Positions 1 through 64,000 of a stretch of 64,000 nt of DNA are shown one piece after another. The DNA comes from Planctomycetota bacterium. GTDB lineage: Bacteria > Planctomycetota > Planctomycetia > Pirellulales > Pirellulaceae. Position 1 is the stretch's first letter; the number at the start of each line of letters is the position of its first letter. A model generated the notes under the pieces. That model had not been told where the DNA came from. It searched no databases and saw only the letters and a program-made list of their open reading frames with translations. The stretch lies in the NCBI GenBank assembly GCA_027622275.1, contig JAQBZB010000007.1:1-64000 (forward strand), read 5' to 3'. A program made the translations under genes and the position numbers.

Positions 1-3000
1 AAATCGCTCGTTCGTGTCCCAGGTGGTCAGAATCTTGGTATTTCGGCCCTCGAAGTTCGATCCGCCCGCCGCCACGGTCTGTTCAATGGGCGATAACGTT
101 TCACCGATCCACACGGGGTCATGCGGGTCGTTAAAGTCCAACTTGATCACATCATTGCCCACGAACTCAGTGCCACGGCGGATCTCGAGCTGATACTCGC
201 CAATCAACGACTGCGGAGGAGCGCCGAAAACGGGATTTGAAGGCAGGTTGAAAAACGCGCTGCCGCCACGCTGATCTAACGGCCCGGTCACCGCCTCGCC
301 CCGTTCGGCGAAACCGACGATGATGTCGTCGATGAAGAAACCTTCCTGATCATTGTTCAGAGCCCGGAGCCCGCTCCGGAAGCCGGCACCATCCACATCG
401 CCGGGCATCGAGTTGTTTTCCGTGATCACACCCGCGGCACTAAAATCGAAGCGGAACCGCAAGTTCGGTTCGCCCGCAAAATCGGCGAGGTCGACGCGCG
501 CCTGCCGCCACACATCGGCGGCACCGGGTTCGTCGATGTCGAACAACTCTTGAACTCGCTGATTTGGAGCGGCCGGGTAGGTGTCTCGCGACGTCGTGAT
601 ATAGGTGGGTAATTCGACGTTGGGATTCGCGGGATTCGTGAAGGTGGACAGCACGGAGTTATTGGTCGCCAGCATCTCCCAGGAAGCGCCGTCATCCCGC
701 GTCACGAAGATACGCGCACTGTCGCGCATGACACCATTGCTATTCGTTGTTTCCGTATCCAAGAAGTAATTGACGTACAGGGTTGGTTTGTCCGTGCGCG
801 AGTAACCTTGCAGGCTGAATGCAGCCGACTCGAGCGTTCCGTGCGAGCCACCCGCCACGTTATAGTTGTTGCCGATCGCACCGTTGCCGCGCAGATCAAA
901 CTCAAACGTATCAAGCACGCCGAGTTGGCCGGTCTGATTCGGGTAGTTCAACGGCGGGCCACCCGACTCGTCAAGCCCAAAATAGAAGCTGGTGGAACCG
1001 CTCGACCCATTGCGACTTTCGTCATAGATGTCGAATGCACCGTTAACGCCGTGGCCGGGATCTCCACCCCGCCGGGTCGTGGGATGCCAGAGGTTGTAAT
1101 CCACTCGCGAGAAGGCGAGCCCGCTGACGCCGCCGGCGCTTAGCCGAACGGAAAAATCGTCTGCCTGGCCGTCCTGATTCGTATCGAAGATATCGGGTAC
1201 GCCATTGCCGTCGAGATCGAAGTCGCGAAGGCTGGGTAAATAAGATCCGTCGCCGTTGGGGTCGCGCGGATCAATCGCATACATCCGCCCGTTCGTTGCC
1301 GTGGCGAACAGAATCCGCGAATATCTGCCATCTTCATTGGGTCGCGTAAAGGCGTAGGGCTCGACGCTCTGCGGCCCCAGCGTCAACCCCGTAAAACGGA
1401 TACCAGGGAACGTCGTGAGGACGGTCGCATTGAAGCCGCCCGTCCCGAGCGAAATGAATTCGCCCGCATCGGTGACTCCGTACAACTCGGTGAACTGGTT
1501 TCCGCCGCCATTCTGGTTATACCCAAAGGAAATTCCATTCACGATGCCACCGATCCCCGTGATCGGAATGGGAACGTGCGTATGATTGGGGTCGGCGGGT
1601 ACCTCCGCGTCGATCGCCAATCCGGATTGGCCTCCAATCGTCTGAATGAAATAGCCGTCGTAGATGTCGCCGCCTCCGGTTCGTCGAAACGCGAAGGCCG
1701 TCGGAACGCCCAGTTCCGACGTCTCATCCGGGTAATTCGTCAAATCACCGCCGCCGACATCGATCTCATCGACGCGACCGCTGGAATCGTTGTTTGCGGT
1801 TGTATCCACGCTGTAGAAAAACAACCGGCCATCGGTACGCATGTCGAGATCGACCACGTTCGAGCCGCCACCAATCGTATACCAGGACTGACCGTTGAAC
1901 GGGTTGATCGAGACCGCGCTGTTGCCGCTGGAGACGAACAACTGGACGTCTTCCAACGTCCAGGGAATGACCTGCGTGTCAAGGTGGATCTCCGTCGTGA
2001 ATCCATTATCGTCGGTGTCAAAGATCGCGGCATTATCCGGTGCAATAAACCGGAAGCCATCCGGCTGCGTACCATCGAGATCGTCGCCGCTGACGTATCC
2101 CGTGTCCGTGCCAAAGAAACCGATGTGGTCTTCGACGACGCGGTTGATCGAGTTGATTGGTTCGAGGCGAACTAACGGTGTCGCCGAAGCCGCGTTGAAG
2201 GTCTGATCCAGCGAACTGGGCAGCCGCAAGTTGGACGAAACGGCGACGTAATAGAATTCGCTCTGCCCAGGAGTCTCGGCAAACAGCGTGACGGGCCCCA
2301 CGTAAGGGTCGAGCTTGCCCAGCGTGCCTCGCGACAAGTCGTCAAAGTCGTTCCCTTCTCCGACGCCCGGCTGATCGTCAACGATATTCGAATCACGCGC
2401 AACCAGGATCAACGTTCCATTTTCGTCGTAGATGGAGAGGACGGCATCCGCGCGACTCAATTGGTCGGCATAGTCGAGATCAAAAATCGTCGAGAACGCC
2501 CGTGTGGCATCATTGACGCCGGCGATCGCCTGGATCTCCTGATACGTCAACTCGACCCGATACCAATCCACGTCATCGGCGGCATCGAGCCGGCCGGCCA
2601 CGGAAATCGTGTTGCGGTCGGATCGCAGCAAATTGCCGATATTCTGCGCCGAACCGCGATCGTCATTGGGAGCTTCAACTTCTGCCGCTTCGCCAACCAA
2701 CGGCGAATGGGCCGGCAACCCAATGGCATGGATGCCGGTTTGCGGATACTGAATGTTTGCAAAGCGAATATTCGAGCCACCCTTTTCGTCTTGCTGGCGC
2801 AGACGGATTTGCAGCTGGTACTCACCGCGCGTCAAACCGGCGTCGACGTTATTGATCTGCCCCGCCGCCGTGTTGCTGCGCACTCGGACATAATACGTCC
2901 CGATCCCCGTGCCGATGGTGCCCGGCAACAACAAACGCATTCCCGGATCGTCGGGATTCGTCGAGTAGGCGTCTGGGCCGAGCCGGTCATCGCGGATCAT

Positions 3001-6000
3001 GTTCCGCGCGATCACCGTCGGCGTGCTGACCAGAGTATTGTTGTCAATGGATCGGGCGAACAGGCTTTGATTGAAGGCGATCAACTCGACAACGGCATCC
3101 AGCGAAGCATTCGTGCGATCGATGTCGAGCCAAACTTCCGTCCCGATCGGTGCCTTGAAACTGTAAACGTCGATGTCGCTCGGATCATCGACGGCAATGA
3201 AGCCGTTGACCGTAAACCCGAGCGACCGATTCTCGTCACCACCTTTCTCGTTGGCCGCCAACTCACCCAGGAACTGCGCCTTCGTGGGACTCAGATTCTG
3301 ATCGATGCCGTTCGTGAATGGACCTTCTACCTCGTTCACGACGACGACGTTGCGATCGTTGCTGTACTGCTCTAAGCGGATGCCTCGCCAGTCACCGGCA
3401 CTCGGGGTCGTCACGTTCCCGTCGTTGTTGGTGTCCGTGTGTGGCAAGCCATTGATCGTGAAACTCGCGCCATGGCTGTCGTCCAGCAAAGACGTCAAGA
3501 TGACCGGGAAGCGCGGCTGGCCGAGTACTTGGACCGTGCCGCCGATGCGATCATCGATATCCAAAGGCGTGCCACTGGCGGTGAAGCCGGTTAGACTGCC
3601 GTCGGCGTTCAGAGAATTGCCATTTGCATCGAGCGGAAGATTCGGGTTGCCGCCCAACTTGACGACCAGGCTCTCGCCCGGATTGCTTTGCAGACGCAAG
3701 CCGCTGAACGTGTGATGGTTCAGCACAACGATTTGGTCGCGCAGCACATGCACGATGTCGGTATCATCCCACACGGTCTCGATCGTCAACTCTTCACCGC
3801 GGACCTCCAGGCCTTTGATCGACAGGCCCAGCACATTGCCGGCGACATCGACCGGATTGCGATTACCGTCAATCAGATTACGCCGGATGAGCGGCCCGCG
3901 ATTGTTCGTGAAGGCGGGCGAGTTGCTCGACAAATCCATCACCAGATTCAGGTCGCCGGTGCTGCGGCCATAGTCTCCCTGAATCTTGCTCGTCAACGCA
4001 TTGGCATTGATGCTGATCATGGCCGTTCCGACCGGGATGTGGTTCGGCGTCAACAGATTGTCATGAACCGTGTTGTTCCGGAATATGTTGTCGACCACGA
4101 CGGGCTGGGCACCGCGCACGAACACGACTGCTTCGGCGTTCGTTCCGCGGCCATTTCGACTGCTGCTGGCCAACCCAGAGGCATTGTTTTCCAGAATCGA
4201 ATTCGTCATCCGGAAGTCGGCTTGATGGATTTCAACCGCGTTGAATTGATCGAAGTCACCTTCGATCGGGATGCGTCCGCCCGCGAAGGTGATTAAGGCG
4301 TGATCGATGCTGACGGATGCGCCGGCATTAAAAATCAATCCGCCCCAGTCGCCGGGGGTTCCTTGGGTAGCGCCGTCACTGGACGAATCAAACGTGCCAC
4401 TCGCTCCGTAGGAATCATCACCGCGAGAAGTGAACACGATTGGCCGCTCGGAGCTTCCTTCCGCGATGAATTGAGACTCACCACGTTCGGCCTCGATCCG
4501 CGCCCCTTCGAACTTCAGAATCACTCCGGGATCGATGGCCAGCCGCGCGGCCGGCCGGGCGGTAATCGCCGATTCGCCAATGACCGACGTCGTAATCGTC
4601 GCCCCACTTGTTAGCGTTCCGCTGGCCAGCGTCAGCAAGGGAACATCGACGCCGGCATACTTGCCGACAAACTCGATCTGCACCGGCGACGCGGGCAACG
4701 GGCCACCGGTCGCAATGATGTCCCGCGGGATATGTTCGATCGTAATCTCGCCCCGCTCGGGCACGCTGATGCTGATCAGCTCTTGCAAACGCGATTGGAC
4801 GCTGTACTTCACAGGGACCTGGTCGTCCGTAATTGTCGGCGTGAGCGGCCCGACCAAATTCGCGACGGTGTTGACAGACACCAACAGCGGATTCACATCG
4901 ACGCCGGCAAAGTTACCTTGAAATTGGATGTCGAGTGCGGCCGGCAATTGCACCCCCGTGACGAGCACGTCTCCGGGCACAATGGCCCCCATCGCTTCGA
5001 GACCGGCGCGCATTTGCGCGGCCGTTGCGTTGTACGGCAAAGAACTCGAGAGCGACCTCGTGAGATACGGATTCGAGGACGTAATACTGGCATTCAGTGT
5101 CGGAAATGCGCCGGAAATGAACGTCAGCGCTTGAACATTCGTGCGCGCGTAGCTTCCCGCAAACTCGATGGTCACGGTACCCGGCAGTGGGCCACCTTTG
5201 ACAATGACATCACCCGGATTGATTGCGGCGATGCTCTCTAGCGCCGTCTGGATATCGGACGCCATGGCATCGAACGCGATCGGCGAGGAAGTGCCGACAA
5301 TGCCAGTCGGCGAGGTAAACCGCAATTGAAATGTTCCGCCCGTCGGTTGCCCTAACAGCCGCAGTGTTTGGATCTCGTTGTCCGTGACTTCAGGTGCCAG
5401 AGCCGTCGCGCCATCGGTGAGCGTACTGTCAACAACGACCATCGGATGCACATTCAGACCGGAGTACTGGCCAGTGAACTCGACGCGCAATGCAGCTGGT
5501 GACGGGCCCCCCGTCACCAAGACATCACCCGGATCGATCGTCGACATGTCCTCCAACGCCTGTAGAACTTCGTTGGTACTGGCATTGAAACGAATGGGCG
5601 TCGATGTGCGAATGCGGCCGTTGGGAGCTTCAAACCGCAGTCGATACGTTCCCTGAATCGGACTTCCGAGCAGGTAGATGGTTTGCACTTCGTTCTGCAA
5701 CCCGAGCGTGAAGGAACCGGATGTCGGACCTCCAGCAATTTGCACTCGCTGAATCTCGTTGCCATTGATGGCAGCGTTGGCATTGAAGTCGATTGGCCGG
5801 CTCGTCTGGCCATCGAACGTCAACGTGAATGTGTCACCGGCCAAAGGATTGCCGGCAATGCGAATCTCCTGTACCTCATCGGAAACCGCAATACCCCCCG
5901 GTGCTCCGGCGATTTGAAGGTTCTCGGTGATCACGTGGACGATGTCGTCGTTGTCAAAGCGTGCCGGAACTTGCAACTTCTCGACCGGAACCCCGGACTG

Positions 6001-9000
6001 CGTCTCAATCCGCACGAACAGACCATTGACCGAATTGCCAATCAAGGTGTTCCTGTAAATGTCAGGACCGATTCGATTGAGCGTATCCTCGAAACTGTTC
6101 GGATTCGCGGAGATAGCGGCATCGGCACTGTTCGTAATGCGGTTGAACGAGATGGTCGGCCGGGCAGTTTCAAGGTGAATCGGCGTGAACACCTTTTCGA
6201 GCGATCCCACAACCACTTTGCCACCGCCATTGTTCAACTCGGCGTGATTCACCCAGTTCAGGAAGATGCCTTCCTGCTCGAAGTCAGAATCGTCACGCAA
6301 GACGATCCCGCCCCAATCTCCAGGCCCAGGCGGTGCCCCAACAGCATCGCTATCACCGCCGATGGCGTCGTTATGGAACGACCGGAAGTAGACGGACGAA
6401 TCCGGAACGCCAAGGATTTGCAGAGCGGCACCACGCTGATCGATCGTCCCCGTCGAACTGCCGACGTCAATGATTGCGTCTTGCAGCTTGAACAGGACTC
6501 CCTCATCGATCATGACCGTCGTTCCGCGCGGTACGTCAAAGGTGCCACCGTCTTCCAGCGGCGTACCCGCATCGTCAAGACCGACGAGATACGGCCGGGC
6601 ATTGCCCGGGAAGTCCGTGGGGTTGCCGTTCCCGACAATGCGAACCAAGTTTGGTGCGGTGAGTAGTGCGCTGGTGCCACCGAGATTCAAAGTCGCAAAG
6701 GCCGGATTAGCTGCCACAACATTCACTCGCACACGCGTGCCGCTGACGACCTTGCTGGCTAGTGCGTCAAGATTGCCGAGCGCCTGTTGGCCGTTGATTG
6801 CGGCGACGATCAGATCCGCGATGTCATCCGACGACGACGCCGAAGCAATGCCAACACCCGTCCCTGAAACTCCCGTCGTATTTGTGAACGTAAAGGTCAC
6901 CACCGGGTGCGTGCCGTCATCAATCGAAAACGATTCTCCAAACTGAATCAAGTTCTGCGAGTCGGTGGGAAGGTTGATCCGGAAACCGGCATCGAGCAAC
7001 GCTTGGCCGATCTCGTCGTAAGGATCGGCGGCAGTGCCGGTTCCTTCCAGTACACCGGGCGTCGAGCTGCGAGACTTGTCGACGAAGATCGTCTCGCCGG
7101 CCTGGAACCAGAAGTCAAATCTTCCACCCGGCAGTCCATCGGTGTCGCCGTCGAATGGTATTCCCTCCAGATGTCCCAATGTTGGATTGATGCTTTCGCT
7201 GATCAACAGTTCGTTATCAAAATCGATACCGCCACTCGACAAGAGTGTCGGCGATCCGGTCATTCGGACGCGAGGCCCCGCGGCTTCCGCGACCGTATTG
7301 AGGGTGGACGCGTTGATCGCATCCGCCAGTGCCCGGGCGAGATCGCTGGGCGTCGCGGTGCCTTCGAATAGCACGGGTTCGTTACCAAACGCAACAACAC
7401 CAGTGTTCGTAAACTCGAAAATCTTGGCCACGCCGTCGACTTCGATCTCCAGGAACTCGCCAGGAACGATTGTCTCACCACCCGCCAGGAACTCAAATGC
7501 GGGAGCCTTATCCACAAGGCTGCTCTTGGGTGTCGGCGAAAATCGCAACACCAAATCGTACTCACCATCCGACGTACCACTTCCTCCCGTATCGGAAACG
7601 GCTGGATCGTAATTCTCATTGCCGGTGCTGCTGACGCCGATGTAATACGTACCCGGTTCAAGATCCAACCCGATAAACGAATCGTTGCCGAAGTAGTCGT
7701 CATTCTGCGAGATGAGTTCCCGCACCTGGTTTCCGTTAGCATCCGTGACAACCACGCCGTTGACATCGGTCTGGACCTTGTACAAACGGAGCGTCGTATT
7801 CAACAGGCTCGACCGCTCGCGACGTTCCGCGATCGTCTCGGCCGAGAAGGTTCCCGGCTCTTGAACGTCGAACTTGAACAGGTCAATGTCCGTGCTATCC
7901 GGGCGATACAACAGCTGAGCGTGGACGATGTCCTGATCGCCGGGGAAGACCGGTTCGACTGGCTCGCCAGAGAGGCCAACGCCACCAGGAACGGTGTTCG
8001 CCGCCAGATCTCCCATCATGGCGGTCAGATCGTACGTACGTCCCAGCCCGAGCGCGGTGCCAATCATTTGAAACGCGGTTCGGAACCATTTGCCACCGTA
8101 TTCGCTGCTGCCGTGATCCGTTTCATTCGCATCCACCACGGCCGCCAGCAACCCCGTATTCGTGCGACCCGCTTTCCCGAACGGCTCGCCTGGTCCAACC
8201 GGCGTCGACTCGTTAACCACGCGCAAGTCACCAGTCACAACGGTCAAACCGGACGACGGCGTCTCGCGGAATAGAATTCCCGTGTAACGACTCAGCAGGT
8301 CGAATATCTCACGAGTCCGCTGTCGTTGATTCGCGGTAATCGTGTTCGAGAGCGGGTTTCCTTGCAGATCCTTTCCGTACACATTTTGGAAGTTGTAATC
8401 CAGCACGGCGATGCTCGGATTCGTATCCGAAATGCGTCCGAGATTCAGCCCGTCATGGAGATCCGCGGCGTCGTCTGTGTTCGCCACATCGAATCCGTCT
8501 TCAAAGCCGCCATAATCCGTCGTATTGAAGTCGGGCGGGAACGGTCCGATGTGAACCTCCGGAGGAATGCTACGGTGTCCAACTTCGTCCAAACCGCCGG
8601 GATATTCCGGTAGCGTTGTGAACGCACCTTGCGCTTCGATTCGCGATGAAAGCGACTTGGTGGCGGTCCCCAACACTCCGAGACTTATTGCGGTATCAAA
8701 ACTCGAGTTGTCGTCCGACAACCAGGTGACGGTATCGCCGGCGCTGTGCATTAGACGCGTCGTGTTGTGGAAGCCCCGTTCGACCGTGAACGTGTTGCCG
8801 GTTGCCAGCGACACTCGCAGATGCTCGCCGTTGACCTCAATTGTGAACGGAGCGGACCCGGGAAACTGATCGCGGTCGTCTACCGTGAGCGATGTCGCAC
8901 TGATGCTCGCCACCGGCAGCGTCAGTGTCGACGCCCCGGACAGCACGCCGCGGTTCACCGAGACGCGGAGCAGATAGGAACCTTCGGTGGCTCCGTTGGT

Positions 9001-12000
9001 CGTCGTCCCACCCGCTACCGGATCATAGGCGGTATTCAGCGCGCTCGAGACACCGATGTAGTACGTTGTCTTCGCGGTTGCGAGCGGCGCGGTTACCGAA
9101 GCGTCGATAGCCGCAGCGCTCGACACTCCCATGGCTTCTTCGACTAGAACGCCACTACCGCTGTCTCGAAAGACACGCACATACGTCCCATGCGTGCCGC
9201 GTGGGTCGACATCAACGGACAGAGTGGCACCCGCATTCAACTCTAGCCGGTACATGTCGACGTCGTCGGCTCCGTCGTCGGTGTCGCCGGTATAAGCCAC
9301 ATGGCTCAAGTCTTCGGCGACCAAGCTGAAGTCAAACAAGGTCCCCAAGTTAACCGCCTCATCGCGAGTGTCGTTCGATTCGTCCGAAGTGCCGATCGTC
9401 AAGCGATGCGTTCCGTCGGGAATCGCCGTCGCGAAGAGCAGCGTCGCAACATTATTCTCCTCGTCGTAGCTCACCGATTCCGGCAACAAGATCACGTCAT
9501 CCGACGGGTCAAGGGTGGCCTGCGTGTCCGTGACTCGATAGAACGCGCGATTCTCGGCGGAGGCGGGATCGAGTTCGTCTTGGTTGAAATAAACATCGAT
9601 CCGATTCTCCGCCTGCTGTAAGCGTCGCACGGTGACGCCAGGACTTGTGCCCCCCGTCAGCAAGGTGGCATCACCGGCGAGGATTCCAATCGGCCGATCC
9701 GCGACAGCGCCTACAAAAGTGACGTTCCACATCAGCGGAGCGGGACTGACCACGGTGACGTTGCCGGGACCAATGCTGGCCAATCCTTCGAGCACTGTTC
9801 GCACCGCGGCTTCGCGAATCGCGGCGCTGGCCGACGTTGCGGCGGCGACCGTGATCGGGCTCGTCATTTGGCCGCTATAAATCAGCTTGAATGACCCGCC
9901 CGTCGGTAGACCCGTCAATTCGATATTTTGCGTGTAGCGATTGATCGGTTGAGGGACGACAGAAACGACGTGCGGTGCCAGGTTCAACTCGAAAGTTCGC
10001 GCCAGATCCGAAGCCATGCCAAACGCTTCACCCAGGTTGTTAGTAAGCGGCAATCGGAAGCCGCCGAGCAGCGTCAACTGCGTCACGGGCGCGGCTGGAG
10101 TCGCGATATTTGCATTCGCGTTCCCGGTGATCTCCGTCGTGAGCAATGCCGATATCGCCGCGTCGTTGTCAATGGCATCCTGCAACTGTTGCGCGCTCGT
10201 TTCACTGCCGAGTGTCGTATTTAGTTGGATCTGAATCGTTGTGCCGGAAAGCGATAGGTTGGGCGGCGCAGCGATCCCTAACGACGATTTCGAAATCTGA
10301 ATCGAGCGGTTGTTGCCGGTAACTCCAGGCTCCCGCGAGACAAATCGAACTTGGACGTCGTTCGTGATGTCGACATCCAGCGTCGTGCGGAACGAGGTCG
10401 TCGCCGAAGCAGCATTCGAAACACCAAAGATCTCAAGACGATAATCATCGTCGGGAAGTGTTTCCGCAAAACGGACGATCACCTCGTTGGGATTGTCGCC
10501 GCGGTTGATGTATCCCGGTGTAATCGTCACATCGTTCGCGCCGCCCAATGTCGCCTGGATCGTCAGCGCGCTGCCGAGAGCGCTAATATCCGTCTCCGGG
10601 ACACCGATTGGCAAGGTCGCAATCACCAAGGCGCGCGCCGCTGGATTGCCATTGATCGCATTGACATACCGTCTGGCCGTCGTCCGATTGGCAACATGTG
10701 TGTTCACTTGAACCGTGATTACGTTACCACTTACAGTAACGCCGACGCCTCCGCTGGCACCGCGATTCGCCTTCGTCGTCACCACCGAGATGCCATTGCC
10801 CGCGGCTGCCGACGCAACGGCTGTGTATTGCACCTCGATCGCGCCCAACGTCCCCAAGTCCGACACGGCTGTCGCCGCATTGGCACCGTTGAGCACTAAC
10901 GGCGAAACATCTTTCACGCCATCAAGAACAAGCGGCGTGGTTGGCACCACTTGGGAAACATCCGTCGTATCGTCTCCGTTCAGGATCGCCGCTTGCACAA
11001 CGGCCCCGGCAATCGTGTTGACGACATCGCGAAGTTGGCCCGCCGTGGTCCCGCCGGCCCCACTGGCGACGTTTGTGTCGATGTCAATATTGACAACATT
11101 CGAAACCACGGTCACGCCTGGCCCGCTACCACCCCGGTCGCTTCGCGTGATATTGACGATCACCCCATTACCCGCTTCGCCTGGCGTCGCGGAGGTAAAC
11201 TCGATCTCAACGACGGCTCTCGATTCTGTTGTGACAACACCACCCGGCGTCACATTGCTGGCAACGTTAATCTCCGGCAATGGAGTCTTCGAGTACTGGC
11301 CCGTAAACTCGATATCGATCGGTGCTAACAACAGTGGACCGCCGGTCACAAGGATGTCAGCCGGATCAATCGAAACAAGTAATTCCAGCGCGGATCGTAC
11401 TTGAGCTGCCGTGGCATCGAATGGAATCGGGTCAGTTTGTAACGCCATCGATCCGTTGTTAAACGTCAGTTGGAAATCACCTACGGTGGGTCCTCCGATC
11501 GCCGAGAGCCTCTGGACTTCATTGCTAAAGTTGGCTACCTCCGAGGCGTCCCGAACCGCCGGTGTGATGACGGTCGTGGCGCTGCCCGAGACAATCGCCG
11601 CGGTCAGCAAGTCCGCCTCCGCTGAATTACCTTCGATCGTATCGAGCAGCACCTGCGCGGTGGTTTCGCTGTTGCGCGTTGTATTGAGATCGATCGTGAT
11701 CAAGCCGCCGTTGACACTAATCCCCGGTGCCACCTGATCGCCTCGATCACTTCCGGTCAGCGCGATCTGGAGTCCGTTACCGGTATCGCCAAGGCGTGAC
11801 GCGGTAAACTCCAGAACGACTGCGCCATTCGTTCCAAAATCCGATCGAATCGAAGCTGGTGTAAACGTTGCGTCGAGGCCGGCTCGCGTGATTTGAATTC
11901 CACCGGCCAGCGTGGCAGCATTGAGATCTTGTCCAGGGCTGAACTGAAGAATCAATTCACGTGGTGCTTCCGGCAACACATCGCCTTCGTTGAGAAAGCC

Positions 12001-12174
12001 TCCGGTATTAGGGCGAATCGCGACAAGATTCGGACCGACGGCAAGCAACTGGCGTTGCTCAAGTTGCTCCAACTGCATCGTGCGCTGGCGACGCGTCTCA
12101 CGGGCCAGGTTTCGACGGCGGTGTCGAGCCCGTTTCGAATCGCTAAACCACGAATAGTTCTTTGGCATGGCCAT
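1..12174 (-). CDS. Giant secreted planctomycete multidomain protein, 3' end outside window (left paralogue)
   Basis: The minus frame is open from ATG at 12174 to the window edge, 4,058 codons without a stop; the C-terminal half lies outside. ATG 12174 is chosen over the in-frame ATG 12168 because GAAGGG sits six bases upstream. Seen in order: a very basic N-terminus ending LEQRQLLA (residues 38-45); four type C modules and type A modules (about 100-1000); a PPC-like sandwich (about 955-1080); a D module (about 1089-1151); a matrixin-like domain without zinc ligands (about 1190-1415); a second PPC; B modules; a parallel beta-helix interrupted by type A repeats; a further PPC; a propeller-like stretch; and a jelly-roll region ending in the YxIDDIIVGFAERGE-type motif. 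The order matches the middle gene, so this is a paralogue. It is probably exported and cell-surface or matrix bound; the exact role is unknown. A candidate promoter lies upstream. Confidence 0.9.
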   Translation of the reverse strand, partial: MAMPKNYSWFSDSKRARHRRRNLARETRRQRTMQLEQLEQRQLLAVGPNLVAIRPNTGGFLNEGDVLPEAPRELILQFSPGQDLNAATLAGGIQITRAGLDATFTPASIRSDFGTNGAVVLEFTASRLGDTGNGLQIALTGSDRGDQVAPGISVNGGLITIDLNTTRNSETTAQVLLDTIEGNSAEADLLTAAIVSGSATTVITPAVRDASEVANFSNEVQRLSAIGGPTVGDFQLTFNNGSMALQTDPIPFDATAAQVRSALELLVSIDPADILVTGGPLLLAPIDIEFTGQYSKTPLPEINVASNVTPGGVVTTESRAVVEIEFTSATPGEAGNGVIVNITRSDRGGSGPGVTVVSNVVNIDIDTNVASGAGGTTAGQLRDVVNTIAGAVVQAAILNGDDTTDVSQVVPTTPLVLDGVKDVSPLVLNGANAATAVSDLGTLGAIEVQYTAVASAAAGNGISVVTTKANRGASGGVGVTVSGNVITVQVNTHVANRTTARRYVNAINGNPAARALVIATLPIGVPETDISALGSALTIQATLGGANDVTITPGYINRGDNPNEVIVRFAETLPDDDYRLEIFGVSNAASATTSFRTTLDVDITNDVQVRFVSREPGVTGNNRSIQISKSSLGIAAPPNLSLSGTTIQIQLNTTLGSETSAQQLQDAIDNDAAISALLTTEITGNANANIATPAAPVTQLTLLGGFRLPLTNNLGEAFGMASDLARTFELNLAPHVVSVVPQPINRYTQNIELTGLPTGGSFKLIYSGQMTSPITVAAATSASAAIREAAVRTVLEGLASIGPGNVTVVSPAPLMWNVTFVGAVADRPIGILAGDATLLTGGTSPGVTVRRLQQAENRIDVYFNQDELDPASAENRAFYRVTDTQATLDPSDDVILLPESVSYDEENNVATLLFATAIPDGTHRLTIGTSDESNDTRDEAVNLGTLFDFSLVAEDLSHVAYTGDTDDGADDVDMYRLELNAGATLSVDVDPRGTHGTYVRVFRDSGSGVLVEEAMGVSSAAAIDASVTAPLATAKTTYYIGVSSALNTAYDPVAGGTTTNGATEGSYLLRVSVNRGVLSGASTLTLPVASISATSLTVDDRDQFPGSAPFTIEVNGEHLRVSLATGNTFTVERGFHNTTRLMHSAGDTVTWLSDDNSSFDTAISLGVLGTATKSLSSRIEAQGAFTTLPEYPGGLDEVGHRSIPPEVHIGPFPPDFNTTDYGGFEDGFDVANTDDAADLHDGLNLGRISDTNPSIAVLDYNFQNVYGKDLQGNPLSNTITANQRQRTREIFDLLSRYTGILFRETPSSGLTVVTGDLRVVNESTPVGPGEPFGKAGRTNTGLLAAVVDANETDHGSSEYGGKWFRTAFQMIGTALGLGRTYDLTAMMGDLAANTVPGGVGLSGEPVEPVFPGDQDIVHAQLLYRPDSTDIDLFKFDVQEPGTFSAETIAERRERSSLLNTTLRLYKVQTDVNGVVVTDANGNQVRELISQNDDYFGNDSFIGLDLEPGTYYIGVSSTGNENYDPAVSDTGGSGTSDGEYDLVLRFSPTPKSSLVDKAPAFEFLAGGETIVPGEFLEIEVDGVAKIFEFTNTGVVAFGNEPVLFEGTATPSDLARALADAINASTLNTVAEAAGPRVRMTGSPTLLSSGGIDFDNELLISESINPTLGHLEGIPFDGDTDGLPGGRFDFWFQAGETIFVDKSRSSTPGVLEGTGTAADPYDEIGQALLDAGFRINLPTDSQNLIQFGESFSIDDGTHPVVTFTFTNTTGVSGTGVGIASASSSDDIADLIVAAINGQQALGNLDALASKVVSGTRVRVNVVAANPAFATLNLGGTSALLTAPNLVRIVGNGNPTDFPGNARPYLVGLDDAGTPLEDGGTFDVPRGTTVMIDEGVLFKLQDAIIDVGSSTGTIDQRGAALQILGVPDSSVYFRSFHNDAIGGDSDAVGAPPGPGDWGGIVLRDDSDFEQEGIFLNWVNHAELNNGGGKVVVGSLEKVFTPIHLETARPTISFNRITNSADAAISANPNSFEDTLNRIGPDIYRNTLIGNSVNGLFVRIETQSGVPVEKLQVPARFDNDDIVHVITENLQIAGAPGGIAVSDEVQEIRIAGNPLAGDTFTLTFDGQTSRPIDFNANAAINGNEIQRVQIAGGPTSGSFTLGLQNEVQTIYLLGSPIQGTYRLRFEAPNGRIRTSTPIRFNASTNEVLQALEDMSTIDPGDVLVTGGPSPAALRVEFTGQYSGLNVHPMVVVDSTLTDGATALAPEVTDNEIQTLRLLGQPTGGTFQLRFTSPTGIVGTSSPIAFDAMASDIQTALESIAAINPGDVIVKGGPLPGTVTIEFAGSYARTNVQALTFISGAFPTLNASITSSNPYLTRSLSSSLPYNATAAQMRAGLEAMGAIVPGDVLVTGVQLPAALDIQFQGNFAGVDVNPLLVSVNTVANLVGPLTPTITDDQVPVKYSVQSRLQELISISVPERGEITIEHIPRDIIATGGPLPASPVQIEFVGKYAGVDVPLLTLASGTLTSGATITTSVIGESAITARPAARLAIDPGVILKFEGARIEAERGESQFIAEGSSERPIVFTSRGDDSYGASGTFDSSSDGATQGTPGDWGGLIFNAGASVSIDHALITFAGGRIPIEGDFDQFNAVEIHQADFRMTNSILENNASGLASSSRNGRGTNAEAVVFVRGAQPVVVDNIFRNNTVHDNLLTPNHIPVGTAMISINANALTSKIQGDYGRSTGDLNLVMDLSSNSPAFTNNRGPLIRRNLIDGNRNPVDVAGNVLGLSIKGLEVRGEELTIETVWDDTDIVHVLRDQIVVLNHHTFSGLRLQSNPGESLVVKLGGNPNLPLDANGNSLNADGSLTGFTASGTPLDIDDRIGGTVQVLGQPRFPVILTSLLDDSHGASFTINGLPHTDTNNDGNVTTPSAGDWRGIRLEQYSNDRNVVVVNEVEGPFTNGIDQNLSPTKAQFLGELAANEKGGDENRSLGFTVNGFIAVDDPSDIDVYSFKAPIGTEVWLDIDRTNASLDAVVELIAFNQSLFARSIDNNTLVSTPTVIARNMIRDDRLGPDAYSTNPDDPGMRLLLPGTIGTGIGTYYVRVRSNTAAGQINNVDAGLTRGEYQLQIRLRQQDEKGGSNIRFANIQYPQTGIHAIGLPAHSPLVGEAAEVEAPNDDRGSAQNIGNLLRSDRNTISVAGRLDAADDVDWYRVELTYQEIQAIAGVNDATRAFSTIFDLDYADQLSRADAVLSIYDENGTLILVARDSNIVDDQPGVGEGNDFDDLSRGTLGKLDPYVGPVTLFAETPGQSEFYYVAVSSNLRLPSSLDQTFNAASATPLVRLEPINSINRVVEDHIGFFGTDTGYVSGDDLDGTQPDGFRFIAPDNAAIFDTDDNGFTTEIHLDTQVIPWTLEDVQLFVSSGNSAVSINPFNGQSWYTIGGGSNVVDLDMRTDGRLFFYSVDTTANNDSSGRVDEIDVGGGDLTNYPDETSELGVPTAFAFRRTGGGDIYDGYFIQTIGGQSGLAIDAEVPADPNHTHVPIPITGIGGIVNGISFGYNQNGGGNQFTELYGVTDAGEFISLGTGGFNATVLTTFPGIRFTGLTLGPQSVEPYAFTRPNEDGRYSRILFATATNGRMYAIDPRDPNGDGSYLPSLRDFDLDGNGVPDIFDTNQDGQADDFSVRLSAGGVSGLAFSRVDYNLWHPTTRRGGDPGHGVNGAFDIYDESRNGSSGSTSFYFGLDESGGPPLNYPNQTGQLGVLDTFEFDLRGNGAIGNNYNVAGGSHGTLESAAFSLQGYSRTDKPTLYVNYFLDTETTNSNGVMRDSARIFVTRDDGASWEMLATNNSVLSTFTNPANPNVELPTYITTSRDTYPAAPNQRVQELFDIDEPGAADVWRQARVDLADFAGEPNLRFRFDFSAAGVITENNSMPGDVDGAGFRSGLRALNNDQEGFFIDDIIVGFAERGEAVTGPLDQRGGSAFFNLPSNPVFGAPPQSLIGEYQLEIRRGTEFVGNDVIKLDFNDPHDPVWIGETLSPIEQTVAAGGSNFEGRNTKILTTWDTNERF
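290..1110 (-). other. NLWH motif and jelly-roll-like region, left gene
   Basis: YNLWHPTTRRGGDPGHGVNG, FYFGLDESGG, KPTLYVNYFLDTE, LRFRFDFSAAG and GFFIDDIIVGFAERGEA match the middle gene's blocks in order. The window ends soon after, inside the following segment (TTWDTNERF), just before where the variable slot would be. Confidence 0.7.
4580..5895 (-). repeat. Type A repeat block in the beta-helix of the left gene
   Basis: About 435 residues of repeated units with the pattern QxLxLxGxPxGGTFxLxF, PIxFxAxAxxIQxALExxxxIxPGDVLVTGGPLP and VxIEFxGxYAGxxV. Five or six full or partial units are seen. They interrupt the beta-helix between ITENLQIAGAPGG and ARLAIDPGVILKFEG. The middle gene has only about a dozen residues at the same point. 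Confidence 0.8.
7890..8607 (-). other. Degenerate matrixin-like domain of the left gene (no zinc ligands)
   Basis: The flanks align with the middle gene's zincin: YPGGLDEVGHRS, then RTREIFDLLSRYTG against VIRDIYELYGSYIG, then FPGDQDIVH and RPDSTDIDLFKF. The zinc motif itself reads QMIGTALGLGR (residues 1369-1379) in place of HEIGHSLGLGH, so all three His ligands and the Glu are lost. The Met-turn position, eight residues after Arg1379, is still Met1387 (TAMMG). The domain must be non-catalytic and may be a binding or purely structural relic. Confidence 0.85.
8723..8910 (-). repeat. Single D module, left gene
   Basis: The core APFTIEVNGEHLRVSLATGN and ERGFHNTTRLMHSAGD matches the D pattern. 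It sits between a PPC-like domain and the degenerate matrixin-like domain (residues about 1089-1151). Confidence 0.7.
10040..11870 (-). repeat. Type C modules near the N-terminus of the left gene
   Basis: Four modules share a core of GNGIxVxxxxxxRGxxxGVxVxGNxITVxVNTxxxxxTTAxxxxxxIN. They lie at about 11520-11770, 10930-11240, 10600-10870 and 10050-10350, with an A module between the first and second. A single similar module is in the middle gene at about 35880-36170. The function is unknown; the composition suggests a small beta-rich secreted domain. Confidence 0.7.
12040..12174 (-). other. Basic N-terminus with LEPR-XLL-like export motif, left gene
   Basis: Residues 1-45 are rich in Arg and Gln and end LEQLEQRQLLA, followed by VGPNLVAIRP. 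The matching part of the middle gene is LEDRRLLA followed by GPELIAIRP. Planctomycete giant extracellular proteins carry such an LEPR-XLL motif near the start, and it is thought to act in export. There is no ordinary hydrophobic signal peptide. Confidence 0.8.
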
Positions 12175-12192
12175 GGACTACCCTTCGAAGGG
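12175..12192 (-). promoter_or_regulatory. Ribosome binding site of the left gene inside a 12-base palindrome
   Basis: The minus strand reads CCCTTCGAAGGG (12192-12181), then six bases, then ATG 12174. GAAGGG is the likely Shine-Dalgarno sequence and fixes ATG 12174 as the start. The palindrome could fold as a CCCT/AGGG stem with a TCGA loop that would partly hide the site. Confidence 0.6.
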
Positions 12193-12315
12193 AATGGATC
12201 GGATATGCAGAACACATGGCGCAGAAAGGATTTACGGCGGATTCAAACTCCGCATCGATCACTTCCGCGTCGCTGTAAGTCCTTTGGTGACATTTTGTTT
12301 CTACAGATTCCATCG

Positions 12316-12343
12316 ATTATAGTTGCAGGGTAAGCCATTTCAA
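12316..12343 (-). promoter_or_regulatory. Candidate sigma-70-type promoter of the left gene
   Basis: On the minus strand TTGAAA (12343-12338) is followed by 16 bases and then TATAAT (12321-12316), which is an exact -10 consensus with five of six -35 bases. Transcription would begin near 12309, giving a leader of about 135 bases before ATG 12174. This suggests the left gene can be expressed apart from the two upstream genes. The spacing is one base short of the optimum, and planctomycete promoters are less well charted, so the call is moderate. Confidence 0.6.
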
Positions 12344-12357
12344 CAAAATGGGGGCTC

Positions 12358-12375
12358 ATTGCCGATTCTGGCAAT
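12358..12375 (-). terminator. Weak hairpin after the middle gene
   Basis: ATTGCC and GGCAAT form a six-base-pair stem with a six-base loop, about 130 bases past the middle gene's stop. The nearest T-run on the minus strand (TTTTGTT) comes about ten bases later, so it does not look like a classical intrinsic terminator. It may be a weak terminator or chance. Confidence 0.2.
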
Positions 12376-12503
12376 AATACACCCCTCGTTAGAGCCGTCA
12401 CGATTCAAATTTCTGCCATTATCAGCATCTCGTTTCTTCGATTCCAACTCCGCGCACCATCCGCGCGACTTGCGGTCAGAGCGCTCGCTAACTTCGAGGC
12501 ACT

Positions 12504-15500
12504 CTAGAACAGATCGTCGAGCACGTTATCGAGAAGGTCGACTGAGTCGCCGTCGAAGGCCGCAAAAGCGTCATCGACGAGAGAACTTCGACGCTGGACC
12601 GAGACGAGATCTGTCAACAGATCGTTCCATTCGCCTCGAACCGAATCGAGATGCCGGGCAGGTGCCGCCAGAGCATCGAATCGATTCGCAGTCGCCGACG
12701 GGCCGCTGATCGGGCTGATCCGGCCGGATTCAACTTTGAACAGCGGTGAACTCAAACGACCCGGACGTGCGGCGGCGTGCGGCGCGATCAAATCGACCAC
12801 GTCTGTCGTCGCCAATACCGTGATCGTATCGGATACCAGCGATTCGTCACCACCGGCGAGCGCGAGACCTTCGCCTTCGCCACCCGCTGTCGAGCGGTTG
12901 ATCTCGTTGATGACCAGAAGTACGTCGATGGGCGCAACGGAGCCGTCATTATTCACGTCGAGGAACGGAGGTCCGCCCGGCTGGGTAGGCAAGATTCGCG
13001 AACCATCGCGATTCAAGTCATTGATGATCTGGAGAGCATCAACCGCCGTCACGAAACCATCGTTATTGACATCAAACCGATTCTGTGAGTTGTGCCAAGT
13101 GGACGAACCGCCACCGCCAGCAAGCACCGTAATCTGAACCGTCGTCAACGCAGAGCGAGTCCCCGACGGATCGACGGCTTGATAGGTGAACGTCGAAATC
13201 CCGCTGAAATCCGGTGTCGGCGTATACGTAAAATGACCATCGGCAAACAGCGTGACGCCGCCATTCGTTGGAAGGCTGCGAGCAAGCGCCTGCAACGACG
13301 ATTGTGGGTTGTCAACATCGCTGTCGTTTGCCAACACGCCGTTCAACGCGGCGACCTGCAACGTTTCCCCTTGGTTCATGCTGTACTGATCAGCGACAGC
13401 CACTGGTGCATCGTTAACACCGGTAACAACGATTGTTGCAGTCGCGACCGCCGAGGAGTTTCCATCGGATACGCGATACACAAACGTGTCGTTGCCATTG
13501 AAATTGAGCGCCGGCGTATATGCGAATGCACCATTGTTACTGAGGTTCAGGATGCCATTTGCCACACTGGTTACCAAATTGACAGTCAGCGGATCATTCT
13601 CGATGTCGCTATCGTTCGCCAAGACTCCGGCAAAGGCAGATACCTGGACCGTCGTCTCTTCCGCGGTCGAGTAGCTCTCTGGATTCACGATCGGCGTGTC
13701 ATTAACGCCATTGACCGTCACCGTCACCGTCGCCACGTTGGATGTCAGACTGCCGTCCGAAGCGATGTAAGTAAAGGTATCGTCAAGCGTTTCGTTAGCG
13801 CGCAACAATCGGAAACCCTGGACCCCCGTAGGATCATAGGTGAATCCGCCGTTTCCGTCCGACGTGATCACAGCACCGCGCAAACTGATCGCATCCATTG
13901 AGGAAACGGTGAGTGTCGTCCCCGGATCGGGATCGCGGTCATTTGCGCCCGCCAGCCCGATCACACCCGGCGGTGCCACGATCAGGGCGGCATCGGCGGA
14001 GGCACTGAAGTTATCGTCCAAGGCCGTCGGTGCATTATTCACGCCCGTCACGGTGACCGTGACCATCGCCGTCGATGTTCCGCCGCGTCCATCGCTGACG
14101 GTATATGCAAACGTATCGGTCATCACTTGCCCCGCCGCCAAACCGTTCAGTGTCGCCGAAGTAGTCGGGTTGTACGTCAGGATGCTGCTCGCGGACAAGC
14201 TAATCGTCGCCCCTTTTGCGCTGGTTGGATCATGACTCGCAATCGTCAAGGCGTCACCATCCGGGTCGGTATCTTGGCCGCCTGCGTCAGGTCCAATCAC
14301 ATTGATCGTTTGAACTTGTCCTTCCAAAGTGGCAGCGTGGTCGTCATTTGCCACGGGGGTGTCATTCACTCCCGCCACGGTGACCGTCACCGTGGCTGGA
14401 TTGCTCACGGCCCCATGCCCGTCGATCGCCGTATAGGTGAAGGTGACAGAACGAGTCTCATTCACACCTAAGTCTTGGAACCCGGCACCCGGATTGAAAG
14501 TAAAGGAATTACCTCCAGCATTGCTCGCGCTCCCTTCGCTAGGCGGGGTCGCAACATTGAAGACGATCGTGTTTGGCGAATCATCCGTGTCGATGTCGTC
14601 ACCAACGAACATTCCGCTGACCGGACCGCCATCCTCGACGGCGCTGATGCTCCGATTTTCGACGAACGGTTTATCATTCACGCCATCCACGGTAATCGAC
14701 ACCGTTGCCACGTTGCTCGCGACACCGTGGCGATCCCGCGCCAAGTAGGTAAAGCTCGTCGTTCCTGGCTGACCATTTAACGCCAGCGATTCGAAGGCGC
14801 TTCCGGGCACAAACGTAAACGAACCACCGCCATTGTTGGTTACCGAGCCGATGGAGGCCGAGGGCACGTTGACAAGCGTGAATTGGAGCGAGGCGGGCGA
14901 ATCGTCGCTGTCAACGTCGTCGCCGCCGAAGGACTCCGTCAGCGAACCTCCTTCATTAACGTTGAACAACCGTGACGTCGCTGTGGGCGCGTCGTTGGCA
15001 CCGAGAATCGAAACCACGATGGTGCCAGCGGCACTGATCGAGTTATGCGAGTCGGTTGCCGTGTAGGTAACTTGCGTCGTACCGGTCTCGCCAAGCGATA
15101 ACGCCTGGAAATTCGCTCCCGGATTATAGATGAACTGGCGCGGATTGGCAGGGTCTTTGATGATCGTGCCTACGAGCGTGGTCGGCAGCGGACTCGGTAA
15201 TTGGTACGTGAGCGTCTGTTGTGAGTCATCGCTGTCAACGTCAGCGCCCGCAAATGACCGTGTCACGGGGACACCATCCTCGTTGGCATTCACGTTGACA
15301 GGACTCACGGTCGGCCGATCGTTCGCACCGACCACCGTGACCGTGACCGTCGCCGTCCCAAAGCCGCCATGAGTGTCCGTGACTCGATACCTGAACGTCA
15401 CGTCACGAGTTGCGCCGAGCTTGAGATCATCAAAGTCCCCATCGGGGTCAAATTCAAAGGACACATCCCCCGCAGTTCCAGAGAGCGGCAATACCCGGCC

Positions 15501-18500
15501 TTGAGCCGGCGGCGTAAGAATCGAGTAGACTAAGCCCGCGCCGGATTCGTCACTATCCAGGTCGCTGTCCACGCCCGTGTCAGCAAATGTTCCCGTTTGC
15601 GCTGGGCCATCTTCATTCACGCCGGTCAGAGTCCGGTTCTGTGCGACCGGTGCGTCGTTCACGCCGGTCACGACAATCGTCACTTCCGCCGCGTTGCTCT
15701 CGGCACCGTGTTGATCGGTCGCCGCATACATGAAGGTCACCTGACGCGTTTCGCCCACAAACAGATCTTGGAAGTCGTTACCGGGGTTATAGACGGCAAC
15801 CGCGTTACCAAGCACATTGCTGATGCTGACACTGCCGAATCCAACCGGCGGCGGGGTCTTGAGCGAATAGGAGAGCGTCGAACCCGTCTCGTCGCTGTCG
15901 ATGTCAGAGGCTTGCAGCGTGATGTTGACCGGGCTGCCATCCTCGACCGCGGCCGGGCCGGATATATTCTGGGCGACCGGTGCATCGTTGGCTCCGTTGA
16001 CCGTAATCGTGACGGTTTTTATGGCACTCAATCCCGCGTGCGTATCAGCAGCCCGATAGGTGAACGTGACCTGACGGCTTTGACCGTCGGACAAATCCTG
16101 GAACGCCGTTCCTGGGGCAAACGAAAAACTCGTGTCTCCCGCCGCTGTCGGTGGAGTCAACGTGCCTGCGGTGGGTGGCGACACAACGGTGAACGTGATG
16201 CCCGACCCTGTCTCGTCACTATCAACATCCTGGGCGACGAAATCGCTGGTGATCGCCGACCCGTCCTCGAAGGCCACAAGTCCGCTAATATTGCTGGCGA
16301 CCGGAACATCATTTCGCCCCGTCACCGTAATACTCACCGTTCCTGGCGGCGCACTGACCTGACCAAAGAGATCGCGAACCTCATACTCGAACGTCAGCAG
16401 CAAAGTCTCGTTCAGAGCCAACTCCTGGAAGTCGGGGCCCGGATCGAAGGAGAAGTTTCGCCCGCCGCTGTGAACCACATTACCGGCACTGGGCGACGAG
16501 ATAATCGTGTATGACAGGGAATTCGCATCGTCGTCATCGTCGACGTCGTCGCCGGCAAACTGCGCCGCCACGATGGGACCATCCTCCACCACCGTTGTCA
16601 CAGGCACGTCTTGCGCTGTCGGAGTATCGTTGGCACCGTTGACGGTAATCGTCACGGTCGCCGGCGCGCTCAGGTTCGTCGGTGGGTTTGTGACAATCCC
16701 ATCGTTGGCGATGTAAGTAAACGTAACCGTCGCAGTAGCGGCTTGCGCCAAGTGATCGAACGCCGTTCCCGGATTGAACGTAAACGTCCCATTATTGTTG
16801 TTCGTCAAGGTGACACCTTGCAGCGAGTTCGCCGATTGCAGCGCATTCGCCGTATACGTGAGCATCGCGCCCGTATCGGCATCGCTGCCGGAGAAGTTCG
16901 CCGTCAGCGGCTGGTTCTCGCCAGTCGTCAGGTTTAACCCAGCGACAACCGGCGTGTCGTTCTTTCCCGTCACCGTGATCGTTCCCGTCGCCTCCTGGCT
17001 GAAGGCTAAATGCCTATCTTGCGCGCGATACCGGAAGGTAAGAACCCGTTGCTCACCTGCGGGGAGATTCTGGAAGTCCGCACCCGGACTGAATCGGAAC
17101 GTCCCGTTGTTGTTATTGACAAGCGTGCCACTGCTGGCCGGCAATTGTCCGATGAACGAATAAATCAGCGTCGCTGGCGTGTCATCCGAATCGACGTCGT
17201 CGCCCAGGAAGATGCCCGTCACGGCAGGTCCGTCTTCCATCGCCTGAATCGTTACCTGCTGCGGAGCCGTCGGCAAAGGCACGGTCGGCGCTTCGTTAAC
17301 GCCGGGCACCGTTACGGTCACCGTTGCTGAGCCACTCGCACTGGGAACATGCCGATCCGTCGCCGTGTAACCAAACTTGACAGTAGTCGTCTGTCCCGCT
17401 GGCAACGCCACGAAGTCGCTGGTTCCCGGATCGAACTTGAAGAAGCCATTATCAGGCGTGGCCGCGCCGGCATCGCCGACGGTGACATATTGAATGGCGT
17501 TACCGAGCGTAGGCAGGTTGAATACCGTATACGTCAGCGTACTCGAATCGTCGTCATGATCGTCATCGTCCGCATCAAAAGGTGCCACGGCCGCCGAATT
17601 GGCGGACGTCGAGACCGTCACGTCATTGGCGATCGGCGCGTCGTTCTGGCCGTTGACGGTGATGGTCACGGTGGCGAGGTTACTGACCGCGCCGTGCCGA
17701 TCCGTCGCCGTGTAAGTGAACTTCACCACGCGAGTTTCCGGCGGAGTACCCGTCTGCAAATCATCAAAGTCGGCCCCTGGATCAAAGTAGAACGTCTGTG
17801 GGTTTTCACCAAAGTTTGGATTACCCTTGCGAATCGTCCCCAGGCCGGTCGGACTGACGATGTCGTAGATGAGTTCCGTGGGGACATGGTCGAGATCGAT
17901 ATCGTTTCCAACAAACGGAATCGCCGTCAACTGCTGATTCTCGGTGATCGTCGTCAGCGCATTCGGAATCGGTCCCGCGGTCGGCGGGTCGTTGACGCCG
18001 TTGATTCTGACGGTCACCGTCGCCACGTTTGAACTCAGCCCCATGTCGTCGACAATGGTGTAACGGAACGTGTCGAAAGCATAATTCGAGCCCGCGGCGG
18101 GATTCAACGGATCGTATGCCACGGGATTCATCGGATCGAAAACGGCCAACTGCTGGAAGGCAGTCCCTGGGTCGTAGGTAAAGTCGCCATTCTTGATGCC
18201 ACCGACTGGAGGGAAAACTAGCAAGAAGGCGACTTGTCCAAGCGTCCCCGTCGTATCCGCCGCACCTTGAATCTCGAGAAGTGTCGAATCGACATCCGTA
18301 TCGTTAAAGATCGCACCCACGCCAGCGACGACCAGGAAGCTGTCTTCGTCGGTCGTGTAGGCGGCTTCGAGTCCCGGCTCCGGATCATTGTTGGCGACCG
18401 GTGCATCGTTGACCGCCCTCACCTCGATCGAAACCGTCCCGATGGTTTGCCGCGGAATGAAGTTCGGGTTGCTCGAGTCCGCATCTCGAACCACATACGT

Positions 18501-21500
18501 GAAAGTATCGATCCCGTTGAAGTTCTTGCCGGGTGTGTAGAAGACGTCGGTACCGGAAAGCACGGCGGTACCGCCACTCGTCGGATTCGTCACACTTACG
18601 ATTGTAAGAGTCTGGTTCGATTCGTTGGCCGGCCCGGCAACGTCGTTCATAAGCAACGTCGCAACCGGGATCGTCTTGACGGGGCCGGCTGCTGGCTGCC
18701 CATTCGTCAAGCCGCCGTCTTCGTCGACGCCATCAATCGCGCCGAGGAATTTGTCGACGCCAGGCACGGGCGGATCGTTGACGGCAGTAATCGTCAACGT
18801 AAATGTTTCCACGACCGTTGACTGATTCCCTCCCACGTCGCTGTCGGTCACGGTCACCGAGAAGGTCGCGGTGCCGTTGGAATCCTGGCTCGTCTCGAAA
18901 CTCAAATCACCCGTTGCCGGATCGAACGCAATCGGCTTCGCAAACGTCAACCCGCCTGTGGTGGCCGAAATATTAACGACAGCCGTCAAGGCTTGCGTTA
19001 GCTCATCCGTCGCCGTCGCCGGTCCTGGCAAGACAGTCGATGCCCAATTGCTGATCACGACCAGCCCGCTATCTTCATTGCGAGTCGGGTCTTGCAGATC
19101 CGGGTCGACATCCACGAACGGAGGATCGTTGACAGGATCCACCGTCAGCGTGAATCGCTGCACGGTGGAGGTATCAACGCCACCCGTTACCGTACAGTCT
19201 TCCTCGCCTGCCTGCGGAACGGCAGGACAACCATCGTCCATCAAGACGACTTCAATCACCGCCGAGCCATTCGTATCTGGTGCGGTTTGGAACGATAATT
19301 CATAGTTGCCCGAGCCGGTGTTGAATTCAATGGACGGACCGGCCGTAAAGCTCAAGTTACCCATCACATTGGTCGGCGTCAGGATGAAGTTCAGCACTTG
19401 GCCAGCTTCATCCGTTGCGGCTGCCGGACCGGGCTGAACCCCGGCGACAACAGCGCCCGGATACACAACACCAGCTGCCTCGTAATCACCCTCGCGAATG
19501 TTGCTGGTCGACACCAGTAAGAGACCAAATTCCGGCGCGTCGTTCACCGGCACAACCGTCAAAGTGATCGTACTTTCCGAACTCTTCGCCCCATCCGAGC
19601 CAGTGTTGCCGAGGTCGTCCACATTGACGAGGACATAGACATTTCCGCTCGGGTTCCCTAGCTCGCTGTTGATCGCACTATTAAAGCCCGCAGACGGTGC
19701 CACATACGCCAGCGTTGCCAAGGTGGCGTTAACATCGGCTTCCGTCCCGAGGATCCCCAGTTGATTAGGTGCCCCCACCGTAACAATAGCCGAGCCGGAC
19801 GCCGTCGCCGTCACCGTACCATTATCAATCTCCAAATCCGGATCTGCCTTGACTGTGACCGTCACGAACAATTCGCCCGTGCCACCTGTTTCGTCTTCAT
19901 CCACATCCGATACTGAAACGCCACTCAACGCTTGCGGCAACACCGCTCCACCGCCGTCCACTGCGCCTTCAAAGAACGTGAACTGGCTGTTTACCAAGGT
20001 CACCAGCGGAACGTCGTTCAAGGAAGTCACATCGAACGTGATCGTGTTGGGAGTCGGATCCAGATCGACACCGCCGTTGTTCATGCCGCCATCGTCACGC
20101 ACTTGGAAGGCGAAGCTCGCGTAACCGGTACCGTACTCGTTCAACGCCGGTTTATAAGTCAGTTGGCCCAAGTTCGCCGCCAAGATCTCGGCACCGATCA
20201 AGACCGGAGTGCCGCTCCGCGCCAACGTGCCCTTCGCAGGAAGCGAAGAGATCACCACCGACCGGAAGCCGTTCGGAGCCGGAGCATCGGCCAAGTCGCT
20301 GAACCCGAAGTTGCCGGCCGTAAACGTATGCGTCGCGTCTTCGTCCATCAAGATCGTCGAATTCGCACCGTCCGGCGCGTCGTTCACCAACGTCACATTG
20401 AAGGTGATCGTGTTCGCAATCGGATCCAGATCGATGCCGCCGTTCAAGATGTCGCCGTCGTCACGAACCTGGAAGTTGAAGCTTGCATAACTGCCGCCGT
20501 ATTCGTTCAACACCGGTTGGTAAGTCAACAGACCCAAGTCCGTAAACAAGATCTCGTCGTTCATCGATACCGCAGAGCCGCTCAACGCCAGCGTGCCCTT
20601 GGCCGGCAGCGAAGAAATCACGACCGACATGAAGTTGTTCGGAGCCGGAGCATCCGCTGCGTCGCTGAACCCAAAGTCGCCCGACGCGAACGTGTACGTG
20701 CCATCTTCCAACATCGGGATCGTCAGATTCGCGCCGTTAGGAGCGTCGTTCACCAACGTCACATCGAACGTGATCGTGTTCGCCACCGGATCCAGATCGA
20801 TGCCGCCGTTCAACATCCCGCCATTGTCCCGCACTTGGAAGTTGAAGCTCGCGTAAGCGGTGCCGTATTGGTTCAACGCCGGTTGGTAAGTCAACAGACT
20901 CAAGTCCGCAACCAAGATGTCGGCGTTCACCAAGACCGGAGTGCCGCTCAATGCCAGCGTGCCTTTGGCCGGCAGCGAAGAAATCACGACCGACAAGAAG
21001 TTGTTCGTAGCCGGAGCATCCGCCAAGTCGCTGAACCCGAAGTTGCCGGGCACGAAAACATGCGTTGCGTCTTCGAACAACGGGATCGTCGCATCCGCAC
21101 CGTCCGGCGCGTCGTTCACCAAAGTCACATCGAACGTGATCGTATTCGCCACCGGGTCCAGATTGATGCCGCCGTTCAACATGCCGCCGTTGTCCCGCAC
21201 TTGGAAGTCGAAGCTGGCGTAACCGGCACCGGATTCGTTCAGCGCCGGTTGGTAAGTCAACTGACCCAAGTTCGCAACCGGGATCTCGGCACCTGCCAAG
21301 ACCGGCGTGCCGCTCAACGCCAGCGTACCTTTGGCCGGAAGCGAAGAAATCTTCACCGACAAGAAGCCGTTGGGAGCCGGAGCATCCGCCACATCGCTGA
21401 ACCCAAAATTGCCGGCAGCGAACGTGTGGACCGAGTCTTCCAACAGCGGAATCGTCGTATCCGTCCCGTCGGGAGCGTCATTCACCAAAGTCACGTCAAA

Positions 21501-24500
21501 CGTGATCGTGTTCGCAACCGGATCCGTATCGATGCCGCCGTTCAGAATGTCGCCATTGTCACGCACCTGGAAGTCGAAGCTCGCATAACCGGTGCCGTAT
21601 TCGTTCAACGCCGGTTGGTAGGTCAACAGGCCCAAGTTCGCAGCCAAGATCTCGTCGTTCACGAAGACCTGATTGTTGTCGAACAACAATGTACCCTTGG
21701 CCGGAAGCGAAGAAATGAACACCGACAAGAAGTTGTTCGGAGCCGGAGCGTCCGCCGTGTCGCTGTACCCAAAGTCGCCGGAAGCAAATGTGTACGTGCC
21801 GTCTTCCAACATCGGGATCGTCGCATCCGCGCCGTCCGGCGCGTCGTTCACCAACGTCACATCGAATGTGAACGTATTAGCAACCGGATCCACGTCGATG
21901 CCGCCGTTCAGAATGTCGCCATCGTCCCGCACCTGGAAATCGAAGCTCGCATAACCGGTGCCGTATTCGTTCAACGCCGGTCGGTAGGTCAACAGACCCA
22001 AGCTCGCAACCGGGATCTCGTCGTTCACCAATACCGCAGTGCCGCTCAACGCCAACGTGCCCTTCGCCGGAAGCGAAGAGATCACCACCGACAAGAAGTT
22101 GTTCGGCACCGGAGCATCCGCCAGATCGCTAAAGCCAAAGTCGGCGGAAGCAAACGTATAGGTGCCATCTTCCAACATCGGAATCGTCAAATCCGCACCA
22201 TCCGGTGCGTCGTTCACCAGAGTCACGTCAAACGTAATCGTGTTCGCCACCGGATCCGTATCAATGCCGCCGTTGAACATGCCGCCATTGTCACGCACCT
22301 GGAAATCGAAACTCGCATAACCGGTGCCGTATTCGTTCAACGCCGGTTGGTAGGTCAACAGACCCAAGCTCGCAACCGGGATCTCCGCAAGAAGTGATAC
22401 TCCGATGCCGCTCAACGCCAACGTACCTTTGGCCGGAAGCGAAGAAATGAACACCGACAAGAAGCTGTTCGAGGCGGGAGCATCCACCAGATCGCTGAAG
22501 CTAAAGTCACCGGCGGCAAACGTGTGTGTGCCGTCTTCCAACATGGGGATCGTCGCATCCATCCCGTCCGGAGCATCATTCACCCCAGTTACGGTGATCG
22601 TCAGGGTATGTACGGGCAGCGATTTGTCGGTGCCAAGCCCATCGTCCATTAACTGAACGGTAACGGTCGCCGTTCCGAAGGCGTCCGGTGCCGCTTCGTA
22701 AGTCAGCGTCCCAGCACTGTCGATGGCCGGGTTCGCGGTCGCGATGAAGGTAAGATTCCCCGAAATCACGACCGGCGAGCCGACGATGAACATCAATGTT
22801 TGTCCCGCTTCATCGGTGGCCGTCGCAATCGGAGGACCCGGAACGATATTCGTCGCCCAGGCAACGACCTGTGGGCCGTCGTCTTCGAAGATCGTCTCGT
22901 CAGGCCCCGGCGTGAACTCGGGCCGGTCATTCACGGGATTGACCGTGACCGTCAGCTGATCCGAACTCATCAGCGGCCCGCCAACTCCGGTATTGCCGAG
23001 GTCGTTGGCCTCGAAATCGATCACAACGTCGCCAGGATTGTTGACCTGGTTGAAGTCGGTATTGGGTACAACGTAGGTCAGCGTGGCCAGCGTGGCGTTG
23101 ATGTCCGCCTCGGTTCCTTGCAACGTGACGAAGCTGGAAGCGTTATCAATCGCCGCGGCTCTGCCGTAAGGCACCAACCGTACCGTCCCATCGTCAGTCG
23201 GCAAACTGATCGTTACCTGCATCTCCGTGAAGCCGGGAAGTTCCATTAACGTGCCGGCGGCGTGTGCTGGCCCAGCCGTTCCGTTCGCGGCCCGAATGAG
23301 CGTCACTTCGCCCGCGGGCGCGGTCATTGGCAAAACGAAGAGAACAATCAAGTCTTCGCCATCAATGCGAACCCGGAACGTCGGGAGGTTGGGCAATGTC
23401 GAGATATCGGGGAACGTGACAAACTCGATCGTATCGCCAAGATCGCTGTTCAGCGTCGAAGTCAAAACGCCGTTGGATAGATTCAAAACCGTGTCACCAA
23501 TGTTGTGAGGGCCCGAAATCGCATTGATCGCTCGCTTGACGGTAAAGTCCGCGGTGACGCCTGTTCCCGGCGCGATCGCGGTAACCGTCATCTGCTCGCC
23601 GTTTATTTCGATATTGAACGGCGCCAGCGATGGGAATTGTGTCGCATCGGCAATCGTCAGCGTCGTGACGGGCTGCAGCGCATTTGGCAAGGCGATACCA
23701 GTCGTCAACAGACCGACGAACGCGCCGGCACTGTGAGCGGTGCCATTCACACGGGGTGCGACGATCAAGTTATTACCGACCCGAGAAATCACTCGCAGGT
23801 CTTCGCTGCCGATGCGGATGTCAAATGGAGTCGCCGGCGGGAAGAACGACACGTCGGTGACTTGCAAGGCCGTCGTTGACGCGTTGACCCCAACCGCCAG
23901 CGTCGTATTCATGAGTTCGTCTTCGTCGACGTCAGAGACCGCGACGGGCGATGTGGTCACGACACTTCCGAGTCCATGAACAGCCGCCATTGTGCCGTTC
24001 ACACCTCGCTGGACGGTCAGCGCATTTCCATCGACTCTCGTAACCCGCAACTGCTCGGTGCCCATCCCGATGTAGAAGGGCACGGTCTCCGGGAAGCTGG
24101 CTGTACTGACCACCGTCACACTCGTACTCGCAACCCCGACGGCGATCTTCACCGTCGTCGTAATTCCCAGCGAAAGCTCGGCGAGTGTGCCAGAATTGTC
24201 GTTGAAACCTTCATTCAGCGAGAAAGTGCTGTTGGTGGATGTCGTCAACGGCGCGTCATTCAGAGCCGTCACGGACACTGTCAACGTGGCCGTCGTCTTG
24301 AGCCCCGCATGGTCGGTCGCTTCAACAACAACGGCGGCGACACCACCAAGATTGTTGTTCTGGTGCTCGTGGAAATCGAAGAGCAGGTCGGTGCCAACGA
24401 GATTAACAGTGATCAGCGTCGGATTGCTGTTGCTGAGAACCTGGTAGCTGAGAATATCCTCGTTGCCGTTGTGAAGATCGTCGTCGTCGAACAACGGGTC

Positions 24501-27500
24501 CAGGACGGCACCGTTAGTGACGTCGACATCTTCGAGATCGAGCCGGAAATCAACGCCGGGGGCCGCGTCCAAGTCGACATCTTCATTGAACGTCAGGTCG
24601 GCAAGCGAGGGCAGATTCGCGATGATGGGAGCCACATTCGGCAGCACGCGGACGAGATAATCTTCGACTTCACCGCCGATGCCCAATCCCGTCGGGGCCA
24701 ATCCGCCCACGGAGCTGACTCGGAAGCGAGCGTAGGTATTGCCGGGGACGAAGGAAACGATCGAGGTCAACGCGCTGGGATCGATGCTTAAGCGATTCAA
24801 CCCGGCGGCCACGGGTATCGAACTATTCGCTAATACTTGCACGAGGGAGTTGCTGAAGTGTCCGGCTTGTGTGGTGCCGTTGACGCCGCGTGTCACCGTC
24901 AGAACGTTTCCGCTGACCGCGTTGACTTGCAGCTGTTCGGTGCCAATCCGAACATCAAACGGGAGCGAGTACGAGGCAAATTGAGACCCGTCGGCAACTA
25001 GAATCGTATCATCCGAGACCCGCACGGCGGCGTTGTTGAGATGGCCTGCTTCCGTCGTGCCATCGACAGCGCGTGTCACCGTCAGAGAGGTTCCGCCGAC
25101 TGTATTTACCTGCATCCGCTCGGCGTCGACGACAATATCAAACGGGACCGGATACAAGGCAAATTGAGACGTGTTGGCAACTGGGATCGTATTGATGATC
25201 GGTGTCCGCACGACCGCGTTAATGAGGTGGGCTGCCGCCATCGTGCTGTTGAACGCACGTGTCACGGTCAGATCGTTTAACGCGATCGCCGTGACTTGCA
25301 TCTGTTCGGCGTTAATGACAACAACAAATGGAAGCGTCAGCGCGGAGAATTGGGTGGCGTCGACCACGGGAACGGTGGTCGTCACTGCATCGATCGCAGC
25401 ACTTAACGACGTCACGTCCGGCGCCGGCAGGCTTGCGCTTAACACCGTGGTCGTCGGGATGCGCACACTTAACCTGGAACTAGCCAGCCCCACCACGGCG
25501 TCGCCGACCAGCTTTTCTTCATCCGCGAACAACCCGTTGCCATTAAAGTCAATCCAGGCATCGACAAAGCCGCCGGGCGAAGCAACGACTTCGATCGGTA
25601 TCAAGTATCCCGGATCTGCTTGGGTCGGCACAAATATCTTTCCAACGGAGATGCCGTCTTCGTCGTCGCCCTGCAAGTCGACGACGGCATTTCCAGACTC
25701 GTCCAGGAAGGCTCGCGCCGAGACCGTCGCGACAAAACTGTTGACGGCCGTTTCGATCGCCGTGGCAACATCGATCGCGGTACTCGCGATCGTGCTGATG
25801 TCGCCGGGGACCGGCACGCCCGCCAGGTTCCCAAGATCGACGCGAATGTGGCTCGGATCCGTGAGTTCGTTGTTTCGGTCGAACTCGAACGTGAGCATGT
25901 CGCCGCCGCGCTGGACCACAAACGTCTGGCCATCCTTGACTCCGCCCGAGACACCCGATGCCGTGATCGCCAGCTTGGCCGCCGTCCCGCTGCCGCCACC
26001 GTTGACAAACGTGACGGTATCAAGCGTTTCGCCCAACTCGACCACCGCCTCCGCAAACAACGTGTTGGCCAAAATGGGATCGATCGTACCAATCGCCAGA
26101 TTCGTTCCGGTCTCGGCGGCAATTGCATCGTGCAACTTCGCCGCAATCTGATTTGGCGTATCGCCAACGACCAGGTCGACGGGCGTCGCAGTTGCGGTGA
26201 AGTTAAAGTCGTAGTCAAACTCGAAGACGATACTCCCACTCTGACCGTCGGCAACCGTAAACTGCTCGCGATCGCTGACCGGACCTCGGCCGCTCACTCC
26301 GGCAGCGGCCACCACCAGGCTCGTGTCCGCGCCTTGGATCTGGATTTCGCTGCTGGCCGTAATCTGCGGCAGAATCGACGGGAGCAAGTCACCGGTGGCG
26401 ATGGCTGCGTTGATGGCGGCCAGGACGCGACCGTTCATGACCGCCCGGCTCACGTTGTCCGAAGCATTGATCACGCGATTTCCAAACGTGACGCCGCCCC
26501 CTGGAACCGTGTTGAATTCAAACGTCACGGGGAAGTTGACGCTATCATCGATCGTAAAACGATCCCCGTCGGTGATCCCAGCGCTGCCAATGGCCGGCAC
26601 CGCGATGTACTGAGTTCGCGGCACTTGGACAGCCAGCCCGGCACCCACCGTCTGAATGCGTACCGGCAACCGTGGTATCAACCCCAGCCCGACCGTACCG
26701 CCGGCCACCGAAACAGAATGTTCCGGGCGGCTCGCGATTTGAACCAAACCGCTGCCGAGGTAAGCGGCACCTACTGGCTCGCCACGGCGGAGGTATTCGG
26801 GATCGAGCGCGGAAAGGTTCGTCGACAGAATCTCCGGATTGATGGCAGCCACCATCGCCCCGCCAATCTGATCGATATTCGAGGTCAGACTCAGCGGAAT
26901 CGCGATGTTGCCTGGCGTGACGGGCGGCGAGCCAGCCACGTCAAACTCGAAGGTGACGGCAAGATTCAAGCCGTCGTCGATCGTGAACGTCGAGCCGTCG
27001 ACCAGGAAGTCCGTGCCGTTGGCCGCCGGGCCGCGCTGTGTCAAGCTGCTCAAGGAAGCATTCAACGTGGCGCTGGTTCGCGTGCCCTCGATCAATACCA
27101 CTTCAGTCGTCGAATTGCTAACAGCGGCCTCGGGCAAGACACGCTGAATCGCTGCGACGATCGCACTGCCGACGACACCAGGTGTATCGGAAGCCGTGAA
27201 GAGAATCGTGTTCTGCGGCAGATCGGAGTTGTGGACAAGCGCGAACGGGCTCAGATGGTCAGCCGCATTCGTTCCATTGACACCGCGCGTCACAGTAAAG
27301 ACACCGCCGGCGGCGATCGACGTCACCGTCAGTTCTTCGTTATCGATGCGAATGTTAAAGGCGGGTGTCGCCGTGGCCGGGAACGCGGTTGGATCCGCAA
27401 CCGTGATTGTCGGAGCACCCGCAAACGCCGCAGTTGCCAAACGCGAGGCGCGATCGAACCGGAACGTAACGGCCGGACCGCTGCCAGGATTGAAGATGAA

Positions 27501-30500
27501 ACTCTGGCCGTCGACGACGTCCGCGAAGCCCAATCCGTTGTCTCCCACTTCCAGCTCGAACCTCGGCGTCAGTGACAAACGATACTCGACCGCTGATCCC
27601 GAAGGCTGATGCGCCTCGGCCAAGCCGCTCGCTGTCGGAGTCGTGACGCTCAGGTTCGGCGCGCCGCCCAGATACAATTCGCCGTTGGCCAGCACGCTCG
27701 GCGTGAACCCCGCCAGTTCCCCGGCATCGAGGTCCGCTTGAATCTCAGCCCGCAACCGCTCGGCAAGATCGTCGGCCGTCGTGCCGGTGAAGGTCGTCAG
27801 GTCGATCACCGTGATGGGCAGGCTAGGATCAATGCCGCCGTCGCTGGCTAAGGCAAAGAAATTCGTCCCCATCGCGAAGTTTCTGTCATAGGCAAAGACG
27901 CCGACGCCGTTGCGCTTGAAGACGTGAACGCCCGACGAAGTTCCCAAATAAATCTGGCCGTCCAGCACCGCGGCGCCATCCAGAGTGGTCGCACCGGTAA
28001 TCAAGCCGGAGCCCGTGGCATCGAAGGAACTCGTGATCTGGCCGTTCGCGGGATCGATGAGGTAAACCTTGCGATTCAGCGAAGTGGCGACCAACCGATT
28101 GCCGCCGACCGGATCAACCAAGGCTCCCAAGCCGCCGTCGAGTTGGTCGCCGGGCGCGATGATGATCGTTGGATTGAGTGCGTCGATATCGCGAAGTCCG
28201 ACTAAAGTCCGGTTCGTTTTGTCGAGCCTGAAAATGTCGCTTCCCGCCTGATCAATGACGTAAATGTCACCCGCCAACGCGGTCAGTCCGGTGTAAGACT
28301 GGACGCCCGCGGTCAATGGGAAGAAGTCGACAACCATGTCCATATCGGGATCGATCTGGTACAGGATCGCCGGAAGGGTCGGCGAATCCTGAACGAACCA
28401 CAGGCTGACGCCGTCATACGCCAAGCCGACGTCACCGGACGCCGTAATCACTTGCGGAGCGGTGATCGTTAACGGCAAAACGGCACCGGTTGTCTCGTTG
28501 ATTTCGACGATCGTAGGCGGGGCACCGTCGAGAACCGCGAACAATCGCCCCGCCTTCGAAAGGAGATAGGTTTGCGAGTTCGATCCATCCTGCAACGTAA
28601 TCGAGCTGCCGCTCAGGACGTTGGCCGGAGCGGGAAATGTTAAAGTGAACGGTGCCAGCGACGTCGTCCTGAGTCCGGGTGTTCCCGTCAGGTCGATCGA
28701 TTGATCGCGGTCGTCGCCGCTCGCGACGGCATTCGGCTGTCCGTCATCTTCACCATCCACGCGATCACCGAAGTGAACGGCTTCGTCCCCCGGCGTATTG
28801 GGGTTGTCCAGAATCAAGACGTGGCGGGCACCATTGCTCGTTTCGATCGTCCCGTAACTGGCATCCGGCGCATCGCCATAATCGAACTCGAATTCGCCGA
28901 GGATGATCGTGAACGTCGTCGTCCCATCCGGCTGGTTGTCGCGTAAGAAGTTACCGGCATTATCTTGAATCAGGGTGTTGTCCAACGTGATGACATAGAC
29001 GCTGTTCGGCTCCCAGAGCGTCGACAGGGGAGTCAGCAACAGCACTCCCGTACTGGCGTTGTACCCCAGCGTGTAATCCGTGTCTTCCACCAAGTCTTCG
29101 CGATTTCGGGTGATGCGAAGTGCACGCTGCGAGAAGGTGGCGTCCGGATCGTTCGGATCGCTGATCTCGGTCAAAATGTCGACGGTCCGAGCATTGATGC
29201 CAGTTCCCTGGAACGGCGCATCCGGGCCGGCGCCATCGCCCAACAAGATCGAGAACTCTTCGAGGAAGATATCGGTCCGGTAGACAACGGTCACATTGGG
29301 ATCGAGATCCAGACCTTCGGCATCATTATCGACGGGAATCAACAGCTCGGCGAAAGGCCGCTCGTCATCCGCCTTGTCGACGGCACCGCGGTCCTTGAAC
29401 ACCGACGATCCGGCACCCAGAGGATCTTCCACCGAGTCGACTCGGAGTTGCCCGTAGACGTCACGGTCGGGGGCGAAAATCGGCGACTGGGGCAGGCCGA
29501 TTTGAGTCTTGAAGTTCGCGTAGTTCGCGCGGTCCTGGAGAACGTTCAGCGAGCTGTCGACGATGCGCGCACCGTCGGCCGGATAGAAGTTGCCTCGGAA
29601 AGGATTAACGAAGAGCGGGTCGGAGGGCTGCAACACGAAGGAGGCCGCATCCAGGGTTCCCAGCATCCCATCGACCGTCAGATCATTGGTGTTGTCCTTG
29701 AAGGCATTCGATCCCAACACCGTGGTCGGGGATTGGGTGATTGTGACGCCGTCCACGAACCCGGCGACCACGTTGTTCATGATCGTCGGAGACGCATTGG
29801 TATCGACTACGATCCCCGCCGCAGCCTGCGTTGTGCCTGCGGAACCGCCGAAGACGGTGTTATTGACGATCCGTCCGAACGGCAGCGAAGCATTCGGGGC
29901 CGCGTTGGTTTCGCCTTGGAAGTGAATACCGCCCCCCGTCTCGCTCGCCACGACGATGTTGTTTTGGATCACCGCGCCCGGAGCGAAGTCGTCGTTGTTG
30001 AGCTGCGCAAAGTTGATCGGTCCGCCAGGGTAGGTCCGGTTTCCGTTGACGTCGCGTTGTCCAGGTTTGACGTCGATTCCCCAGGCGGCCGCGTTGCTGA
30101 TCGTATTGTTCTCGATCAACAGCAAGCCCTGGTCGCGGTAACGATTCGAATCGCCGAGACGCTTGTAGGTCTCGATCGTCGAAGCGCCAGTGTCGGGATT
30201 GACGACCAGCGTGCCCGCGTTAAGCGCGTAGCCGGACGCAAACGCCGTGATCTGCAAGGTGCGCGAGGCGTCGTTGGTGAACTCGTCGACGGCGTCGATG
30301 TTAAAGTTCGCCACGGTCATCCCGGCCGGGATGAGGACGGTGATCTGCGCACCGCGGGCTCCGGAAACCGGATCGTGCAGCACGGCTTCGCTCGGATCGC
30401 TGCTGACCAACCACACGGTCAAATCGTCAAGCCGAGGGGCGTTCAGCGTGACCGTCCCAGTAGCTGCGATCAGCCCGGCGTTTTCATTGATCGGCGAACT

Positions 30501-33500
30501 CATAATCGCCACCGTCAACGAAGGTAAAAGTGGCGTCGGTGTCGACTGGTTGTCCGTCACATCGACCACGTCGTAAATCGGAGCATACGTCCGGCCTGCC
30601 ACGGACGCGACCGTGATGATTGATGTTTGAGTTCCATCAACTAACCCGTCGTTCTGTCCGAGAACCGTGCGTGACCCAGTAGGCCCAGCGACGACTATAT
30701 TGCCGCCCACGATGGTGGCTTCGGTCATATCGCTACTGCCGAACTGAACCGTCGTGGTGGCGACGTTATCGCTGCGAGTGACCAGCGCGGTGGTGACACC
30801 GGTTTCGCTGATCGTGTCGACTCCCAGCACTTTGCTCGCCTGCACCTCGACCCTCATCGTGGCATTGAGTTCTTCCACGTCATCCACAACCGACACGACA
30901 TGCCGAGCGGTGTCGTGGCTAGTGGCAGTGGCCGTGATTTGAGATGACTGAATGCCGGTCGTGGTCGTATTGTTCACCGCGGTGATCGTGACGGTCGTCG
31001 TGCCGGTAAACGGGCCAACCGTCAGGGGCATCGTCACGATCTGATTGTTGAAGGCCAGATTGACGGTAACCGGATTCGGAGACGTCGACGTCAATGTCAC
31101 CGTCGTGGTGATTGGACCGTTCGCCCCATCTTCGCTCAACACCGGCGGATCGGGCGTGGCGATGTCCAGCCGAAGCGTTTCCCTGTAGGGCGAGAAGACG
31201 TCGGTGAACACATCCATGTCGGCGGCTGTCAGGCTGTTGTCCGCCCACACGACTCGCGCCCGGTCAACTGCGGTGGCGGAAGGATTTGTAACCAGCCCGA
31301 TGTAATTGCCGAAGTTGTAGCCGGAGGGGGTCACACCAGTATTCCGGCTGCCGTTGCTCGCGGAGGCATCCGACACGCCGTCGGAGATCAGGCGGTTGGC
31401 TTCAAGCGAGGCAAAGCCGACACCGCTGCCTCGGATCGCGCCATAAACCTGCACGGTCTGATTGGGATTGGCTAAGTCGTTCCGCGCGTCGTACCACGCC
31501 AGATACACGTTGCTCGTCGACTGGTCGACGCGAATCTGCGGCAGAAACTGACTGTTCATGCCGCCATCGTCGTTGATCAGTGTCGGAGCATTGCCAAACA
31601 CTGCGCCCAGTGAAGTACCATGCTGCACGAAAATGTCGGTATCGGCACTGCCGCCACCTGGACCGTTTACGTAGCCGATATAGATGCGGCCGCTGGTACG
31701 ATCCACATCGATGGTTGGAGCCGCGAGGATGCCGCGGTCCACCTGTGCGGGTAACGGGTACCTAGCCGGAATGGGACCCCAGACGGTTGAGGTGGCAATC
31801 AAGACGTCGCCGCCAAACGACGCACCACCGTTAGTCGACACGTCGGCAAAGATCGTGGCCTCGGAAGTGGCGGCATTCGTCGTGTCGTCTTGCCAGGCGA
31901 CATAGACTTGCCCCGTGCGACCAAGGGCCACGACCGGGTAGTCGTAGCGGAAGCCCGCGACCGTCTGATCATCCACTCTCACGTTCGTGGCGATGGTCGC
32001 ACCGCTGTCTAGAGTAGTCGCGACAAAGACGCGATCCGACGACTCCGCTTGGAGGTACGTCACATACACGTTGTTCTGACGCCCGGAGAACGGTGAAATG
32101 TCCGCGGTTACAAAGCCCGGTTTTAAGCCTGCCGCGTCACTCGTCGAAACTGAGGTGAAGGTCGCGAACGAGAGACCGCCGTTCGTGCTGGTGGCAAGTA
32201 GGATTTCGGTAGACGCTGGAGGGCCTGTGAGAAATGCCAGATAGCTGACAAACAGATTGCCCAAGTTGTCGAAGGCGACCGAAGCACCAACCCGGTCGGA
32301 TGCAGTTCGCCCGTCGGCGTTGGTAATGAATGAGCGTGCCCAGGTCACGCCGTTGTCAAACGAACGGTAGACGCGAATGTTGTTGCTGTTCAGGTCGTTC
32401 GTGACGGCGACAATGTGATTCGGATCGAGCGGGTTGACCGCCACTTGCATTTCGGATTCTTGCTGCGTTTCGCTGCCAAACGCCCGGTTGCTGATATTGA
32501 CATCGACCGCGTCAGTCACCGTGATCGGATTCGCGGCGTTGTTGGCTACGGGGAAACCAGTCAGATAGGCCGACACCAGCAAACCAGACTGCACGCCGTC
32601 CATCTGCGGCAATGTCAACGGCTCGTTGACACCGTCTTGCACGGCGCTGATCGTAAACGTCGCTGTGTTCGTGTTGGCCGGAATAACGACGGTCAACGGG
32701 ACCGACAATTCGCTCGCGTCGTGGCTAGCCAAGTTGACTGTCTGGTTCGTCGACAAGACACGGTTGGTCGTAATCGTGGCGGTCGTCGTCGTCGGAGAAG
32801 TGACTTCATTAATCGTGGTGGGGCCGTTGATCACCATGCTGAGCGTCGGCGTGAAGGCGCTATCCAGCACGGTCATTGTCCTGTCGGTGACGCTGGCGTA
32901 ACCGCCGGCGGCCGCGGCAACAGGGACCATCGTCTGGTCATCATCGGCGATGTAATCCTGGATCCCGCGCAACTGGAAGTTCGCGCTCATGGCGAACGCC
33001 GGGATCACGACGGTCTGCGTGTAAATCTGCTCGAAAGTGTGTCCGCCGACCGAGACATTCAGCGTGTAGGCAGCGCCAGCGGGCGGAGCGGCACCCGTGT
33101 TGGTGTCGACCTGCACGACATACCGGCCCACGACCGGGAAGGTGATATCGAGGAACGAGTCCGTGCCAACCGCGCTGCCGCTCGCTCCAAACGTAATCAA
33201 CGAGTCATCATTTCGGCCGGTGGCCGCAGGCGTGAGGATCGCGCCGGTCGGATCGAAGACAGAAATCCGACTGTTGATAAGGCCGGTGTGATCGATATCG
33301 AAGATACCGCGTGATCCGGCCGTGTCCACGTTGAACGAGTAGAAATCTGCCGTCCCGTTTCCGGTTGCCAGAATTGAGACGTGCGGGATGGTGGTCGAGA
33401 TGTTGACCGTCGTGTCGCCAATGTCGTCATTTTGCAGCAGCGTCCACTTGGCGGTGGTTTCGAGATTCTGCGCAGAGGCGTTTGTATTGTTCGGTTCGAT

Positions 33501-36500
33501 CTCGGCCACAATCGTGTCCGGGCCGGGCTGCGCCTCGCTGGGATCAAGGCCCGCGATGACGACGGTCAGCGGATTGTCGAGAATGGCGTTGTTGCGTGTG
33601 ACCGTACCGGTGCCCGCGGCCCCTTCGGCCAAACTGGCGGGCAGCGTCAGGCTGAGTGTGGCGGTATCGTTATCGAACACATTCATTACCGCACTGACGC
33701 CCGTATATCCCAACACGCTCGGCGTCACGACGATCGACTGCGTGCCGTCCGCGATCAAGTCATCGACGACGTACACGGCGGCTGTACCGGTGGACATGCC
33801 AGGGGGAATATTGACCACGATCGTTGTCGTTGGGGTTGGGAGCGCGGGCGTCGTGAACGATGCGTTGGGACGTCCTACGGCTGTGCCCGGATCGAACATG
33901 GTCAGTGTCACATTCACACCGCCAGCCGGCGCGGGAGTTTCCAGCGTGACGGTAACGGTCGTGGCCGGAGCGGGAAGCAAAGCGGAGTCGCTCTCGTTGA
34001 TGGACGTCGGTGCAAAGCTGACCGTGGCGTTCGCGGCAGGCGTACCCAGACTCGCGTTCTTGGCACCGACCAAATCGACGCGATTGCTGGTCGTCGTGTG
34101 AACGATGGCCAGCACGCCAAAGTCGACGACGCCGTTGATGGCGTTACGCATCTTGATGGCCACCTGATCTTCCGTGTCGGTGTCGAGGAAGTTGACCGCG
34201 ACATTGCCGACCGCCACGCCGCCGCTGTTGTTAAACTCGAACACCTTGGTGGTGCGGCCGATGATCGTGAACGTCATACCATCGGTCAATGAACTGCCGG
34301 GAGGCGCCACGAGCGTGATGCCGTGATCGACTCGCTCGTTCGTGTCGTACGTCGGATTGGGACCCTTGGTCAGCGAAGGTTCCAGGCTGAAGCCGATCGC
34401 GACATCGGCGGTCGTCGAACTCGCCAGTCCGGCAAAGTCATCCGCACGCCGGACTTCGACCTGATAGGGACCGATCAAAACCTCGGGCGAAACCGTGGGT
34501 CCGGCGGCCGGCTGCGGCCAGCCAAAAAATTCCGTTCCACCGGCCTGACCGCTAATGCCCATCTCGCCGCGCTCCGAGAAGCCGACGATGATGTCATCGA
34601 TATAGAAGCCTTCGAAGTTGTTATTCGTCGTGCGGACCGAGCGCGTGCCGCTGGTGAACTCGCCGAAGCCGGCGTTGATCGAACCTTCGGTCGGATCGTT
34701 CATTGTGCCGGCCGTGCTGAAATCGAAGCGCAGTCTGAGATTCGGCTGGCGGGCGTATTGGTCCAGGTCGAGCCGCACTTGCCGCCAGTTGTCGCTGTCG
34801 AACAATTCCTGCACTTGCTGATCGCCCTTGGAACTGCCGAAGCGCGCGCCTTCGTGGGCGGAATCGGTCCAAAACTGCGGCAACTCGGCGTCCCGTCCGA
34901 TTTGTGTGCTGCGGGTCGAGTTGTTCGTAGCGAGCAACTCCCACGTCAATCCATCGTTTTTGGAGATGTAGACGCGGGCGCTGTCGCGGAACGGGTTGCT
35001 CGAGTTCGCCAGCGAACCGCCGTGTTTTTCGGTCTCCAGGAAATAGTTGACGTACAGCGTCGGCTTGTCGGCGAAGGTATACGGTTCGAGGCTGAAGGAG
35101 TTGGTGGTCAAGCTTCCCAGCGCGCCGCCGGGGGCGTTGTAGTTATCGCCGATGTCGTTCGCGCCGTTGTTGGCGTTGGTGGTCAAGTCGCTCTGGAACT
35201 GGTTGGTCAACACGCCGTACTGGGCGTTGGATGCTTGATAGGGGAGATAGCGGTACTTGGTACCCGTGCTGTTGTACCGTTCGAGGCCGAAATAGAAGCT
35301 CGCGCCGCCTTCGCCTTCGTCGCTGCCGACGCCGTTGATCGCAAGGCCTTCGTCACCCGGCGTCCGGCTGTTGTCGAATAAAGCATTGATCCCGTGCCCC
35401 GGCTCGTCCCCCGGACCACGCCGGAAGGTCGGGTGCCAGAGGTTGAAGTCAATCGGCGAAAAGGCCAAGCCGGTAACGCCGCCAAGTCCGATGTTGATCG
35501 TGGTTCTATCGGCGATATCGTCGCCGTTGCTGTCGAAGATCGCTTGCGGCACGCCGGCGGTATTCAATGCATACAGGTCGCCTGTGGACGTCACGGCGAA
35601 CAGGAGCTGACTGTACCGTCCTGGGCTTTCATTGCCCGCCGCATCGAATTCGCTGACGTTCTGGGGGCCAATGGACAAACCTTGGAAGCTGGCACCGAGG
35701 AAGGGCGGCACGATGCGAGTCGCAACTCCAGTGTTCTCGTTGATCGATATAAACTCGCCGCCACTGGTGACGCCATACAATTGCCCTGATTCATAAGCCA
35801 GACCGGTGACAAATCCCGTCAGCGGGCCCAATGGATCGGTGCCGTTGTTGCCGATCGTTACGACTTGCCCGAACCCACCACCGGGCACGCCTATGGTGAA
35901 TGTGGTGCTCGACCGGACGGTCGTACCGGCATTTCCTGCCGTGACCGCGGCCGTCACCATCGAACCCGCAGTTCCGTGAGAGTTAATCAAATCGACAAGC
36001 GTCTGCAGGTTCTGGAATGTTCCGTTCGGGACGTTCGTGTTCAAGAAAACCGTGATCGTGCCCGAGGCTGGATTTGCAGCGACGGAATTGCCCGCACCAG
36101 TGAGCACGACATTAACAGTAATCCCGTTCCCTGCGACGCCCGGTGCTCGTGACTGAATTGTCACTGTGCCGTTTGTGGGGGTTGGATCGCTGATTATGCG
36201 GCGAGCTTCAGCGAAAGTGACGCCCGACGGTTGAATGTTGCCCTTGAAGCCAAACTGATTCGTCCGCGCGGCCGAACCCGCCGCGCCTTCCGCATTGCCG
36301 CGATATAGTTTTGAGTTGAATGATGCCGTCCCGCCCAAGTTAAATCCCGCTTCGCGCACGGAGTAAATCGCTTCGTACTGTGCGTCCAGGCCCGACGACC
36401 CCGTTCGGTCAAAGGTGACGGCGTCCACGTCATCGGTAAATGTCAACTCGTCGATCGTCGGAATCGGATTGTTGCCCGTTACCTGAAGCGTCCCTGTCGT

Positions 36501-39500
36501 TGGGTTAGTACTGCCGGGGACATTGTCGCTTCCAAACGCCGTCAGGGCGCCAACGCCGGGATCGATGTTGACCAACGTCCCTGCCAGATTGGGAATGTTG
36601 TTCTGCGTGGTGTTCGGGTTGGCATCTCGCCTCTGGTAACCGAAAAACGCGCCGTCAGAACGAATCACAATATCTTGGACCGTATCCGGCGAATTGCCGG
36701 GAGCCAGATCGTTTGTCACGCGCGTCACAGTACCGCCCTGGAACGGGTTGACCGTAAACAACGAATCGCCGTTGCTGGCACTCGCAAACAGCAGCACGTC
36801 GCCCAAATCGAAAGCGGTGACGTGGGCTGACAAGGAGATTTTGTCTGCGATGTCGACCAACGGCAGCGGGTTGTCCTGCGGGATCGCGGCGCCGTTGGAC
36901 GTGTAGCCCGTGAAGCCGATGTGATCCTCGACGACGCGGGTGATCGAGTTCACCGGCTCCAATCGGAACAACGGATCAAACGGCGTGAAATTCAGATACT
37001 GGTTGAGCGGATCGGGAAGTTGCGAGTTCGACGAAACGGCAATGCGATAATCGGACGCCGCGCCCTCGGGCAGATGCACCGGTCCGATGAAGGGATCATT
37101 CAGCCCCAGCGAACCGCGACGCAACTGCGTGGTGTCCGGAACGACGCCCGGACGCGGCTGATCGTCCTCGACATTCGATTCGCGGCCGATCAGCAGGAGA
37201 TTGCCCGCCGGGTCGAAGACGTACATGCTGCTGTCGGCACGGACCACACCGTCGGCGTAATCCAAGTCGAACACGGCGGCAATCGTCTTGCCGCCGTCAT
37301 TGATTCCGGCAATGGATTGAATCGAACCCGGTGCATGTTCGACGTCCAGCTGATAGAAGTCCCACTGATTCGGGTCGTTCAAGTTGCCGGCAATCGTGAT
37401 CGATGCGCGATCCATTTCCAACAGGTTGCCGATATTCTGCGGTGCTCCGAAGTTGCTGCCGCCGATTTCGGATGTTTCCCCGACGATCAAGGAGTGGGCG
37501 GGCAAACCGCGAGCGTCAAGCCCCGTCGTCGCATACCGGATGTCGGCGTAGCGGACGGTCGAGCCGGGGAACTCGTCCACCTGCTTCATGCGAATCTGTA
37601 ACTTATACGCACCGCTCGTCAGTCCGCCATCGAGGTTGGTAATCGCGTTATCCGGCAGCGGATTGCTGCGGACGCGAACGAAATAGGTTCCGCTGGCCCC
37701 CGTTCCCGGCAAGAGGAGCCGCATGCTCGGGTCGCGGAAGTTGGTCGTATAGAAATCGCCGATCAACAGCGGGTCGTCATGGGCGGTCTGAGCGATCGTA
37801 CCGGAGAGGTTCGAATTCGTGATCGAACGGGCCAGAACCGTGCCGGTGATGTTCACCAACTCGACGACCGCGTCCAGCGCGGGAGAAGTCTGATCGATAT
37901 CCAACCATACTTCCGTCCCCGGCGTCCCTTTGAAACTGTAGACGTCCAGGTCGGTCGTATCGTCAACGCTGATGAACCCATGTACTTCGAAGCCGAAGAC
38001 ACTGTTCTCGTCGCCGCTCTTTTCGTTCGGTGCCAGCGTGCCTAAGGGCTGGGCGACCGTGGGCGTCGGATTCGCATCGACGCCGTCGGTGAAGGCGCGC
38101 TCCGACTCGTCCGACACACGGACGTTGCGGTCGTTGCTGAACTTGTCGAAGAAAATGCCGCGCCAATCGCCCGGACCTGGCACATTGGCCACCGGGGCAC
38201 CCGTGAGGTCGTCTATTCCATTGGCATCGACATCGAGGCCGTCGTTATTTGTGTCGAGCAACACGCGGCCGCTGGGCGTGAATCCGGCACCCACCGAATC
38301 GTCGAACAGCGACGTGAGTACCACGGGATGTCCGACCGCCCCGATCACTTGGACCGTGCCGCCAACGCGATCATCGATTTCCAGCGGTGTTCCAGTCGCG
38401 GTGAATCCAGCCGACACGACTTGATCCTGCAGCTTGACGACCAGGCTCTCCGAGTCACTACTTTGCAGCCGCACGCCCGCGAAGGTGTGGAGGTTCTCGG
38501 CAATGACCTCACTCCGGAGGACGTGAACGATGTCCGTATCGTCCCAGGTGGATTCGATGGTCAGCTCCTCGCCCCGCACGGTCATCGCGTTGGGCGAGTT
38601 GTTTTCCAGCCGATTCAGCCGGACTAACGGACCGCTGTTGTCACCCAAGGTTTCGAAGGCCACGAGTGGCCCGGTCGAGCGGCCGTAATCTCGGACATTG
38701 CGGGACTGGAGAGAATTCGCATTGATATTGATCACACCACCCGCGTTGTCGCGAATGATGTTGTTGACGATGATCGGCTGGGCACCGCTGACGTGAATGG
38801 TCGAGTTCGAGTTGCCGCCGCGGCCATTGCGGTTGGACGACGCGCTCCCGCCCGCGTTCTCTTCCAACACGCTGTTCGTCAGTCGCAGCCGGGCTTGATG
38901 CACTTCGATCGCATTGAACTGGTCGAAACCGCCTTCGATCGGCACTTGTCCGCCCGCGAAGGCGATCAAGGCGTTGTCGATGCTGCCGCTGGAGACGTGG
39001 TTGAACATCAGACCGCCCCAATCACCGGGCGAACCGCTGCTGGCTCCATTGTCATTGGTGTCAAACGTACCGCTGCCGCCGAATCGATCATCGGCGACGG
39101 ACGTGAAGATGACTTCCCGTTGTTCCGTACCTTCAGCGATGAGATTCGACGCACCGCGTTCCATTTCAATCCGAGAGTTGCCCAACTTGACAACGACACC
39201 CGGATCGACGTGCAACCGGCCGCTGAGTCTGGCTGTCGTACCCAAGGGCCCGCCGGCGCTGCCTTTGATCAACAAGTTTTCGGTGATGACATGAACGATA
39301 TCGTTGTCGTCAAAGCGTGCCGAGACATCGAGCTTTTCCAAGGGGTTGCCGAATTGCGTCTCGATGCGGACAAACAGGCCGTTGATGCTGCTGCCAGCCA
39401 GGTAATTGCCGTAAATGTCCGGTCCCAGCCGGCCGCCGGCATCGTCGAAGCTGTTCGGGTTCGCCGACATCGAAGCGTCGGCGCTGTTGGTGATGGTGTT

Positions 39501-42500
39501 GAACGAGACCGTCGGACGCGCGACGATCATGTGAACGGGGGCAAACACTTCCTCGTTCGAGCCCACGAAGACCTTGCCGCCGCCATTATTCATGTCGGCG
39601 TGGTTCACGTAGTTCAGAAAGATGCCGTTCTGCTCGAGATCCGAATCGTCGCGGAAGACGACGCCGCCAAAGTCGCCCGGCTGTGGTAACGGCCCCACGC
39701 CATCACTGTTCCCGCCGACCGTGTCGTTGCGGAAAGATCGGAAGAAGACCTTGTTCTCTGGCGTACCGAGGATCTGGATGGCAGCGCCACGGCGATCGAC
39801 CAGCACCGAGGAAGTACCGGCATCGATACTTCCCTTGCGAAGCTTCAGCAACGTGCCGGCGTCAAACATCGCGGTCACGCCTTGGGGTACTTCGATCGAA
39901 TGGCCGTCGGCCAGCGGCAAGCCCCCGTTGGTGAGCCCGACCAAATAGGGCTGTGCGTCCAACAGCGTTTTGATGTTCCCGTCCAGTCCGGAGTTGCCCA
40001 CGACGCGAACAAGATTGGGAGCATTAATCAGCGCCGCGGAACCAGCCACGTCCAGATTGATGATCCCGGTCAGATTGACCACGATGCTGCCGGCACCACC
40101 GACTGTCGCATCGACGCTTACGTCAAGTTGAAGCGGCATCGGCGCGGTGCCGCCCGACGCGTTGATCGCTGCATCGTTGATCGCCTTGGCGATAGAAGTC
40201 GCGAGCGTCGATCCACTATCGGCAGATGTGAATGGCACCGGGACAATGTTCAGAGGATCCGACACGCCGGCTGAGTTTAAATCAAACTCGAACGTCAGCG
40301 GCGGATTCAGGCCGTCATCGATGATGAACTGGTCGCCATCGAGAACCGTGACGAAACCGTTGCGATTCGTCGGCACCATGATCCGATTCGCCGCCTGCTG
40401 CATGGCGAAGGAGATCGTGTCGTAAGGTCCGGTCGTGGGAACCCCGGTCGTTCCAGTCAGTTGTCCGTTGCCATCGACGATGTTCGCTCGTTGGTCGTTG
40501 GCTTTGTCGACGAAGATCGTGTTTTTACTGCTCTCGAACCAGAAGCTGTATTGGCCTCCGGGTTCGCCGTCCGCATCGCCGTCGAACAAGGTGCCGGGCT
40601 CATTCGTCGCAGCACCGTCAACGTCGGCCAGCGTCGACTTTGGCACTGGACTCAGTTTCAGCGACAAGTCGTATCCGCCATCCGTCCGCCCACCGAATCC
40701 GCTGTCCGCGATATTCGGGTCGTAGTTAACATTGCCCGTGCTGCTTACGCCGAGGAAGTAGGTTCCTTTTGCCAGATCGATTCCGATGAAGGAGTCGTTG
40801 CTGTAGTAGTTGTCGTTCTGCGCAATGACTTCGCGCGTGCCGTCGGGGTTTTGGCGGTACAGCCTCAGCGCGCTATCGAGATTGCTCGTGACCGTCCGCC
40901 GTTCCGCCACTGTCTCGGCGGTGAAGTATCCGGGCTCGGTCACGGCGAATTGATACAAATCGATATCGGTGCTGTCGGGCCGCGAGATGCGTTGCAGGTG
41001 GACGAGATCATAATCGCCCGGAAACACTTCGTTCGGTACGCCATTTCCCTGTACCGACGGGATATCGTACGAGTGTCCCAAACCGAGCGAGTGCCCGATT
41101 TCGTGGAACGCGACGCCGAAGAAGCCGCCTCCAAACACGTTGTTCGAAAGTGGATAATCCGCAAAATCGATAACCACAAGGCTAGGCCCGCCCAAACCCG
41201 CAACTCCGCCGGGCCCACTAATGGAGGTCGGATCGGCCGCCTTCAAATCGCCCTTCATGATGGCGGTGCCGCCGCCTTCGCGGAACTGCCGCCCGATATA
41301 CGAACCATAGAGTTCATAGATATCGCGGATAACTTGCTTTTCGGTCTCTGAAATAAAGTTGGGGAAACCACCGACCGAGGCTGGGAAGTTATAGCCGGTC
41401 ACCGGGATCCCGGTGGGCGGAGTTGGCCCCAAACCAAACGTCGGAACGTGCTGTTCCGGTTGGATGAGCCGATGCCCCGGTTCGTCTTCGCCGCCCGGAT
41501 ACCTCGGCATCAGGACCGTAGTTTGAGCCTGGATCGCCGAAGTGTGCTTAACACCCGCGATGCCAAGGTTGCCAAGCTGCGTGGCACCGCCAAACGTCGT
41601 ATCCGTGGGCTCGTTGTTGACGATTGCGTTGCTAACATCGATCTCCAAGAGATACGAACCGGTATCCCCCGCCATACCTGTCCCCGCGACTTCCACAAAG
41701 AACGTGCCGGCACCGACGGCAAGCGAGACGTTGTCCGGGCCGGGCAAGGTGGATATGCCCCCGACGACCGGCGTACCGGCGCTGTCGAGCAACCGAATAT
41801 TCGGATCGACACTACTTGCGCGGGGCGTCACATTGACTGTCAACGTGGCTCCCGCAGCAACGTCAATCTTATAAAGGTCGACGTCGGTTTGGTCGGTACT
41901 CAAGCCAACGCGGTCGCCAATGAAGCCAACGTACTCGAACCCGGTACTGGCAAACAAAGTCCCCACGTCGAGGACGGTCGTCGACAGGTCGTTCGACTCG
42001 TCGCTCGTGCCGACGTCCAATCGATACGTGCCGTCGGGAATCGCGGCGAAGGTCAAGGCGGCCGTATTGTCGACCGGATCGTAAGTAACTCGCGTCGGGA
42101 GCGTGATGGCGTCGTCGCCCAAAGCCGCACTCGCCGCGGTGTCGACCAGCCGATAGAACTTGGGATTGGTCGCATCCGCCGGATCGAGTTCATCATTGCT
42201 GAAGTAAACAATAATCTGATTGGTCGCTTGGCTCAGAGCGGCTTGACGGACCACGCTGATGCTGGTGTTCGTACCGGTCAAGCCAGAGGCACCGAGCGCC
42301 AAGACGGGCTCCTCGCCCGCGTACTGTCCTTGCAATTTGACCGTCCACGGCCCGACGGATACCAGGCCTGTGACAACGACGTCCCCAGGCTGAACATTGC
42401 TCAATTCATTCAGCCGGTCTTCAATGTCTTGCCGCACATCGACGCCCGTCGCATTGATCGGCAACGTCGTGCGACCTTCCAACTTGAGCGTGAACTGGCC

Positions 42501-43157
42501 GCCCGTGACCGTGCCGTTGAACTTCACGCTATGCGCGTTGCGACTAACTGGTTCTGGAACAACGGCGACCACTTGCGCCCCGCGCACCAGCCGGAACGAT
42601 TGAGAAAAATTGCCGACGACGCCAGCAACCGTGAACCGTTCATTACTTCGATTCGTGAGCGGCGAGAATCCGAGTCCGTTGACCAAGATCCGATAGGTGT
42701 CATCGGGAAACGCGACCGCGGGATTGGTCACGTTATGCGACGCCGAACTGGCCGGGCGCAGCACGATACTCTGAAGATTGGCGGTGTCGGTATCACCGGG
42801 GTCGTTCAGTCCGAGGAAGCCCAGCGAGACAGTGACATCATTCCCGTTGCCAAACGTGCCGTCACCACCGCTGCGTACGAGCCGAACACTACTGGCAATC
42901 GTCGACTCCTTCAAATCCGCGCCCCCTTTGAACAGCAAGTTGAACTCGCGTGGCGCGGTGTGCAGCGTGTCGCCTTCTTGCAACAACGCGGCCTCGTCCG
43001 GGCGGATCGCGATTAGCTCGGGGCCGGCGAGCAAACGACGATCCTCAAGCTGCTCGGTGAGTAGCTTTCGCGAGAATTGCCGCTGATGTTCGCGCTGGCG
43101 CTTCTTGTGTTGTTTGGCGAGACTCTTGACGATCGACCTTGGTCGTCGGAGCGTCAT
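12504..43157 (-). CDS. Complete 10,217-residue secreted cadherin-like/dockerin protein with matrixin-like domain (middle paralogue)
   Basis: One uninterrupted frame runs from ATG 43157 to TAG 12504-12506, giving a protein of about 1 MDa. AGGGA seven bases upstream supports the start. Domains by approximate residue: basic N-terminus with LEDRRLLA (37-44); Ig-like and A-type modules (45-400); PPC (403-503); zincin-like domain with HEIGHSLGLGH (685-695); PPC (715-830); B module; beta-helix (1083-1680); PPC (1700-1850); propeller-like and jelly-roll regions (2130-2860); Calx-beta domains surrounding a BNR propeller (3030-4330); second beta-helix (4330-4560); Ig-like; DYGDAPD/GEVED domain split by B and D modules (4815-6110); about 29 cadherin-like units joined by NDAP-type motifs (6110-9990), seven of them a perfect-period array; dockerin pair (10021-10090); acidic tail. 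The families suggest calcium-dependent adhesion or matrix building outside the cell. It lies 47 bases after the right gene, so co-transcription is likely. Confidence 0.97.
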   Translation of the reverse strand: MTLRRPRSIVKSLAKQHKKRQREHQRQFSRKLLTEQLEDRRLLAGPELIAIRPDEAALLQEGDTLHTAPREFNLLFKGGADLKESTIASSVRLVRSGGDGTFGNGNDVTVSLGFLGLNDPGDTDTANLQSIVLRPASSASHNVTNPAVAFPDDTYRILVNGLGFSPLTNRSNERFTVAGVVGNFSQSFRLVRGAQVVAVVPEPVSRNAHSVKFNGTVTGGQFTLKLEGRTTLPINATGVDVRQDIEDRLNELSNVQPGDVVVTGLVSVGPWTVKLQGQYAGEEPVLALGASGLTGTNTSISVVRQAALSQATNQIIVYFSNDELDPADATNPKFYRLVDTAASAALGDDAITLPTRVTYDPVDNTAALTFAAIPDGTYRLDVGTSDESNDLSTTVLDVGTLFASTGFEYVGFIGDRVGLSTDQTDVDLYKIDVAAGATLTVNVTPRASSVDPNIRLLDSAGTPVVGGISTLPGPDNVSLAVGAGTFFVEVAGTGMAGDTGSYLLEIDVSNAIVNNEPTDTTFGGATQLGNLGIAGVKHTSAIQAQTTVLMPRYPGGEDEPGHRLIQPEQHVPTFGLGPTPPTGIPVTGYNFPASVGGFPNFISETEKQVIRDIYELYGSYIGRQFREGGGTAIMKGDLKAADPTSISGPGGVAGLGGPSLVVIDFADYPLSNNVFGGGFFGVAFHEIGHSLGLGHSYDIPSVQGNGVPNEVFPGDYDLVHLQRISRPDSTDIDLYQFAVTEPGYFTAETVAERRTVTSNLDSALRLYRQNPDGTREVIAQNDNYYSNDSFIGIDLAKGTYFLGVSSTGNVNYDPNIADSGFGGRTDGGYDLSLKLSPVPKSTLADVDGAATNEPGTLFDGDADGEPGGQYSFWFESSKNTIFVDKANDQRANIVDGNGQLTGTTGVPTTGPYDTISFAMQQAANRIMVPTNRNGFVTVLDGDQFIIDDGLNPPLTFEFDLNSAGVSDPLNIVPVPFTSADSGSTLATSIAKAINDAAINASGGTAPMPLQLDVSVDATVGGAGSIVVNLTGIINLDVAGSAALINAPNLVRVVGNSGLDGNIKTLLDAQPYLVGLTNGGLPLADGHSIEVPQGVTAMFDAGTLLKLRKGSIDAGTSSVLVDRRGAAIQILGTPENKVFFRSFRNDTVGGNSDGVGPLPQPGDFGGVVFRDDSDLEQNGIFLNYVNHADMNNGGGKVFVGSNEEVFAPVHMIVARPTVSFNTITNSADASMSANPNSFDDAGGRLGPDIYGNYLAGSSINGLFVRIETQFGNPLEKLDVSARFDDNDIVHVITENLLIKGSAGGPLGTTARLSGRLHVDPGVVVKLGNSRIEMERGASNLIAEGTEQREVIFTSVADDRFGGSGTFDTNDNGASSGSPGDWGGLMFNHVSSGSIDNALIAFAGGQVPIEGGFDQFNAIEVHQARLRLTNSVLEENAGGSASSNRNGRGGNSNSTIHVSGAQPIIVNNIIRDNAGGVININANSLQSRNVRDYGRSTGPLVAFETLGDNSGPLVRLNRLENNSPNAMTVRGEELTIESTWDDTDIVHVLRSEVIAENLHTFAGVRLQSSDSESLVVKLQDQVVSAGFTATGTPLEIDDRVGGTVQVIGAVGHPVVLTSLFDDSVGAGFTPSGRVLLDTNNDGLDVDANGIDDLTGAPVANVPGPGDWRGIFFDKFSNDRNVRVSDESERAFTDGVDANPTPTVAQPLGTLAPNEKSGDENSVFGFEVHGFISVDDTTDLDVYSFKGTPGTEVWLDIDQTSPALDAVVELVNITGTVLARSITNSNLSGTIAQTAHDDPLLIGDFYTTNFRDPSMRLLLPGTGASGTYFVRVRSNPLPDNAITNLDGGLTSGAYKLQIRMKQVDEFPGSTVRYADIRYATTGLDARGLPAHSLIVGETSEIGGSNFGAPQNIGNLLEMDRASITIAGNLNDPNQWDFYQLDVEHAPGSIQSIAGINDGGKTIAAVFDLDYADGVVRADSSMYVFDPAGNLLLIGRESNVEDDQPRPGVVPDTTQLRRGSLGLNDPFIGPVHLPEGAASDYRIAVSSNSQLPDPLNQYLNFTPFDPLFRLEPVNSITRVVEDHIGFTGYTSNGAAIPQDNPLPLVDIADKISLSAHVTAFDLGDVLLFASASNGDSLFTVNPFQGGTVTRVTNDLAPGNSPDTVQDIVIRSDGAFFGYQRRDANPNTTQNNIPNLAGTLVNIDPGVGALTAFGSDNVPGSTNPTTGTLQVTGNNPIPTIDELTFTDDVDAVTFDRTGSSGLDAQYEAIYSVREAGFNLGGTASFNSKLYRGNAEGAAGSAARTNQFGFKGNIQPSGVTFAEARRIISDPTPTNGTVTIQSRAPGVAGNGITVNVVLTGAGNSVAANPASGTITVFLNTNVPNGTFQNLQTLVDLINSHGTAGSMVTAAVTAGNAGTTVRSSTTFTIGVPGGGFGQVVTIGNNGTDPLGPLTGFVTGLAYESGQLYGVTSGGEFISINENTGVATRIVPPFLGASFQGLSIGPQNVSEFDAAGNESPGRYSQLLFAVTSTGDLYALNTAGVPQAIFDSNGDDIADRTTINIGLGGVTGLAFSPIDFNLWHPTFRRGPGDEPGHGINALFDNSRTPGDEGLAINGVGSDEGEGGASFYFGLERYNSTGTKYRYLPYQASNAQYGVLTNQFQSDLTTNANNGANDIGDNYNAPGGALGSLTTNSFSLEPYTFADKPTLYVNYFLETEKHGGSLANSSNPFRDSARVYISKNDGLTWELLATNNSTRSTQIGRDAELPQFWTDSAHEGARFGSSKGDQQVQELFDSDNWRQVRLDLDQYARQPNLRLRFDFSTAGTMNDPTEGSINAGFGEFTSGTRSVRTTNNNFEGFYIDDIIVGFSERGEMGISGQAGGTEFFGWPQPAAGPTVSPEVLIGPYQVEVRRADDFAGLASSTTADVAIGFSLEPSLTKGPNPTYDTNERVDHGITLVAPPGSSLTDGMTFTIIGRTTKVFEFNNSGGVAVGNVAVNFLDTDTEDQVAIKMRNAINGVVDFGVLAIVHTTTSNRVDLVGAKNASLGTPAANATVSFAPTSINESDSALLPAPATTVTVTLETPAPAGGVNVTLTMFDPGTAVGRPNASFTTPALPTPTTTIVVNIPPGMSTGTAAVYVVDDLIADGTQSIVVTPSVLGYTGVSAVMNVFDNDTATLSLTLPASLAEGAAGTGTVTRNNAILDNPLTVVIAGLDPSEAQPGPDTIVAEIEPNNTNASAQNLETTAKWTLLQNDDIGDTTVNISTTIPHVSILATGNGTADFYSFNVDTAGSRGIFDIDHTGLINSRISVFDPTGAILTPAATGRNDDSLITFGASGSAVGTDSFLDITFPVVGRYVVQVDTNTGAAPPAGAAYTLNVSVGGHTFEQIYTQTVVIPAFAMSANFQLRGIQDYIADDDQTMVPVAAAAGGYASVTDRTMTVLDSAFTPTLSMVINGPTTINEVTSPTTTTATITTNRVLSTNQTVNLASHDASELSVPLTVVIPANTNTATFTISAVQDGVNEPLTLPQMDGVQSGLLVSAYLTGFPVANNAANPITVTDAVDVNISNRAFGSETQQESEMQVAVNPLDPNHIVAVTNDLNSNNIRVYRSFDNGVTWARSFITNADGRTASDRVGASVAFDNLGNLFVSYLAFLTGPPASTEILLATSTNGGLSFATFTSVSTSDAAGLKPGFVTADISPFSGRQNNVYVTYLQAESSDRVFVATTLDSGATIATNVRVDDQTVAGFRYDYPVVALGRTGQVYVAWQDDTTNAATSEATIFADVSTNGGASFGGDVLIATSTVWGPIPARYPLPAQVDRGILAAPTIDVDRTSGRIYIGYVNGPGGGSADTDIFVQHGTSLGAVFGNAPTLINDDGGMNSQFLPQIRVDQSTSNVYLAWYDARNDLANPNQTVQVYGAIRGSGVGFASLEANRLISDGVSDASASNGSRNTGVTPSGYNFGNYIGLVTNPSATAVDRARVVWADNSLTAADMDVFTDVFSPYRETLRLDIATPDPPVLSEDGANGPITTTVTLTSTSPNPVTVNLAFNNQIVTMPLTVGPFTGTTTVTITAVNNTTTTGIQSSQITATATSHDTARHVVSVVDDVEELNATMRVEVQASKVLGVDTISETGVTTALVTRSDNVATTTVQFGSSDMTEATIVGGNIVVAGPTGSRTVLGQNDGLVDGTQTSIITVASVAGRTYAPIYDVVDVTDNQSTPTPLLPSLTVAIMSSPINENAGLIAATGTVTLNAPRLDDLTVWLVSSDPSEAVLHDPVSGARGAQITVLIPAGMTVANFNIDAVDEFTNDASRTLQITAFASGYALNAGTLVVNPDTGASTIETYKRLGDSNRYRDQGLLLIENNTISNAAAWGIDVKPGQRDVNGNRTYPGGPINFAQLNNDDFAPGAVIQNNIVVASETGGGIHFQGETNAAPNASLPFGRIVNNTVFGGSAGTTQAAAGIVVDTNASPTIMNNVVAGFVDGVTITQSPTTVLGSNAFKDNTNDLTVDGMLGTLDAASFVLQPSDPLFVNPFRGNFYPADGARIVDSSLNVLQDRANYANFKTQIGLPQSPIFAPDRDVYGQLRVDSVEDPLGAGSSVFKDRGAVDKADDERPFAELLIPVDNDAEGLDLDPNVTVVYRTDIFLEEFSILLGDGAGPDAPFQGTGINARTVDILTEISDPNDPDATFSQRALRITRNREDLVEDTDYTLGYNASTGVLLLTPLSTLWEPNSVYVITLDNTLIQDNAGNFLRDNQPDGTTTFTIILGEFEFDYGDAPDASYGTIETSNGARHVLILDNPNTPGDEAVHFGDRVDGEDDGQPNAVASGDDRDQSIDLTGTPGLRTTSLAPFTLTFPAPANVLSGSSITLQDGSNSQTYLLSKAGRLFAVLDGAPPTIVEINETTGAVLPLTITAPQVITASGDVGLAYDGVSLWFVQDSPTLPAILYQIDPDMDMVVDFFPLTAGVQSYTGLTALAGDIYVIDQAGSDIFRLDKTNRTLVGLRDIDALNPTIIIAPGDQLDGGLGALVDPVGGNRLVATSLNRKVYLIDPANGQITSSFDATGSGLITGATTLDGAAVLDGQIYLGTSSGVHVFKRNGVGVFAYDRNFAMGTNFFALASDGGIDPSLPITVIDLTTFTGTTADDLAERLRAEIQADLDAGELAGFTPSVLANGELYLGGAPNLSVTTPTASGLAEAHQPSGSAVEYRLSLTPRFELEVGDNGLGFADVVDGQSFIFNPGSGPAVTFRFDRASRLATAAFAGAPTITVADPTAFPATATPAFNIRIDNEELTVTSIAAGGVFTVTRGVNGTNAADHLSPFALVHNSDLPQNTILFTASDTPGVVGSAIVAAIQRVLPEAAVSNSTTEVVLIEGTRTSATLNASLSSLTQRGPAANGTDFLVDGSTFTIDDGLNLAVTFEFDVAGSPPVTPGNIAIPLSLTSNIDQIGGAMVAAINPEILSTNLSALDPEYLRRGEPVGAAYLGSGLVQIASRPEHSVSVAGGTVGLGLIPRLPVRIQTVGAGLAVQVPRTQYIAVPAIGSAGITDGDRFTIDDSVNFPVTFEFNTVPGGGVTFGNRVINASDNVSRAVMNGRVLAAINAAIATGDLLPSILPQITASSEIQIQGADTSLVVAAAGVSGRGPVSDREQFTVADGQSGSIVFEFDYDFNFTATATPVDLVVGDTPNQIAAKLHDAIAAETGTNLAIGTIDPILANTLFAEAVVELGETLDTVTFVNGGGSGTAAKLAITASGVSGGVKDGQTFVVQRGGDMLTFEFDRNNELTDPSHIRVDLGNLAGVPVPGDISTIASTAIDVATAIETAVNSFVATVSARAFLDESGNAVVDLQGDDEDGISVGKIFVPTQADPGYLIPIEVVASPGGFVDAWIDFNGNGLFADEEKLVGDAVVGLASSRLSVRIPTTTVLSASLPAPDVTSLSAAIDAVTTTVPVVDATQFSALTLPFVVVINAEQMQVTAIALNDLTVTRAFNSTMAAAHLINAVVRTPIINTIPVANTSQFALYPVPFDIVVDAERMQVNTVGGTSLTVTRAVDGTTEAGHLNNAAVRVSDDTILVADGSQFASYSLPFDVRIGTEQLQVNAVSGNVLTVTRGVNGTTQAGHFSNSLVQVLANSSIPVAAGLNRLSIDPSALTSIVSFVPGNTYARFRVSSVGGLAPTGLGIGGEVEDYLVRVLPNVAPIIANLPSLADLTFNEDVDLDAAPGVDFRLDLEDVDVTNGAVLDPLFDDDDLHNGNEDILSYQVLSNSNPTLITVNLVGTDLLFDFHEHQNNNLGGVAAVVVEATDHAGLKTTATLTVSVTALNDAPLTTSTNSTFSLNEGFNDNSGTLAELSLGITTTVKIAVGVASTSVTVVSTASFPETVPFYIGMGTEQLRVTRVDGNALTVQRGVNGTMAAVHGLGSVVTTSPVAVSDVDEDELMNTTLAVGVNASTTALQVTDVSFFPPATPFDIRIGSEDLRVISRVGNNLIVAPRVNGTAHSAGAFVGLLTTGIALPNALQPVTTLTIADATQFPSLAPFNIEINGEQMTVTAIAPGTGVTADFTVKRAINAISGPHNIGDTVLNLSNGVLTSTLNSDLGDTIEFVTFPDISTLPNLPTFRVRIDGEDLIVLFVLPMTAPAGEVTLIRAANGTAGPAHAAGTLMELPGFTEMQVTISLPTDDGTVRLVPYGRAAAIDNASSFVTLQGTEADINATLATLTYVVPNTDFNQVNNPGDVVIDFEANDLGNTGVGGPLMSSDQLTVTVNPVNDRPEFTPGPDETIFEDDGPQVVAWATNIVPGPPIATATDEAGQTLMFIVGSPVVISGNLTFIATANPAIDSAGTLTYEAAPDAFGTATVTVQLMDDGLGTDKSLPVHTLTITVTGVNDAPDGMDATIPMLEDGTHTFAAGDFSFSDLVDAPASNSFLSVFISSLPAKGTLALSGIGVSLLAEIPVASLGLLTYQPALNEYGTGYASFDFQVRDNGGMFNGGIDTDPVANTITFDVTLVNDAPDGADLTIPMLEDGTYTFASADFGFSDLADAPVPNNFLSVVISSLPAKGTLALSGTAVLVNDEIPVASLGLLTYRPALNEYGTGYASFDFQVRDDGDILNGGIDVDPVANTFTFDVTLVNDAPDGADATIPMLEDGTYTFASGDFGYSDTADAPAPNNFLSVFISSLPAKGTLLFDNNQVFVNDEILAANLGLLTYQPALNEYGTGYASFDFQVRDNGDILNGGIDTDPVANTITFDVTLVNDAPDGTDTTIPLLEDSVHTFAAGNFGFSDVADAPAPNGFLSVKISSLPAKGTLALSGTPVLAGAEIPVANLGQLTYQPALNESGAGYASFDFQVRDNGGMLNGGINLDPVANTITFDVTLVNDAPDGADATIPLFEDATHVFVPGNFGFSDLADAPATNNFLSVVISSLPAKGTLALSGTPVLVNADILVADLSLLTYQPALNQYGTAYASFNFQVRDNGGMLNGGIDLDPVANTITFDVTLVNDAPNGANLTIPMLEDGTYTFASGDFGFSDAADAPAPNNFMSVVISSLPAKGTLALSGSAVSMNDEILFTDLGLLTYQPVLNEYGGSYASFNFQVRDDGDILNGGIDLDPIANTITFNVTLVNDAPDGANSTILMDEDATHTFTAGNFGFSDLADAPAPNGFRSVVISSLPAKGTLARSGTPVLIGAEILAANLGQLTYKPALNEYGTGYASFAFQVRDDGGMNNGGVDLDPTPNTITFDVTSLNDVPLVTLVNSQFTFFEGAVDGGGAVLPQALSGVSVSDVDEDETGGTGELFVTVTVKADPDLEIDNGTVTATASGSAIVTVGAPNQLGILGTEADVNATLATLAYVAPSAGFNSAINSELGNPSGNVYVLVNVDDLGNTGSDGAKSSESTITLTVVPVNDAPEFGLLLVSTSNIREGDYEAAGVVYPGAVVAGVQPGPAAATDEAGQVLNFILTPTNVMGNLSFTAGPSIEFNTGSGNYELSFQTAPDTNGSAVIEVVLMDDGCPAVPQAGEEDCTVTGGVDTSTVQRFTLTVDPVNDPPFVDVDPDLQDPTRNEDSGLVVISNWASTVLPGPATATDELTQALTAVVNISATTGGLTFAKPIAFDPATGDLSFETSQDSNGTATFSVTVTDSDVGGNQSTVVETFTLTITAVNDPPVPGVDKFLGAIDGVDEDGGLTNGQPAAGPVKTIPVATLLMNDVAGPANESNQTLTIVSVTNPTSGGTAVLSGTDVFYTPGKNFNGIDTFTYVVRDADSSNPNFIPRQTIGTVSIEVRAVNDAPVANNDPEPGLEAAYTTDEDSFLVVAGVGAIFNDTDVDSTLLEIQGAADTTGTLGQVAFLLVFPPVGGIKNGDFTYDPGTAFQQLAVFDPMNPVAYDPLNPAAGSNYAFDTFRYTIVDDMGLSSNVATVTVRINGVNDPPTAGPIPNALTTITENQQLTAIPFVGNDIDLDHVPTELIYDIVSPTGLGTIRKGNPNFGENPQTFYFDPGADFDDLQTGTPPETRVVKFTYTATDRHGAVSNLATVTITVNGQNDAPIANDVTVSTSANSAAVAPFDADDDDHDDDSSTLTYTVFNLPTLGNAIQYVTVGDAGAATPDNGFFKFDPGTSDFVALPAGQTTTVKFGYTATDRHVPSASGSATVTVTVPGVNEAPTVPLPTAPQQVTIQAMEDGPAVTGIFLGDDVDSDDTPATLIYSFIGQLPASSGTLVNNNNGTFRFSPGADFQNLPAGEQRVLTFRYRAQDRHLAFSQEATGTITVTGKNDTPVVAGLNLTTGENQPLTANFSGSDADTGAMLTYTANALQSANSLQGVTLTNNNNGTFTFNPGTAFDHLAQAATATVTFTYIANDGIVTNPPTNLSAPATVTITVNGANDTPTAQDVPVTTVVEDGPIVAAQFAGDDVDDDDDANSLSYTIISSPSAGNVVHSGGRNFSFDPGPDFQELALNETLLLTFEYEVRDLFGQVSAPPGTVSITVTGRNDVPVASNISGLVAFEDGSAITSDFVAQDVDSDETGSGITFTVVSPPTAGTLTPPTAAGDTSFSFAPGTAFQDLSDGQSRQVTFTYRAADTHAGLSAIKTVTITVNGANDAPVAQNISGPAAVEDGSPVNITLQASDIDSDETGSTLSYSLKTPPPVGFGSVSISNVLGNAVAVYNPGNDFQDLFVGETRQVTFMYAATDQHGAESNAAEVTIVVTGVNDAPVAQNRTLTGVNEDGPAQTGTFADTGVDSDLDSDESGAGLVYSILTPPAQGRVLPLSGTAGDVSFEFDPDGDFDDLKLGATRDVTFRYRVTDTHGGFGTATVTVTVVGANDRPTVSPVNVNANEDGVPVTRSFAGADVDSDDSQQTLTYQLPSPLPTTLVGTIIKDPANPRQFIYNPGANFQALSLGETGTTQVTYTATDSHNSISAAGTIVVSILGANDAPTATSRLFNVNEGGSLTESFGGDDVDSDDSPASLQFTLVNVPSASIGSVTNNGGGSFTFVPGSAFESLALNGQPGTTSFTYLARDRHGVASNVATVSITVDGVNDKPFVENRSISAVEDGGPVSGMFVGDDIDTDDSPNTIVFNVATPPSEGSASNAGGNSFTFNPGAGFQDLGVNETRSVTFTYTAIDGHGAVSNPATVTVTVAGVNDTPVANDDHAATLEGQVQTINVIGPDAGGQDTDPDGDALTIASHDPTSAKGATISLSASSILTYNPTTSATLNGLAAGQVMTDTFAYTVSDGRGGTSTAMVTVTVTGVNNAPTALDDNFSASADAALIVAPPGVIGLAGANDRDPDPGTTLTVSSMDAISLRGAVITSDGNGGFTYDPTGVQGFRLLRANETLDDTFTYIASDGSLTSNVATVTVTVNGVNDTPIVNPESYSTAEETTVQVSAFAGVLANDSDIENDPLTVNLVTSVANGILNLSNNGAFAYTPALNFNGNDTFVYRVSDGNSSAVATATIVVTGVNDAPVAVADQYSMNQGETLQVAALNGVLANDSDVDNPQSSLQALARSLPTNGGVTLFADGHFTYTPTPDFSGISTFTYQAVDPSGTRSALTTVQITVLAGGGGSSTWHNSQNRFDVNNDGFVTAVDALQIINDLNRDGSRILPTQPGGPPFLDVNNDGSVAPIDVLLVINEINRSTAGGEGEGLALAGGDESLVSDTITVLATTDVVDLIAPHAAARPGRLSSPLFKVESGRISPISGPSATANRFDALAAPARHLDSVRGEWNDLLTDLVSVQRRSSLVDDAFAAFDGDSVDLLDNVLDDLF
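12886..13097 (-). other. Type I dockerin pair, middle gene
   Basis: Two EF-hand-like calcium loops, FDVNNDGFVTAVDALQIIN and LDVNNDGSVAPIDVLLVIN, are separated by a Pro-rich linker (residues about 10021-10090). Each has the Asp-x-Asn-x-Asp-Gly pattern. Dockerins bind cohesins, but none is visible in this window. Planctomycete giant proteins often end this way. About 127 residues of acidic tail follow. Confidence 0.9.
14350..17995 (-). repeat. Array of about eleven diverged cadherin-like repeats, middle gene
   Basis: Units average about 110 residues and share EDGxPV, DVDSDD, FxFxPGxxFQxL, VTFTYxAxDxHG and VTVTVxGxNDAP-type blocks. Unlike the seven-copy array further upstream in the protein, lengths and sequences vary, so this array is older. 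The acidic DVDSDD and NDAP sites are the kind that bind calcium in cadherin-like and VCBS-like domains; binding here is inferred. Confidence 0.85.
20019..22580 (-). repeat. Seven tandem 366-base repeats (122-residue cadherin-like units)
   Basis: Within the middle gene, residues 6860-7713 are exactly seven copies of a 122-residue unit with no length change. Each starts NDAPDG or NDAPNG and contains SSLPAKGTL and YASF-FQVRD motifs. The first copy starts at the codon 22580-22578 and the next domain (NDVPLV) at 20018, so the period is exact. DNA is also similar between copies (for example GCCGGAAGCGAAGA-like stretches recur), which points to recent duplication. This is the cadherin-like beta-sandwich class expected outside the cell. 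Confidence 0.95.
23220..24260 (-). repeat. Four D modules scattered in one cadherin-like unit, middle gene
   Basis: D-type cores are seen in VPFYIGMGTEQLRVTRVDGN, TPFDIRIGSEDLRVISRVGN, APFNIEINGEQMTVTAIAP and PTFRVRIDGEDLIVLFVLP. They separate the opening of a cadherin-like unit (FSLNEGFNDNSGTLAEL), its middle (AVSDVDEDELMN) and its later strands (MQVTISLPTDDGTVRLV). The last two units are more diverged. Confidence 0.75.
24840..25400 (-). repeat. Three tandem D modules (61-62 aa) inside the GEVED domain, middle gene
   Basis: Each unit has xxFxxxxLPFxVxIxxExxQVxxxxxxxLTVTRxVxGTTxAxH. The shared DNA block GTCAC(C/G)GTC starts at 24892, 25075 and 25261, giving periods of 183 and 186 bases. The array interrupts GEVED between SVRIPTTTV and NRLSIDPS, which are contiguous in the right gene's version. 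Confidence 0.85.
25200..28720 (-). other. DYGDAPD/GEVED domain split by an insert, middle gene
   Basis: The first part reads FEFDYGDAPDASYGT and GARH, then GDDRDQSID at about 28700. The continuation DDEDGISVGKIFVP and GGFVDAWIDFNGNG appears only at about 25670. The region between holds a propeller-like stretch and B and D modules. The domain ends GIGGEVEDYLVRVL at about 24670. GEVED domains are common in bacterial secreted proteins and normally unbroken. Confidence 0.8.
27225..27445 (-). repeat. D module nested in a B module, middle gene
   Basis: A B module begins DGQSFIFNPGSGPAVTFRFD, is interrupted by a D module (core FNIRIDNEELTVTSIAAGG and VTRGVNGTNAADH), then resumes QNTILFTASDTPGVVGSAIV. 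The right gene has the same nesting at 54620-54840. Confidence 0.8.
29480..30140 (-). other. Second beta-helix region, middle gene
   Basis: LLLIENNTISNAAAWGIDVK, AVIQNNIVVASETGGGIHFQ, GRIVNNTVFGGSAGT and PTIMNNVVAGFVDGV are repeated NN-turn rungs of a short parallel beta-helix. The right gene has the equivalent at about 57300-58140 (VKIHSNTITQAKSVGIVAD, VSIVNNTIDSAGVVGIHI). Confidence 0.75.
30190..31180 (-). other. Calx-beta-like domains after the BNR region, middle gene
   Basis: After VFSPYRETLRLDIATPDPPV the Calx-beta pattern resumes: VLSEDGANGPITTTVTLTS, VGPFTGTTTVTITAVNN, and SSPINENAGLIAATGTVTLN with VLIPAGMTVANFNIDAVDE. The array ends where the second beta-helix begins (YRDQGLLLIENNTIS). 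Confidence 0.7.
31185..32500 (-). other. BNR/Asp-box propeller region, middle gene
   Basis: Residues about 3550-3990 hold repeated Asp-box-like motifs SFDNGVTW, STNGGLSF, TLDSGATI and STNGGASF, with YVAWQDD and YLAWYDARND strands, as in sialidase-like beta-propellers. It probably folds as a propeller. No sialidase catalytic set (Arg triad, Tyr/Glu) can be assigned by eye, so an enzyme role is not claimed. It lies between Calx-beta-like domains. Confidence 0.7.
32530..34040 (-). other. Calx-beta-like domains before the BNR region, middle gene
   Basis: Segments such as LSLTLPASLAEGAAGTGTVT and INGPTTINEVTSP-TTTATIT, with VVIPANTNTATFTISAVQD, show the Calx-beta pattern (SxxExxG, TVTRN, and acidic ends V.D...E.). 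These domains usually bind calcium and act in adhesion. A PPC-like domain (TTIPHVSILATGNGTADFYS) sits among them near 33380-33150. Confidence 0.7.
34560..35470 (-). other. NLWH motif and jelly-roll-like region, middle gene
   Basis: FNLWHPTFRRGPGDEPGHGI is followed by FYFGLERYN, KPTLYVNYFLETE, DGLTWELLATNN, LRLRFDFSTAG and GFYIDDIIVGFSERGEM. The same blocks are in the left gene (about 290-1110) and right gene (about 59450-60620). The strand pattern resembles a lectin or MAM-like jelly roll; ligand unknown. Confidence 0.65.
38100..39920 (-). other. Parallel beta-helix region, middle gene
   Basis: Residues about 1083-1680 contain repeated short strands and Asn/Gly turns: AMFDAGTLLKLRKGSI, ADMNNGGGKVFVGS, GLFVRIETQFG, DWGGLMFNHVSSGSIDNALI and IEVHQARLRLTNSVLEEN. 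This is the pattern of right-handed beta-helices of pectate-lyase or surface-protein type. No catalytic site is evident. Confidence 0.75.
41010..41510 (-). other. Matrixin-like zincin domain of the middle gene (Met-turn Met replaced)
   Basis: The domain runs from YPGGEDEPGHR to the start of the PPC at RPDSTDIDLYQF. It contains HEIGHSLGLGH (residues 685-695), a complete HExxHxxGxxH zinc site with catalytic Glu686. In matrixins a Met follows the third His by eight residues (for example HSTDIGALM in MMP-1). Here the same position, in HSYDIPSVQ, is Gln703. The family is a secreted metallopeptidase. Whether this copy cleaves protein is uncertain, since some Met-turn substitutions in metzincins are tolerated. 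Confidence 0.75.
43026..43157 (-). other. Basic N-terminus with LEPR-XLL-like export motif, middle gene
   Basis: Residues 1-44 hold many Arg, Lys and Gln residues and end in LEDRRLLA (37-44), directly followed by an Ig-like domain beginning GPELIAIRPDEAALLQEGD. No classical hydrophobic signal segment is present. The motif marks the protein as a member of the planctomycete LEPR-XLL exported group. Confidence 0.85.
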
Positions 43158-43204
43158 AGGATGATCCCTATCTACAAAAATGACCGAGATATAACACGGA
43201 GAGA
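43158..43204 (-). promoter_or_regulatory. 47-base gap with ribosome binding site of the middle gene
   Basis: AGGGA (43169-43165 on the minus strand) lies seven bases before ATG 43157 and supports that start. No convincing promoter or terminator hairpin was seen in the gap, so the right and middle genes are probably on one transcript. Confidence 0.6.
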
Positions 43205-46200
43205 CTAGCGGTCGCCTCTCAGTAGATCTTGTTCCAATAAGTCCGTCAGGGCTGCGTCGGCTAACTGACCACGGCCGGGCAGCTCGTCGTCGCTGGCGTG
43301 ATCCCAGGCGAGATCGATGAGTACGTCGTCCAACTCCGCACCCCCGCGATAGGCCTCTTCTCGCGACGAGTGAATCTCATCACGGTATCGATCTCGTATA
43401 CTTTCGACAAGCGAATCCGCGGCAAATCGGTTGGTTACCGACCAGGGTGCGACTAGCTCGTCATGCAGGGCGGGGGGCATCTCGCTCGCCGCCGAGTAAC
43501 GTGATTGCCGATAGCCGGGCGTAAACTCGGAAACCAACATCGCCGCGGCTCCCGCAGCACCAGTGAACCCCAGCACATCGGCTTGAGTTCCGATCGATTC
43601 GCCCTCGGGCTGATTGGCTCCCGCGTTGTTCAAAAAGTTGATGACCAGCAAGGCATCGATCGGTGTGCTCTGGCCGTCGCCGTTGGTGTCGTAATAAGGA
43701 GGTGGCGAGTTGCCGGAGGTTGGCACCGGCAGCGGACCGATTCCCTGCGTATTAATCCGGTTGATGACCAGCAAGGCATCAATCGCCGAGACAAATCCGT
43801 CCCCGCTCACGTCGAGCGCACCATCGGCTCCGTTCGCCGCTTGATCGGCGGGGTTCTGCCAAGGCTGGAACGGGACCACCGTCACGGTGACAGTCGCCGG
43901 CGCGGAAACGCCGCCAATGTTGTCATTGACCGTATACCGGAAGGTATCGGTGCCCGAGAACGCAAGGTTCGGAGTATAGGTAATAACGCCCGCCTGGCTG
44001 ACCGATACCGAGCCATTGGCCGGTTGCTGGGCAATCGCCACGCTGGAAGTCACAATCGAGCCATCCGAGTCGGTATCGTTTGCCAGAACCGGGATCGCCA
44101 CCGCAGTTCCTTGATTCGTCGTCGCCGCATCGGCGTTGGCGATTGGCGGTTGGTTGACGGTGACTGTGACGGTTGCCGGCTGGGAAGTCGCGCCTTGCAC
44201 GTCGCTCACGGTATATGTAAACGCGGTCTGACCGCGGAAGCCGGCGTTGGCCGTAAACGTAATCGTGCCGTTCGCGTTCGCGACAACGCTACCGCCCGAC
44301 GCCGCCGACACGATCGCCAGACTGGCTGGATTGATCACACTGTCCTTGTCGGAATCATTGCTCAACACGGGAAGAACCGTGGGACTCGTTCCCGGAACCG
44401 TGTAGCTGTCGTTAACAACCGTCGGGGCATCATTCACCGCCAAGACAATGAACCGGAACGTATCCTGGACAAATTCACCGCTCACATCGGAGGCCTCGAT
44501 CGTGATCAGCGTCTCGCCGGAAGCATCCGCGACCGGTGTGATTGACAGTGCCGTGTTATTGACGGCGGCGGAAGCGACCAGCGGATTCGAGTTGTCCACG
44601 ACGCGGATCGTGAGCCGATCGTTGTTCGACAGCACATCCGGATCGTTGAACACTTGCGGGAACAATTCGACGAGGGTCACGGGAGCGTCTTCGTTGACCG
44701 TAATGTCTGCAACAGGATTTGCCAGAACTGGCGGATCGTTGACCGGTGTCACGGTGATCGGCACTGCTTGGAAAACCGTTCGCACACCCGGCGAACCGGT
44801 ATTTCCGAGGTCATCGACGGTGACCACGAGCTGGTCTTGACCATGGAAGTTCGCCTTGCCGCGATAGGTCAGCCCGTTCGGCAGCATCTGCGAGTTTAAG
44901 CTGGCCAAGGTCGCGTTGATCTGGGCCAAGGGCGCCAACACACCAACGGTGCCCGATCCGTTACCGGTCACCTGGCTGGTGAGCACACCGCCGGGAATAT
45001 TCGTGTTCACGTTCAACGTGCCGTTGGTCGCGCGGAACTCGATTTGAACCTGACCGGTACCCTCCGCGGCGTCGATATCGGCGGCGACGAGCCCGCCGAT
45101 CGGCTGCGACACGTCCTCGGCCACCACTTGAGGTCCAGGGACGGTCAACGTCGGCGCGTCGTTCACGGCGCTGATCGAGATCGTAAACTTCTTCGTCGTC
45201 GAGTTGGTGTTCGGTGCCACGTTGGAACCGCTGTCCTGAGCATCGACCGTCACCACCGCGACACCGTTCTTGTTGGCTGCGGGTGTGTACGTCAGCGTCC
45301 CGTTCGCCGAGACGGCTGGCTGGGCAACGAACAGGCTGTTGTTGTTATTGGTCGTCACAAAGCTGACAGACTGGCCAGCTTCGTCGTTGGCGCTGACCGG
45401 CCCCGGCCGGATGCTCGATGCAAAGCCAAACACGGTCTGACCGATCGCGTCCTCGGTGATCTGCTGATTCGCGCCGAGTGTGAACTCGGGTGGATCGTTG
45501 ACGGATGCCACCGAGATGATCAATGTGTGGAGATCCGATTCGTTGTCGTGGGGATCTGTACCCGAGCCCGTGTCGCGCAACCGAACGGTCACGGTCGCGG
45601 TTCCCCATTTGTTCGGCGACGTCTGGAAGATGAGGTCGCCGGTCAACGGATCGACCAGCGGTGCCGTCGTGAACGTCAAACCGCCGGTAAAGCCGATCGT
45701 ATTGGCGATAAACGTCAACGCTTGCGAGTTTTCATCGGTCGCTCCCGCCGGTCCCGGACGGACGTTCGTCGCCCAATCCACGACTCGCACGAGTCCCGCG
45801 TCCTCATTCGCCAAGACATTGCCAGTACTATCAACCGCTCCCGCAGCAGGTGAAGATGCGATTCCGAACGCGAACAATCCGTGGCCGCTGAGCAAGACGA
45901 TATTGCCATTCGCCGCATTCAACACCGCGTTGACGCCGTAACCGGCACCGTTGATGGCTGAGACGAGCGCCGTCGCGACCGCCGATGCGTCCGAAGCCGA
46001 TGTAAAAGCAACGGCGGTGTTGCTGCTGGTGACACTGCCGTTACTGTCAAACTCGAACGTCCGCGCGGACGTTCCGAGGGCGCTGTGGATCGTCACCGTC
46101 GCCCCATCCGACAACAGATTGCCAGCAGGCAGTGTGATGCTGTTTGTCGTCGCGCTAACGTTAGCGGGCAGATACCCCGGCACGGTGAACTCGGGGGCAT

Positions 46201-49200
46201 CATTAATCGGATTCACCGTGATCGAGAAGGTCTCGGTCGGCGAAGCTTTCGGCGTTTGGTCGGCGTCGCCGGCGTTCGGGATATCGTACAGCGTCACGGT
46301 GACGATTGCGGTGCCATTCGTATCGGCCTTGGCGCGGTAGCTCAATTGGCCGAGTGTGCCCGGCGATGTGCTGATCTGCGGCTCGAATCCAGGTACGAAT
46401 GCCAAGTTGCCTGTCGGGACGAAGTTGACGTCGAATCTGAGTCCCTGAGTCGACTCGTCCGTCGGTCCCGCGGCAATACTTGTGGCCCACGGCACGGTGA
46501 TCAGACCGTCGTCTTCATTCGCCGATAGATTCGGTCCTTTGGTGAACTGCGGGGCATCATTGACGGCCTGGACCGTCAAGGTCACGGTCTGTTCCGCGGA
46601 CACATTCTCGTTATCGCCGGAGCTAAGTCCGGTGTCCCTGGCCACGATCTTCAAAACAGCCTGGCCATTTGCATTCGCGGCGGGTGTGAAGGTCAACGTC
46701 CCACTGCTGGAAACGGTCGGTTGACCGGATGCCAGAAAGAGCGACGGATTATTGTTTGTCGTCGTAAACGAAACGATCTGTCCTGCTTCGTCACCGGCGG
46801 ATATCGGTCCGGGGCGAATCCCGCTCGCCCAGGCGATCACGGTTTGCGACCCACTGTCCTCCAAGACGGTAACCGGCTGGCCGATGGTAAACTGTGGTGG
46901 ATCGTTTAACGGATTGACCGTGATCGCTACCGTCGTCGGTGAACTGAACAGGCCACCGGGATCACGCGCGCGGAAGGTAAACGAATCCGTGCCATTGAAA
47001 TCGGGCCGCGGCTTGTACCCAACCCTGCCGTTGGCGATGTCGGACAAATCAAGTCCCGTGGCAACGACGTTTGTCGGAGTTGCCGCGATCGAGAACGTCA
47101 ATCCAGCGATATCCGCCGGATCGATGTCCGTTCCGGTCAACTGAATGATCACCAACGCGTCTTCATTCGTCGTGACGGATTGTGCATCTGCAGTTGGCGC
47201 GTCATTGACGGCCGCGACGTTGATGCTGACGGTCGCGACGTTGCTGAAGCGATTCGGCGGGTTCCCGGCCGCTGGCTGATTATCATCTTGCACCTGGAAC
47301 GTGAAAAAATCCGTCCCGTTGAAATTCGGGTCTGGGGTATAGATCAATTGTCCGATCACATCACCCGTCGAGGCGTTGATTCCGCTCAACGTGCCATTTT
47401 CAGTCCGTGTGACCGATCGACCCTGAACCGGCACAATGAAGTACCGCAGGACCTGGACGACACCCAGGTCGCCGTCGTCGGCGGTCAGCGTAATCGACCT
47501 GGCAAAGTCTTCCGTCGCCTGGACGGTATTCAAACCGACTTGATCGTTCGCGATCGGCGCGGCATTGACGGGTTGAACCGTGAGTGTCACCGTGAGTTCA
47601 TCCTCGAGCGGATCTGCCACTGCGTTGGTCTGGCCATTATCTGTCGCTCGTACGACGAAGGTCGTTGTGCCATTGAAGCCCGTGGGCGGCGTATAGACGA
47701 GCATCGCCGCCGGGATCGTACTGCCGGCGGTCACGTCCAATGTTCCTTGGCTCGGACCACTCACCAGCTCAAATACCAGCGTCTGCGAAGACTCGTCATC
47801 CCCGGTGCTGCCGCCCAGGGTCAACGTCGTGACATGATCTTCACAGGTGTTCACATTCTGTGTCAGGTCGGCTCCCAACATCAAGACGCCGGGCAACGGC
47901 TGACAAATCGTCGAGGTCGTCGTCGTGGCAAGCACGACTTGTGGGATCGGAGTGTCGTTGACCGCGGAGACATTGATCTGGACGGTCGCCGGCGCAACGC
48001 TCGTCTCCGGAATCGCTCCGTCATCCGTGACGTTGAACGTCAAGCTATCCGGTCCGACCGGCATATTCGCGTTATTGTTGAAGTTGGGGTCGGGCAGATA
48101 TTCGACCACGCTGTTGGCGGAAGTAACGCGGCCAATCACGCCCGTTATGGAGCCGTCGACGTCCACGCCACTCGTGAAAGTTCCGTGCGCCGGGAAACTG
48201 GCGATGGTGAAGGTCAAGTTCTGCCCTTCGCTCGTCGTCATGTTTCCGTCGTCGTCACCGGCAAGTGTGATCATAACCGCCGTGTCTTCGGTCGCGGCGA
48301 CGGCATTACCACCGGCGACGGTCTGATTCGTACCGGTCGGCGGATCATTCACGGAAGCCACATTCAACGTCAACGTGAAGGGAGTGCTGGACTGCTGGAA
48401 GGGTGCTCCCGCCGAGCCGTCGTCGCGAACCGTAAAGACGATCACTCCGGTTCCGTTGAAATTCACATCCGGAGTGAACGTGAACCGCCCGGTTTCGAAA
48501 TCTCCCGTATTGGACGTAATGCTCGTGATCTGGCCGTTGGCATTGCTTTGGTCGAAGTTCTCGAACGTCAATTGCTGCCTCTCCAAGGGCAACGGATCGC
48601 TGTCACTCCCGCGCAGCGTCACCGTAATCGCATGGTCCTCGCAGAAATCAATCGTTTCGGCGAAACCGTCGACTGGATTCACGTCGCTGAACGTCACCTG
48701 GCATGTACCGGCCGACGTTACGATCGCGGCATCCACGACTCCGGTCGCGATCGGCACGTCGTTACCCGGCGTGACCTCGGCTTGGAACGTGCGTTCCGCG
48801 AACAGACCTCCCTGATCCGTCGCTCGCACCGTCACGTTGACGATACCGTTCTGGTCGGGCTGATAGTCCAACCGCAACGTCTGGCCGTCGATATCGATGG
48901 AAGGGATCAGAATCGGCTCGTCGCTCACAAGCCGCAAATCCGCGAAGTCAAAGTCAAACGTCACGGCACCGGAACCGCTCAGCCGCAGAATCGCACCGTT
49001 CAACGGGTCGCTCGTCGCCACGACCCCAAAGTTCGTCGCCGCGATCTGCGCCGCCAGGCGGTCCATAATTTCGACCGTCGTGGAACTGCCATCGAACACG
49101 ACCGGCAGGTGGCCTGGCAGAACCGATCCGTTCGAGTCGAACTCGAACGTCCGCGACGCGAGGCCGTTGGCGGTCGAGATCGTCACCGTCGCGTCATCCG

Positions 49201-52200
49201 TCAAGGTGCTGCCATCTTCGCGCAGCAGCAGCCCGTCGCCGGTTCCGATTAGAAGATCGTTAAAGTTATTTCCCAGTACAACATTGTTGCTGCCGCTCAG
49301 CCGAATCAGGGTCGGCTGCAGCGGATCGACCGTGGCAACAACACCGGACAAAGCGAGCGTGATCGCCTGGGCGAGAAGACCAGCAATCTGTTCGGGTGTC
49401 CGGGTCGTGTCATACACCACCGGAATATTGCCGAACAAGGTGTTACCGTCCGTTGTGAACTCATACGTCTGCGGAACACCTGGCGTCGACGTAATCGTCA
49501 CGGTTCCAGCTTCGGTAAAGTTAAAACCGTTTTGCAGAACTCGCAACGTCGTGTCGCTAGTTTCAACGACGCCGTCAAAGACCGAGCCAAAGGAGATCGT
49601 GCCCTGACCTCCCAAACGGACAACCACGTCATTGGCGTTTGCGACAGCGGCACCGATGCCGTAGTTTTCGGCCGGGTCATTCGCAATCCGATTAATCGCG
49701 GCAACCAAGGCCGCCGCCAAGGCCGCTCGTGTCGCTGACGAATCGAATGGCACCGCGACATTCCCCGCCGCGGCCAATCCATCGTTATCGAACTCGAACG
49801 TCCGCGACGCGAGGTTATTCGTCGCCACAAGCGTGACTGTTCCGCCATCTTCGAAGGTCGCACCATCTTGCAGAATCTCTACCGAGAGACCGGTGCCGAC
49901 CGTGATGCCCGAGAAGACAGGCCCCAGCACGATGGAACCCTCGCCGAGGAGCAGAATGCTCGCGCCGCCAAGGCTAGTTTCCAGCCCGTAGTCTTGCGCT
50001 TCGATCTGACTCGCCAGGGAGGCCGCGATCTGGGCAGCCGTCGCGGCAATCGTGAACCCAACGGCCACATTTCCACTCGTGACGATCCCGTCGTTATCGA
50101 ACTCGAAGGTTCGCGAGTCGACTTCATCGGCCGCGAAGATGGTGATCGTGTCACCATCCCGCAGGATCGAACCATCTTGCTCAAGGGACAGGACTCGTGT
50201 GCCGACCGAGAAGGTGAGGAAGTCTCCGTTGCCATCGGTCAGGTTCGTGTCGACGAAGGCGGACGGGTTGAACAGATCGATCACCGTATCGGTGCCGTCT
50301 TCCGCCGTGGTAAAGTCGACCAGGACGTTCGGGTTCGCGATCGGAGCGGAGTTGTTAAGAACGCGGACTTTGTAGTCTTCCACTTCGCCATCGACCGCCA
50401 GTCCCGTTGGGAGCAAGCTGCCGGCCCGGCTGATGCGGAAGCGAGCGTACGTATCACCCAGCGGCGAGTTGCTCGGCAGCACCTGCGGAACCGTGACCGA
50501 CAACGAGTTTTCCCCAGCTTGAACGACAGCGTTTTGCAAGACTTGCTCACCGGGGTCGTTCCAATCGCCGTCATGATTGAAGTCGAACCAGGCATCGAGG
50601 AAGCCTGTTCCGGAAGCCGTGACCGTGATCGGCGTCGATCGCCCCGGCACCAAAATGCCGTCGAATCGCACTCCGTTTTCGTCATTGACTTGCAGCAGTA
50701 CGAGACCGCCGCCCAGGTCCGATGCGGTGAGGGTTGGAACCGTCGCGTTAATCTTCCCGGCGAGTACGGCACCCACAGCATTGGCACCGTCTCCTGATGC
50801 GTAAGGAATCTGGACCCGACCTTCGACAAACTTGCCGTTTCGATCGAACTCGAACATCCACGTCCGATTACCATCGCTCATGGTGAACCGCTGACCATCC
50901 GCAATTCCACCGGCGGCTCCCGTGATCTCGAACCGCGGTGTCCCCAGCGTGACGACTTGTGCATCGTCGGCCGTTGACAAATCAACGATCCCGTTGCCGA
51001 TGCTCACCGGCACCACCGGCTTGGCCAGGGTGCCGAGGACGTTGGGCAGCAGCGTGGCGTTCTTGATCGCGGCCTCAAGCTTCTTGGCGATGTCATTGGC
51101 GCTATCACCCAGGCTCACCATGATCGGCCGCACGCCCACGGCGGGAGCCGCGGTGCCGCTGAAATCAAACTCGAACGTGACCGGGGCATGCACTTTATCG
51201 TCGATCTGGAAAGCATCTCCGTCACTGACGGGGGTCACTTGGTTCATCCTGCCATTGGTTCCCGTTGTATCGACGCGAACGCGCGACAGGGGCTGAAGGT
51301 CGATTAATCCGTTGCCGAGATCAACGGGCGTAATCCCATTCAAACGCCCCGCCGTGACTTCGTTTTGGATCGTCGTGAGCACGAGATCGACCAGATTCTG
51401 GGACGAAAACGAGGTGTTAAAATTCAAGAGGATTCCATTGAACGAGCCATCATCGGCAAACTCAAATCGCAGTGTCGGATGGATCCCATCACTGATCGTG
51501 AAGAAATCGCCGTCGTTGATCTTGGTGCCGGCCAAGGCAGCATCGTCCACAGGCAACTGCAGCTTCGCGACCGACGGAATCTCGATTGCCAACCCCGCCG
51601 CCGTCGTCAATAACGTGGCCGGAGCGAGATTTGCATGCGTCAGCGAACTCAGCGACAGATCGAGCGTGTCGCTGCGATGGAATGCCAGAGTGATCGTGTG
51701 ATCATTTGGTGCCAGCGGCGTCAATCCTCTTAAACGCGATTGCTGCCCCTGCACGGTCGAACGAATTAATTCCGTCACCTCGGCATCCGTCGCGCCGCTC
51801 GGGATGTTGATCACCACGTGTCCCGCCGCAACCGCGGCCCCATCCACGCTGATCTCGAAGACCACGGTCGGATTGAGGCCGTCGTTGATCACGAACGACT
51901 CACCGGAAGCAAGCGACCGATCAACGGCCAAGGTCGAGGCATTCGTGACGTCGATAGTGTGACCCGGTGCGATTCCGGAGAACGTGATTACACCAGCATC
52001 GGCCACACCCGACAATTCCGTCACCGCCGTGATTACTTTAGCGGCAACCGCGTCGGCGTTCTCGGTGCCGTTCAGAATGATCGGGACAAATCCCGTTCCC
52101 GGGGCAACGATGCCGTTCTTGTCAAATTCGAAAGTTGTTGTGTTGCCCAAACCGTCCGACACCACGAATTGGTCATTATCCATGATCGATGCGGCGTCGC

Positions 52201-55200
52201 TGACAACCAGACGCAGCGGGAGGATCAATTGCCGCAGCGGTTCGCCGGTCAGCGTCAAGCTGCTGTTGGCAACGCCGAACGTCAGACCGGCCGTTCCGCC
52301 AATCGAAACGAGGCCCTTGCCAAGGTTCGATGGGCGCAAGGCAAGTGTCGTCTGCGACGCAATGGCCGCGACGATCTTGCCGGCAATATCGTCGGCCGTA
52401 TCCGTGACCGCATATCCGATCTGCGGGCTACTGCCGGCACCGAGGACGAATGTAAATGTCACCGACGTCCGGCCGCCACGGACGATCGTAAAAGTCTCGC
52501 CCGGCGTCAGTGCGGCACCACCTGCCGCGGGAACCTGAACCGAGAACGGCGGTGAGCCGAGCAAACTGATATTGGAATTCAACAGCTGAATCGAATGATC
52601 CGAGTCGTCACCGTCCGCTGCCAGTGTCTGCTGCCCGTCTCGTTCTGCGTCAACACCGCTGCCCAGGTGCAGAAATTGATCGCCGACCACATGGCGGGCA
52701 CCGTTGCTGTCGAAGAGCGTCGGATAATTCCCCGTACCGGCGAACGGATCGGGCGCGTCACCAAAGTCGAGTCCGACCCCGGGCAGAAGAATCGTAAAGA
52801 CGGTTTCGTCCGTGGATTGATTCCCGATCAGCGAGTTTTCAGCCACGTCCTTGACCGCGCTGAGATAGAAGTTGTCGATCCCGTTGATTGAGGCAAAACC
52901 GCCTGCAAAATCCGCGGGCTCGCCGGTAACATCCGAGATGTCGACGAAGACGGTGGAGCCGCCTCGCAATCGCGCCGCCACACCGCCAATCCGACTCGAC
53001 GCCGAGTTGATGCCCGCGATGATCGCCCCGGCAACTTCAGCTTCCGTGAACGTCGTTCGGACTTCGATGGCACTGGCACCGCCGGGGAAACCTTCGACGG
53101 TCAGGCTGCTGTTCGTAACATCGGTGAGATGCCGGGTCGAATCGCCGAGTTCCACACGGCCGCTGCCGGGGTTAGGCAGCGTTGGGTTGAGACCGAGATT
53201 CGCGCCGGCCAGGGCCACGAGCATCGCATTGGAGACGGACTCGACGAACGAACCGTCGACGAACGTAATCGCAATATTCGCGCCGCCCACGCCGTTGGGC
53301 GTCCCCATGACGGGAGCGAGATCCTCAAACTCGAAAGTGACCGTTCTCGTGCCGTCGTTGACGGTAAACGTCTCGCCGTCCGTAAGGCCCGTCAGCAGGT
53401 TCTGCGAACTCAAGCCATTGGTGAACAAGACGACGTCGACGGTCGCGTTGAGCGCGATCACGCCGCTGCCTCGGTCAACCGGCATCATCCCGAGACTAAA
53501 AGCATTATTGGCGTTGTTCAAGGCCGTCAAAACCGCAGCCACGACGGCATCCTGTGTGTCGCCAGGGTTCAACGCCACGACGAAGTTATCGGGCAGCATG
53601 TCGCCATTGAAGTCGTCAAACACGCCGTCCTTGTCGATCTCGAACACCGCCGTCACAAATCCGTTCGAGATCGTGAACGTGTCGCGGTCGGCAAAGGCAA
53701 CCGCGCCTTCCGGCCGAACTTGAATTCCAGGGAGCGAAGGCAGAATCAACGTCGTCGAAGGACTCACGCCGGGCTCGCCTTCGATCGTGAAGCTTGACGG
53801 TTGCGAAGTCTGCAACTGATGGACGCCCGACACACCGCCGAGATTGATCTCGCCGTTACCGGCATTCTGTGGCGTCAAGCCGATGTTGGCAGTGGTGATC
53901 GCGTCGGTGATCTTTTGCGCCAAGTCGAGATGCGTGTCGAGTGTCGAAAAGTTCACTACAAAGTTTCGCGAAGTGGTGCCAAACACGCCATCGCTATCAA
54001 ATTCAATGGTCGTCGCTGTCGCATTTTCCCGGAGCTTGATGAGTTCGCCGTCGCGAACGCCACCGATGATCACTTGTCGCGTCAGCACGGTGTTGCTGAC
54101 ATCCACCGTATGATTTGGCAGTGCATCGAGTTGAATCACACCCCGTCCGACGGCAGTCGCGCCGATCGCCAGCGTGTTGCCGTTGGGATCGGCGGTTGCA
54201 TTCAGGAAGCCGGCGATGGTGTTTGCGATCGCATCCGCGGAATCCGTCGGTCCAAAGGGAATCACGACGCTGCCGGGAACCGTCGACAGGATGCCATTAT
54301 TGCTCAATTCAAAGATAAACGTTTGCGAGCCGTTGCTGACCGTGAATGTTTCGTTGTCCGCAATCGCGGCACCGCCCGATTCGGGCACGGTGATTCCGAT
54401 CGGCACTTGACCGATGTTAGCAACCAGCCCAGAACCGGCCACGTTAAACGTGTGGTCCGTGACTCCGCTCAACTCGATAATCCCGCTGCCGACATGAGAT
54501 GCGGTCAACCCGAGGTCGACACCGTTTGACAAAGGCGTCGACAACGCCGTCGCAGTCGCCACGGCGATCGTCGCCGGGGTGTCGGACGTTGTAAAGAAGA
54601 TCGCATTGGGCGGAACGATCACGTTCGTGACACGAGTCAAATCGAGATGTGCGGCTGCCGTCGTTCCGTTCACGCCGCGTTGCACCTGAAAGGTAGCCAC
54701 CGTGCCCACACCGGCCGGGAAAATCGCAGAGACGCGCAACTGCTCGCCCTCGATTTGAATGTCAAACGGCGTATTCGCTGGGAACGCGGTTTGATCGAGG
54801 ACGGTGATAAACACGTCCGTCGCTGCAACGAATCCCGATATTTGGGACGCCTGCTCGTACTCGAACACGGAGATTTGTCCGTTATGAGTGACGAAGAACG
54901 TGTCGGCATCCTGGATCGCGGGAACACCCACGGCAGGTCCTGGCGGAACTCGCAGCACGGTTATTGCGACCGTCGATGTTAACGCGGACGTGCCGACGTT
55001 CACTCGGTGCGCATCCGTCGCCCCCACGTGGACCAACCCGCCGCCGAGGTTTCGCGGGGTGAGCGGAATCGCCAGCCGCGCCGGTTGCACGGCGAGTGGT
55101 TGACCTTGAGCATTCACCGCGGGCAAGTGGGCGGTCGCCAGCGCGCTCACGATCGCGTCGGCGATTTGATCGGCGGTACCACCGGCTGGAAAGGGGATGC

Positions 55201-58200
55201 GACGAGCGTTGCCGGACCAGTTGTTGTTCTGGTCGAACTCGAAAATGACGGGGCTGTTGATATTCAGCGTGCCGTCATTGATCGTGAATTGCTGACCGTC
55301 CACGATTCCATTGATACTGGCGCCCGTGACGGGCACTTGCAACCCCAGCGTCCGCGCCACGGTCAGGCTAAATCCCTTGTCGAACTCGAACGTGGCGGTA
55401 TCGCCCACGTCGTTCGTAATCTTGAACGAGGTCGTGTCATCGACGTCACGCCCCCCCTGGGCATCGATCACAAAGCGGTCGCGGTTGTTGACGTTGATTT
55501 GATACACGCTGTCGTCAGGCCAAATGCCCGACAAAGGCGTCAAGACGATGGTGTTGCTCGTCGTGTTGTATCGATAGGTGTAATCGATCCCCTCCCGGAG
55601 GAAGACACCATTTTGGAACAGGGTGACAACCGGTCCCTTGACGTCCAGCAGCAAGCCCTCCTCGCCAATCCGCACACTGCGTCCAGTGAGCGTTTCGTTA
55701 TTGACGCCAATTCCCGGGAACGGGTCGGCTGCTTCGAAACCATCCACGATTTGCAACTGAAAATTCGAGTAGACACCCGATTCCAACTGCACGATCGAAA
55801 GGGATGGATCGACGTCAATTCCTGCCGAGTCATTATCCTGGGGGTTCACGAGCTTCACGGCAGGCCCGACGAAATCCGCTCGATCCAGCGCACCACGATC
55901 TTTGAACACCTGGCCGCCAAATCCTTGCGGGGTGGAGAAGCGGGGATCGTCAACTCGCAGCTGTCCCCTGCCATCCGTGTCGGGAGCCAAGACGGGCGAC
56001 AACGCCAAGCCGATCGCATCCTTGATCGACTCGAACTCGTCGCGTTCGACCAGCGAGTCGACGGCGCTATCAATCGCGAACGAGAACGGAGCGGGGTAGA
56101 AGTTACCGGCCGCCGCGTTGACAAACAGAGGAGCATTATTCGCAAGCGATTCGTTGAAGTCTTGTACCGTCAGTGGGAGGTTGCTGTCGCGTGTCTCGGT
56201 ATGCTGATAGATCGTTCCACCAACCACGAGACCACCAACCGCGCCCACGTTGTCCGCCGGTCCAGGACTGTTGAAAATGAAACTAGCCTGCTCGATGCCA
56301 ATCTGGACATTCGACAAGATATTGTTCAACAGCGTGGGTGTCGCTTGCTCGGAGACCAGGATGCCCCGCTCGGCCAGCAATTGATCCACGTTGTTAAACG
56401 CATTCGTCGTCGGAGCCACAACTCGGAAGCCGACTGCTCCGAGGGGAGTCACACGAGCGGCGTTCCGAATGATGACAAATCGCTCCGCCGAGGTGAGTGG
56501 AGCGCCGGGGACACGATCCGTGCTGATACGATTTTGCGCAACCGATCCGAAAGCCTCGGCCGAGACGCGATTGACCGGATTTGCAAGGCCGAAGGCACCG
56601 TTGGGGAGGTTCTCGCGATTCGACAATACGCCGCCCGCGCCGTTGACCGCGCTGGCCAAGTTGACGGCGTCTGGCGGATGACGAGGCCCGCCGCCAACCG
56701 ACACGGTGGCGATTCTCCCAAACACGTCCTCGATTTCCAGCTGGCCGCTGGTGGCGGCGACGCCGGCACCATTGTGCAGCAACTCGACAACGAAATCACG
56801 CGGCGCGTGAACATTGACCTCGATCGTGTACGTCCCCGTGCTGCCCAGCGGAGTCCGATCGGCCAGGCTGAGTGGACTGTACCGGTCATTCAGCGAGTTG
56901 CTGACGGCGACATAGTACGTGCCATTGGCGGTCGCGGTGAACTCGAGATAAGGATCGTTGCCGGTTCCGGCTTCGCCCGGTGCCGCTGCCATTAGGTTAA
57001 TTCTGAGTTCTTCGCCAACCGAATCGAACAGTCTCAACGTTGCGTCGAGAGAACTTGCAATACCGGTGTCCACATCAATGGTAACCCGATCACCAATGTT
57101 CAATTCAAACTGATAGAAGTCGACATCTTGTTCCGGCGCGGAGCGGAAGTTGATGCTGTCGCCGAGCTGCGTCGTCGCAACATACGATGCCGGCGTGTGC
57201 TGCACGCCCTGCCGCGTATCGATGGCGTTGAACAGGGTATCGTTGGGTTCGGTGTTGGCCTCTGGGAATGAGGACGCCCTTCCGCCGCTCCCGTAGACCG
57301 TATTATTGATGACCTTGGAAAATGGTTGCGGGGCATATCCAATCGCCGAGGAGCGGATGCTGGCGAAGCCTTGTCCGCCCACGGATGCTGCATGTTCCAC
57401 AAAGACTGCGGGAGCGAAGCCGAACAGGCCTCCCAAAGTCGCATCCGTGATTCGGCTGGTACCGACGATGGCCTGCGCCACGACCGTGCTGTCGTTGGAA
57501 ACGAGGACGCTGGCGTCAATCGCATCCTTGACGGCGATGGCCATCTCCAGCTCGTCGTACCCAAGGCTCCTGGGCGCTGAATTCGGATTGATGATCGGAT
57601 GAAAGAACGCCCAGGGGTCGCTGTCCGTTCGCATGTAAAAGACGGGGATCGTCCCATCGCTCCAACCGTTGCCTCCTTCAACGCCGGCTCCGCATGGCGG
57701 AGTCCCATTGATGTCTTCAAATTCGAACGTGACACTTCGCCCAAATGCGGTGACCTGGAACTGCGTGCCATCGCAAACTTGATCGCCTTCCAGCGTCGTC
57801 ATTTCAAAGGGAACGGTATCGCCGCTGATGTGAATGCCGACCACGCCCGCCGAGTCGATGGTGTTGTTGACAATCGATACGCCCGGCGTAAAGCCGCCGA
57901 GCAGGGGGACATTATTGAGGGCCACAAGATTTCTAACCGGGCCAGGAGTTGGCTGTTGCAATCGAATCGGCGAGAGAAACGCTCCCGCACCGACATCCGG
58001 GGTCAACGCCCGCTGGCCGTCCCAAACCCGCAATCCGGCGTCGGCTACGATCCCCACCGACTTGGCCTGCGTGATCGTGTTGGAGTGAATCTTCACTTGG
58101 CCTTGCGGGCGGAACAGGTTCTTATCACCGAAGCCCGTGTGGCGAATGTTCGGAATCCCATCCGGCGGTAACGTAAACGGCGCATCGGCCAGACTGCGTG

Positions 58201-61200
58201 CCTCGATGAAGACCGCGCTATCACCACCGGCATCGCCGACATCCGAGATCACGATCTTAATCGTGTGCCTTCCCGCGGTCAGCGGCAGGGACGCGGTAAT
58301 CTTTTGCGTAAGTCCGTCGTAGCCGAGTTCGTTGAGGAACAGACCACCGTCCTGAGGATCGTTATTGACAAAGAACGATGCATTCTGTCCCGTCGCACCG
58401 CTCGGATCGAAGGGGTTGCCGGAATTCACGGTTCCCACGGAAATCTGATCATTCGTGCCGGGCACGAGCGCGACGTTGACGCCATCGACAAAGATCGCCA
58501 GGACGTCGGAGAAATCGGTGCCAACTTGCTCGTTGTACTCTTCCGAGGCGAAGACGAAATTCAGGTTCAACGTGCCGTTAACGTCCAGACCGATCCCATC
58601 CACGATGCGGAAATCGAACTCCAACGACGTCGCGTCTTCCGTGACGGGACCGGTCAGCGGGTCGAGTCCGAACTCGGCGTCAAGATCCGCATCGCCCGCT
58701 AACGACGCGCGTCCGACCAGCGTATCGGTCGAATTCGGCCCATCCGCCGAGCGGGCATCGCCCGTCGACAGGATGATCCCGCGTTCCATCCCCAAGATCG
58801 GCAACCCGCCCTGGAACACGCCGGCCGACATCGCGCCGCCGGTAAACCTGGGAGCCCCTTCTAGCGCAATTCCATTTCCCGCGATGGTATCCCGCAGGCG
58901 ATTCGCATCGTTGGTGACTTCCGTGATCGAGAATGGATCCGGTTGATCGACGATCGCGCCACCGAAGAGGTCAACGCGATTCGAAGTGCTCAATGTCCCG
59001 CTCTCTTCGCCGTCCGAAGTTGCCGCCGTGATTTCCAAGCGAGTCTGGACTTGTTGACTGTTGACGGCATCACGGATGCGGCGCGCGATGATGTAATCCA
59101 GGTCTGCGACAAACATTCCAAGCGTTGCGTTGAACGACTTGTAACGAATCTCGACATTCCCCGCGGTCACACCGTTGGCCAACGCGGGATCTTCGTACTC
59201 GAAGACCGCCTCGTTCACGCCATCGCTAATGGCAAACGTCTGCCCGTCGATGACCTGCGACCCAGCGGGCACCACCAACGTGGTCTCTTGCGCCAAGCGA
59301 TCGTTGGTGTCGATGGTCCGATCCAGAATCAGCCCCACGTTGGCGTTGTCCACCGAACGCCCAAATTCACTGGCCTTGCGGATTTCAAACTGGTAAACAC
59401 CAGTGGACAAGTCACCGGTGCCGGCATTGGGATTCGCGATGAAATTCGGTGTCTGGTTCGAGGCCGTCACCATCTCCCCGCGCTCGGCGAATCCAATGAT
59501 GATGTCGTCCACGTACGCTCCCTCGCTGCCGCCGGACGCCGCCTGTTCGTATTCGAATTCCAATCGCAAATTGTCCAGGCCGGCAAACGCGCCCAAGCTG
59601 ATTCGCGCTTGTCGCCACTCGGTGCTGGTCTGAAACAACTGCGTGACCGCGGGATCGGCTGTGTCGGCACTATTGCTGGAGGCCACCAGCGTGGCGTTGC
59701 CTGTCGCGTCCACCACGCGCAACCGCAAGGCATCTGCCGAGAGGTTGTTCTCAACGAAATAGTTAAAGTACATGACCGGCAGGTCCGACGCCGAATACCC
59801 CCGCAGGCTGAAGGCGTTCGACGTCAGCTTGCCCAGGGCACCGGCCGGGACCGTGTTACCAGACATCTCGGAGCCAAAGTAGAAACTGGGGTTTTCGCTT
59901 GCACCGCTGCCCGGTGTTTGGTTTCCCAGCGAAATCTGCAGCGTATACAAGTCGCCCAAGTCCGGCACGTTGCCCGTAATCTGTCCGCCACTCGACGAGG
60001 AAGAGAACTCCCCCACGCCAACAATGTACTCACCATCGGCCGTAAACTGCGCTTCCAGGTACGAGTCGAACTGATGGACACTGCCGCTTTGCCCAAAACT
60101 GGTCGACGAATCATCGTTGGCGCAAATCGTGCCAAACACAGAACAGATTTGCAACAGATTTCCCGCCGCATCGAAAAGAAAAATCTCCGTATCAATGCTG
60201 CCGGTCGAGGCGGACGGATCGAATCCAAAATCGATATCAAAAATGCCGCGCACGGGCGACGCTACCGAAGCGCCCGTAATGTTAAACGAGTAGTAATCGA
60301 ACGTGCCGTCGCCGGACCCTTGAATCGTGATATGCGGAATCGTCGTGGACGTGTTCTGTGTCGTGTCGCCGATATTCGGATTGGCGGCTACATTAAAAGG
60401 CCCGTTGTCGATATTCTGCGCGCCGGCGATGCTGTTGTTCGGTTCGGTCTCCAGCAGCGTGCCCAACCCGCCGCCACCAATTCCGCCGCCACCAATTCCG
60501 CCCACGCCCCCACGACTTAAGTCGAAGACGGGGTTGACGCCGTGCCCGGCGTCGCCTTCTCGATTGTTGGTCACATGCCAGAGATTCGTTCCGGCGCCGA
60601 CGAAGGTCGGATCGAACAGCACTGGCACCACGGGCTCTAAAAACGTGGAACGAAAGCGGTCGTCGATGTGGTCTTCCGCGACCCGTTGAACCGTATTGAC
60701 CGGTTCCAGCCGTACCAACGGGTTAACCGGATTGGCGACGAAAAACTGCTCCAACTCCTGCGGCAATCGCCGGTTGGATGAGAGGGCTGTGAAGTAACTC
60801 CCTTCGGGCAATTCGACGGGCCCTATGAAGGGGTCGTTCGGGCCGACACTGCCGCGAGCGAGGTCGCTCAAATCAGCCCCGTTTAGAGGGCCGGAGCGAT
60901 CGTCGGCGAGATTCGACTCGCGTCCAATCAGAATCAGTCGTCCCAGCGCGTCGTAGACATACATGCTGGTATTGAAGCGGACCAGTGCATCGGCGTAGTC
61001 CACATCAAAGACGACCGCGGCGTGTTCGATCCCTGTGGTATTGCTCGTCTGGTCGTAGCGAACGTCAAAGTTATAAAAATCAATATCATTTTGGTCCTGA
61101 ATCGCTCCCGAAACGCCAATCGCGGCTCGGTCAGAATTCAGCAGATTGCCGAGTGTCTGCGGACGCTGCCCCGGAATCGTCGAATTAAAAACAAAACTAT

Positions 61201-64000
61201 CATTACTAGCCGGGCCGACGCTGAGCAACTCGTCCTCCGCAGCCTCGCCAATCAACGGCGAATGGGCGGGCAGTCCGATGACCTCGATCCCGTTGTTCGC
61301 ATAGCGAATGTCGGCGAAGCGAACCGTCGAGCCGGGGAACTCGTCCTGCTCTTGGGTCCGAATCTGAAATTGATAGATGCCGCTCGTCAGACCGTCGTTG
61401 CTGCGAATCCGCACGTGGTACGTGCTGCGGCTGCCTGAGTTGCCGGGCAAGGCGAAGCGCAAGCCGGCATCCCGCGGATTCCAGCTGTAATAGTCTTTCG
61501 TCAAGCCCGACGCATGCTTCGGGATGTACGGTTCAGGTGACTTCTGTAACGGACTGACGAGGTTCGGTTGCAACAGCGGCGAAATGAAATCCACACCGTC
61601 CGTCTCGTCCAAGGTGTTATCCGACCGAGCTAACACGTTCCCGTTGGAGTCAAGAACCTCGATAATCGTATCGAGCGTGAACGCGGTTTCGTCAATATCC
61701 AACCACAATTCCGTCCCGGCGGCCGCGTTGAAGCCATAGACGTCAATGTCCCCTGGTTCGTTGATGAAACCATGAATCTCGAAGCCCATGCGGAGATTGT
61801 CGTCGCCGCTCTGTTCATTCGGAGCCAGATCACCAACGATCTGTGACGTATCGGTCGTGGCATTCACACCCGGTGCGACAGCGTCCGGGGACTCGAACTC
61901 GGTGAAGATCTCGACGTTGCGGTCGTTGCTGAATTGATCGAGCAGCACACTTCGCCAGTCGTTCGGACGCGGGATCGTGTTAATGCCGTCGTTATTCGTG
62001 TCTGTCTGCGGCGTATCGTCCGGCTGCACACCCGCCCCGACGGTGTCATCGCGCAGCGAGGTAATCACAACCGGGAAGCCCGGCTGACCGATGACATGGA
62101 TCGAACCGCCTATGCGATCGTCGATGCCGATCGGGTTCCCCGTCGCCGTAAATCCCGCACCATTATAGCGGTTGCTGTTGGTGATGGAGCCGTCAGCTAT
62201 CGTGTTGAAGTTATTGTTGAGTTGACCTGCGCCGAGCAGCTTGACGACCAGGCTCTCGCTGGGGCTACTCTGCAGCCGGAGTCCGCCGTAGGTGTGATAT
62301 TCGGGGATGACGATTTCGTCAAACGCCCACTTGCGGAAGCCGTTGCGCTGGTTCTGTTGATCGAACTGGTTCGTCAGCACATGCACGATGTCCGTGTCGT
62401 CCCAGATACTTTGCGTGGTCAGGATTTCGCCTCGAATCACCAGTGCGTTCAAGGCGTTGTTGTCGAGTTGGTTTCCACGCACGAGCGGACCAGCGTTGTC
62501 GCCGTATCGAGTGATGCGATCGATTTCGCCCCTCGATCTTCCAATGTCGAGAAGGTTGTTGTGGATCAGCGAATTCGCATTGATCGTGATCACCGGCATT
62601 TGCAGGTTGGCGGCGGACTTCGCCGGATCGTACAACGTGTTGTTGTCGCGGATCACGTTATCGACGATCACCGGTTGCGCGCCGCGAACAAAGATCGTGG
62701 CCGGCAGGTTGTAACCGCGTCCGAACCGATCAATTGGCCCCTGACCGCCAACGCCTTCCGCGTTGTTTTCGATAATGCTGTTCGTCAAGCGCAGATCGGC
62801 TTGATGGACTTCGATCACATTGAAGCCGGCAAATGTCCCTTCGACACGCGTAATGCCGCCACCATACGAGATCACGGAATGATCGATGCTGCCGCTGGAC
62901 AAGGGGCCAAAGAACAGTCCGCCCCAGTTTCCGGGACCGGGCGTCGCTTCGCCGTTCGCTTGACCGTCATCATCATTCGTGTCGAAAGTACCGCCGGCAC
63001 CGTAAGTATCATCCAAGCGTGACGTAAAGATCACGGGGAGACCATCGGTCCCCTCGGCGATCAATTGTGCGCCAAAGTCCGCCTCGAGACGCGCGCCTTC
63101 GAGTTTCACAACGCTGCCGGGATCGATGGCGAGACGTGCATGCGGCCGGGCGCGAATGACTCCCTGGCCACCTGGATCGAGCGTTCCGCCTAACGTGAAA
63201 CCATCATCCGTGTAAGTCGTCGACGACGCATCCAACTCGGCAACCAGCGTGTACGGACTAATCCCTCCGACGGTGCTGCGATAGAGCCTTCGTGAAACAA
63301 ACTCGCCATTCACCGCTGGAAGGCCGGACAGCGCAACTCCGCCTTCGACCGGCGTTCCCTTGATCGCCACATCCGCGGTCGGATCGGAAGCAGCTCCCTC
63401 ACGGCCCTGCGCATCGACGAAGAGAACAGAATAGTTGTACGTGCCCAGCGCCAGTGAGCCGCGAACTTCAGGCATCGATGTGGTGGCATCGACGTTCGGC
63501 GGATCACGCTGAAGGACGGTCGACTGGGTGATCCCTCGGTCAACAAACACGGTATCGGAGGCATTCAACTCGGCGACGAGATTATAGACGCCGTCCTTGG
63601 TACTATCCGTCCGGTAAATTCGACGTTTGACGAAATCGCCCGTGGCCGGCGGTATCTGGTTCAGTTGAAACGCCGTATTCGGTGCCGTTAACGTGACACT
63701 CGAACTGGTCCGCGAGGGACGTCCCTCGAAACCATTGATATCAACGAACGTGATCTTGTATTGATAGGTCCTCGGCGATAGCGCCCCGCCAGTCCGCGGC
63801 GTGAACGTGATCAGATCGACGGCGGGCCGCTCAAGATCAAGGAACGGATCACCCAGACTGCCTTCAATGAAAAAGTTCTCGGACAAGACATGGACGATGT
63901 CCGTGTCGTCAAATCGCATCGATACCTTGAGCGTTCGTAACGTGTCGACGGCGGGCGTGTCGAGCTGAATGAACAGCCCGTTGGTCGAGTTGTTCAGCAA
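43205..64000 (-). CDS. Giant secreted cadherin-like/dockerin protein, 5' end outside window (right paralogue)
   Basis: The frame is open from the right edge to TAG at 43205-43207, 6,931 codons. The true start is outside: the first codon seen is TTG, inside a beta-helix segment (NGLFIQLDTP) that corresponds to about residue 1262 of the middle gene, so the full protein may exceed 8,000 residues. Approximate fragment residues: beta-helix with two Fn3-like modules (1-650); PPC (700-900); Gly-rich linker and PPC (1160-1390); jelly-roll (1390-1530); choice-of-anchor L domain (1684-1937); second beta-helix; PPC; Ig-like; DYGDAPD/GEVED domain split by twelve B modules, one carrying a D module (2900-4547); about 14 cadherin-like units, one split by four B modules; dockerin pair (6713-6792); charged tail. 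Whether it has the zincin domain cannot be seen here. It is probably the first gene of the three to be transcribed. Function is inferred as surface or matrix adhesion. Confidence 0.95.
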   Translation of the reverse strand: MLNNSTNGLFIQLDTPAVDTLRTLKVSMRFDDTDIVHVLSENFFIEGSLGDPFLDLERPAVDLITFTPRTGGALSPRTYQYKITFVDINGFEGRPSRTSSSVTLTAPNTAFQLNQIPPATGDFVKRRIYRTDSTKDGVYNLVAELNASDTVFVDRGITQSTVLQRDPPNVDATTSMPEVRGSLALGTYNYSVLFVDAQGREGAASDPTADVAIKGTPVEGGVALSGLPAVNGEFVSRRLYRSTVGGISPYTLVAELDASSTTYTDDGFTLGGTLDPGGQGVIRARPHARLAIDPGSVVKLEGARLEADFGAQLIAEGTDGLPVIFTSRLDDTYGAGGTFDTNDDDGQANGEATPGPGNWGGLFFGPLSSGSIDHSVISYGGGITRVEGTFAGFNVIEVHQADLRLTNSIIENNAEGVGGQGPIDRFGRGYNLPATIFVRGAQPVIVDNVIRDNNTLYDPAKSAANLQMPVITINANSLIHNNLLDIGRSRGEIDRITRYGDNAGPLVRGNQLDNNALNALVIRGEILTTQSIWDDTDIVHVLTNQFDQQNQRNGFRKWAFDEIVIPEYHTYGGLRLQSSPSESLVVKLLGAGQLNNNFNTIADGSITNSNRYNGAGFTATGNPIGIDDRIGGSIHVIGQPGFPVVITSLRDDTVGAGVQPDDTPQTDTNNDGINTIPRPNDWRSVLLDQFSNDRNVEIFTEFESPDAVAPGVNATTDTSQIVGDLAPNEQSGDDNLRMGFEIHGFINEPGDIDVYGFNAAAGTELWLDIDETAFTLDTIIEVLDSNGNVLARSDNTLDETDGVDFISPLLQPNLVSPLQKSPEPYIPKHASGLTKDYYSWNPRDAGLRFALPGNSGSRSTYHVRIRSNDGLTSGIYQFQIRTQEQDEFPGSTVRFADIRYANNGIEVIGLPAHSPLIGEAAEDELLSVGPASNDSFVFNSTIPGQRPQTLGNLLNSDRAAIGVSGAIQDQNDIDFYNFDVRYDQTSNTTGIEHAAVVFDVDYADALVRFNTSMYVYDALGRLILIGRESNLADDRSGPLNGADLSDLARGSVGPNDPFIGPVELPEGSYFTALSSNRRLPQELEQFFVANPVNPLVRLEPVNTVQRVAEDHIDDRFRSTFLEPVVPVLFDPTFVGAGTNLWHVTNNREGDAGHGVNPVFDLSRGGVGGIGGGGIGGGGLGTLLETEPNNSIAGAQNIDNGPFNVAANPNIGDTTQNTSTTIPHITIQGSGDGTFDYYSFNITGASVASPVRGIFDIDFGFDPSASTGSIDTEIFLFDAAGNLLQICSVFGTICANDDSSTSFGQSGSVHQFDSYLEAQFTADGEYIVGVGEFSSSSSGGQITGNVPDLGDLYTLQISLGNQTPGSGASENPSFYFGSEMSGNTVPAGALGKLTSNAFSLRGYSASDLPVMYFNYFVENNLSADALRLRVVDATGNATLVASSNSADTADPAVTQLFQTSTEWRQARISLGAFAGLDNLRLEFEYEQAASGGSEGAYVDDIIIGFAERGEMVTASNQTPNFIANPNAGTGDLSTGVYQFEIRKASEFGRSVDNANVGLILDRTIDTNDRLAQETTLVVPAGSQVIDGQTFAISDGVNEAVFEYEDPALANGVTAGNVEIRYKSFNATLGMFVADLDYIIARRIRDAVNSQQVQTRLEITAATSDGEESGTLSTSNRVDLFGGAIVDQPDPFSITEVTNDANRLRDTIAGNGIALEGAPRFTGGAMSAGVFQGGLPILGMERGIILSTGDARSADGPNSTDTLVGRASLAGDADLDAEFGLDPLTGPVTEDATSLEFDFRIVDGIGLDVNGTLNLNFVFASEEYNEQVGTDFSDVLAIFVDGVNVALVPGTNDQISVGTVNSGNPFDPSGATGQNASFFVNNDPQDGGLFLNELGYDGLTQKITASLPLTAGRHTIKIVISDVGDAGGDSAVFIEARSLADAPFTLPPDGIPNIRHTGFGDKNLFRPQGQVKIHSNTITQAKSVGIVADAGLRVWDGQRALTPDVGAGAFLSPIRLQQPTPGPVRNLVALNNVPLLGGFTPGVSIVNNTIDSAGVVGIHISGDTVPFEMTTLEGDQVCDGTQFQVTAFGRSVTFEFEDINGTPPCGAGVEGGNGWSDGTIPVFYMRTDSDPWAFFHPIINPNSAPRSLGYDELEMAIAVKDAIDASVLVSNDSTVVAQAIVGTSRITDATLGGLFGFAPAVFVEHAASVGGQGFASIRSSAIGYAPQPFSKVINNTVYGSGGRASSFPEANTEPNDTLFNAIDTRQGVQHTPASYVATTQLGDSINFRSAPEQDVDFYQFELNIGDRVTIDVDTGIASSLDATLRLFDSVGEELRINLMAAAPGEAGTGNDPYLEFTATANGTYYVAVSNSLNDRYSPLSLADRTPLGSTGTYTIEVNVHAPRDFVVELLHNGAGVAATSGQLEIEDVFGRIATVSVGGGPRHPPDAVNLASAVNGAGGVLSNRENLPNGAFGLANPVNRVSAEAFGSVAQNRISTDRVPGAPLTSAERFVIIRNAARVTPLGAVGFRVVAPTTNAFNNVDQLLAERGILVSEQATPTLLNNILSNVQIGIEQASFIFNSPGPADNVGAVGGLVVGGTIYQHTETRDSNLPLTVQDFNESLANNAPLFVNAAAGNFYPAPFSFAIDSAVDSLVERDEFESIKDAIGLALSPVLAPDTDGRGQLRVDDPRFSTPQGFGGQVFKDRGALDRADFVGPAVKLVNPQDNDSAGIDVDPSLSIVQLESGVYSNFQLQIVDGFEAADPFPGIGVNNETLTGRSVRIGEEGLLLDVKGPVVTLFQNGVFLREGIDYTYRYNTTSNTIVLTPLSGIWPDDSVYQINVNNRDRFVIDAQGGRDVDDTTSFKITNDVGDTATFEFDKGFSLTVARTLGLQVPVTGASINGIVDGQQFTINDGTLNINSPVIFEFDQNNNWSGNARRIPFPAGGTADQIADAIVSALATAHLPAVNAQGQPLAVQPARLAIPLTPRNLGGGLVHVGATDAHRVNVGTSALTSTVAITVLRVPPGPAVGVPAIQDADTFFVTHNGQISVFEYEQASQISGFVAATDVFITVLDQTAFPANTPFDIQIEGEQLRVSAIFPAGVGTVATFQVQRGVNGTTAAAHLDLTRVTNVIVPPNAIFFTTSDTPATIAVATATALSTPLSNGVDLGLTASHVGSGIIELSGVTDHTFNVAGSGLVANIGQVPIGITVPESGGAAIADNETFTVSNGSQTFIFELSNNGILSTVPGSVVIPFGPTDSADAIANTIAGFLNATADPNGNTLAIGATAVGRGVIQLDALPNHTVDVSNTVLTRQVIIGGVRDGELIKLRENATATTIEFDSDGVFGTTSRNFVVNFSTLDTHLDLAQKITDAITTANIGLTPQNAGNGEINLGGVSGVHQLQTSQPSSFTIEGEPGVSPSTTLILPSLPGIQVRPEGAVAFADRDTFTISNGFVTAVFEIDKDGVFDDFNGDMLPDNFVVALNPGDTQDAVVAAVLTALNNANNAFSLGMMPVDRGSGVIALNATVDVVLFTNGLSSQNLLTGLTDGETFTVNDGTRTVTFEFEDLAPVMGTPNGVGGANIAITFVDGSFVESVSNAMLVALAGANLGLNPTLPNPGSGRVELGDSTRHLTDVTNSSLTVEGFPGGASAIEVRTTFTEAEVAGAIIAGINSASSRIGGVAARLRGGSTVFVDISDVTGEPADFAGGFASINGIDNFYLSAVKDVAENSLIGNQSTDETVFTILLPGVGLDFGDAPDPFAGTGNYPTLFDSNGARHVVGDQFLHLGSGVDAERDGQQTLAADGDDSDHSIQLLNSNISLLGSPPFSVQVPAAGGAALTPGETFTIVRGGRTSVTFTFVLGAGSSPQIGYAVTDTADDIAGKIVAAIASQTTLALRPSNLGKGLVSIGGTAGLTFGVANSSLTLTGEPLRQLILPLRLVVSDAASIMDNDQFVVSDGLGNTTTFEFDKNGIVAPGTGFVPIILNGTENADAVAAKVITAVTELSGVADAGVITFSGIAPGHTIDVTNASTLAVDRSLASGESFVINDGLNPTVVFEISVDGAAVAAGHVVINIPSGATDAEVTELIRSTVQGQQSRLRGLTPLAPNDHTITLAFHRSDTLDLSLSSLTHANLAPATLLTTAAGLAIEIPSVAKLQLPVDDAALAGTKINDGDFFTISDGIHPTLRFEFADDGSFNGILLNFNTSFSSQNLVDLVLTTIQNEVTAGRLNGITPVDLGNGLIDLQPLSRVRVDTTGTNGRMNQVTPVSDGDAFQIDDKVHAPVTFEFDFSGTAAPAVGVRPIMVSLGDSANDIAKKLEAAIKNATLLPNVLGTLAKPVVPVSIGNGIVDLSTADDAQVVTLGTPRFEITGAAGGIADGQRFTMSDGNRTWMFEFDRNGKFVEGRVQIPYASGDGANAVGAVLAGKINATVPTLTASDLGGGLVLLQVNDENGVRFDGILVPGRSTPITVTASGTGFLDAWFDFNHDGDWNDPGEQVLQNAVVQAGENSLSVTVPQVLPSNSPLGDTYARFRISRAGSLLPTGLAVDGEVEDYKVRVLNNSAPIANPNVLVDFTTAEDGTDTVIDLFNPSAFVDTNLTDGNGDFLTFSVGTRVLSLEQDGSILRDGDTITIFAADEVDSRTFEFDNDGIVTSGNVAVGFTIAATAAQIAASLASQIEAQDYGLETSLGGASILLLGEGSIVLGPVFSGITVGTGLSVEILQDGATFEDGGTVTLVATNNLASRTFEFDNDGLAAAGNVAVPFDSSATRAALAAALVAAINRIANDPAENYGIGAAVANANDVVVRLGGQGTISFGSVFDGVVETSDTTLRVLQNGFNFTEAGTVTITSTPGVPQTYEFTTDGNTLFGNIPVVYDTTRTPEQIAGLLAQAITLALSGVVATVDPLQPTLIRLSGSNNVVLGNNFNDLLIGTGDGLLLREDGSTLTDDATVTISTANGLASRTFEFDSNGSVLPGHLPVVFDGSSTTVEIMDRLAAQIAATNFGVVATSDPLNGAILRLSGSGAVTFDFDFADLRLVSDEPILIPSIDIDGQTLRLDYQPDQNGIVNVTVRATDQGGLFAERTFQAEVTPGNDVPIATGVVDAAIVTSAGTCQVTFSDVNPVDGFAETIDFCEDHAITVTLRGSDSDPLPLERQQLTFENFDQSNANGQITSITSNTGDFETGRFTFTPDVNFNGTGVIVFTVRDDGSAGAPFQQSSTPFTLTLNVASVNDPPTGTNQTVAGGNAVAATEDTAVMITLAGDDDGNMTTSEGQNLTFTIASFPAHGTFTSGVDVDGSITGVIGRVTSANSVVEYLPDPNFNNNANMPVGPDSLTFNVTDDGAIPETSVAPATVQINVSAVNDTPIPQVVLATTTTSTICQPLPGVLMLGADLTQNVNTCEDHVTTLTLGGSTGDDESSQTLVFELVSGPSQGTLDVTAGSTIPAAMLVYTPPTGFNGTTTFVVRATDNGQTNAVADPLEDELTVTLTVQPVNAAPIANDQVGLNTVQATEDFARSITLTADDGDLGVVQVLRYFIVPVQGRSVTRTENGTLSGINASTGDVIGQLIYTPDPNFNGTDFFTFQVQDDNQPAAGNPPNRFSNVATVSINVAAVNDAPTADAQSVTTNEDALVIIQLTGTDIDPADIAGLTFSIAATPTNVVATGLDLSDIANGRVGYKPRPDFNGTDSFTFRARDPGGLFSSPTTVAITVNPLNDPPQFTIGQPVTVLEDSGSQTVIAWASGIRPGPISAGDEAGQIVSFTTTNNNPSLFLASGQPTVSSSGTLTFTPAANANGQAVLKIVARDTGLSSGDNENVSAEQTVTLTVQAVNDAPQFTKGPNLSANEDDGLITVPWATSIAAGPTDESTQGLRFDVNFVPTGNLAFVPGFEPQISTSPGTLGQLSYRAKADTNGTAIVTVTLYDIPNAGDADQTPKASPTETFSITVNPINDAPEFTVPGYLPANVSATTNSITLPAGNLLSDGATVTIHSALGTSARTFEFDSNGSVTSSNTAVAFTSASDASAVATALVSAINGAGYGVNAVLNAANGNIVLLSGHGLFAFGIASSPAAGAVDSTGNVLANEDAGLVRVVDWATNVRPGPAGATDENSQALTFIANTIGFTGGLTFTTAPLVDPLTGDLIFQTSPNKWGTATVTVRLRDTGSGTDPHDNESDLHTLIISVASVNDPPEFTLGANQQITEDAIGQTVFGFASSIRPGPVSANDEAGQSVSFVTTNNNNSLFVAQPAVSANGTLTYTPAANKNGVAVVTVDAQDSGSNVAPNTNSTTKKFTISISAVNDAPTLTVPGPQVVAEDVSQPIGGLVAADIDAAEGTGQVQIEFRATNGTLNVNTNIPGGVLTSQVTGNGSGTVGVLAPLAQINATLASLNSQMLPNGLTYRGKANFHGQDQLVVTVDDLGNTGSPGVRTVFQAVPITVTPVNDPPVLANPVADITVNEDAPVTLVELFPQVFNDPDVLSNNDRLTIRVVDNSNPLVASAAVNNTALSITPVADASGETLITIEASDVSGEFVQDTFRFIVLAVNDAPTVVNDSYTVPGTSPTVLPVLSNDSDKDSVINPASLAIVSAASGGSVVANANGTITFTANAGFRGQTAFTYTVSDVQGATSQPATVTVTVNQPPIANADAATTNQGTAVAIPVLANDTDSDGSIVTSSVAIAQQPANGSVSVSQAGVITYTPNLAFSGTDTFRYTVNDNIGGVSAPATVTVTVVPFQPWQNPADQAANGADGALDVSGDGFVSAIDALLVINRINTQGIGPLPVPTSGNSPPPYYDTNGDGQSTPIDALLVINFLNNAGANQPEGESIGTQADVLGFTGAAGAAAMLVSEFTPGYRQSRYSAASEMPPALHDELVAPWSVTNRFAADSLVESIRDRYRDEIHSSREEAYRGGAELDDVLIDLAWDHASDDELPGRGQLADAALTDLLEQDLLRGDR
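43625..43862 (-). other. Type I dockerin pair, right gene
   Basis: Two loops, LDVSGDGFVSAIDALLVIN and YDTNGDGQSTPIDALLVIN, form the pair (fragment residues about 6713-6792), joined by a Pro/Gly/Ser linker. The preceding WQNPADQ block matches WHNSQNR in the middle gene. A tail of about 140 charged residues follows, ending DLLRGDR. Confidence 0.9.
45800..46190 (-). repeat. Single B module inside a cadherin-like unit, right gene
   Basis: Between NDAPEFTVP and GNVLANEDAGLVRVVDWATN lies a B module with core LSDGATVTIHSALG and RTFEFDSNGSVTSSN. Neighbouring units run from NDAPEFT directly into the EDAG or EDDG strand, so this one appears inserted. Confidence 0.75.
48910..50220 (-). repeat. Four B modules inside a cadherin-like unit, right gene
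   Basis: The unit opens FTTAEDGTDTVIDLFNPSAF and LTFSVGTRVL, is broken by four B modules (RTFEFDNDG or YEFTTDG cores), and closes with LRLDYQPDQNGIVNVTVRAT. Two of the B units share nearly the same DNA around the FEFD core (CGTTATCGAACTCGAACG and similar), pointing to recent duplication. Confidence 0.8.
50360..50690 (-). other. GEVED domain, C-terminal part, right gene
   Basis: GFLDAWFDFNHDGDWNDPGE, TYARFRISRAG and VDGEVEDYKVRVL form a GEVED domain, continuous here. Its N-terminal DYGDAPD-like part is displaced upstream in the protein by B modules. Confidence 0.85.
50690..55290 (-). repeat. Twelve B modules in two blocks, right gene
   Basis: Units follow DGxxFxIxDGxxxxVxFEFDxxGxxxxGxxxIxxxxxDxADxVAxxIxxAI, usually with a GxGxIxLxG strand after. 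Six lie before and six after the DYGDAPD-like start (FGDAPDPFAGTG, about 52780). The second block separates the DYGDAPD part from the GEVED part of a single domain. One unit carries a nested D module. Confidence 0.85.
54620..54840 (-). repeat. D module nested in a B module, right gene
   Basis: The B module DTFFVTHNGQISVFEYEQAS is broken by a D module (PFDIQIEGEQLRVSAIFPAG, VQRGVNGTTAAAH) and resumes NAIFFTTSDTPATIAVAT. The break point corresponds to that of the nested pair in the middle gene. Confidence 0.8.
58190..58950 (-). other. Choice-of-anchor L domain, right gene
   Basis: Fragment residues about 1684-1937 contain LRDTIAGNGIAL, AGVFQGGLPILGMERGIILS, FVFASEEYNEQVGTDFSDVL and AGRHTIKIVISDVGD. 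The FxSEEY block and the GIxLSTG-type block are hallmarks of choice-of-anchor L domains, which occur in surface proteins with varied sorting signals. It takes the place occupied by Calx-beta/BNR domains in the middle gene. Confidence 0.8.
59450..60620 (-). other. NLWH motif, Gly-rich linker, PPC and jelly-roll-like region, right gene
   Basis: GTNLWHVTNNREGDAGHGVN is followed by a Gly-rich linker, a PPC-like domain (HITIQGSGDGTFDYYSFNI), then VMYFNYFVENN, LRLEFEYEQAASGG and GAYVDDIIIGFAERGEM. The left and middle genes lack the linker and PPC at this point. Confidence 0.65.
60468..60497 (-). repeat. Two exact 15-base tandem repeats coding a Gly-rich linker
   Basis: CCGCCGCCACCAATT occurs twice in a row on the plus strand and a partial copy follows. 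On the coding strand it gives the GGIGGGGIGGGG part of a flexible linker. Confidence 0.9.
63160..63870 (-). repeat. Pair of Fn3-like modules in the beta-helix of the right gene
   Basis: Two units of about 95-110 residues each have TYQYKITFVDINGFEG or TYNYSVLFVDAQGREG, followed by RRIYRTDSTKDGVYNLVAEL or RRLYRSTVGGISPYTLVAEL. They interrupt the beta-helix between LSENFFIEGSLGDP and ARLAIDPGSVVKLEG. Their strand pattern resembles fibronectin type III; the family call is tentative. Confidence 0.7.

Follow-up and report, generated by a model that had tools for sequence, protein, structure and literature searches.

The D module described here, about 60-75 residues long, is very probably a self-folding beta-barrel that resembles the inserts of tailed-phage proteins, was placed in loops of host domains, was rarely copied and has been inherited vertically. 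The stretch of DNA analysed (the window, 64,000 nucleotides) contains the module at several sites. Split host profiles, hosts found both empty and occupied, and a fold that is the one published for phage insertion domains support a tolerated protein-level insert, which a preliminary reading made from the letters alone (the sequence-only reading) had offered as one option. Its wider description of D as an insertable cassette was upheld for the protein, where hosts are split and empty and occupied pairs exist, but no sign of movement as a DNA element was found.

D modules in three giant genes

Three giant genes (g1, g2 and g3; Table 1) occupy the minus strand of the window. Ten D modules were identified by profile search (i-E 4.8e-20 to 9.5e-30), eight of them in g2 with a single module in each of the other two genes, and no further module was found at E 0.01 when the remainder of the genome was searched. 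The positions given in the sequence-only reading agreed with the profile matches to within a few codons, and the observation was confirmed; the length of the modules, given there as 61-62 residues, ranges from 61 to 75 aa. Conserved positions comprise a PF pair, Glu and Val in the middle strands and the pattern V.R..N.T....H, and no Pfam or NCBIfam family matches D. The modules occupy six sites, and the host domain is interrupted at five of these.

Table 1. Genes, D modules and host segments in the window, with the basis of each assignment.
Feature	Position	Strand	Basis or remark
g1	1-12174	-	open at contig edge
D1, single D in g1, between complete PPC domain and next segment	8719-8919	-	HMM i-E 4.8e-29; AF2 pLDDT 90.7
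g2	12504-43157	-	10,217 aa
Cadherin-like unit, last host segment	22932-23234	-	joined-host alignment
D9, cadherin-like unit, second loop	23235-23444	-	HMM i-E 4.8e-20
D8, cadherin-like unit, second loop	23475-23690	-	HMM i-E 2.5e-26
D7, cadherin-like unit, second loop	23697-23897	-	HMM i-E 4.8e-26
Cadherin-like unit, middle segment of host (PVAVSDVDEDEL), flanked by the two insertion points	23913-23948	-	matches VSVSDVDEDE of empty unit
D6, cadherin-like unit, first loop	23949-24149	-	HMM i-E 1.4e-28
Cadherin-like unit, first host segment	24165-24260	-	joined-host alignment
GEVED, C-terminal host part	24642-24827	-	Pfam PF20009 profile 41-77; no length change relative to empty GEVED of L060
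D5, third D of GEVED triplet	24831-25013	-	HMM i-E 9.5e-30; 71% nt identity to D4
D4, second D of GEVED triplet	25014-25196	-	HMM i-E 3.9e-25
D3, first D of GEVED triplet	25200-25403	-	HMM i-E 5.3e-28
Extra linker preceding triplet, repeated LSA-type D-start segments	25404-25505	-	read from alignments with G002, G001 and G018
GEVED, N-terminal host part (to EEKLV)	25506-25673	-	upstream flank matches Pfam PF20009 profile 2-45
g2 B unit, part following D2	27063-27212	-	D-free B-unit profile positions 35-57 of 89
D2, single D within g2 B unit	27228-27437	-	HMM i-E 1.9e-26
g2 B unit, part preceding D2	27453-27527	-	D-free B-unit profile positions 1-22 of 89
B unit, empty in window genome	40071-40346	-	B profile match 1.1e-20; D at same loop in G002 and G018 (alignment)
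g3	43205-64000	-	open
Uninterrupted GEVED in g3 (empty counterpart)	50357-50689	-	Pfam PF20009 2-77 in one stretch, E 2e-15
g3 B unit, part following D10	54446-54607	-	B profile 34-82, 29.2 bits
D10, single D within g3 B unit	54620-54844	-	HMM i-E 6.5e-27
g3 B unit, part preceding D10	54854-54919	-	B profile 1-20, weak (4.3 bits)

Fold, phage relatives and other hosts

The D1 structure was modelled with AF2 by using an alignment of 23 modules, and a six-stranded beta-barrel was predicted. In a composite model of GEVED with D, the D part reached a confidence of 89-95, and most host blocks only 28-53. When the D1 model was compared with known structures by VIA, six phage chains ranked above all others over 70-80 residues: 8jov_1 (phage GP4, portal-tail chain; Z 11.1), 8vjh (phage Chi tail tip, residues 488-582; Z 10.9), 9in6 (VP1 capsid, 63-150 of 398; Z 10.9), 8rk3 (JBD30 baseplate, 479-562; Z 10.8), 9n71 (Mystique tail tube, 104-183 of 264; Z 9.8) and 4ru4 (LKA1 gp49 tailspike, 286-373; Z 8.6). 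Five of the matches, those to VP1, the tail tube, Chi, JBD30 and LKA1, cover a stretch inside a longer chain. Foldseek gave a best E of only 1.4e-3 against the PDB, and a sequence-profile search of the PDB gave nothing significant (best 8vjh, E 0.095; 8rk3, E 0.66; 9in6, E 0.94). Among viral predicted structures, 55 matches were obtained at E 0.001 or better. Nine PHROGs tail and virion families match D by sequence (E 2.4e-9 to 8.5e-5), and D relatives are held by 176 confirmed stretches of viral contigs.

Residues 284-370 of LKA1 gp49 form a six-stranded beta-barrel that interrupts a beta-helix and has been linked to the P22 capsid and V-ATPase (PMC5701251). This insertion domain, listed together with KP34gp57 residues 103-203, resembles D as a barrel that interrupts its host, and beta-helix hosts are common to both, since D relatives were found in the beta-helix proteins L066 and L071. 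The LKA1 barrel differs in that only the catalytic beta-helix is interrupted, with the barrel shaping a groove for sugar cleavage, whereas in the giant proteins D breaks into several kinds of small beta domain and forms tandem arrays in one loop. The coat I-domain of P22 and CUS-3 and the VP1 capsid barrel are likewise six-stranded barrels inserted in capsid proteins, and sequences of the D family are themselves present within major capsid proteins of SU10 type; the P22/CUS-3 and VP1 barrels differ from D in that each capsid protein has a single one, which probably takes part in contacts between subunits. P22 is not among the fold matches listed for D, and the connection is taken from PMC5701251. 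The JBD30 baseplate protein contains a small six-stranded barrel that extends from another beta domain (PMC11445458); this domain VI and the Chi tail-tip barrel have the fold of D by VIA but belong to virion proteins, in each of which a single stretch of the chain was matched. The N-terminal barrel of the F1/V-ATPase catalytic subunits has the same general arrangement and ranked next, with a Z of 7.7 at most, which is under the tool's meaningful level of 8; with 6-8% identity in the top rows, kinship to D is not claimed.

The sequence-only reading had proposed a search for the module in unrelated hosts, and such hosts were found. In a sample of the phylum, 83 of 294 genomes gave a D match at E 1e-4, as did 12 of 60 relatives. 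Besides the beta-helix proteins, D relatives are carried by an RHS/YD-repeat protein of Terracoccus (L079), by a head-tail adaptor (L083, phrog_442), by PilO-like proteins that also have Ig domains (L166, L170 and L176; PilO read by eye) and by proteins whose N-terminus has a methylation motif like that of type IV pilins (L183, L185 and L191, by Pfam). In L183, L185, L191 and a further protein with the prepilin-type motif, L186, the barrel lies near the C-terminus between two apparent strands; these hosts look like a GspJ-like minor pseudopilin, Pfam having been run on L183, L185 and L191. One beta-helix protein with D modules also gave an E1_FCCH Pfam match (2e-8; L066, aa 250-301 of the ORF at 1207). 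The longest array seen comprises eleven D in a row, flanked by two segments of a different host (aa 716-1503; G001, L054:2146-4509); L054 and L069 share one contig.

Major capsid proteins of SU10 type with a D barrel were found in planctomycete genomes on putative prophages (L192 and L193, Pfam E 5e-77 and 1e-80). Many ORFs of 366-400 aa from the search of the phylum resemble these two in length and are candidates for the same host type; the Pfam check covers L192 and L193. The capsid hosts, together with the many D relatives on viral contigs, could indicate that D was captured from prophage virion proteins within the phylum and then spread among surface proteins. On the module tree the labels virus and cell change at least 19 times, compared with 35-42 times for shuffled labels. 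The tree is built on about 60 columns, is unrooted and has a support of at least 80 at 87 of 211 branches; it was used for label counts and sister pairs only and gives no direction, transfer in the opposite sense is equally possible, and in the genome of the window D is confined to g1, g2 and g3 at E 0.01. Capture from prophages, a claim about origin that is compatible with the barrel-insert explanation, is considered possible but rather unlikely. Similarly tentative, and probably too far-reaching, is a description of D as a promiscuous insert that is exchanged between phage virion and bacterial surface proteins, still enters new loops at about the time scale of species divergence in the genus of the window, and grows to nested arrays of up to eleven barrels that serve giant surface proteins as an adjustable side branch.

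Single phage structures in which barrels of this fold serve as insertion domains were already known. The present analysis adds a related sequence family, lacking a Pfam model, that is hosted by pseudopilin-like proteins and capsids as well as by GEVED, Calx-beta, cadherin-like, B, beta-helix and YD-repeat domains. For protein engineering, D would provide an insert taken from nature, for which many acceptor loops are already in natural use.

Host domains on both sides of D

The GEVED domain was followed with Pfam profile PF20009, which is split by D into positions 2-45 and 41-77 in the window, 2-28 and 43-77 in the congener G002, and 2-17 and 43-77 in L058 (NP86, G018). The overlap at 41-45 in the window arises because the extra linker before the triplet resembles the host strand. 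The D-free GEVED of L060 matches positions 2-77 unsplit, and what follows the triplet is likely the continuation of the host, with the same length as in this empty domain (alignment by eye). Three D are present per GEVED in the genome of the window, in G002 and in G001 (L055), one in G018 and none in L060.

B units were compared by using a profile built from D-free B units. In relatives this profile is split at 1-22 / 34-77 (G002), 1-37 / 41-82 (another G002 gene) and 1-12 / 16-68 (G001); several of the B-unit halves score low (4-13 bits), the weakest being the g3 part before D. Comparison of the five split positions shows that three different loops of the B unit take D. The cadherin-like unit contains four D at two loops, one before and three after PVAVSDVDEDEL, an arrangement absent from the sequence-only reading; in G002 it contains five. 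Once the D blocks were removed, 158 columns of the unit could be aligned (44%, E 1.5e-35) to an empty counterpart further along g2. In L064, a D relative splits Calx-beta into 10-51 and 54-112.

The g1 copy had been described as standing alone, and this was correct: the PPC domain upstream is complete (profile 1-70/70), and the copy is therefore a linker. The statement that the host continues on both sides each time was retained for the GEVED domain, both B units and the cadherin-like unit by split host profiles or alignments; g1 is the only site where a host is complete on one side, and the opposite was found at the other five.

On the strength of g1, and of the upstream linker in the window's GEVED, which also aligns to the profile up to position 45, D might be regarded everywhere as a spacer between complete domains, the nesting being a product of arbitrary domain boundaries. 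The splitting of GEVED, B, cadherin-like and Calx-beta hosts into complementary parts, the alignment of D-free copies of the same hosts across the junction and the use of three loops in the B unit make this reading quite improbable.

By analogy with the phage insertion domains of the same fold, we infer that the two ends of D lie close together, so that an exposed loop of a beta-rich host could take up the barrel and the host fold would stay intact. The empty and occupied domains are natural before-and-after pairs for how one domain survives the insertion of another, and the interruption of their domains may be one of the reasons that giant proteins of planctomycetes are hard to annotate. The barrels might be bulky side decorations at the cell surface, adding area for contact or ligand binding, or alternatively might stabilise neighbouring domains, both roles being drawn from phage barrels.

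Inheritance and spread of D

All occupied sites of the window's genome are shared with G002. Nine of the ten modules are matched best in G002 by the positionally equivalent module, and the tenth ties within the triplet; on the module tree, seven of ten have the positional G002 counterpart as sister with a support of at least 90. Between the two genomes, amino-acid identity reaches 67% for D, compared with 72% for the surrounding host. The empty B unit (Table 1) is most simply explained, from the alignment, by loss of D in the genome of the window.

The corresponding block in G002 (G002:C183:60002-177736) is syntenic and contains four giant genes with open frames of 8,263 or more, 11,105, 10,674 and 8,985 aa; no direct orthologue of the fourth was found in the window's genome. 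This fourth gene carries a D in the third loop of a B unit, with 71% aa and 70% nt identity to the first GEVED D of G002. The codon excess of the pair (z 2.5) is one of 875 comparisons and is to be read with care; the two modules may stem from a recent copying event between genes.

Spread by gene conversion or recombination had been suggested as another option in the sequence-only reading; gene conversion between sites is not supported. Ongoing gene conversion between sites, as the process that keeps D copies alike, could draw on the excess of synonymous identity within the GEVED triplet, whose pairs alone show it clearly (13/10.2, 18/11.5 and 21/13.3, observed/expected), and on the G002 pair, which lies on different genes. 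However, modules at different sites are alike in protein to a mean of only 38.5 +/- 8%, codons for the same residue are identical between window modules at the level of chance (391 observed, 398 expected), and the window modules are closer to their G002 counterparts (59-81%) than to their own paralogues. The same codon test applied to seven cadherin-like repeats of g2 as a positive control gave 1395 against 789 expected; the test therefore has power, and gene conversion between sites is very improbable. Local tandem duplication within the GEVED triplet is supported by the sequences, and one cross-gene copy is likely in G002.

It is equally hard to credit that D behaves as a small DNA element with in-frame insertion into coding genes, like the palindromic elements of Rickettsia: copies are dispersed inside reading frames, filled and empty sites occur among relatives and there is one likely cross-gene copy, but direct and inverted repeats at the boundaries do not differ from chance (5-7 nt; null mean 6, 95% point 8), no DNA is shared beyond what the protein requires by the codon count, GC3 resembles that of the host, and all ten copies of the genome are confined to three adjacent genes.

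The spread of the inserted barrel looks, from these sequence comparisons, like rare copying into loops combined with vertical inheritance and local tandem duplication. Copies would enter loops only rarely, as the comparison of genomes suggests; an inserted D would then be passed on vertically, could multiply by tandem duplication inside one loop and would sometimes be lost.

The cadherin-like repeats used as control (window 20019-22580) are seven in tandem, exactly 122 codons each, with 74-84% DNA identity and a strong synonymous excess; unlike the D modules, they are recently duplicated or homogenised, as judged from their sequences. Dockerin type I repeats were identified at the C-terminus of g2 (window 12507-13157, E 8e-21).

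Follow-up and report, generated by a model that had tools for sequence, protein, structure and literature searches.

A giant planctomycete gene encodes a matrixin-type metzincin domain that keeps the zinc-site motif and has glutamine in place of the Met-turn methionine. Glutamine recurs at this position in relatives with the motif, and the domain, read from its sequence, fits a natural departure from the Met rule better than an enzyme in decay. The Met-turn methionine has been called absolutely conserved (PMC1266349) and described as present in all identified metzincins (PMC3427221), so recurrent natural glutamine would be new variation. What the methionine does is described as not yet fully understood (PMC1266349). 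Repeated exchange of Met and Gln at a site regarded as invariant is of more interest than the pattern proposed in the initial annotation of this DNA, in which two paralogues decayed in complementary ways.

The giant gene array

The window, the whole 64,000-nt stretch of DNA analysed, carries three giant open frames on its minus strand. The following features were located.

1..12174 (-), left giant gene, open at its 3′ end and running off the contig; 4,058 aa visible
7864..8445 (-), residues 1244-1437 of the left gene; metzincin-like domain that has lost its zinc site
8014..8016 (-), Met1387 (ATG) of the left gene; Met-turn methionine kept
8038..8070 (-), QMIGTALGLGR, residues 1369-1379 of the left gene; what is left of the zinc motif
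12504..43157 (-), middle giant gene, 10,217 aa (open reading frame list, Pfam scan)
40740..40964 (-), PPC domain directly C-terminal to the middle metzincin-like domain, residues 732-806
40941..41477 (-), residues 561-739 of the middle gene; metzincin-like domain (profile and predicted fold)
41049..41051 (-), Gln703 (CAG) of the middle gene, at the site of the Met-turn methionine
41073..41105 (-), HEIGHSLGLGH, residues 685-695 of the middle gene; contains the three zinc ligands and the catalytic Glu
43208..64000 (-), right giant gene, 43208-69379 of the contig; frame of 8,724 aa

The middle protein comprises a planctomycete export signature, a PPC domain, the metzincin-like domain, the second PPC domain, a weak match to GEVED, numerous cadherin-like repeats and a type I dockerin near the C terminus, in a Pfam scan that leaves out residues 5001-5219. 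The right gene encodes a third copy of the metzincin-like domain, also zinc-less, just past the window edge (contig 65366-66328), and its C-terminal part has a similar repeat set and a dockerin domain.

The source contig stops inside the third giant gene of the array. Genome G002 has four giant frames in tandem on one strand (C183 59018-177736, L271-L277) of 8,591, 11,105, 10,674 and 8,985 aa. They hold orthologues of the right, middle and left genes, that of the left gene being the 10,674-aa frame, and a fourth copy that has lost the zinc site and has Gln. The middle orthologue alone retains a zinc site in this four-gene array. In both G000 and G002, the genes next upstream of the giant array have similar sizes and follow a similar order.

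Turn residues of the two paralogues

Gln703 lies eight residues after the third histidine of HEIGHSLGLGH. In the left gene Met1387 is at the same distance (+8) after QMIGTALGLGR, and Met1386 is at +7. BLASTP pairs the two domains at 42% identity, with no gap from motif to turn, so Gln703 faces Met1387. The initial annotation had described a zinc site with Gln at the Met-turn position in the middle gene, a lost zinc site with Met1387 in the left gene, and the full signature in neither, and these observations stand. The source genome encodes six copies, and none has both features: the middle gene and C150 have a zinc site and Gln, C354 has a zinc site and Leu, the left and right genes have no zinc site and Met, and C84 has no zinc site and Thr. 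The annotation had also allowed that a different methionine might form the turn. There is no Met in residues 696-830 of the middle protein, so no nearby methionine substitutes for it.

Relation to matrixins

A profile built from 67 family members matches MMP-12 (E 2.2e-8), and its turn column falls on the Met-turn methionine of MMP-12. AlphaFold2 models of the middle and left domains have mean pLDDT values of 76.4 and 74.5, and matrix metalloproteinases are the top Foldseek matches of both. All 42 matches of the middle domain at E up to 0.001 are titled MMPs, and the best match of the left domain is MMP-1 (E 5e-7). The middle model aligns with MMP-9, MMP-12 and MMP-7 at a VIA-align Z of 14.4, with rmsd 2.5-2.7 over 131-135 residues. 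The middle domain scores 21.8 bits against PF00413 in a 1000-aa query. The genome search gives it 23.8 bits, or 24.4 when neighbouring matches in the frame are added, and the cut-off is 24 throughout. The score slightly under the cut-off for the domain by itself weighs somewhat against an active metzincin. Both domains are matrixin-like by profile and predicted fold.

The family resembles matrixins (MMPs; PF00413, Peptidase_M10) in its predicted fold (Z about 14), the HExxHxxGxxH motif, the turn at +8 in the middle gene and the C-terminal helix. Unlike matrixins, many family copies replace the Met-turn methionine by Gln or Leu, the turn of many relatives lies two residues further on, and the domain is set in very long frames. 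Residues 1-760 of the middle protein contain no Cys and therefore no cysteine switch. The cysteine-switch prodomain is not universal among bacterial matrixins.

Two further conserved features were observed. Zinc-intact and zinc-lost copies share a conserved GHRxIxxExH segment ahead of the first strand (residues 561-570 of the middle protein, window 41448-41477), with Arg563 kept in 96/96 and 35/36 ungapped rows, respectively; the model has low confidence in this segment. Glu627, Asp717, Asp731 and Asp733 (middle numbering) are retained in almost every copy, zinc-lost copies included, which argues for a role in the fold or in another site, one that might perhaps bind calcium.

Turn residues among homologues

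Sixty genomes were searched, with matches in 37, and 85 domains were extracted from 36 genomes. The weakest matches, among them the sole match of G021, were not included. A scan of the GTDB contig set used patterns that favour an intact zinc site; 80 of 165 relatives were kept, and these were left out of zinc-loss rates and of the comparison between intact and lost copies. They are planctomycetes by title except two titled 'bacterium' (L155, L173), and several are binned as Kuenenia, a planctomycete name. After removal of ten duplicates and three short frame-shifted fragments, the final set holds 155 distinct domains; L050 and L052 have no domain. Six more zinc-intact Met copies (L248, L250-L254) stand outside the tallies. 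Three of 70 new loci were unusable for the structure alignment, and 65 of the other 67 were used. The turn residue was assigned by rule as the residue 8 after the third histidine in the short form, 10 in the longer form and 9 in a few. The domain of L076, L080 and L091 (G023:C2, G028:C11, G050:C437) is split across two frames, by frameshift or sequencing error.

HExxHxxxxxH is present in 106 of the 155 copies, and the turn residue of these is Met in 69, Gln in 30, Leu in 6 and Asn in 1. Two copies with HExxH and another third residue both have Met. The 47 zinc-lost copies have Met (20), Gln (14), Thr (3), Ser, Leu and Val (2 each), and Lys, Phe, Ala and Asp (1 each). The initial annotation had considered that homologues might generally have Gln here; this holds in part, with 28% Gln and 65% Met among intact copies.

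Matrixins from outside the family were taken from the same genomes as controls. They came from 30 loci, minus five family members and L119, L124 and L127, and from 40 further stretches, three of which lack the motif; L234 repeats L120 and was counted once. Turn residues, read by eye, are Met in 50, Leu in 8 and Gln in none of 58. The difference from the family in Gln (30 of 106 intact copies) gives p = 7.5e-7 when rows are treated as independent, which they are not.

The 30 Gln codons of zinc-intact copies are 16 CAG and 14 CAA, and Gln-turn copies also occur on isolate chromosomes (L137, CP036432; L141, CP036526). A sequencing or assembly artefact was rejected on the use of both codons, the orthologues in several genomes and the isolate chromosomes. 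Compensation by a methionine elsewhere was likewise rejected: the sole column enriched for Met in Gln copies at p < 0.05 is 683 (11/30 against 11/69 in Met copies, p = 0.03 uncorrected).

Other columns bear on whether the Gln turn is no neutral swap but marks some active copies as changed in specificity or metal. Column 670 is Trp in 5/30 Gln copies and 49/69 Met copies, and column 626 is Arg in 10/30 and 1/69, as such a change would lead one to expect. These differences are uncorrected for kinship, however, and near-identical Met and Gln domains differ little elsewhere, which makes this the least probable of the readings considered here.

The catalytic glutamate is present in all 106 three-His copies. 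The intact class is defined in part by this residue; the lack of three-His copies without it (0/155), however, does not follow from the definition; 36 of 155 copies have neither any of the three histidines nor the glutamate. The intact class, Gln copies included, therefore looks selected for catalysis, and by their motifs the Gln-turn copies keep the complete catalytic set. Among 36 genomes, 28 have a zinc-intact copy and 19 have a zinc-intact Met copy, leaving nine of the 28 whose zinc-intact copies all lack Met. The remaining eight have zinc-lost copies alone. Those eight genomes, the many zinc-less copies that persist under selection, and the setting in giant, repeat-rich proteins that also have PPC, cadherin-like and dockerin domains would fit a family of non-catalytic binding modules, stabilised by zinc in the intact copies, in which the turn drifts free of catalytic constraint. 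A structural zinc needs no general base, yet no copy has the histidines without the glutamate, and we regard this reading as rather unlikely.

Ancestry and selection

A tree was built without the motif and turn columns; 46 of its 152 inner branches are well supported. The minimum number of changes is 13 for the zinc state and, for Gln against other residues, 22 over all rows and 14 over intact rows, where 100 label shuffles averaged 26 changes and never fell below 22. As many branches are weakly supported, the count of independent Gln events is valid for the best tree; supported branches alone give six independent Gln/other pairs among intact rows. In Stieleria and relatives, Gln in L137 faces Met in L139 and L140 in near-identical domains (dN 0.014 and 0.032).

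In two-state models, one-way zinc loss beats one-way gain (49.9 against 60.2, a margin of about 10 log units), and it also does so in rows of the 60-genome search only (39.5 against 46.4). Two-way Met/Gln exchange fits better than one-way Met to Gln by 1.3-1.4 log units, which is suggestive only. A zinc site (posterior 1.0) and Met (0.95-1.0) are reconstructed for the common ancestor of the middle and left copies; with unequal rates the turn is assigned the state 'other' at the root, a result judged unstable and not relied on.

The middle clade (G000, G001, G002, G018) has a zinc site and Gln, and the left clade (G000, G002, G018) is zinc-lost with Met throughout. The exception in the middle clade is L041 (G001:C978:2996-4144), which groups among its rows (support 87-91) and has Met but no longer a zinc site. 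By sequence, L041 is a closer example of the pattern in the initial annotation than the middle/left pair.

Values of dN/dS were estimated by the Nei-Gojobori method and can be relied on for their order of magnitude only, since several pairs are saturated, or almost so, at synonymous sites. They are 0.128 for the middle pair L010/L011, 0.032 for the left pair L093/L045, 0.037 for the right pair L096/L047 and 0.083-0.089 for C84; two middle pairs gave no finite value. Middle orthologues thus evolve somewhat faster (0.13) than zinc-lost copies. Every finite value is far below 1, so no measured copy looks abandoned. The left and right zinc-lost copies are under strong purifying selection.

These results bear on the proposal that, after duplication, the middle gene lost Met and the left gene lost the zinc site, both heading to inactivity. 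An ancestor with both features was very probably present, as the initial annotation supposed, and each of the two changes took place in a lineage of its own. The source genome has no copy with both features, and L010/L011 has the highest finite dN/dS. Gln as a loss complementary to zinc loss did not hold up: it is kept in middle orthologues of four genomes with zinc site and glutamate intact, and its frequency is the same in intact and lost copies (11/37 and 14/47, Fisher p = 1.0; same genomes, set unbiased by pattern). An association of Gln with zinc loss was rejected on these counts, and tree-based pairs were too few to decide. Together with the selection on the left and right copies, this makes joint decay unlikely. 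The word appears less likely to apply to the middle gene, and for the left gene, with a domain dN/dS of about 0.03, it would mislead.

Proposed roles and known systems

Taken as a whole, the data are probably best explained by an active middle metzincin with a Gln turn, an interchangeable turn residue, and separate zinc losses that led to conserved pseudoproteases. The middle gene would encode a giant exported protein whose N-terminal matrixin-type domain, with Gln703 replacing the Met-turn methionine, most likely binds zinc and cleaves peptides. The turn residue of the family appears interchangeable between Met and Gln, and sometimes Leu. The Gln side chain has no branch and is about as long as that of Met, and it could pack beneath the three zinc-binding histidines without destroying the site. 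Zinc loss would be a separate, apparently one-way process that made the left, right and other copies pseudoproteases; these would retain the fold, probably to bind or to position the following PPC domain. As the sole zinc site left in the four-gene array, the middle protease may process itself or neighbouring array proteins. A fuller version, in which the family consists of active metzincins exchanging Met and Gln in both directions and the lone Gln-turn protease processes or works with the conserved pseudoprotease paralogues of its array, is a tentative proposal.

Engineered mutants also keep the zinc site with Met replaced. In MMP-2, Leu or Ser had a mild effect and was tolerated; in protease C, Leu, Ala or Ile gave weaker yet stable enzymes, and His, Ser or Asn gave enzymes too unstable to isolate (PMC1266349). 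The instability of polar replacements in protease C would count against an active Gln turn, though the replacements discussed in that paper's Discussion do not include Gln (PMC1266349). Unlike these laboratory-made changes, the replacement in the family is natural and recurrent. Because it occurs with zinc ligands and glutamate kept, matched pairs such as L137/L139 (dN 0.014) offer material for testing the function of the methionine.

The ADAM pseudopeptidases (for example ADAM2, ADAM11, ADAM22 and ADAM23) have many substitutions of zinc ligands and general base, and the Met-turn is typically conserved (PMC11266112). The left gene resembles them in predicted state, with ligands and base replaced and Met-turn and fold kept, and is not an ADAM. 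ADAMs belong to another metzincin family, whereas here the proteins are bacterial giants and zinc-less copies often have Gln or another residue at the turn. Zinc loss in these giant bacterial proteins appears to give conserved pseudoproteases, not dead remnants.

At the level of titles and abstract openings, the literature searched yielded no description of natural Gln or a missing Met at the Met-turn, and none of planctomycete matrixins, giant proteins or pseudoenzymes with such a pattern. Two giant frames carry an upstream second matrixin domain with a zinc site and Met, L111 (G018:C188:37692-37994) and L230 (G015:C2:790358-790786). The L111 frame also carries the zinc-lost family copy L071, and the L230 frame carries the Gln-turn copy L065.
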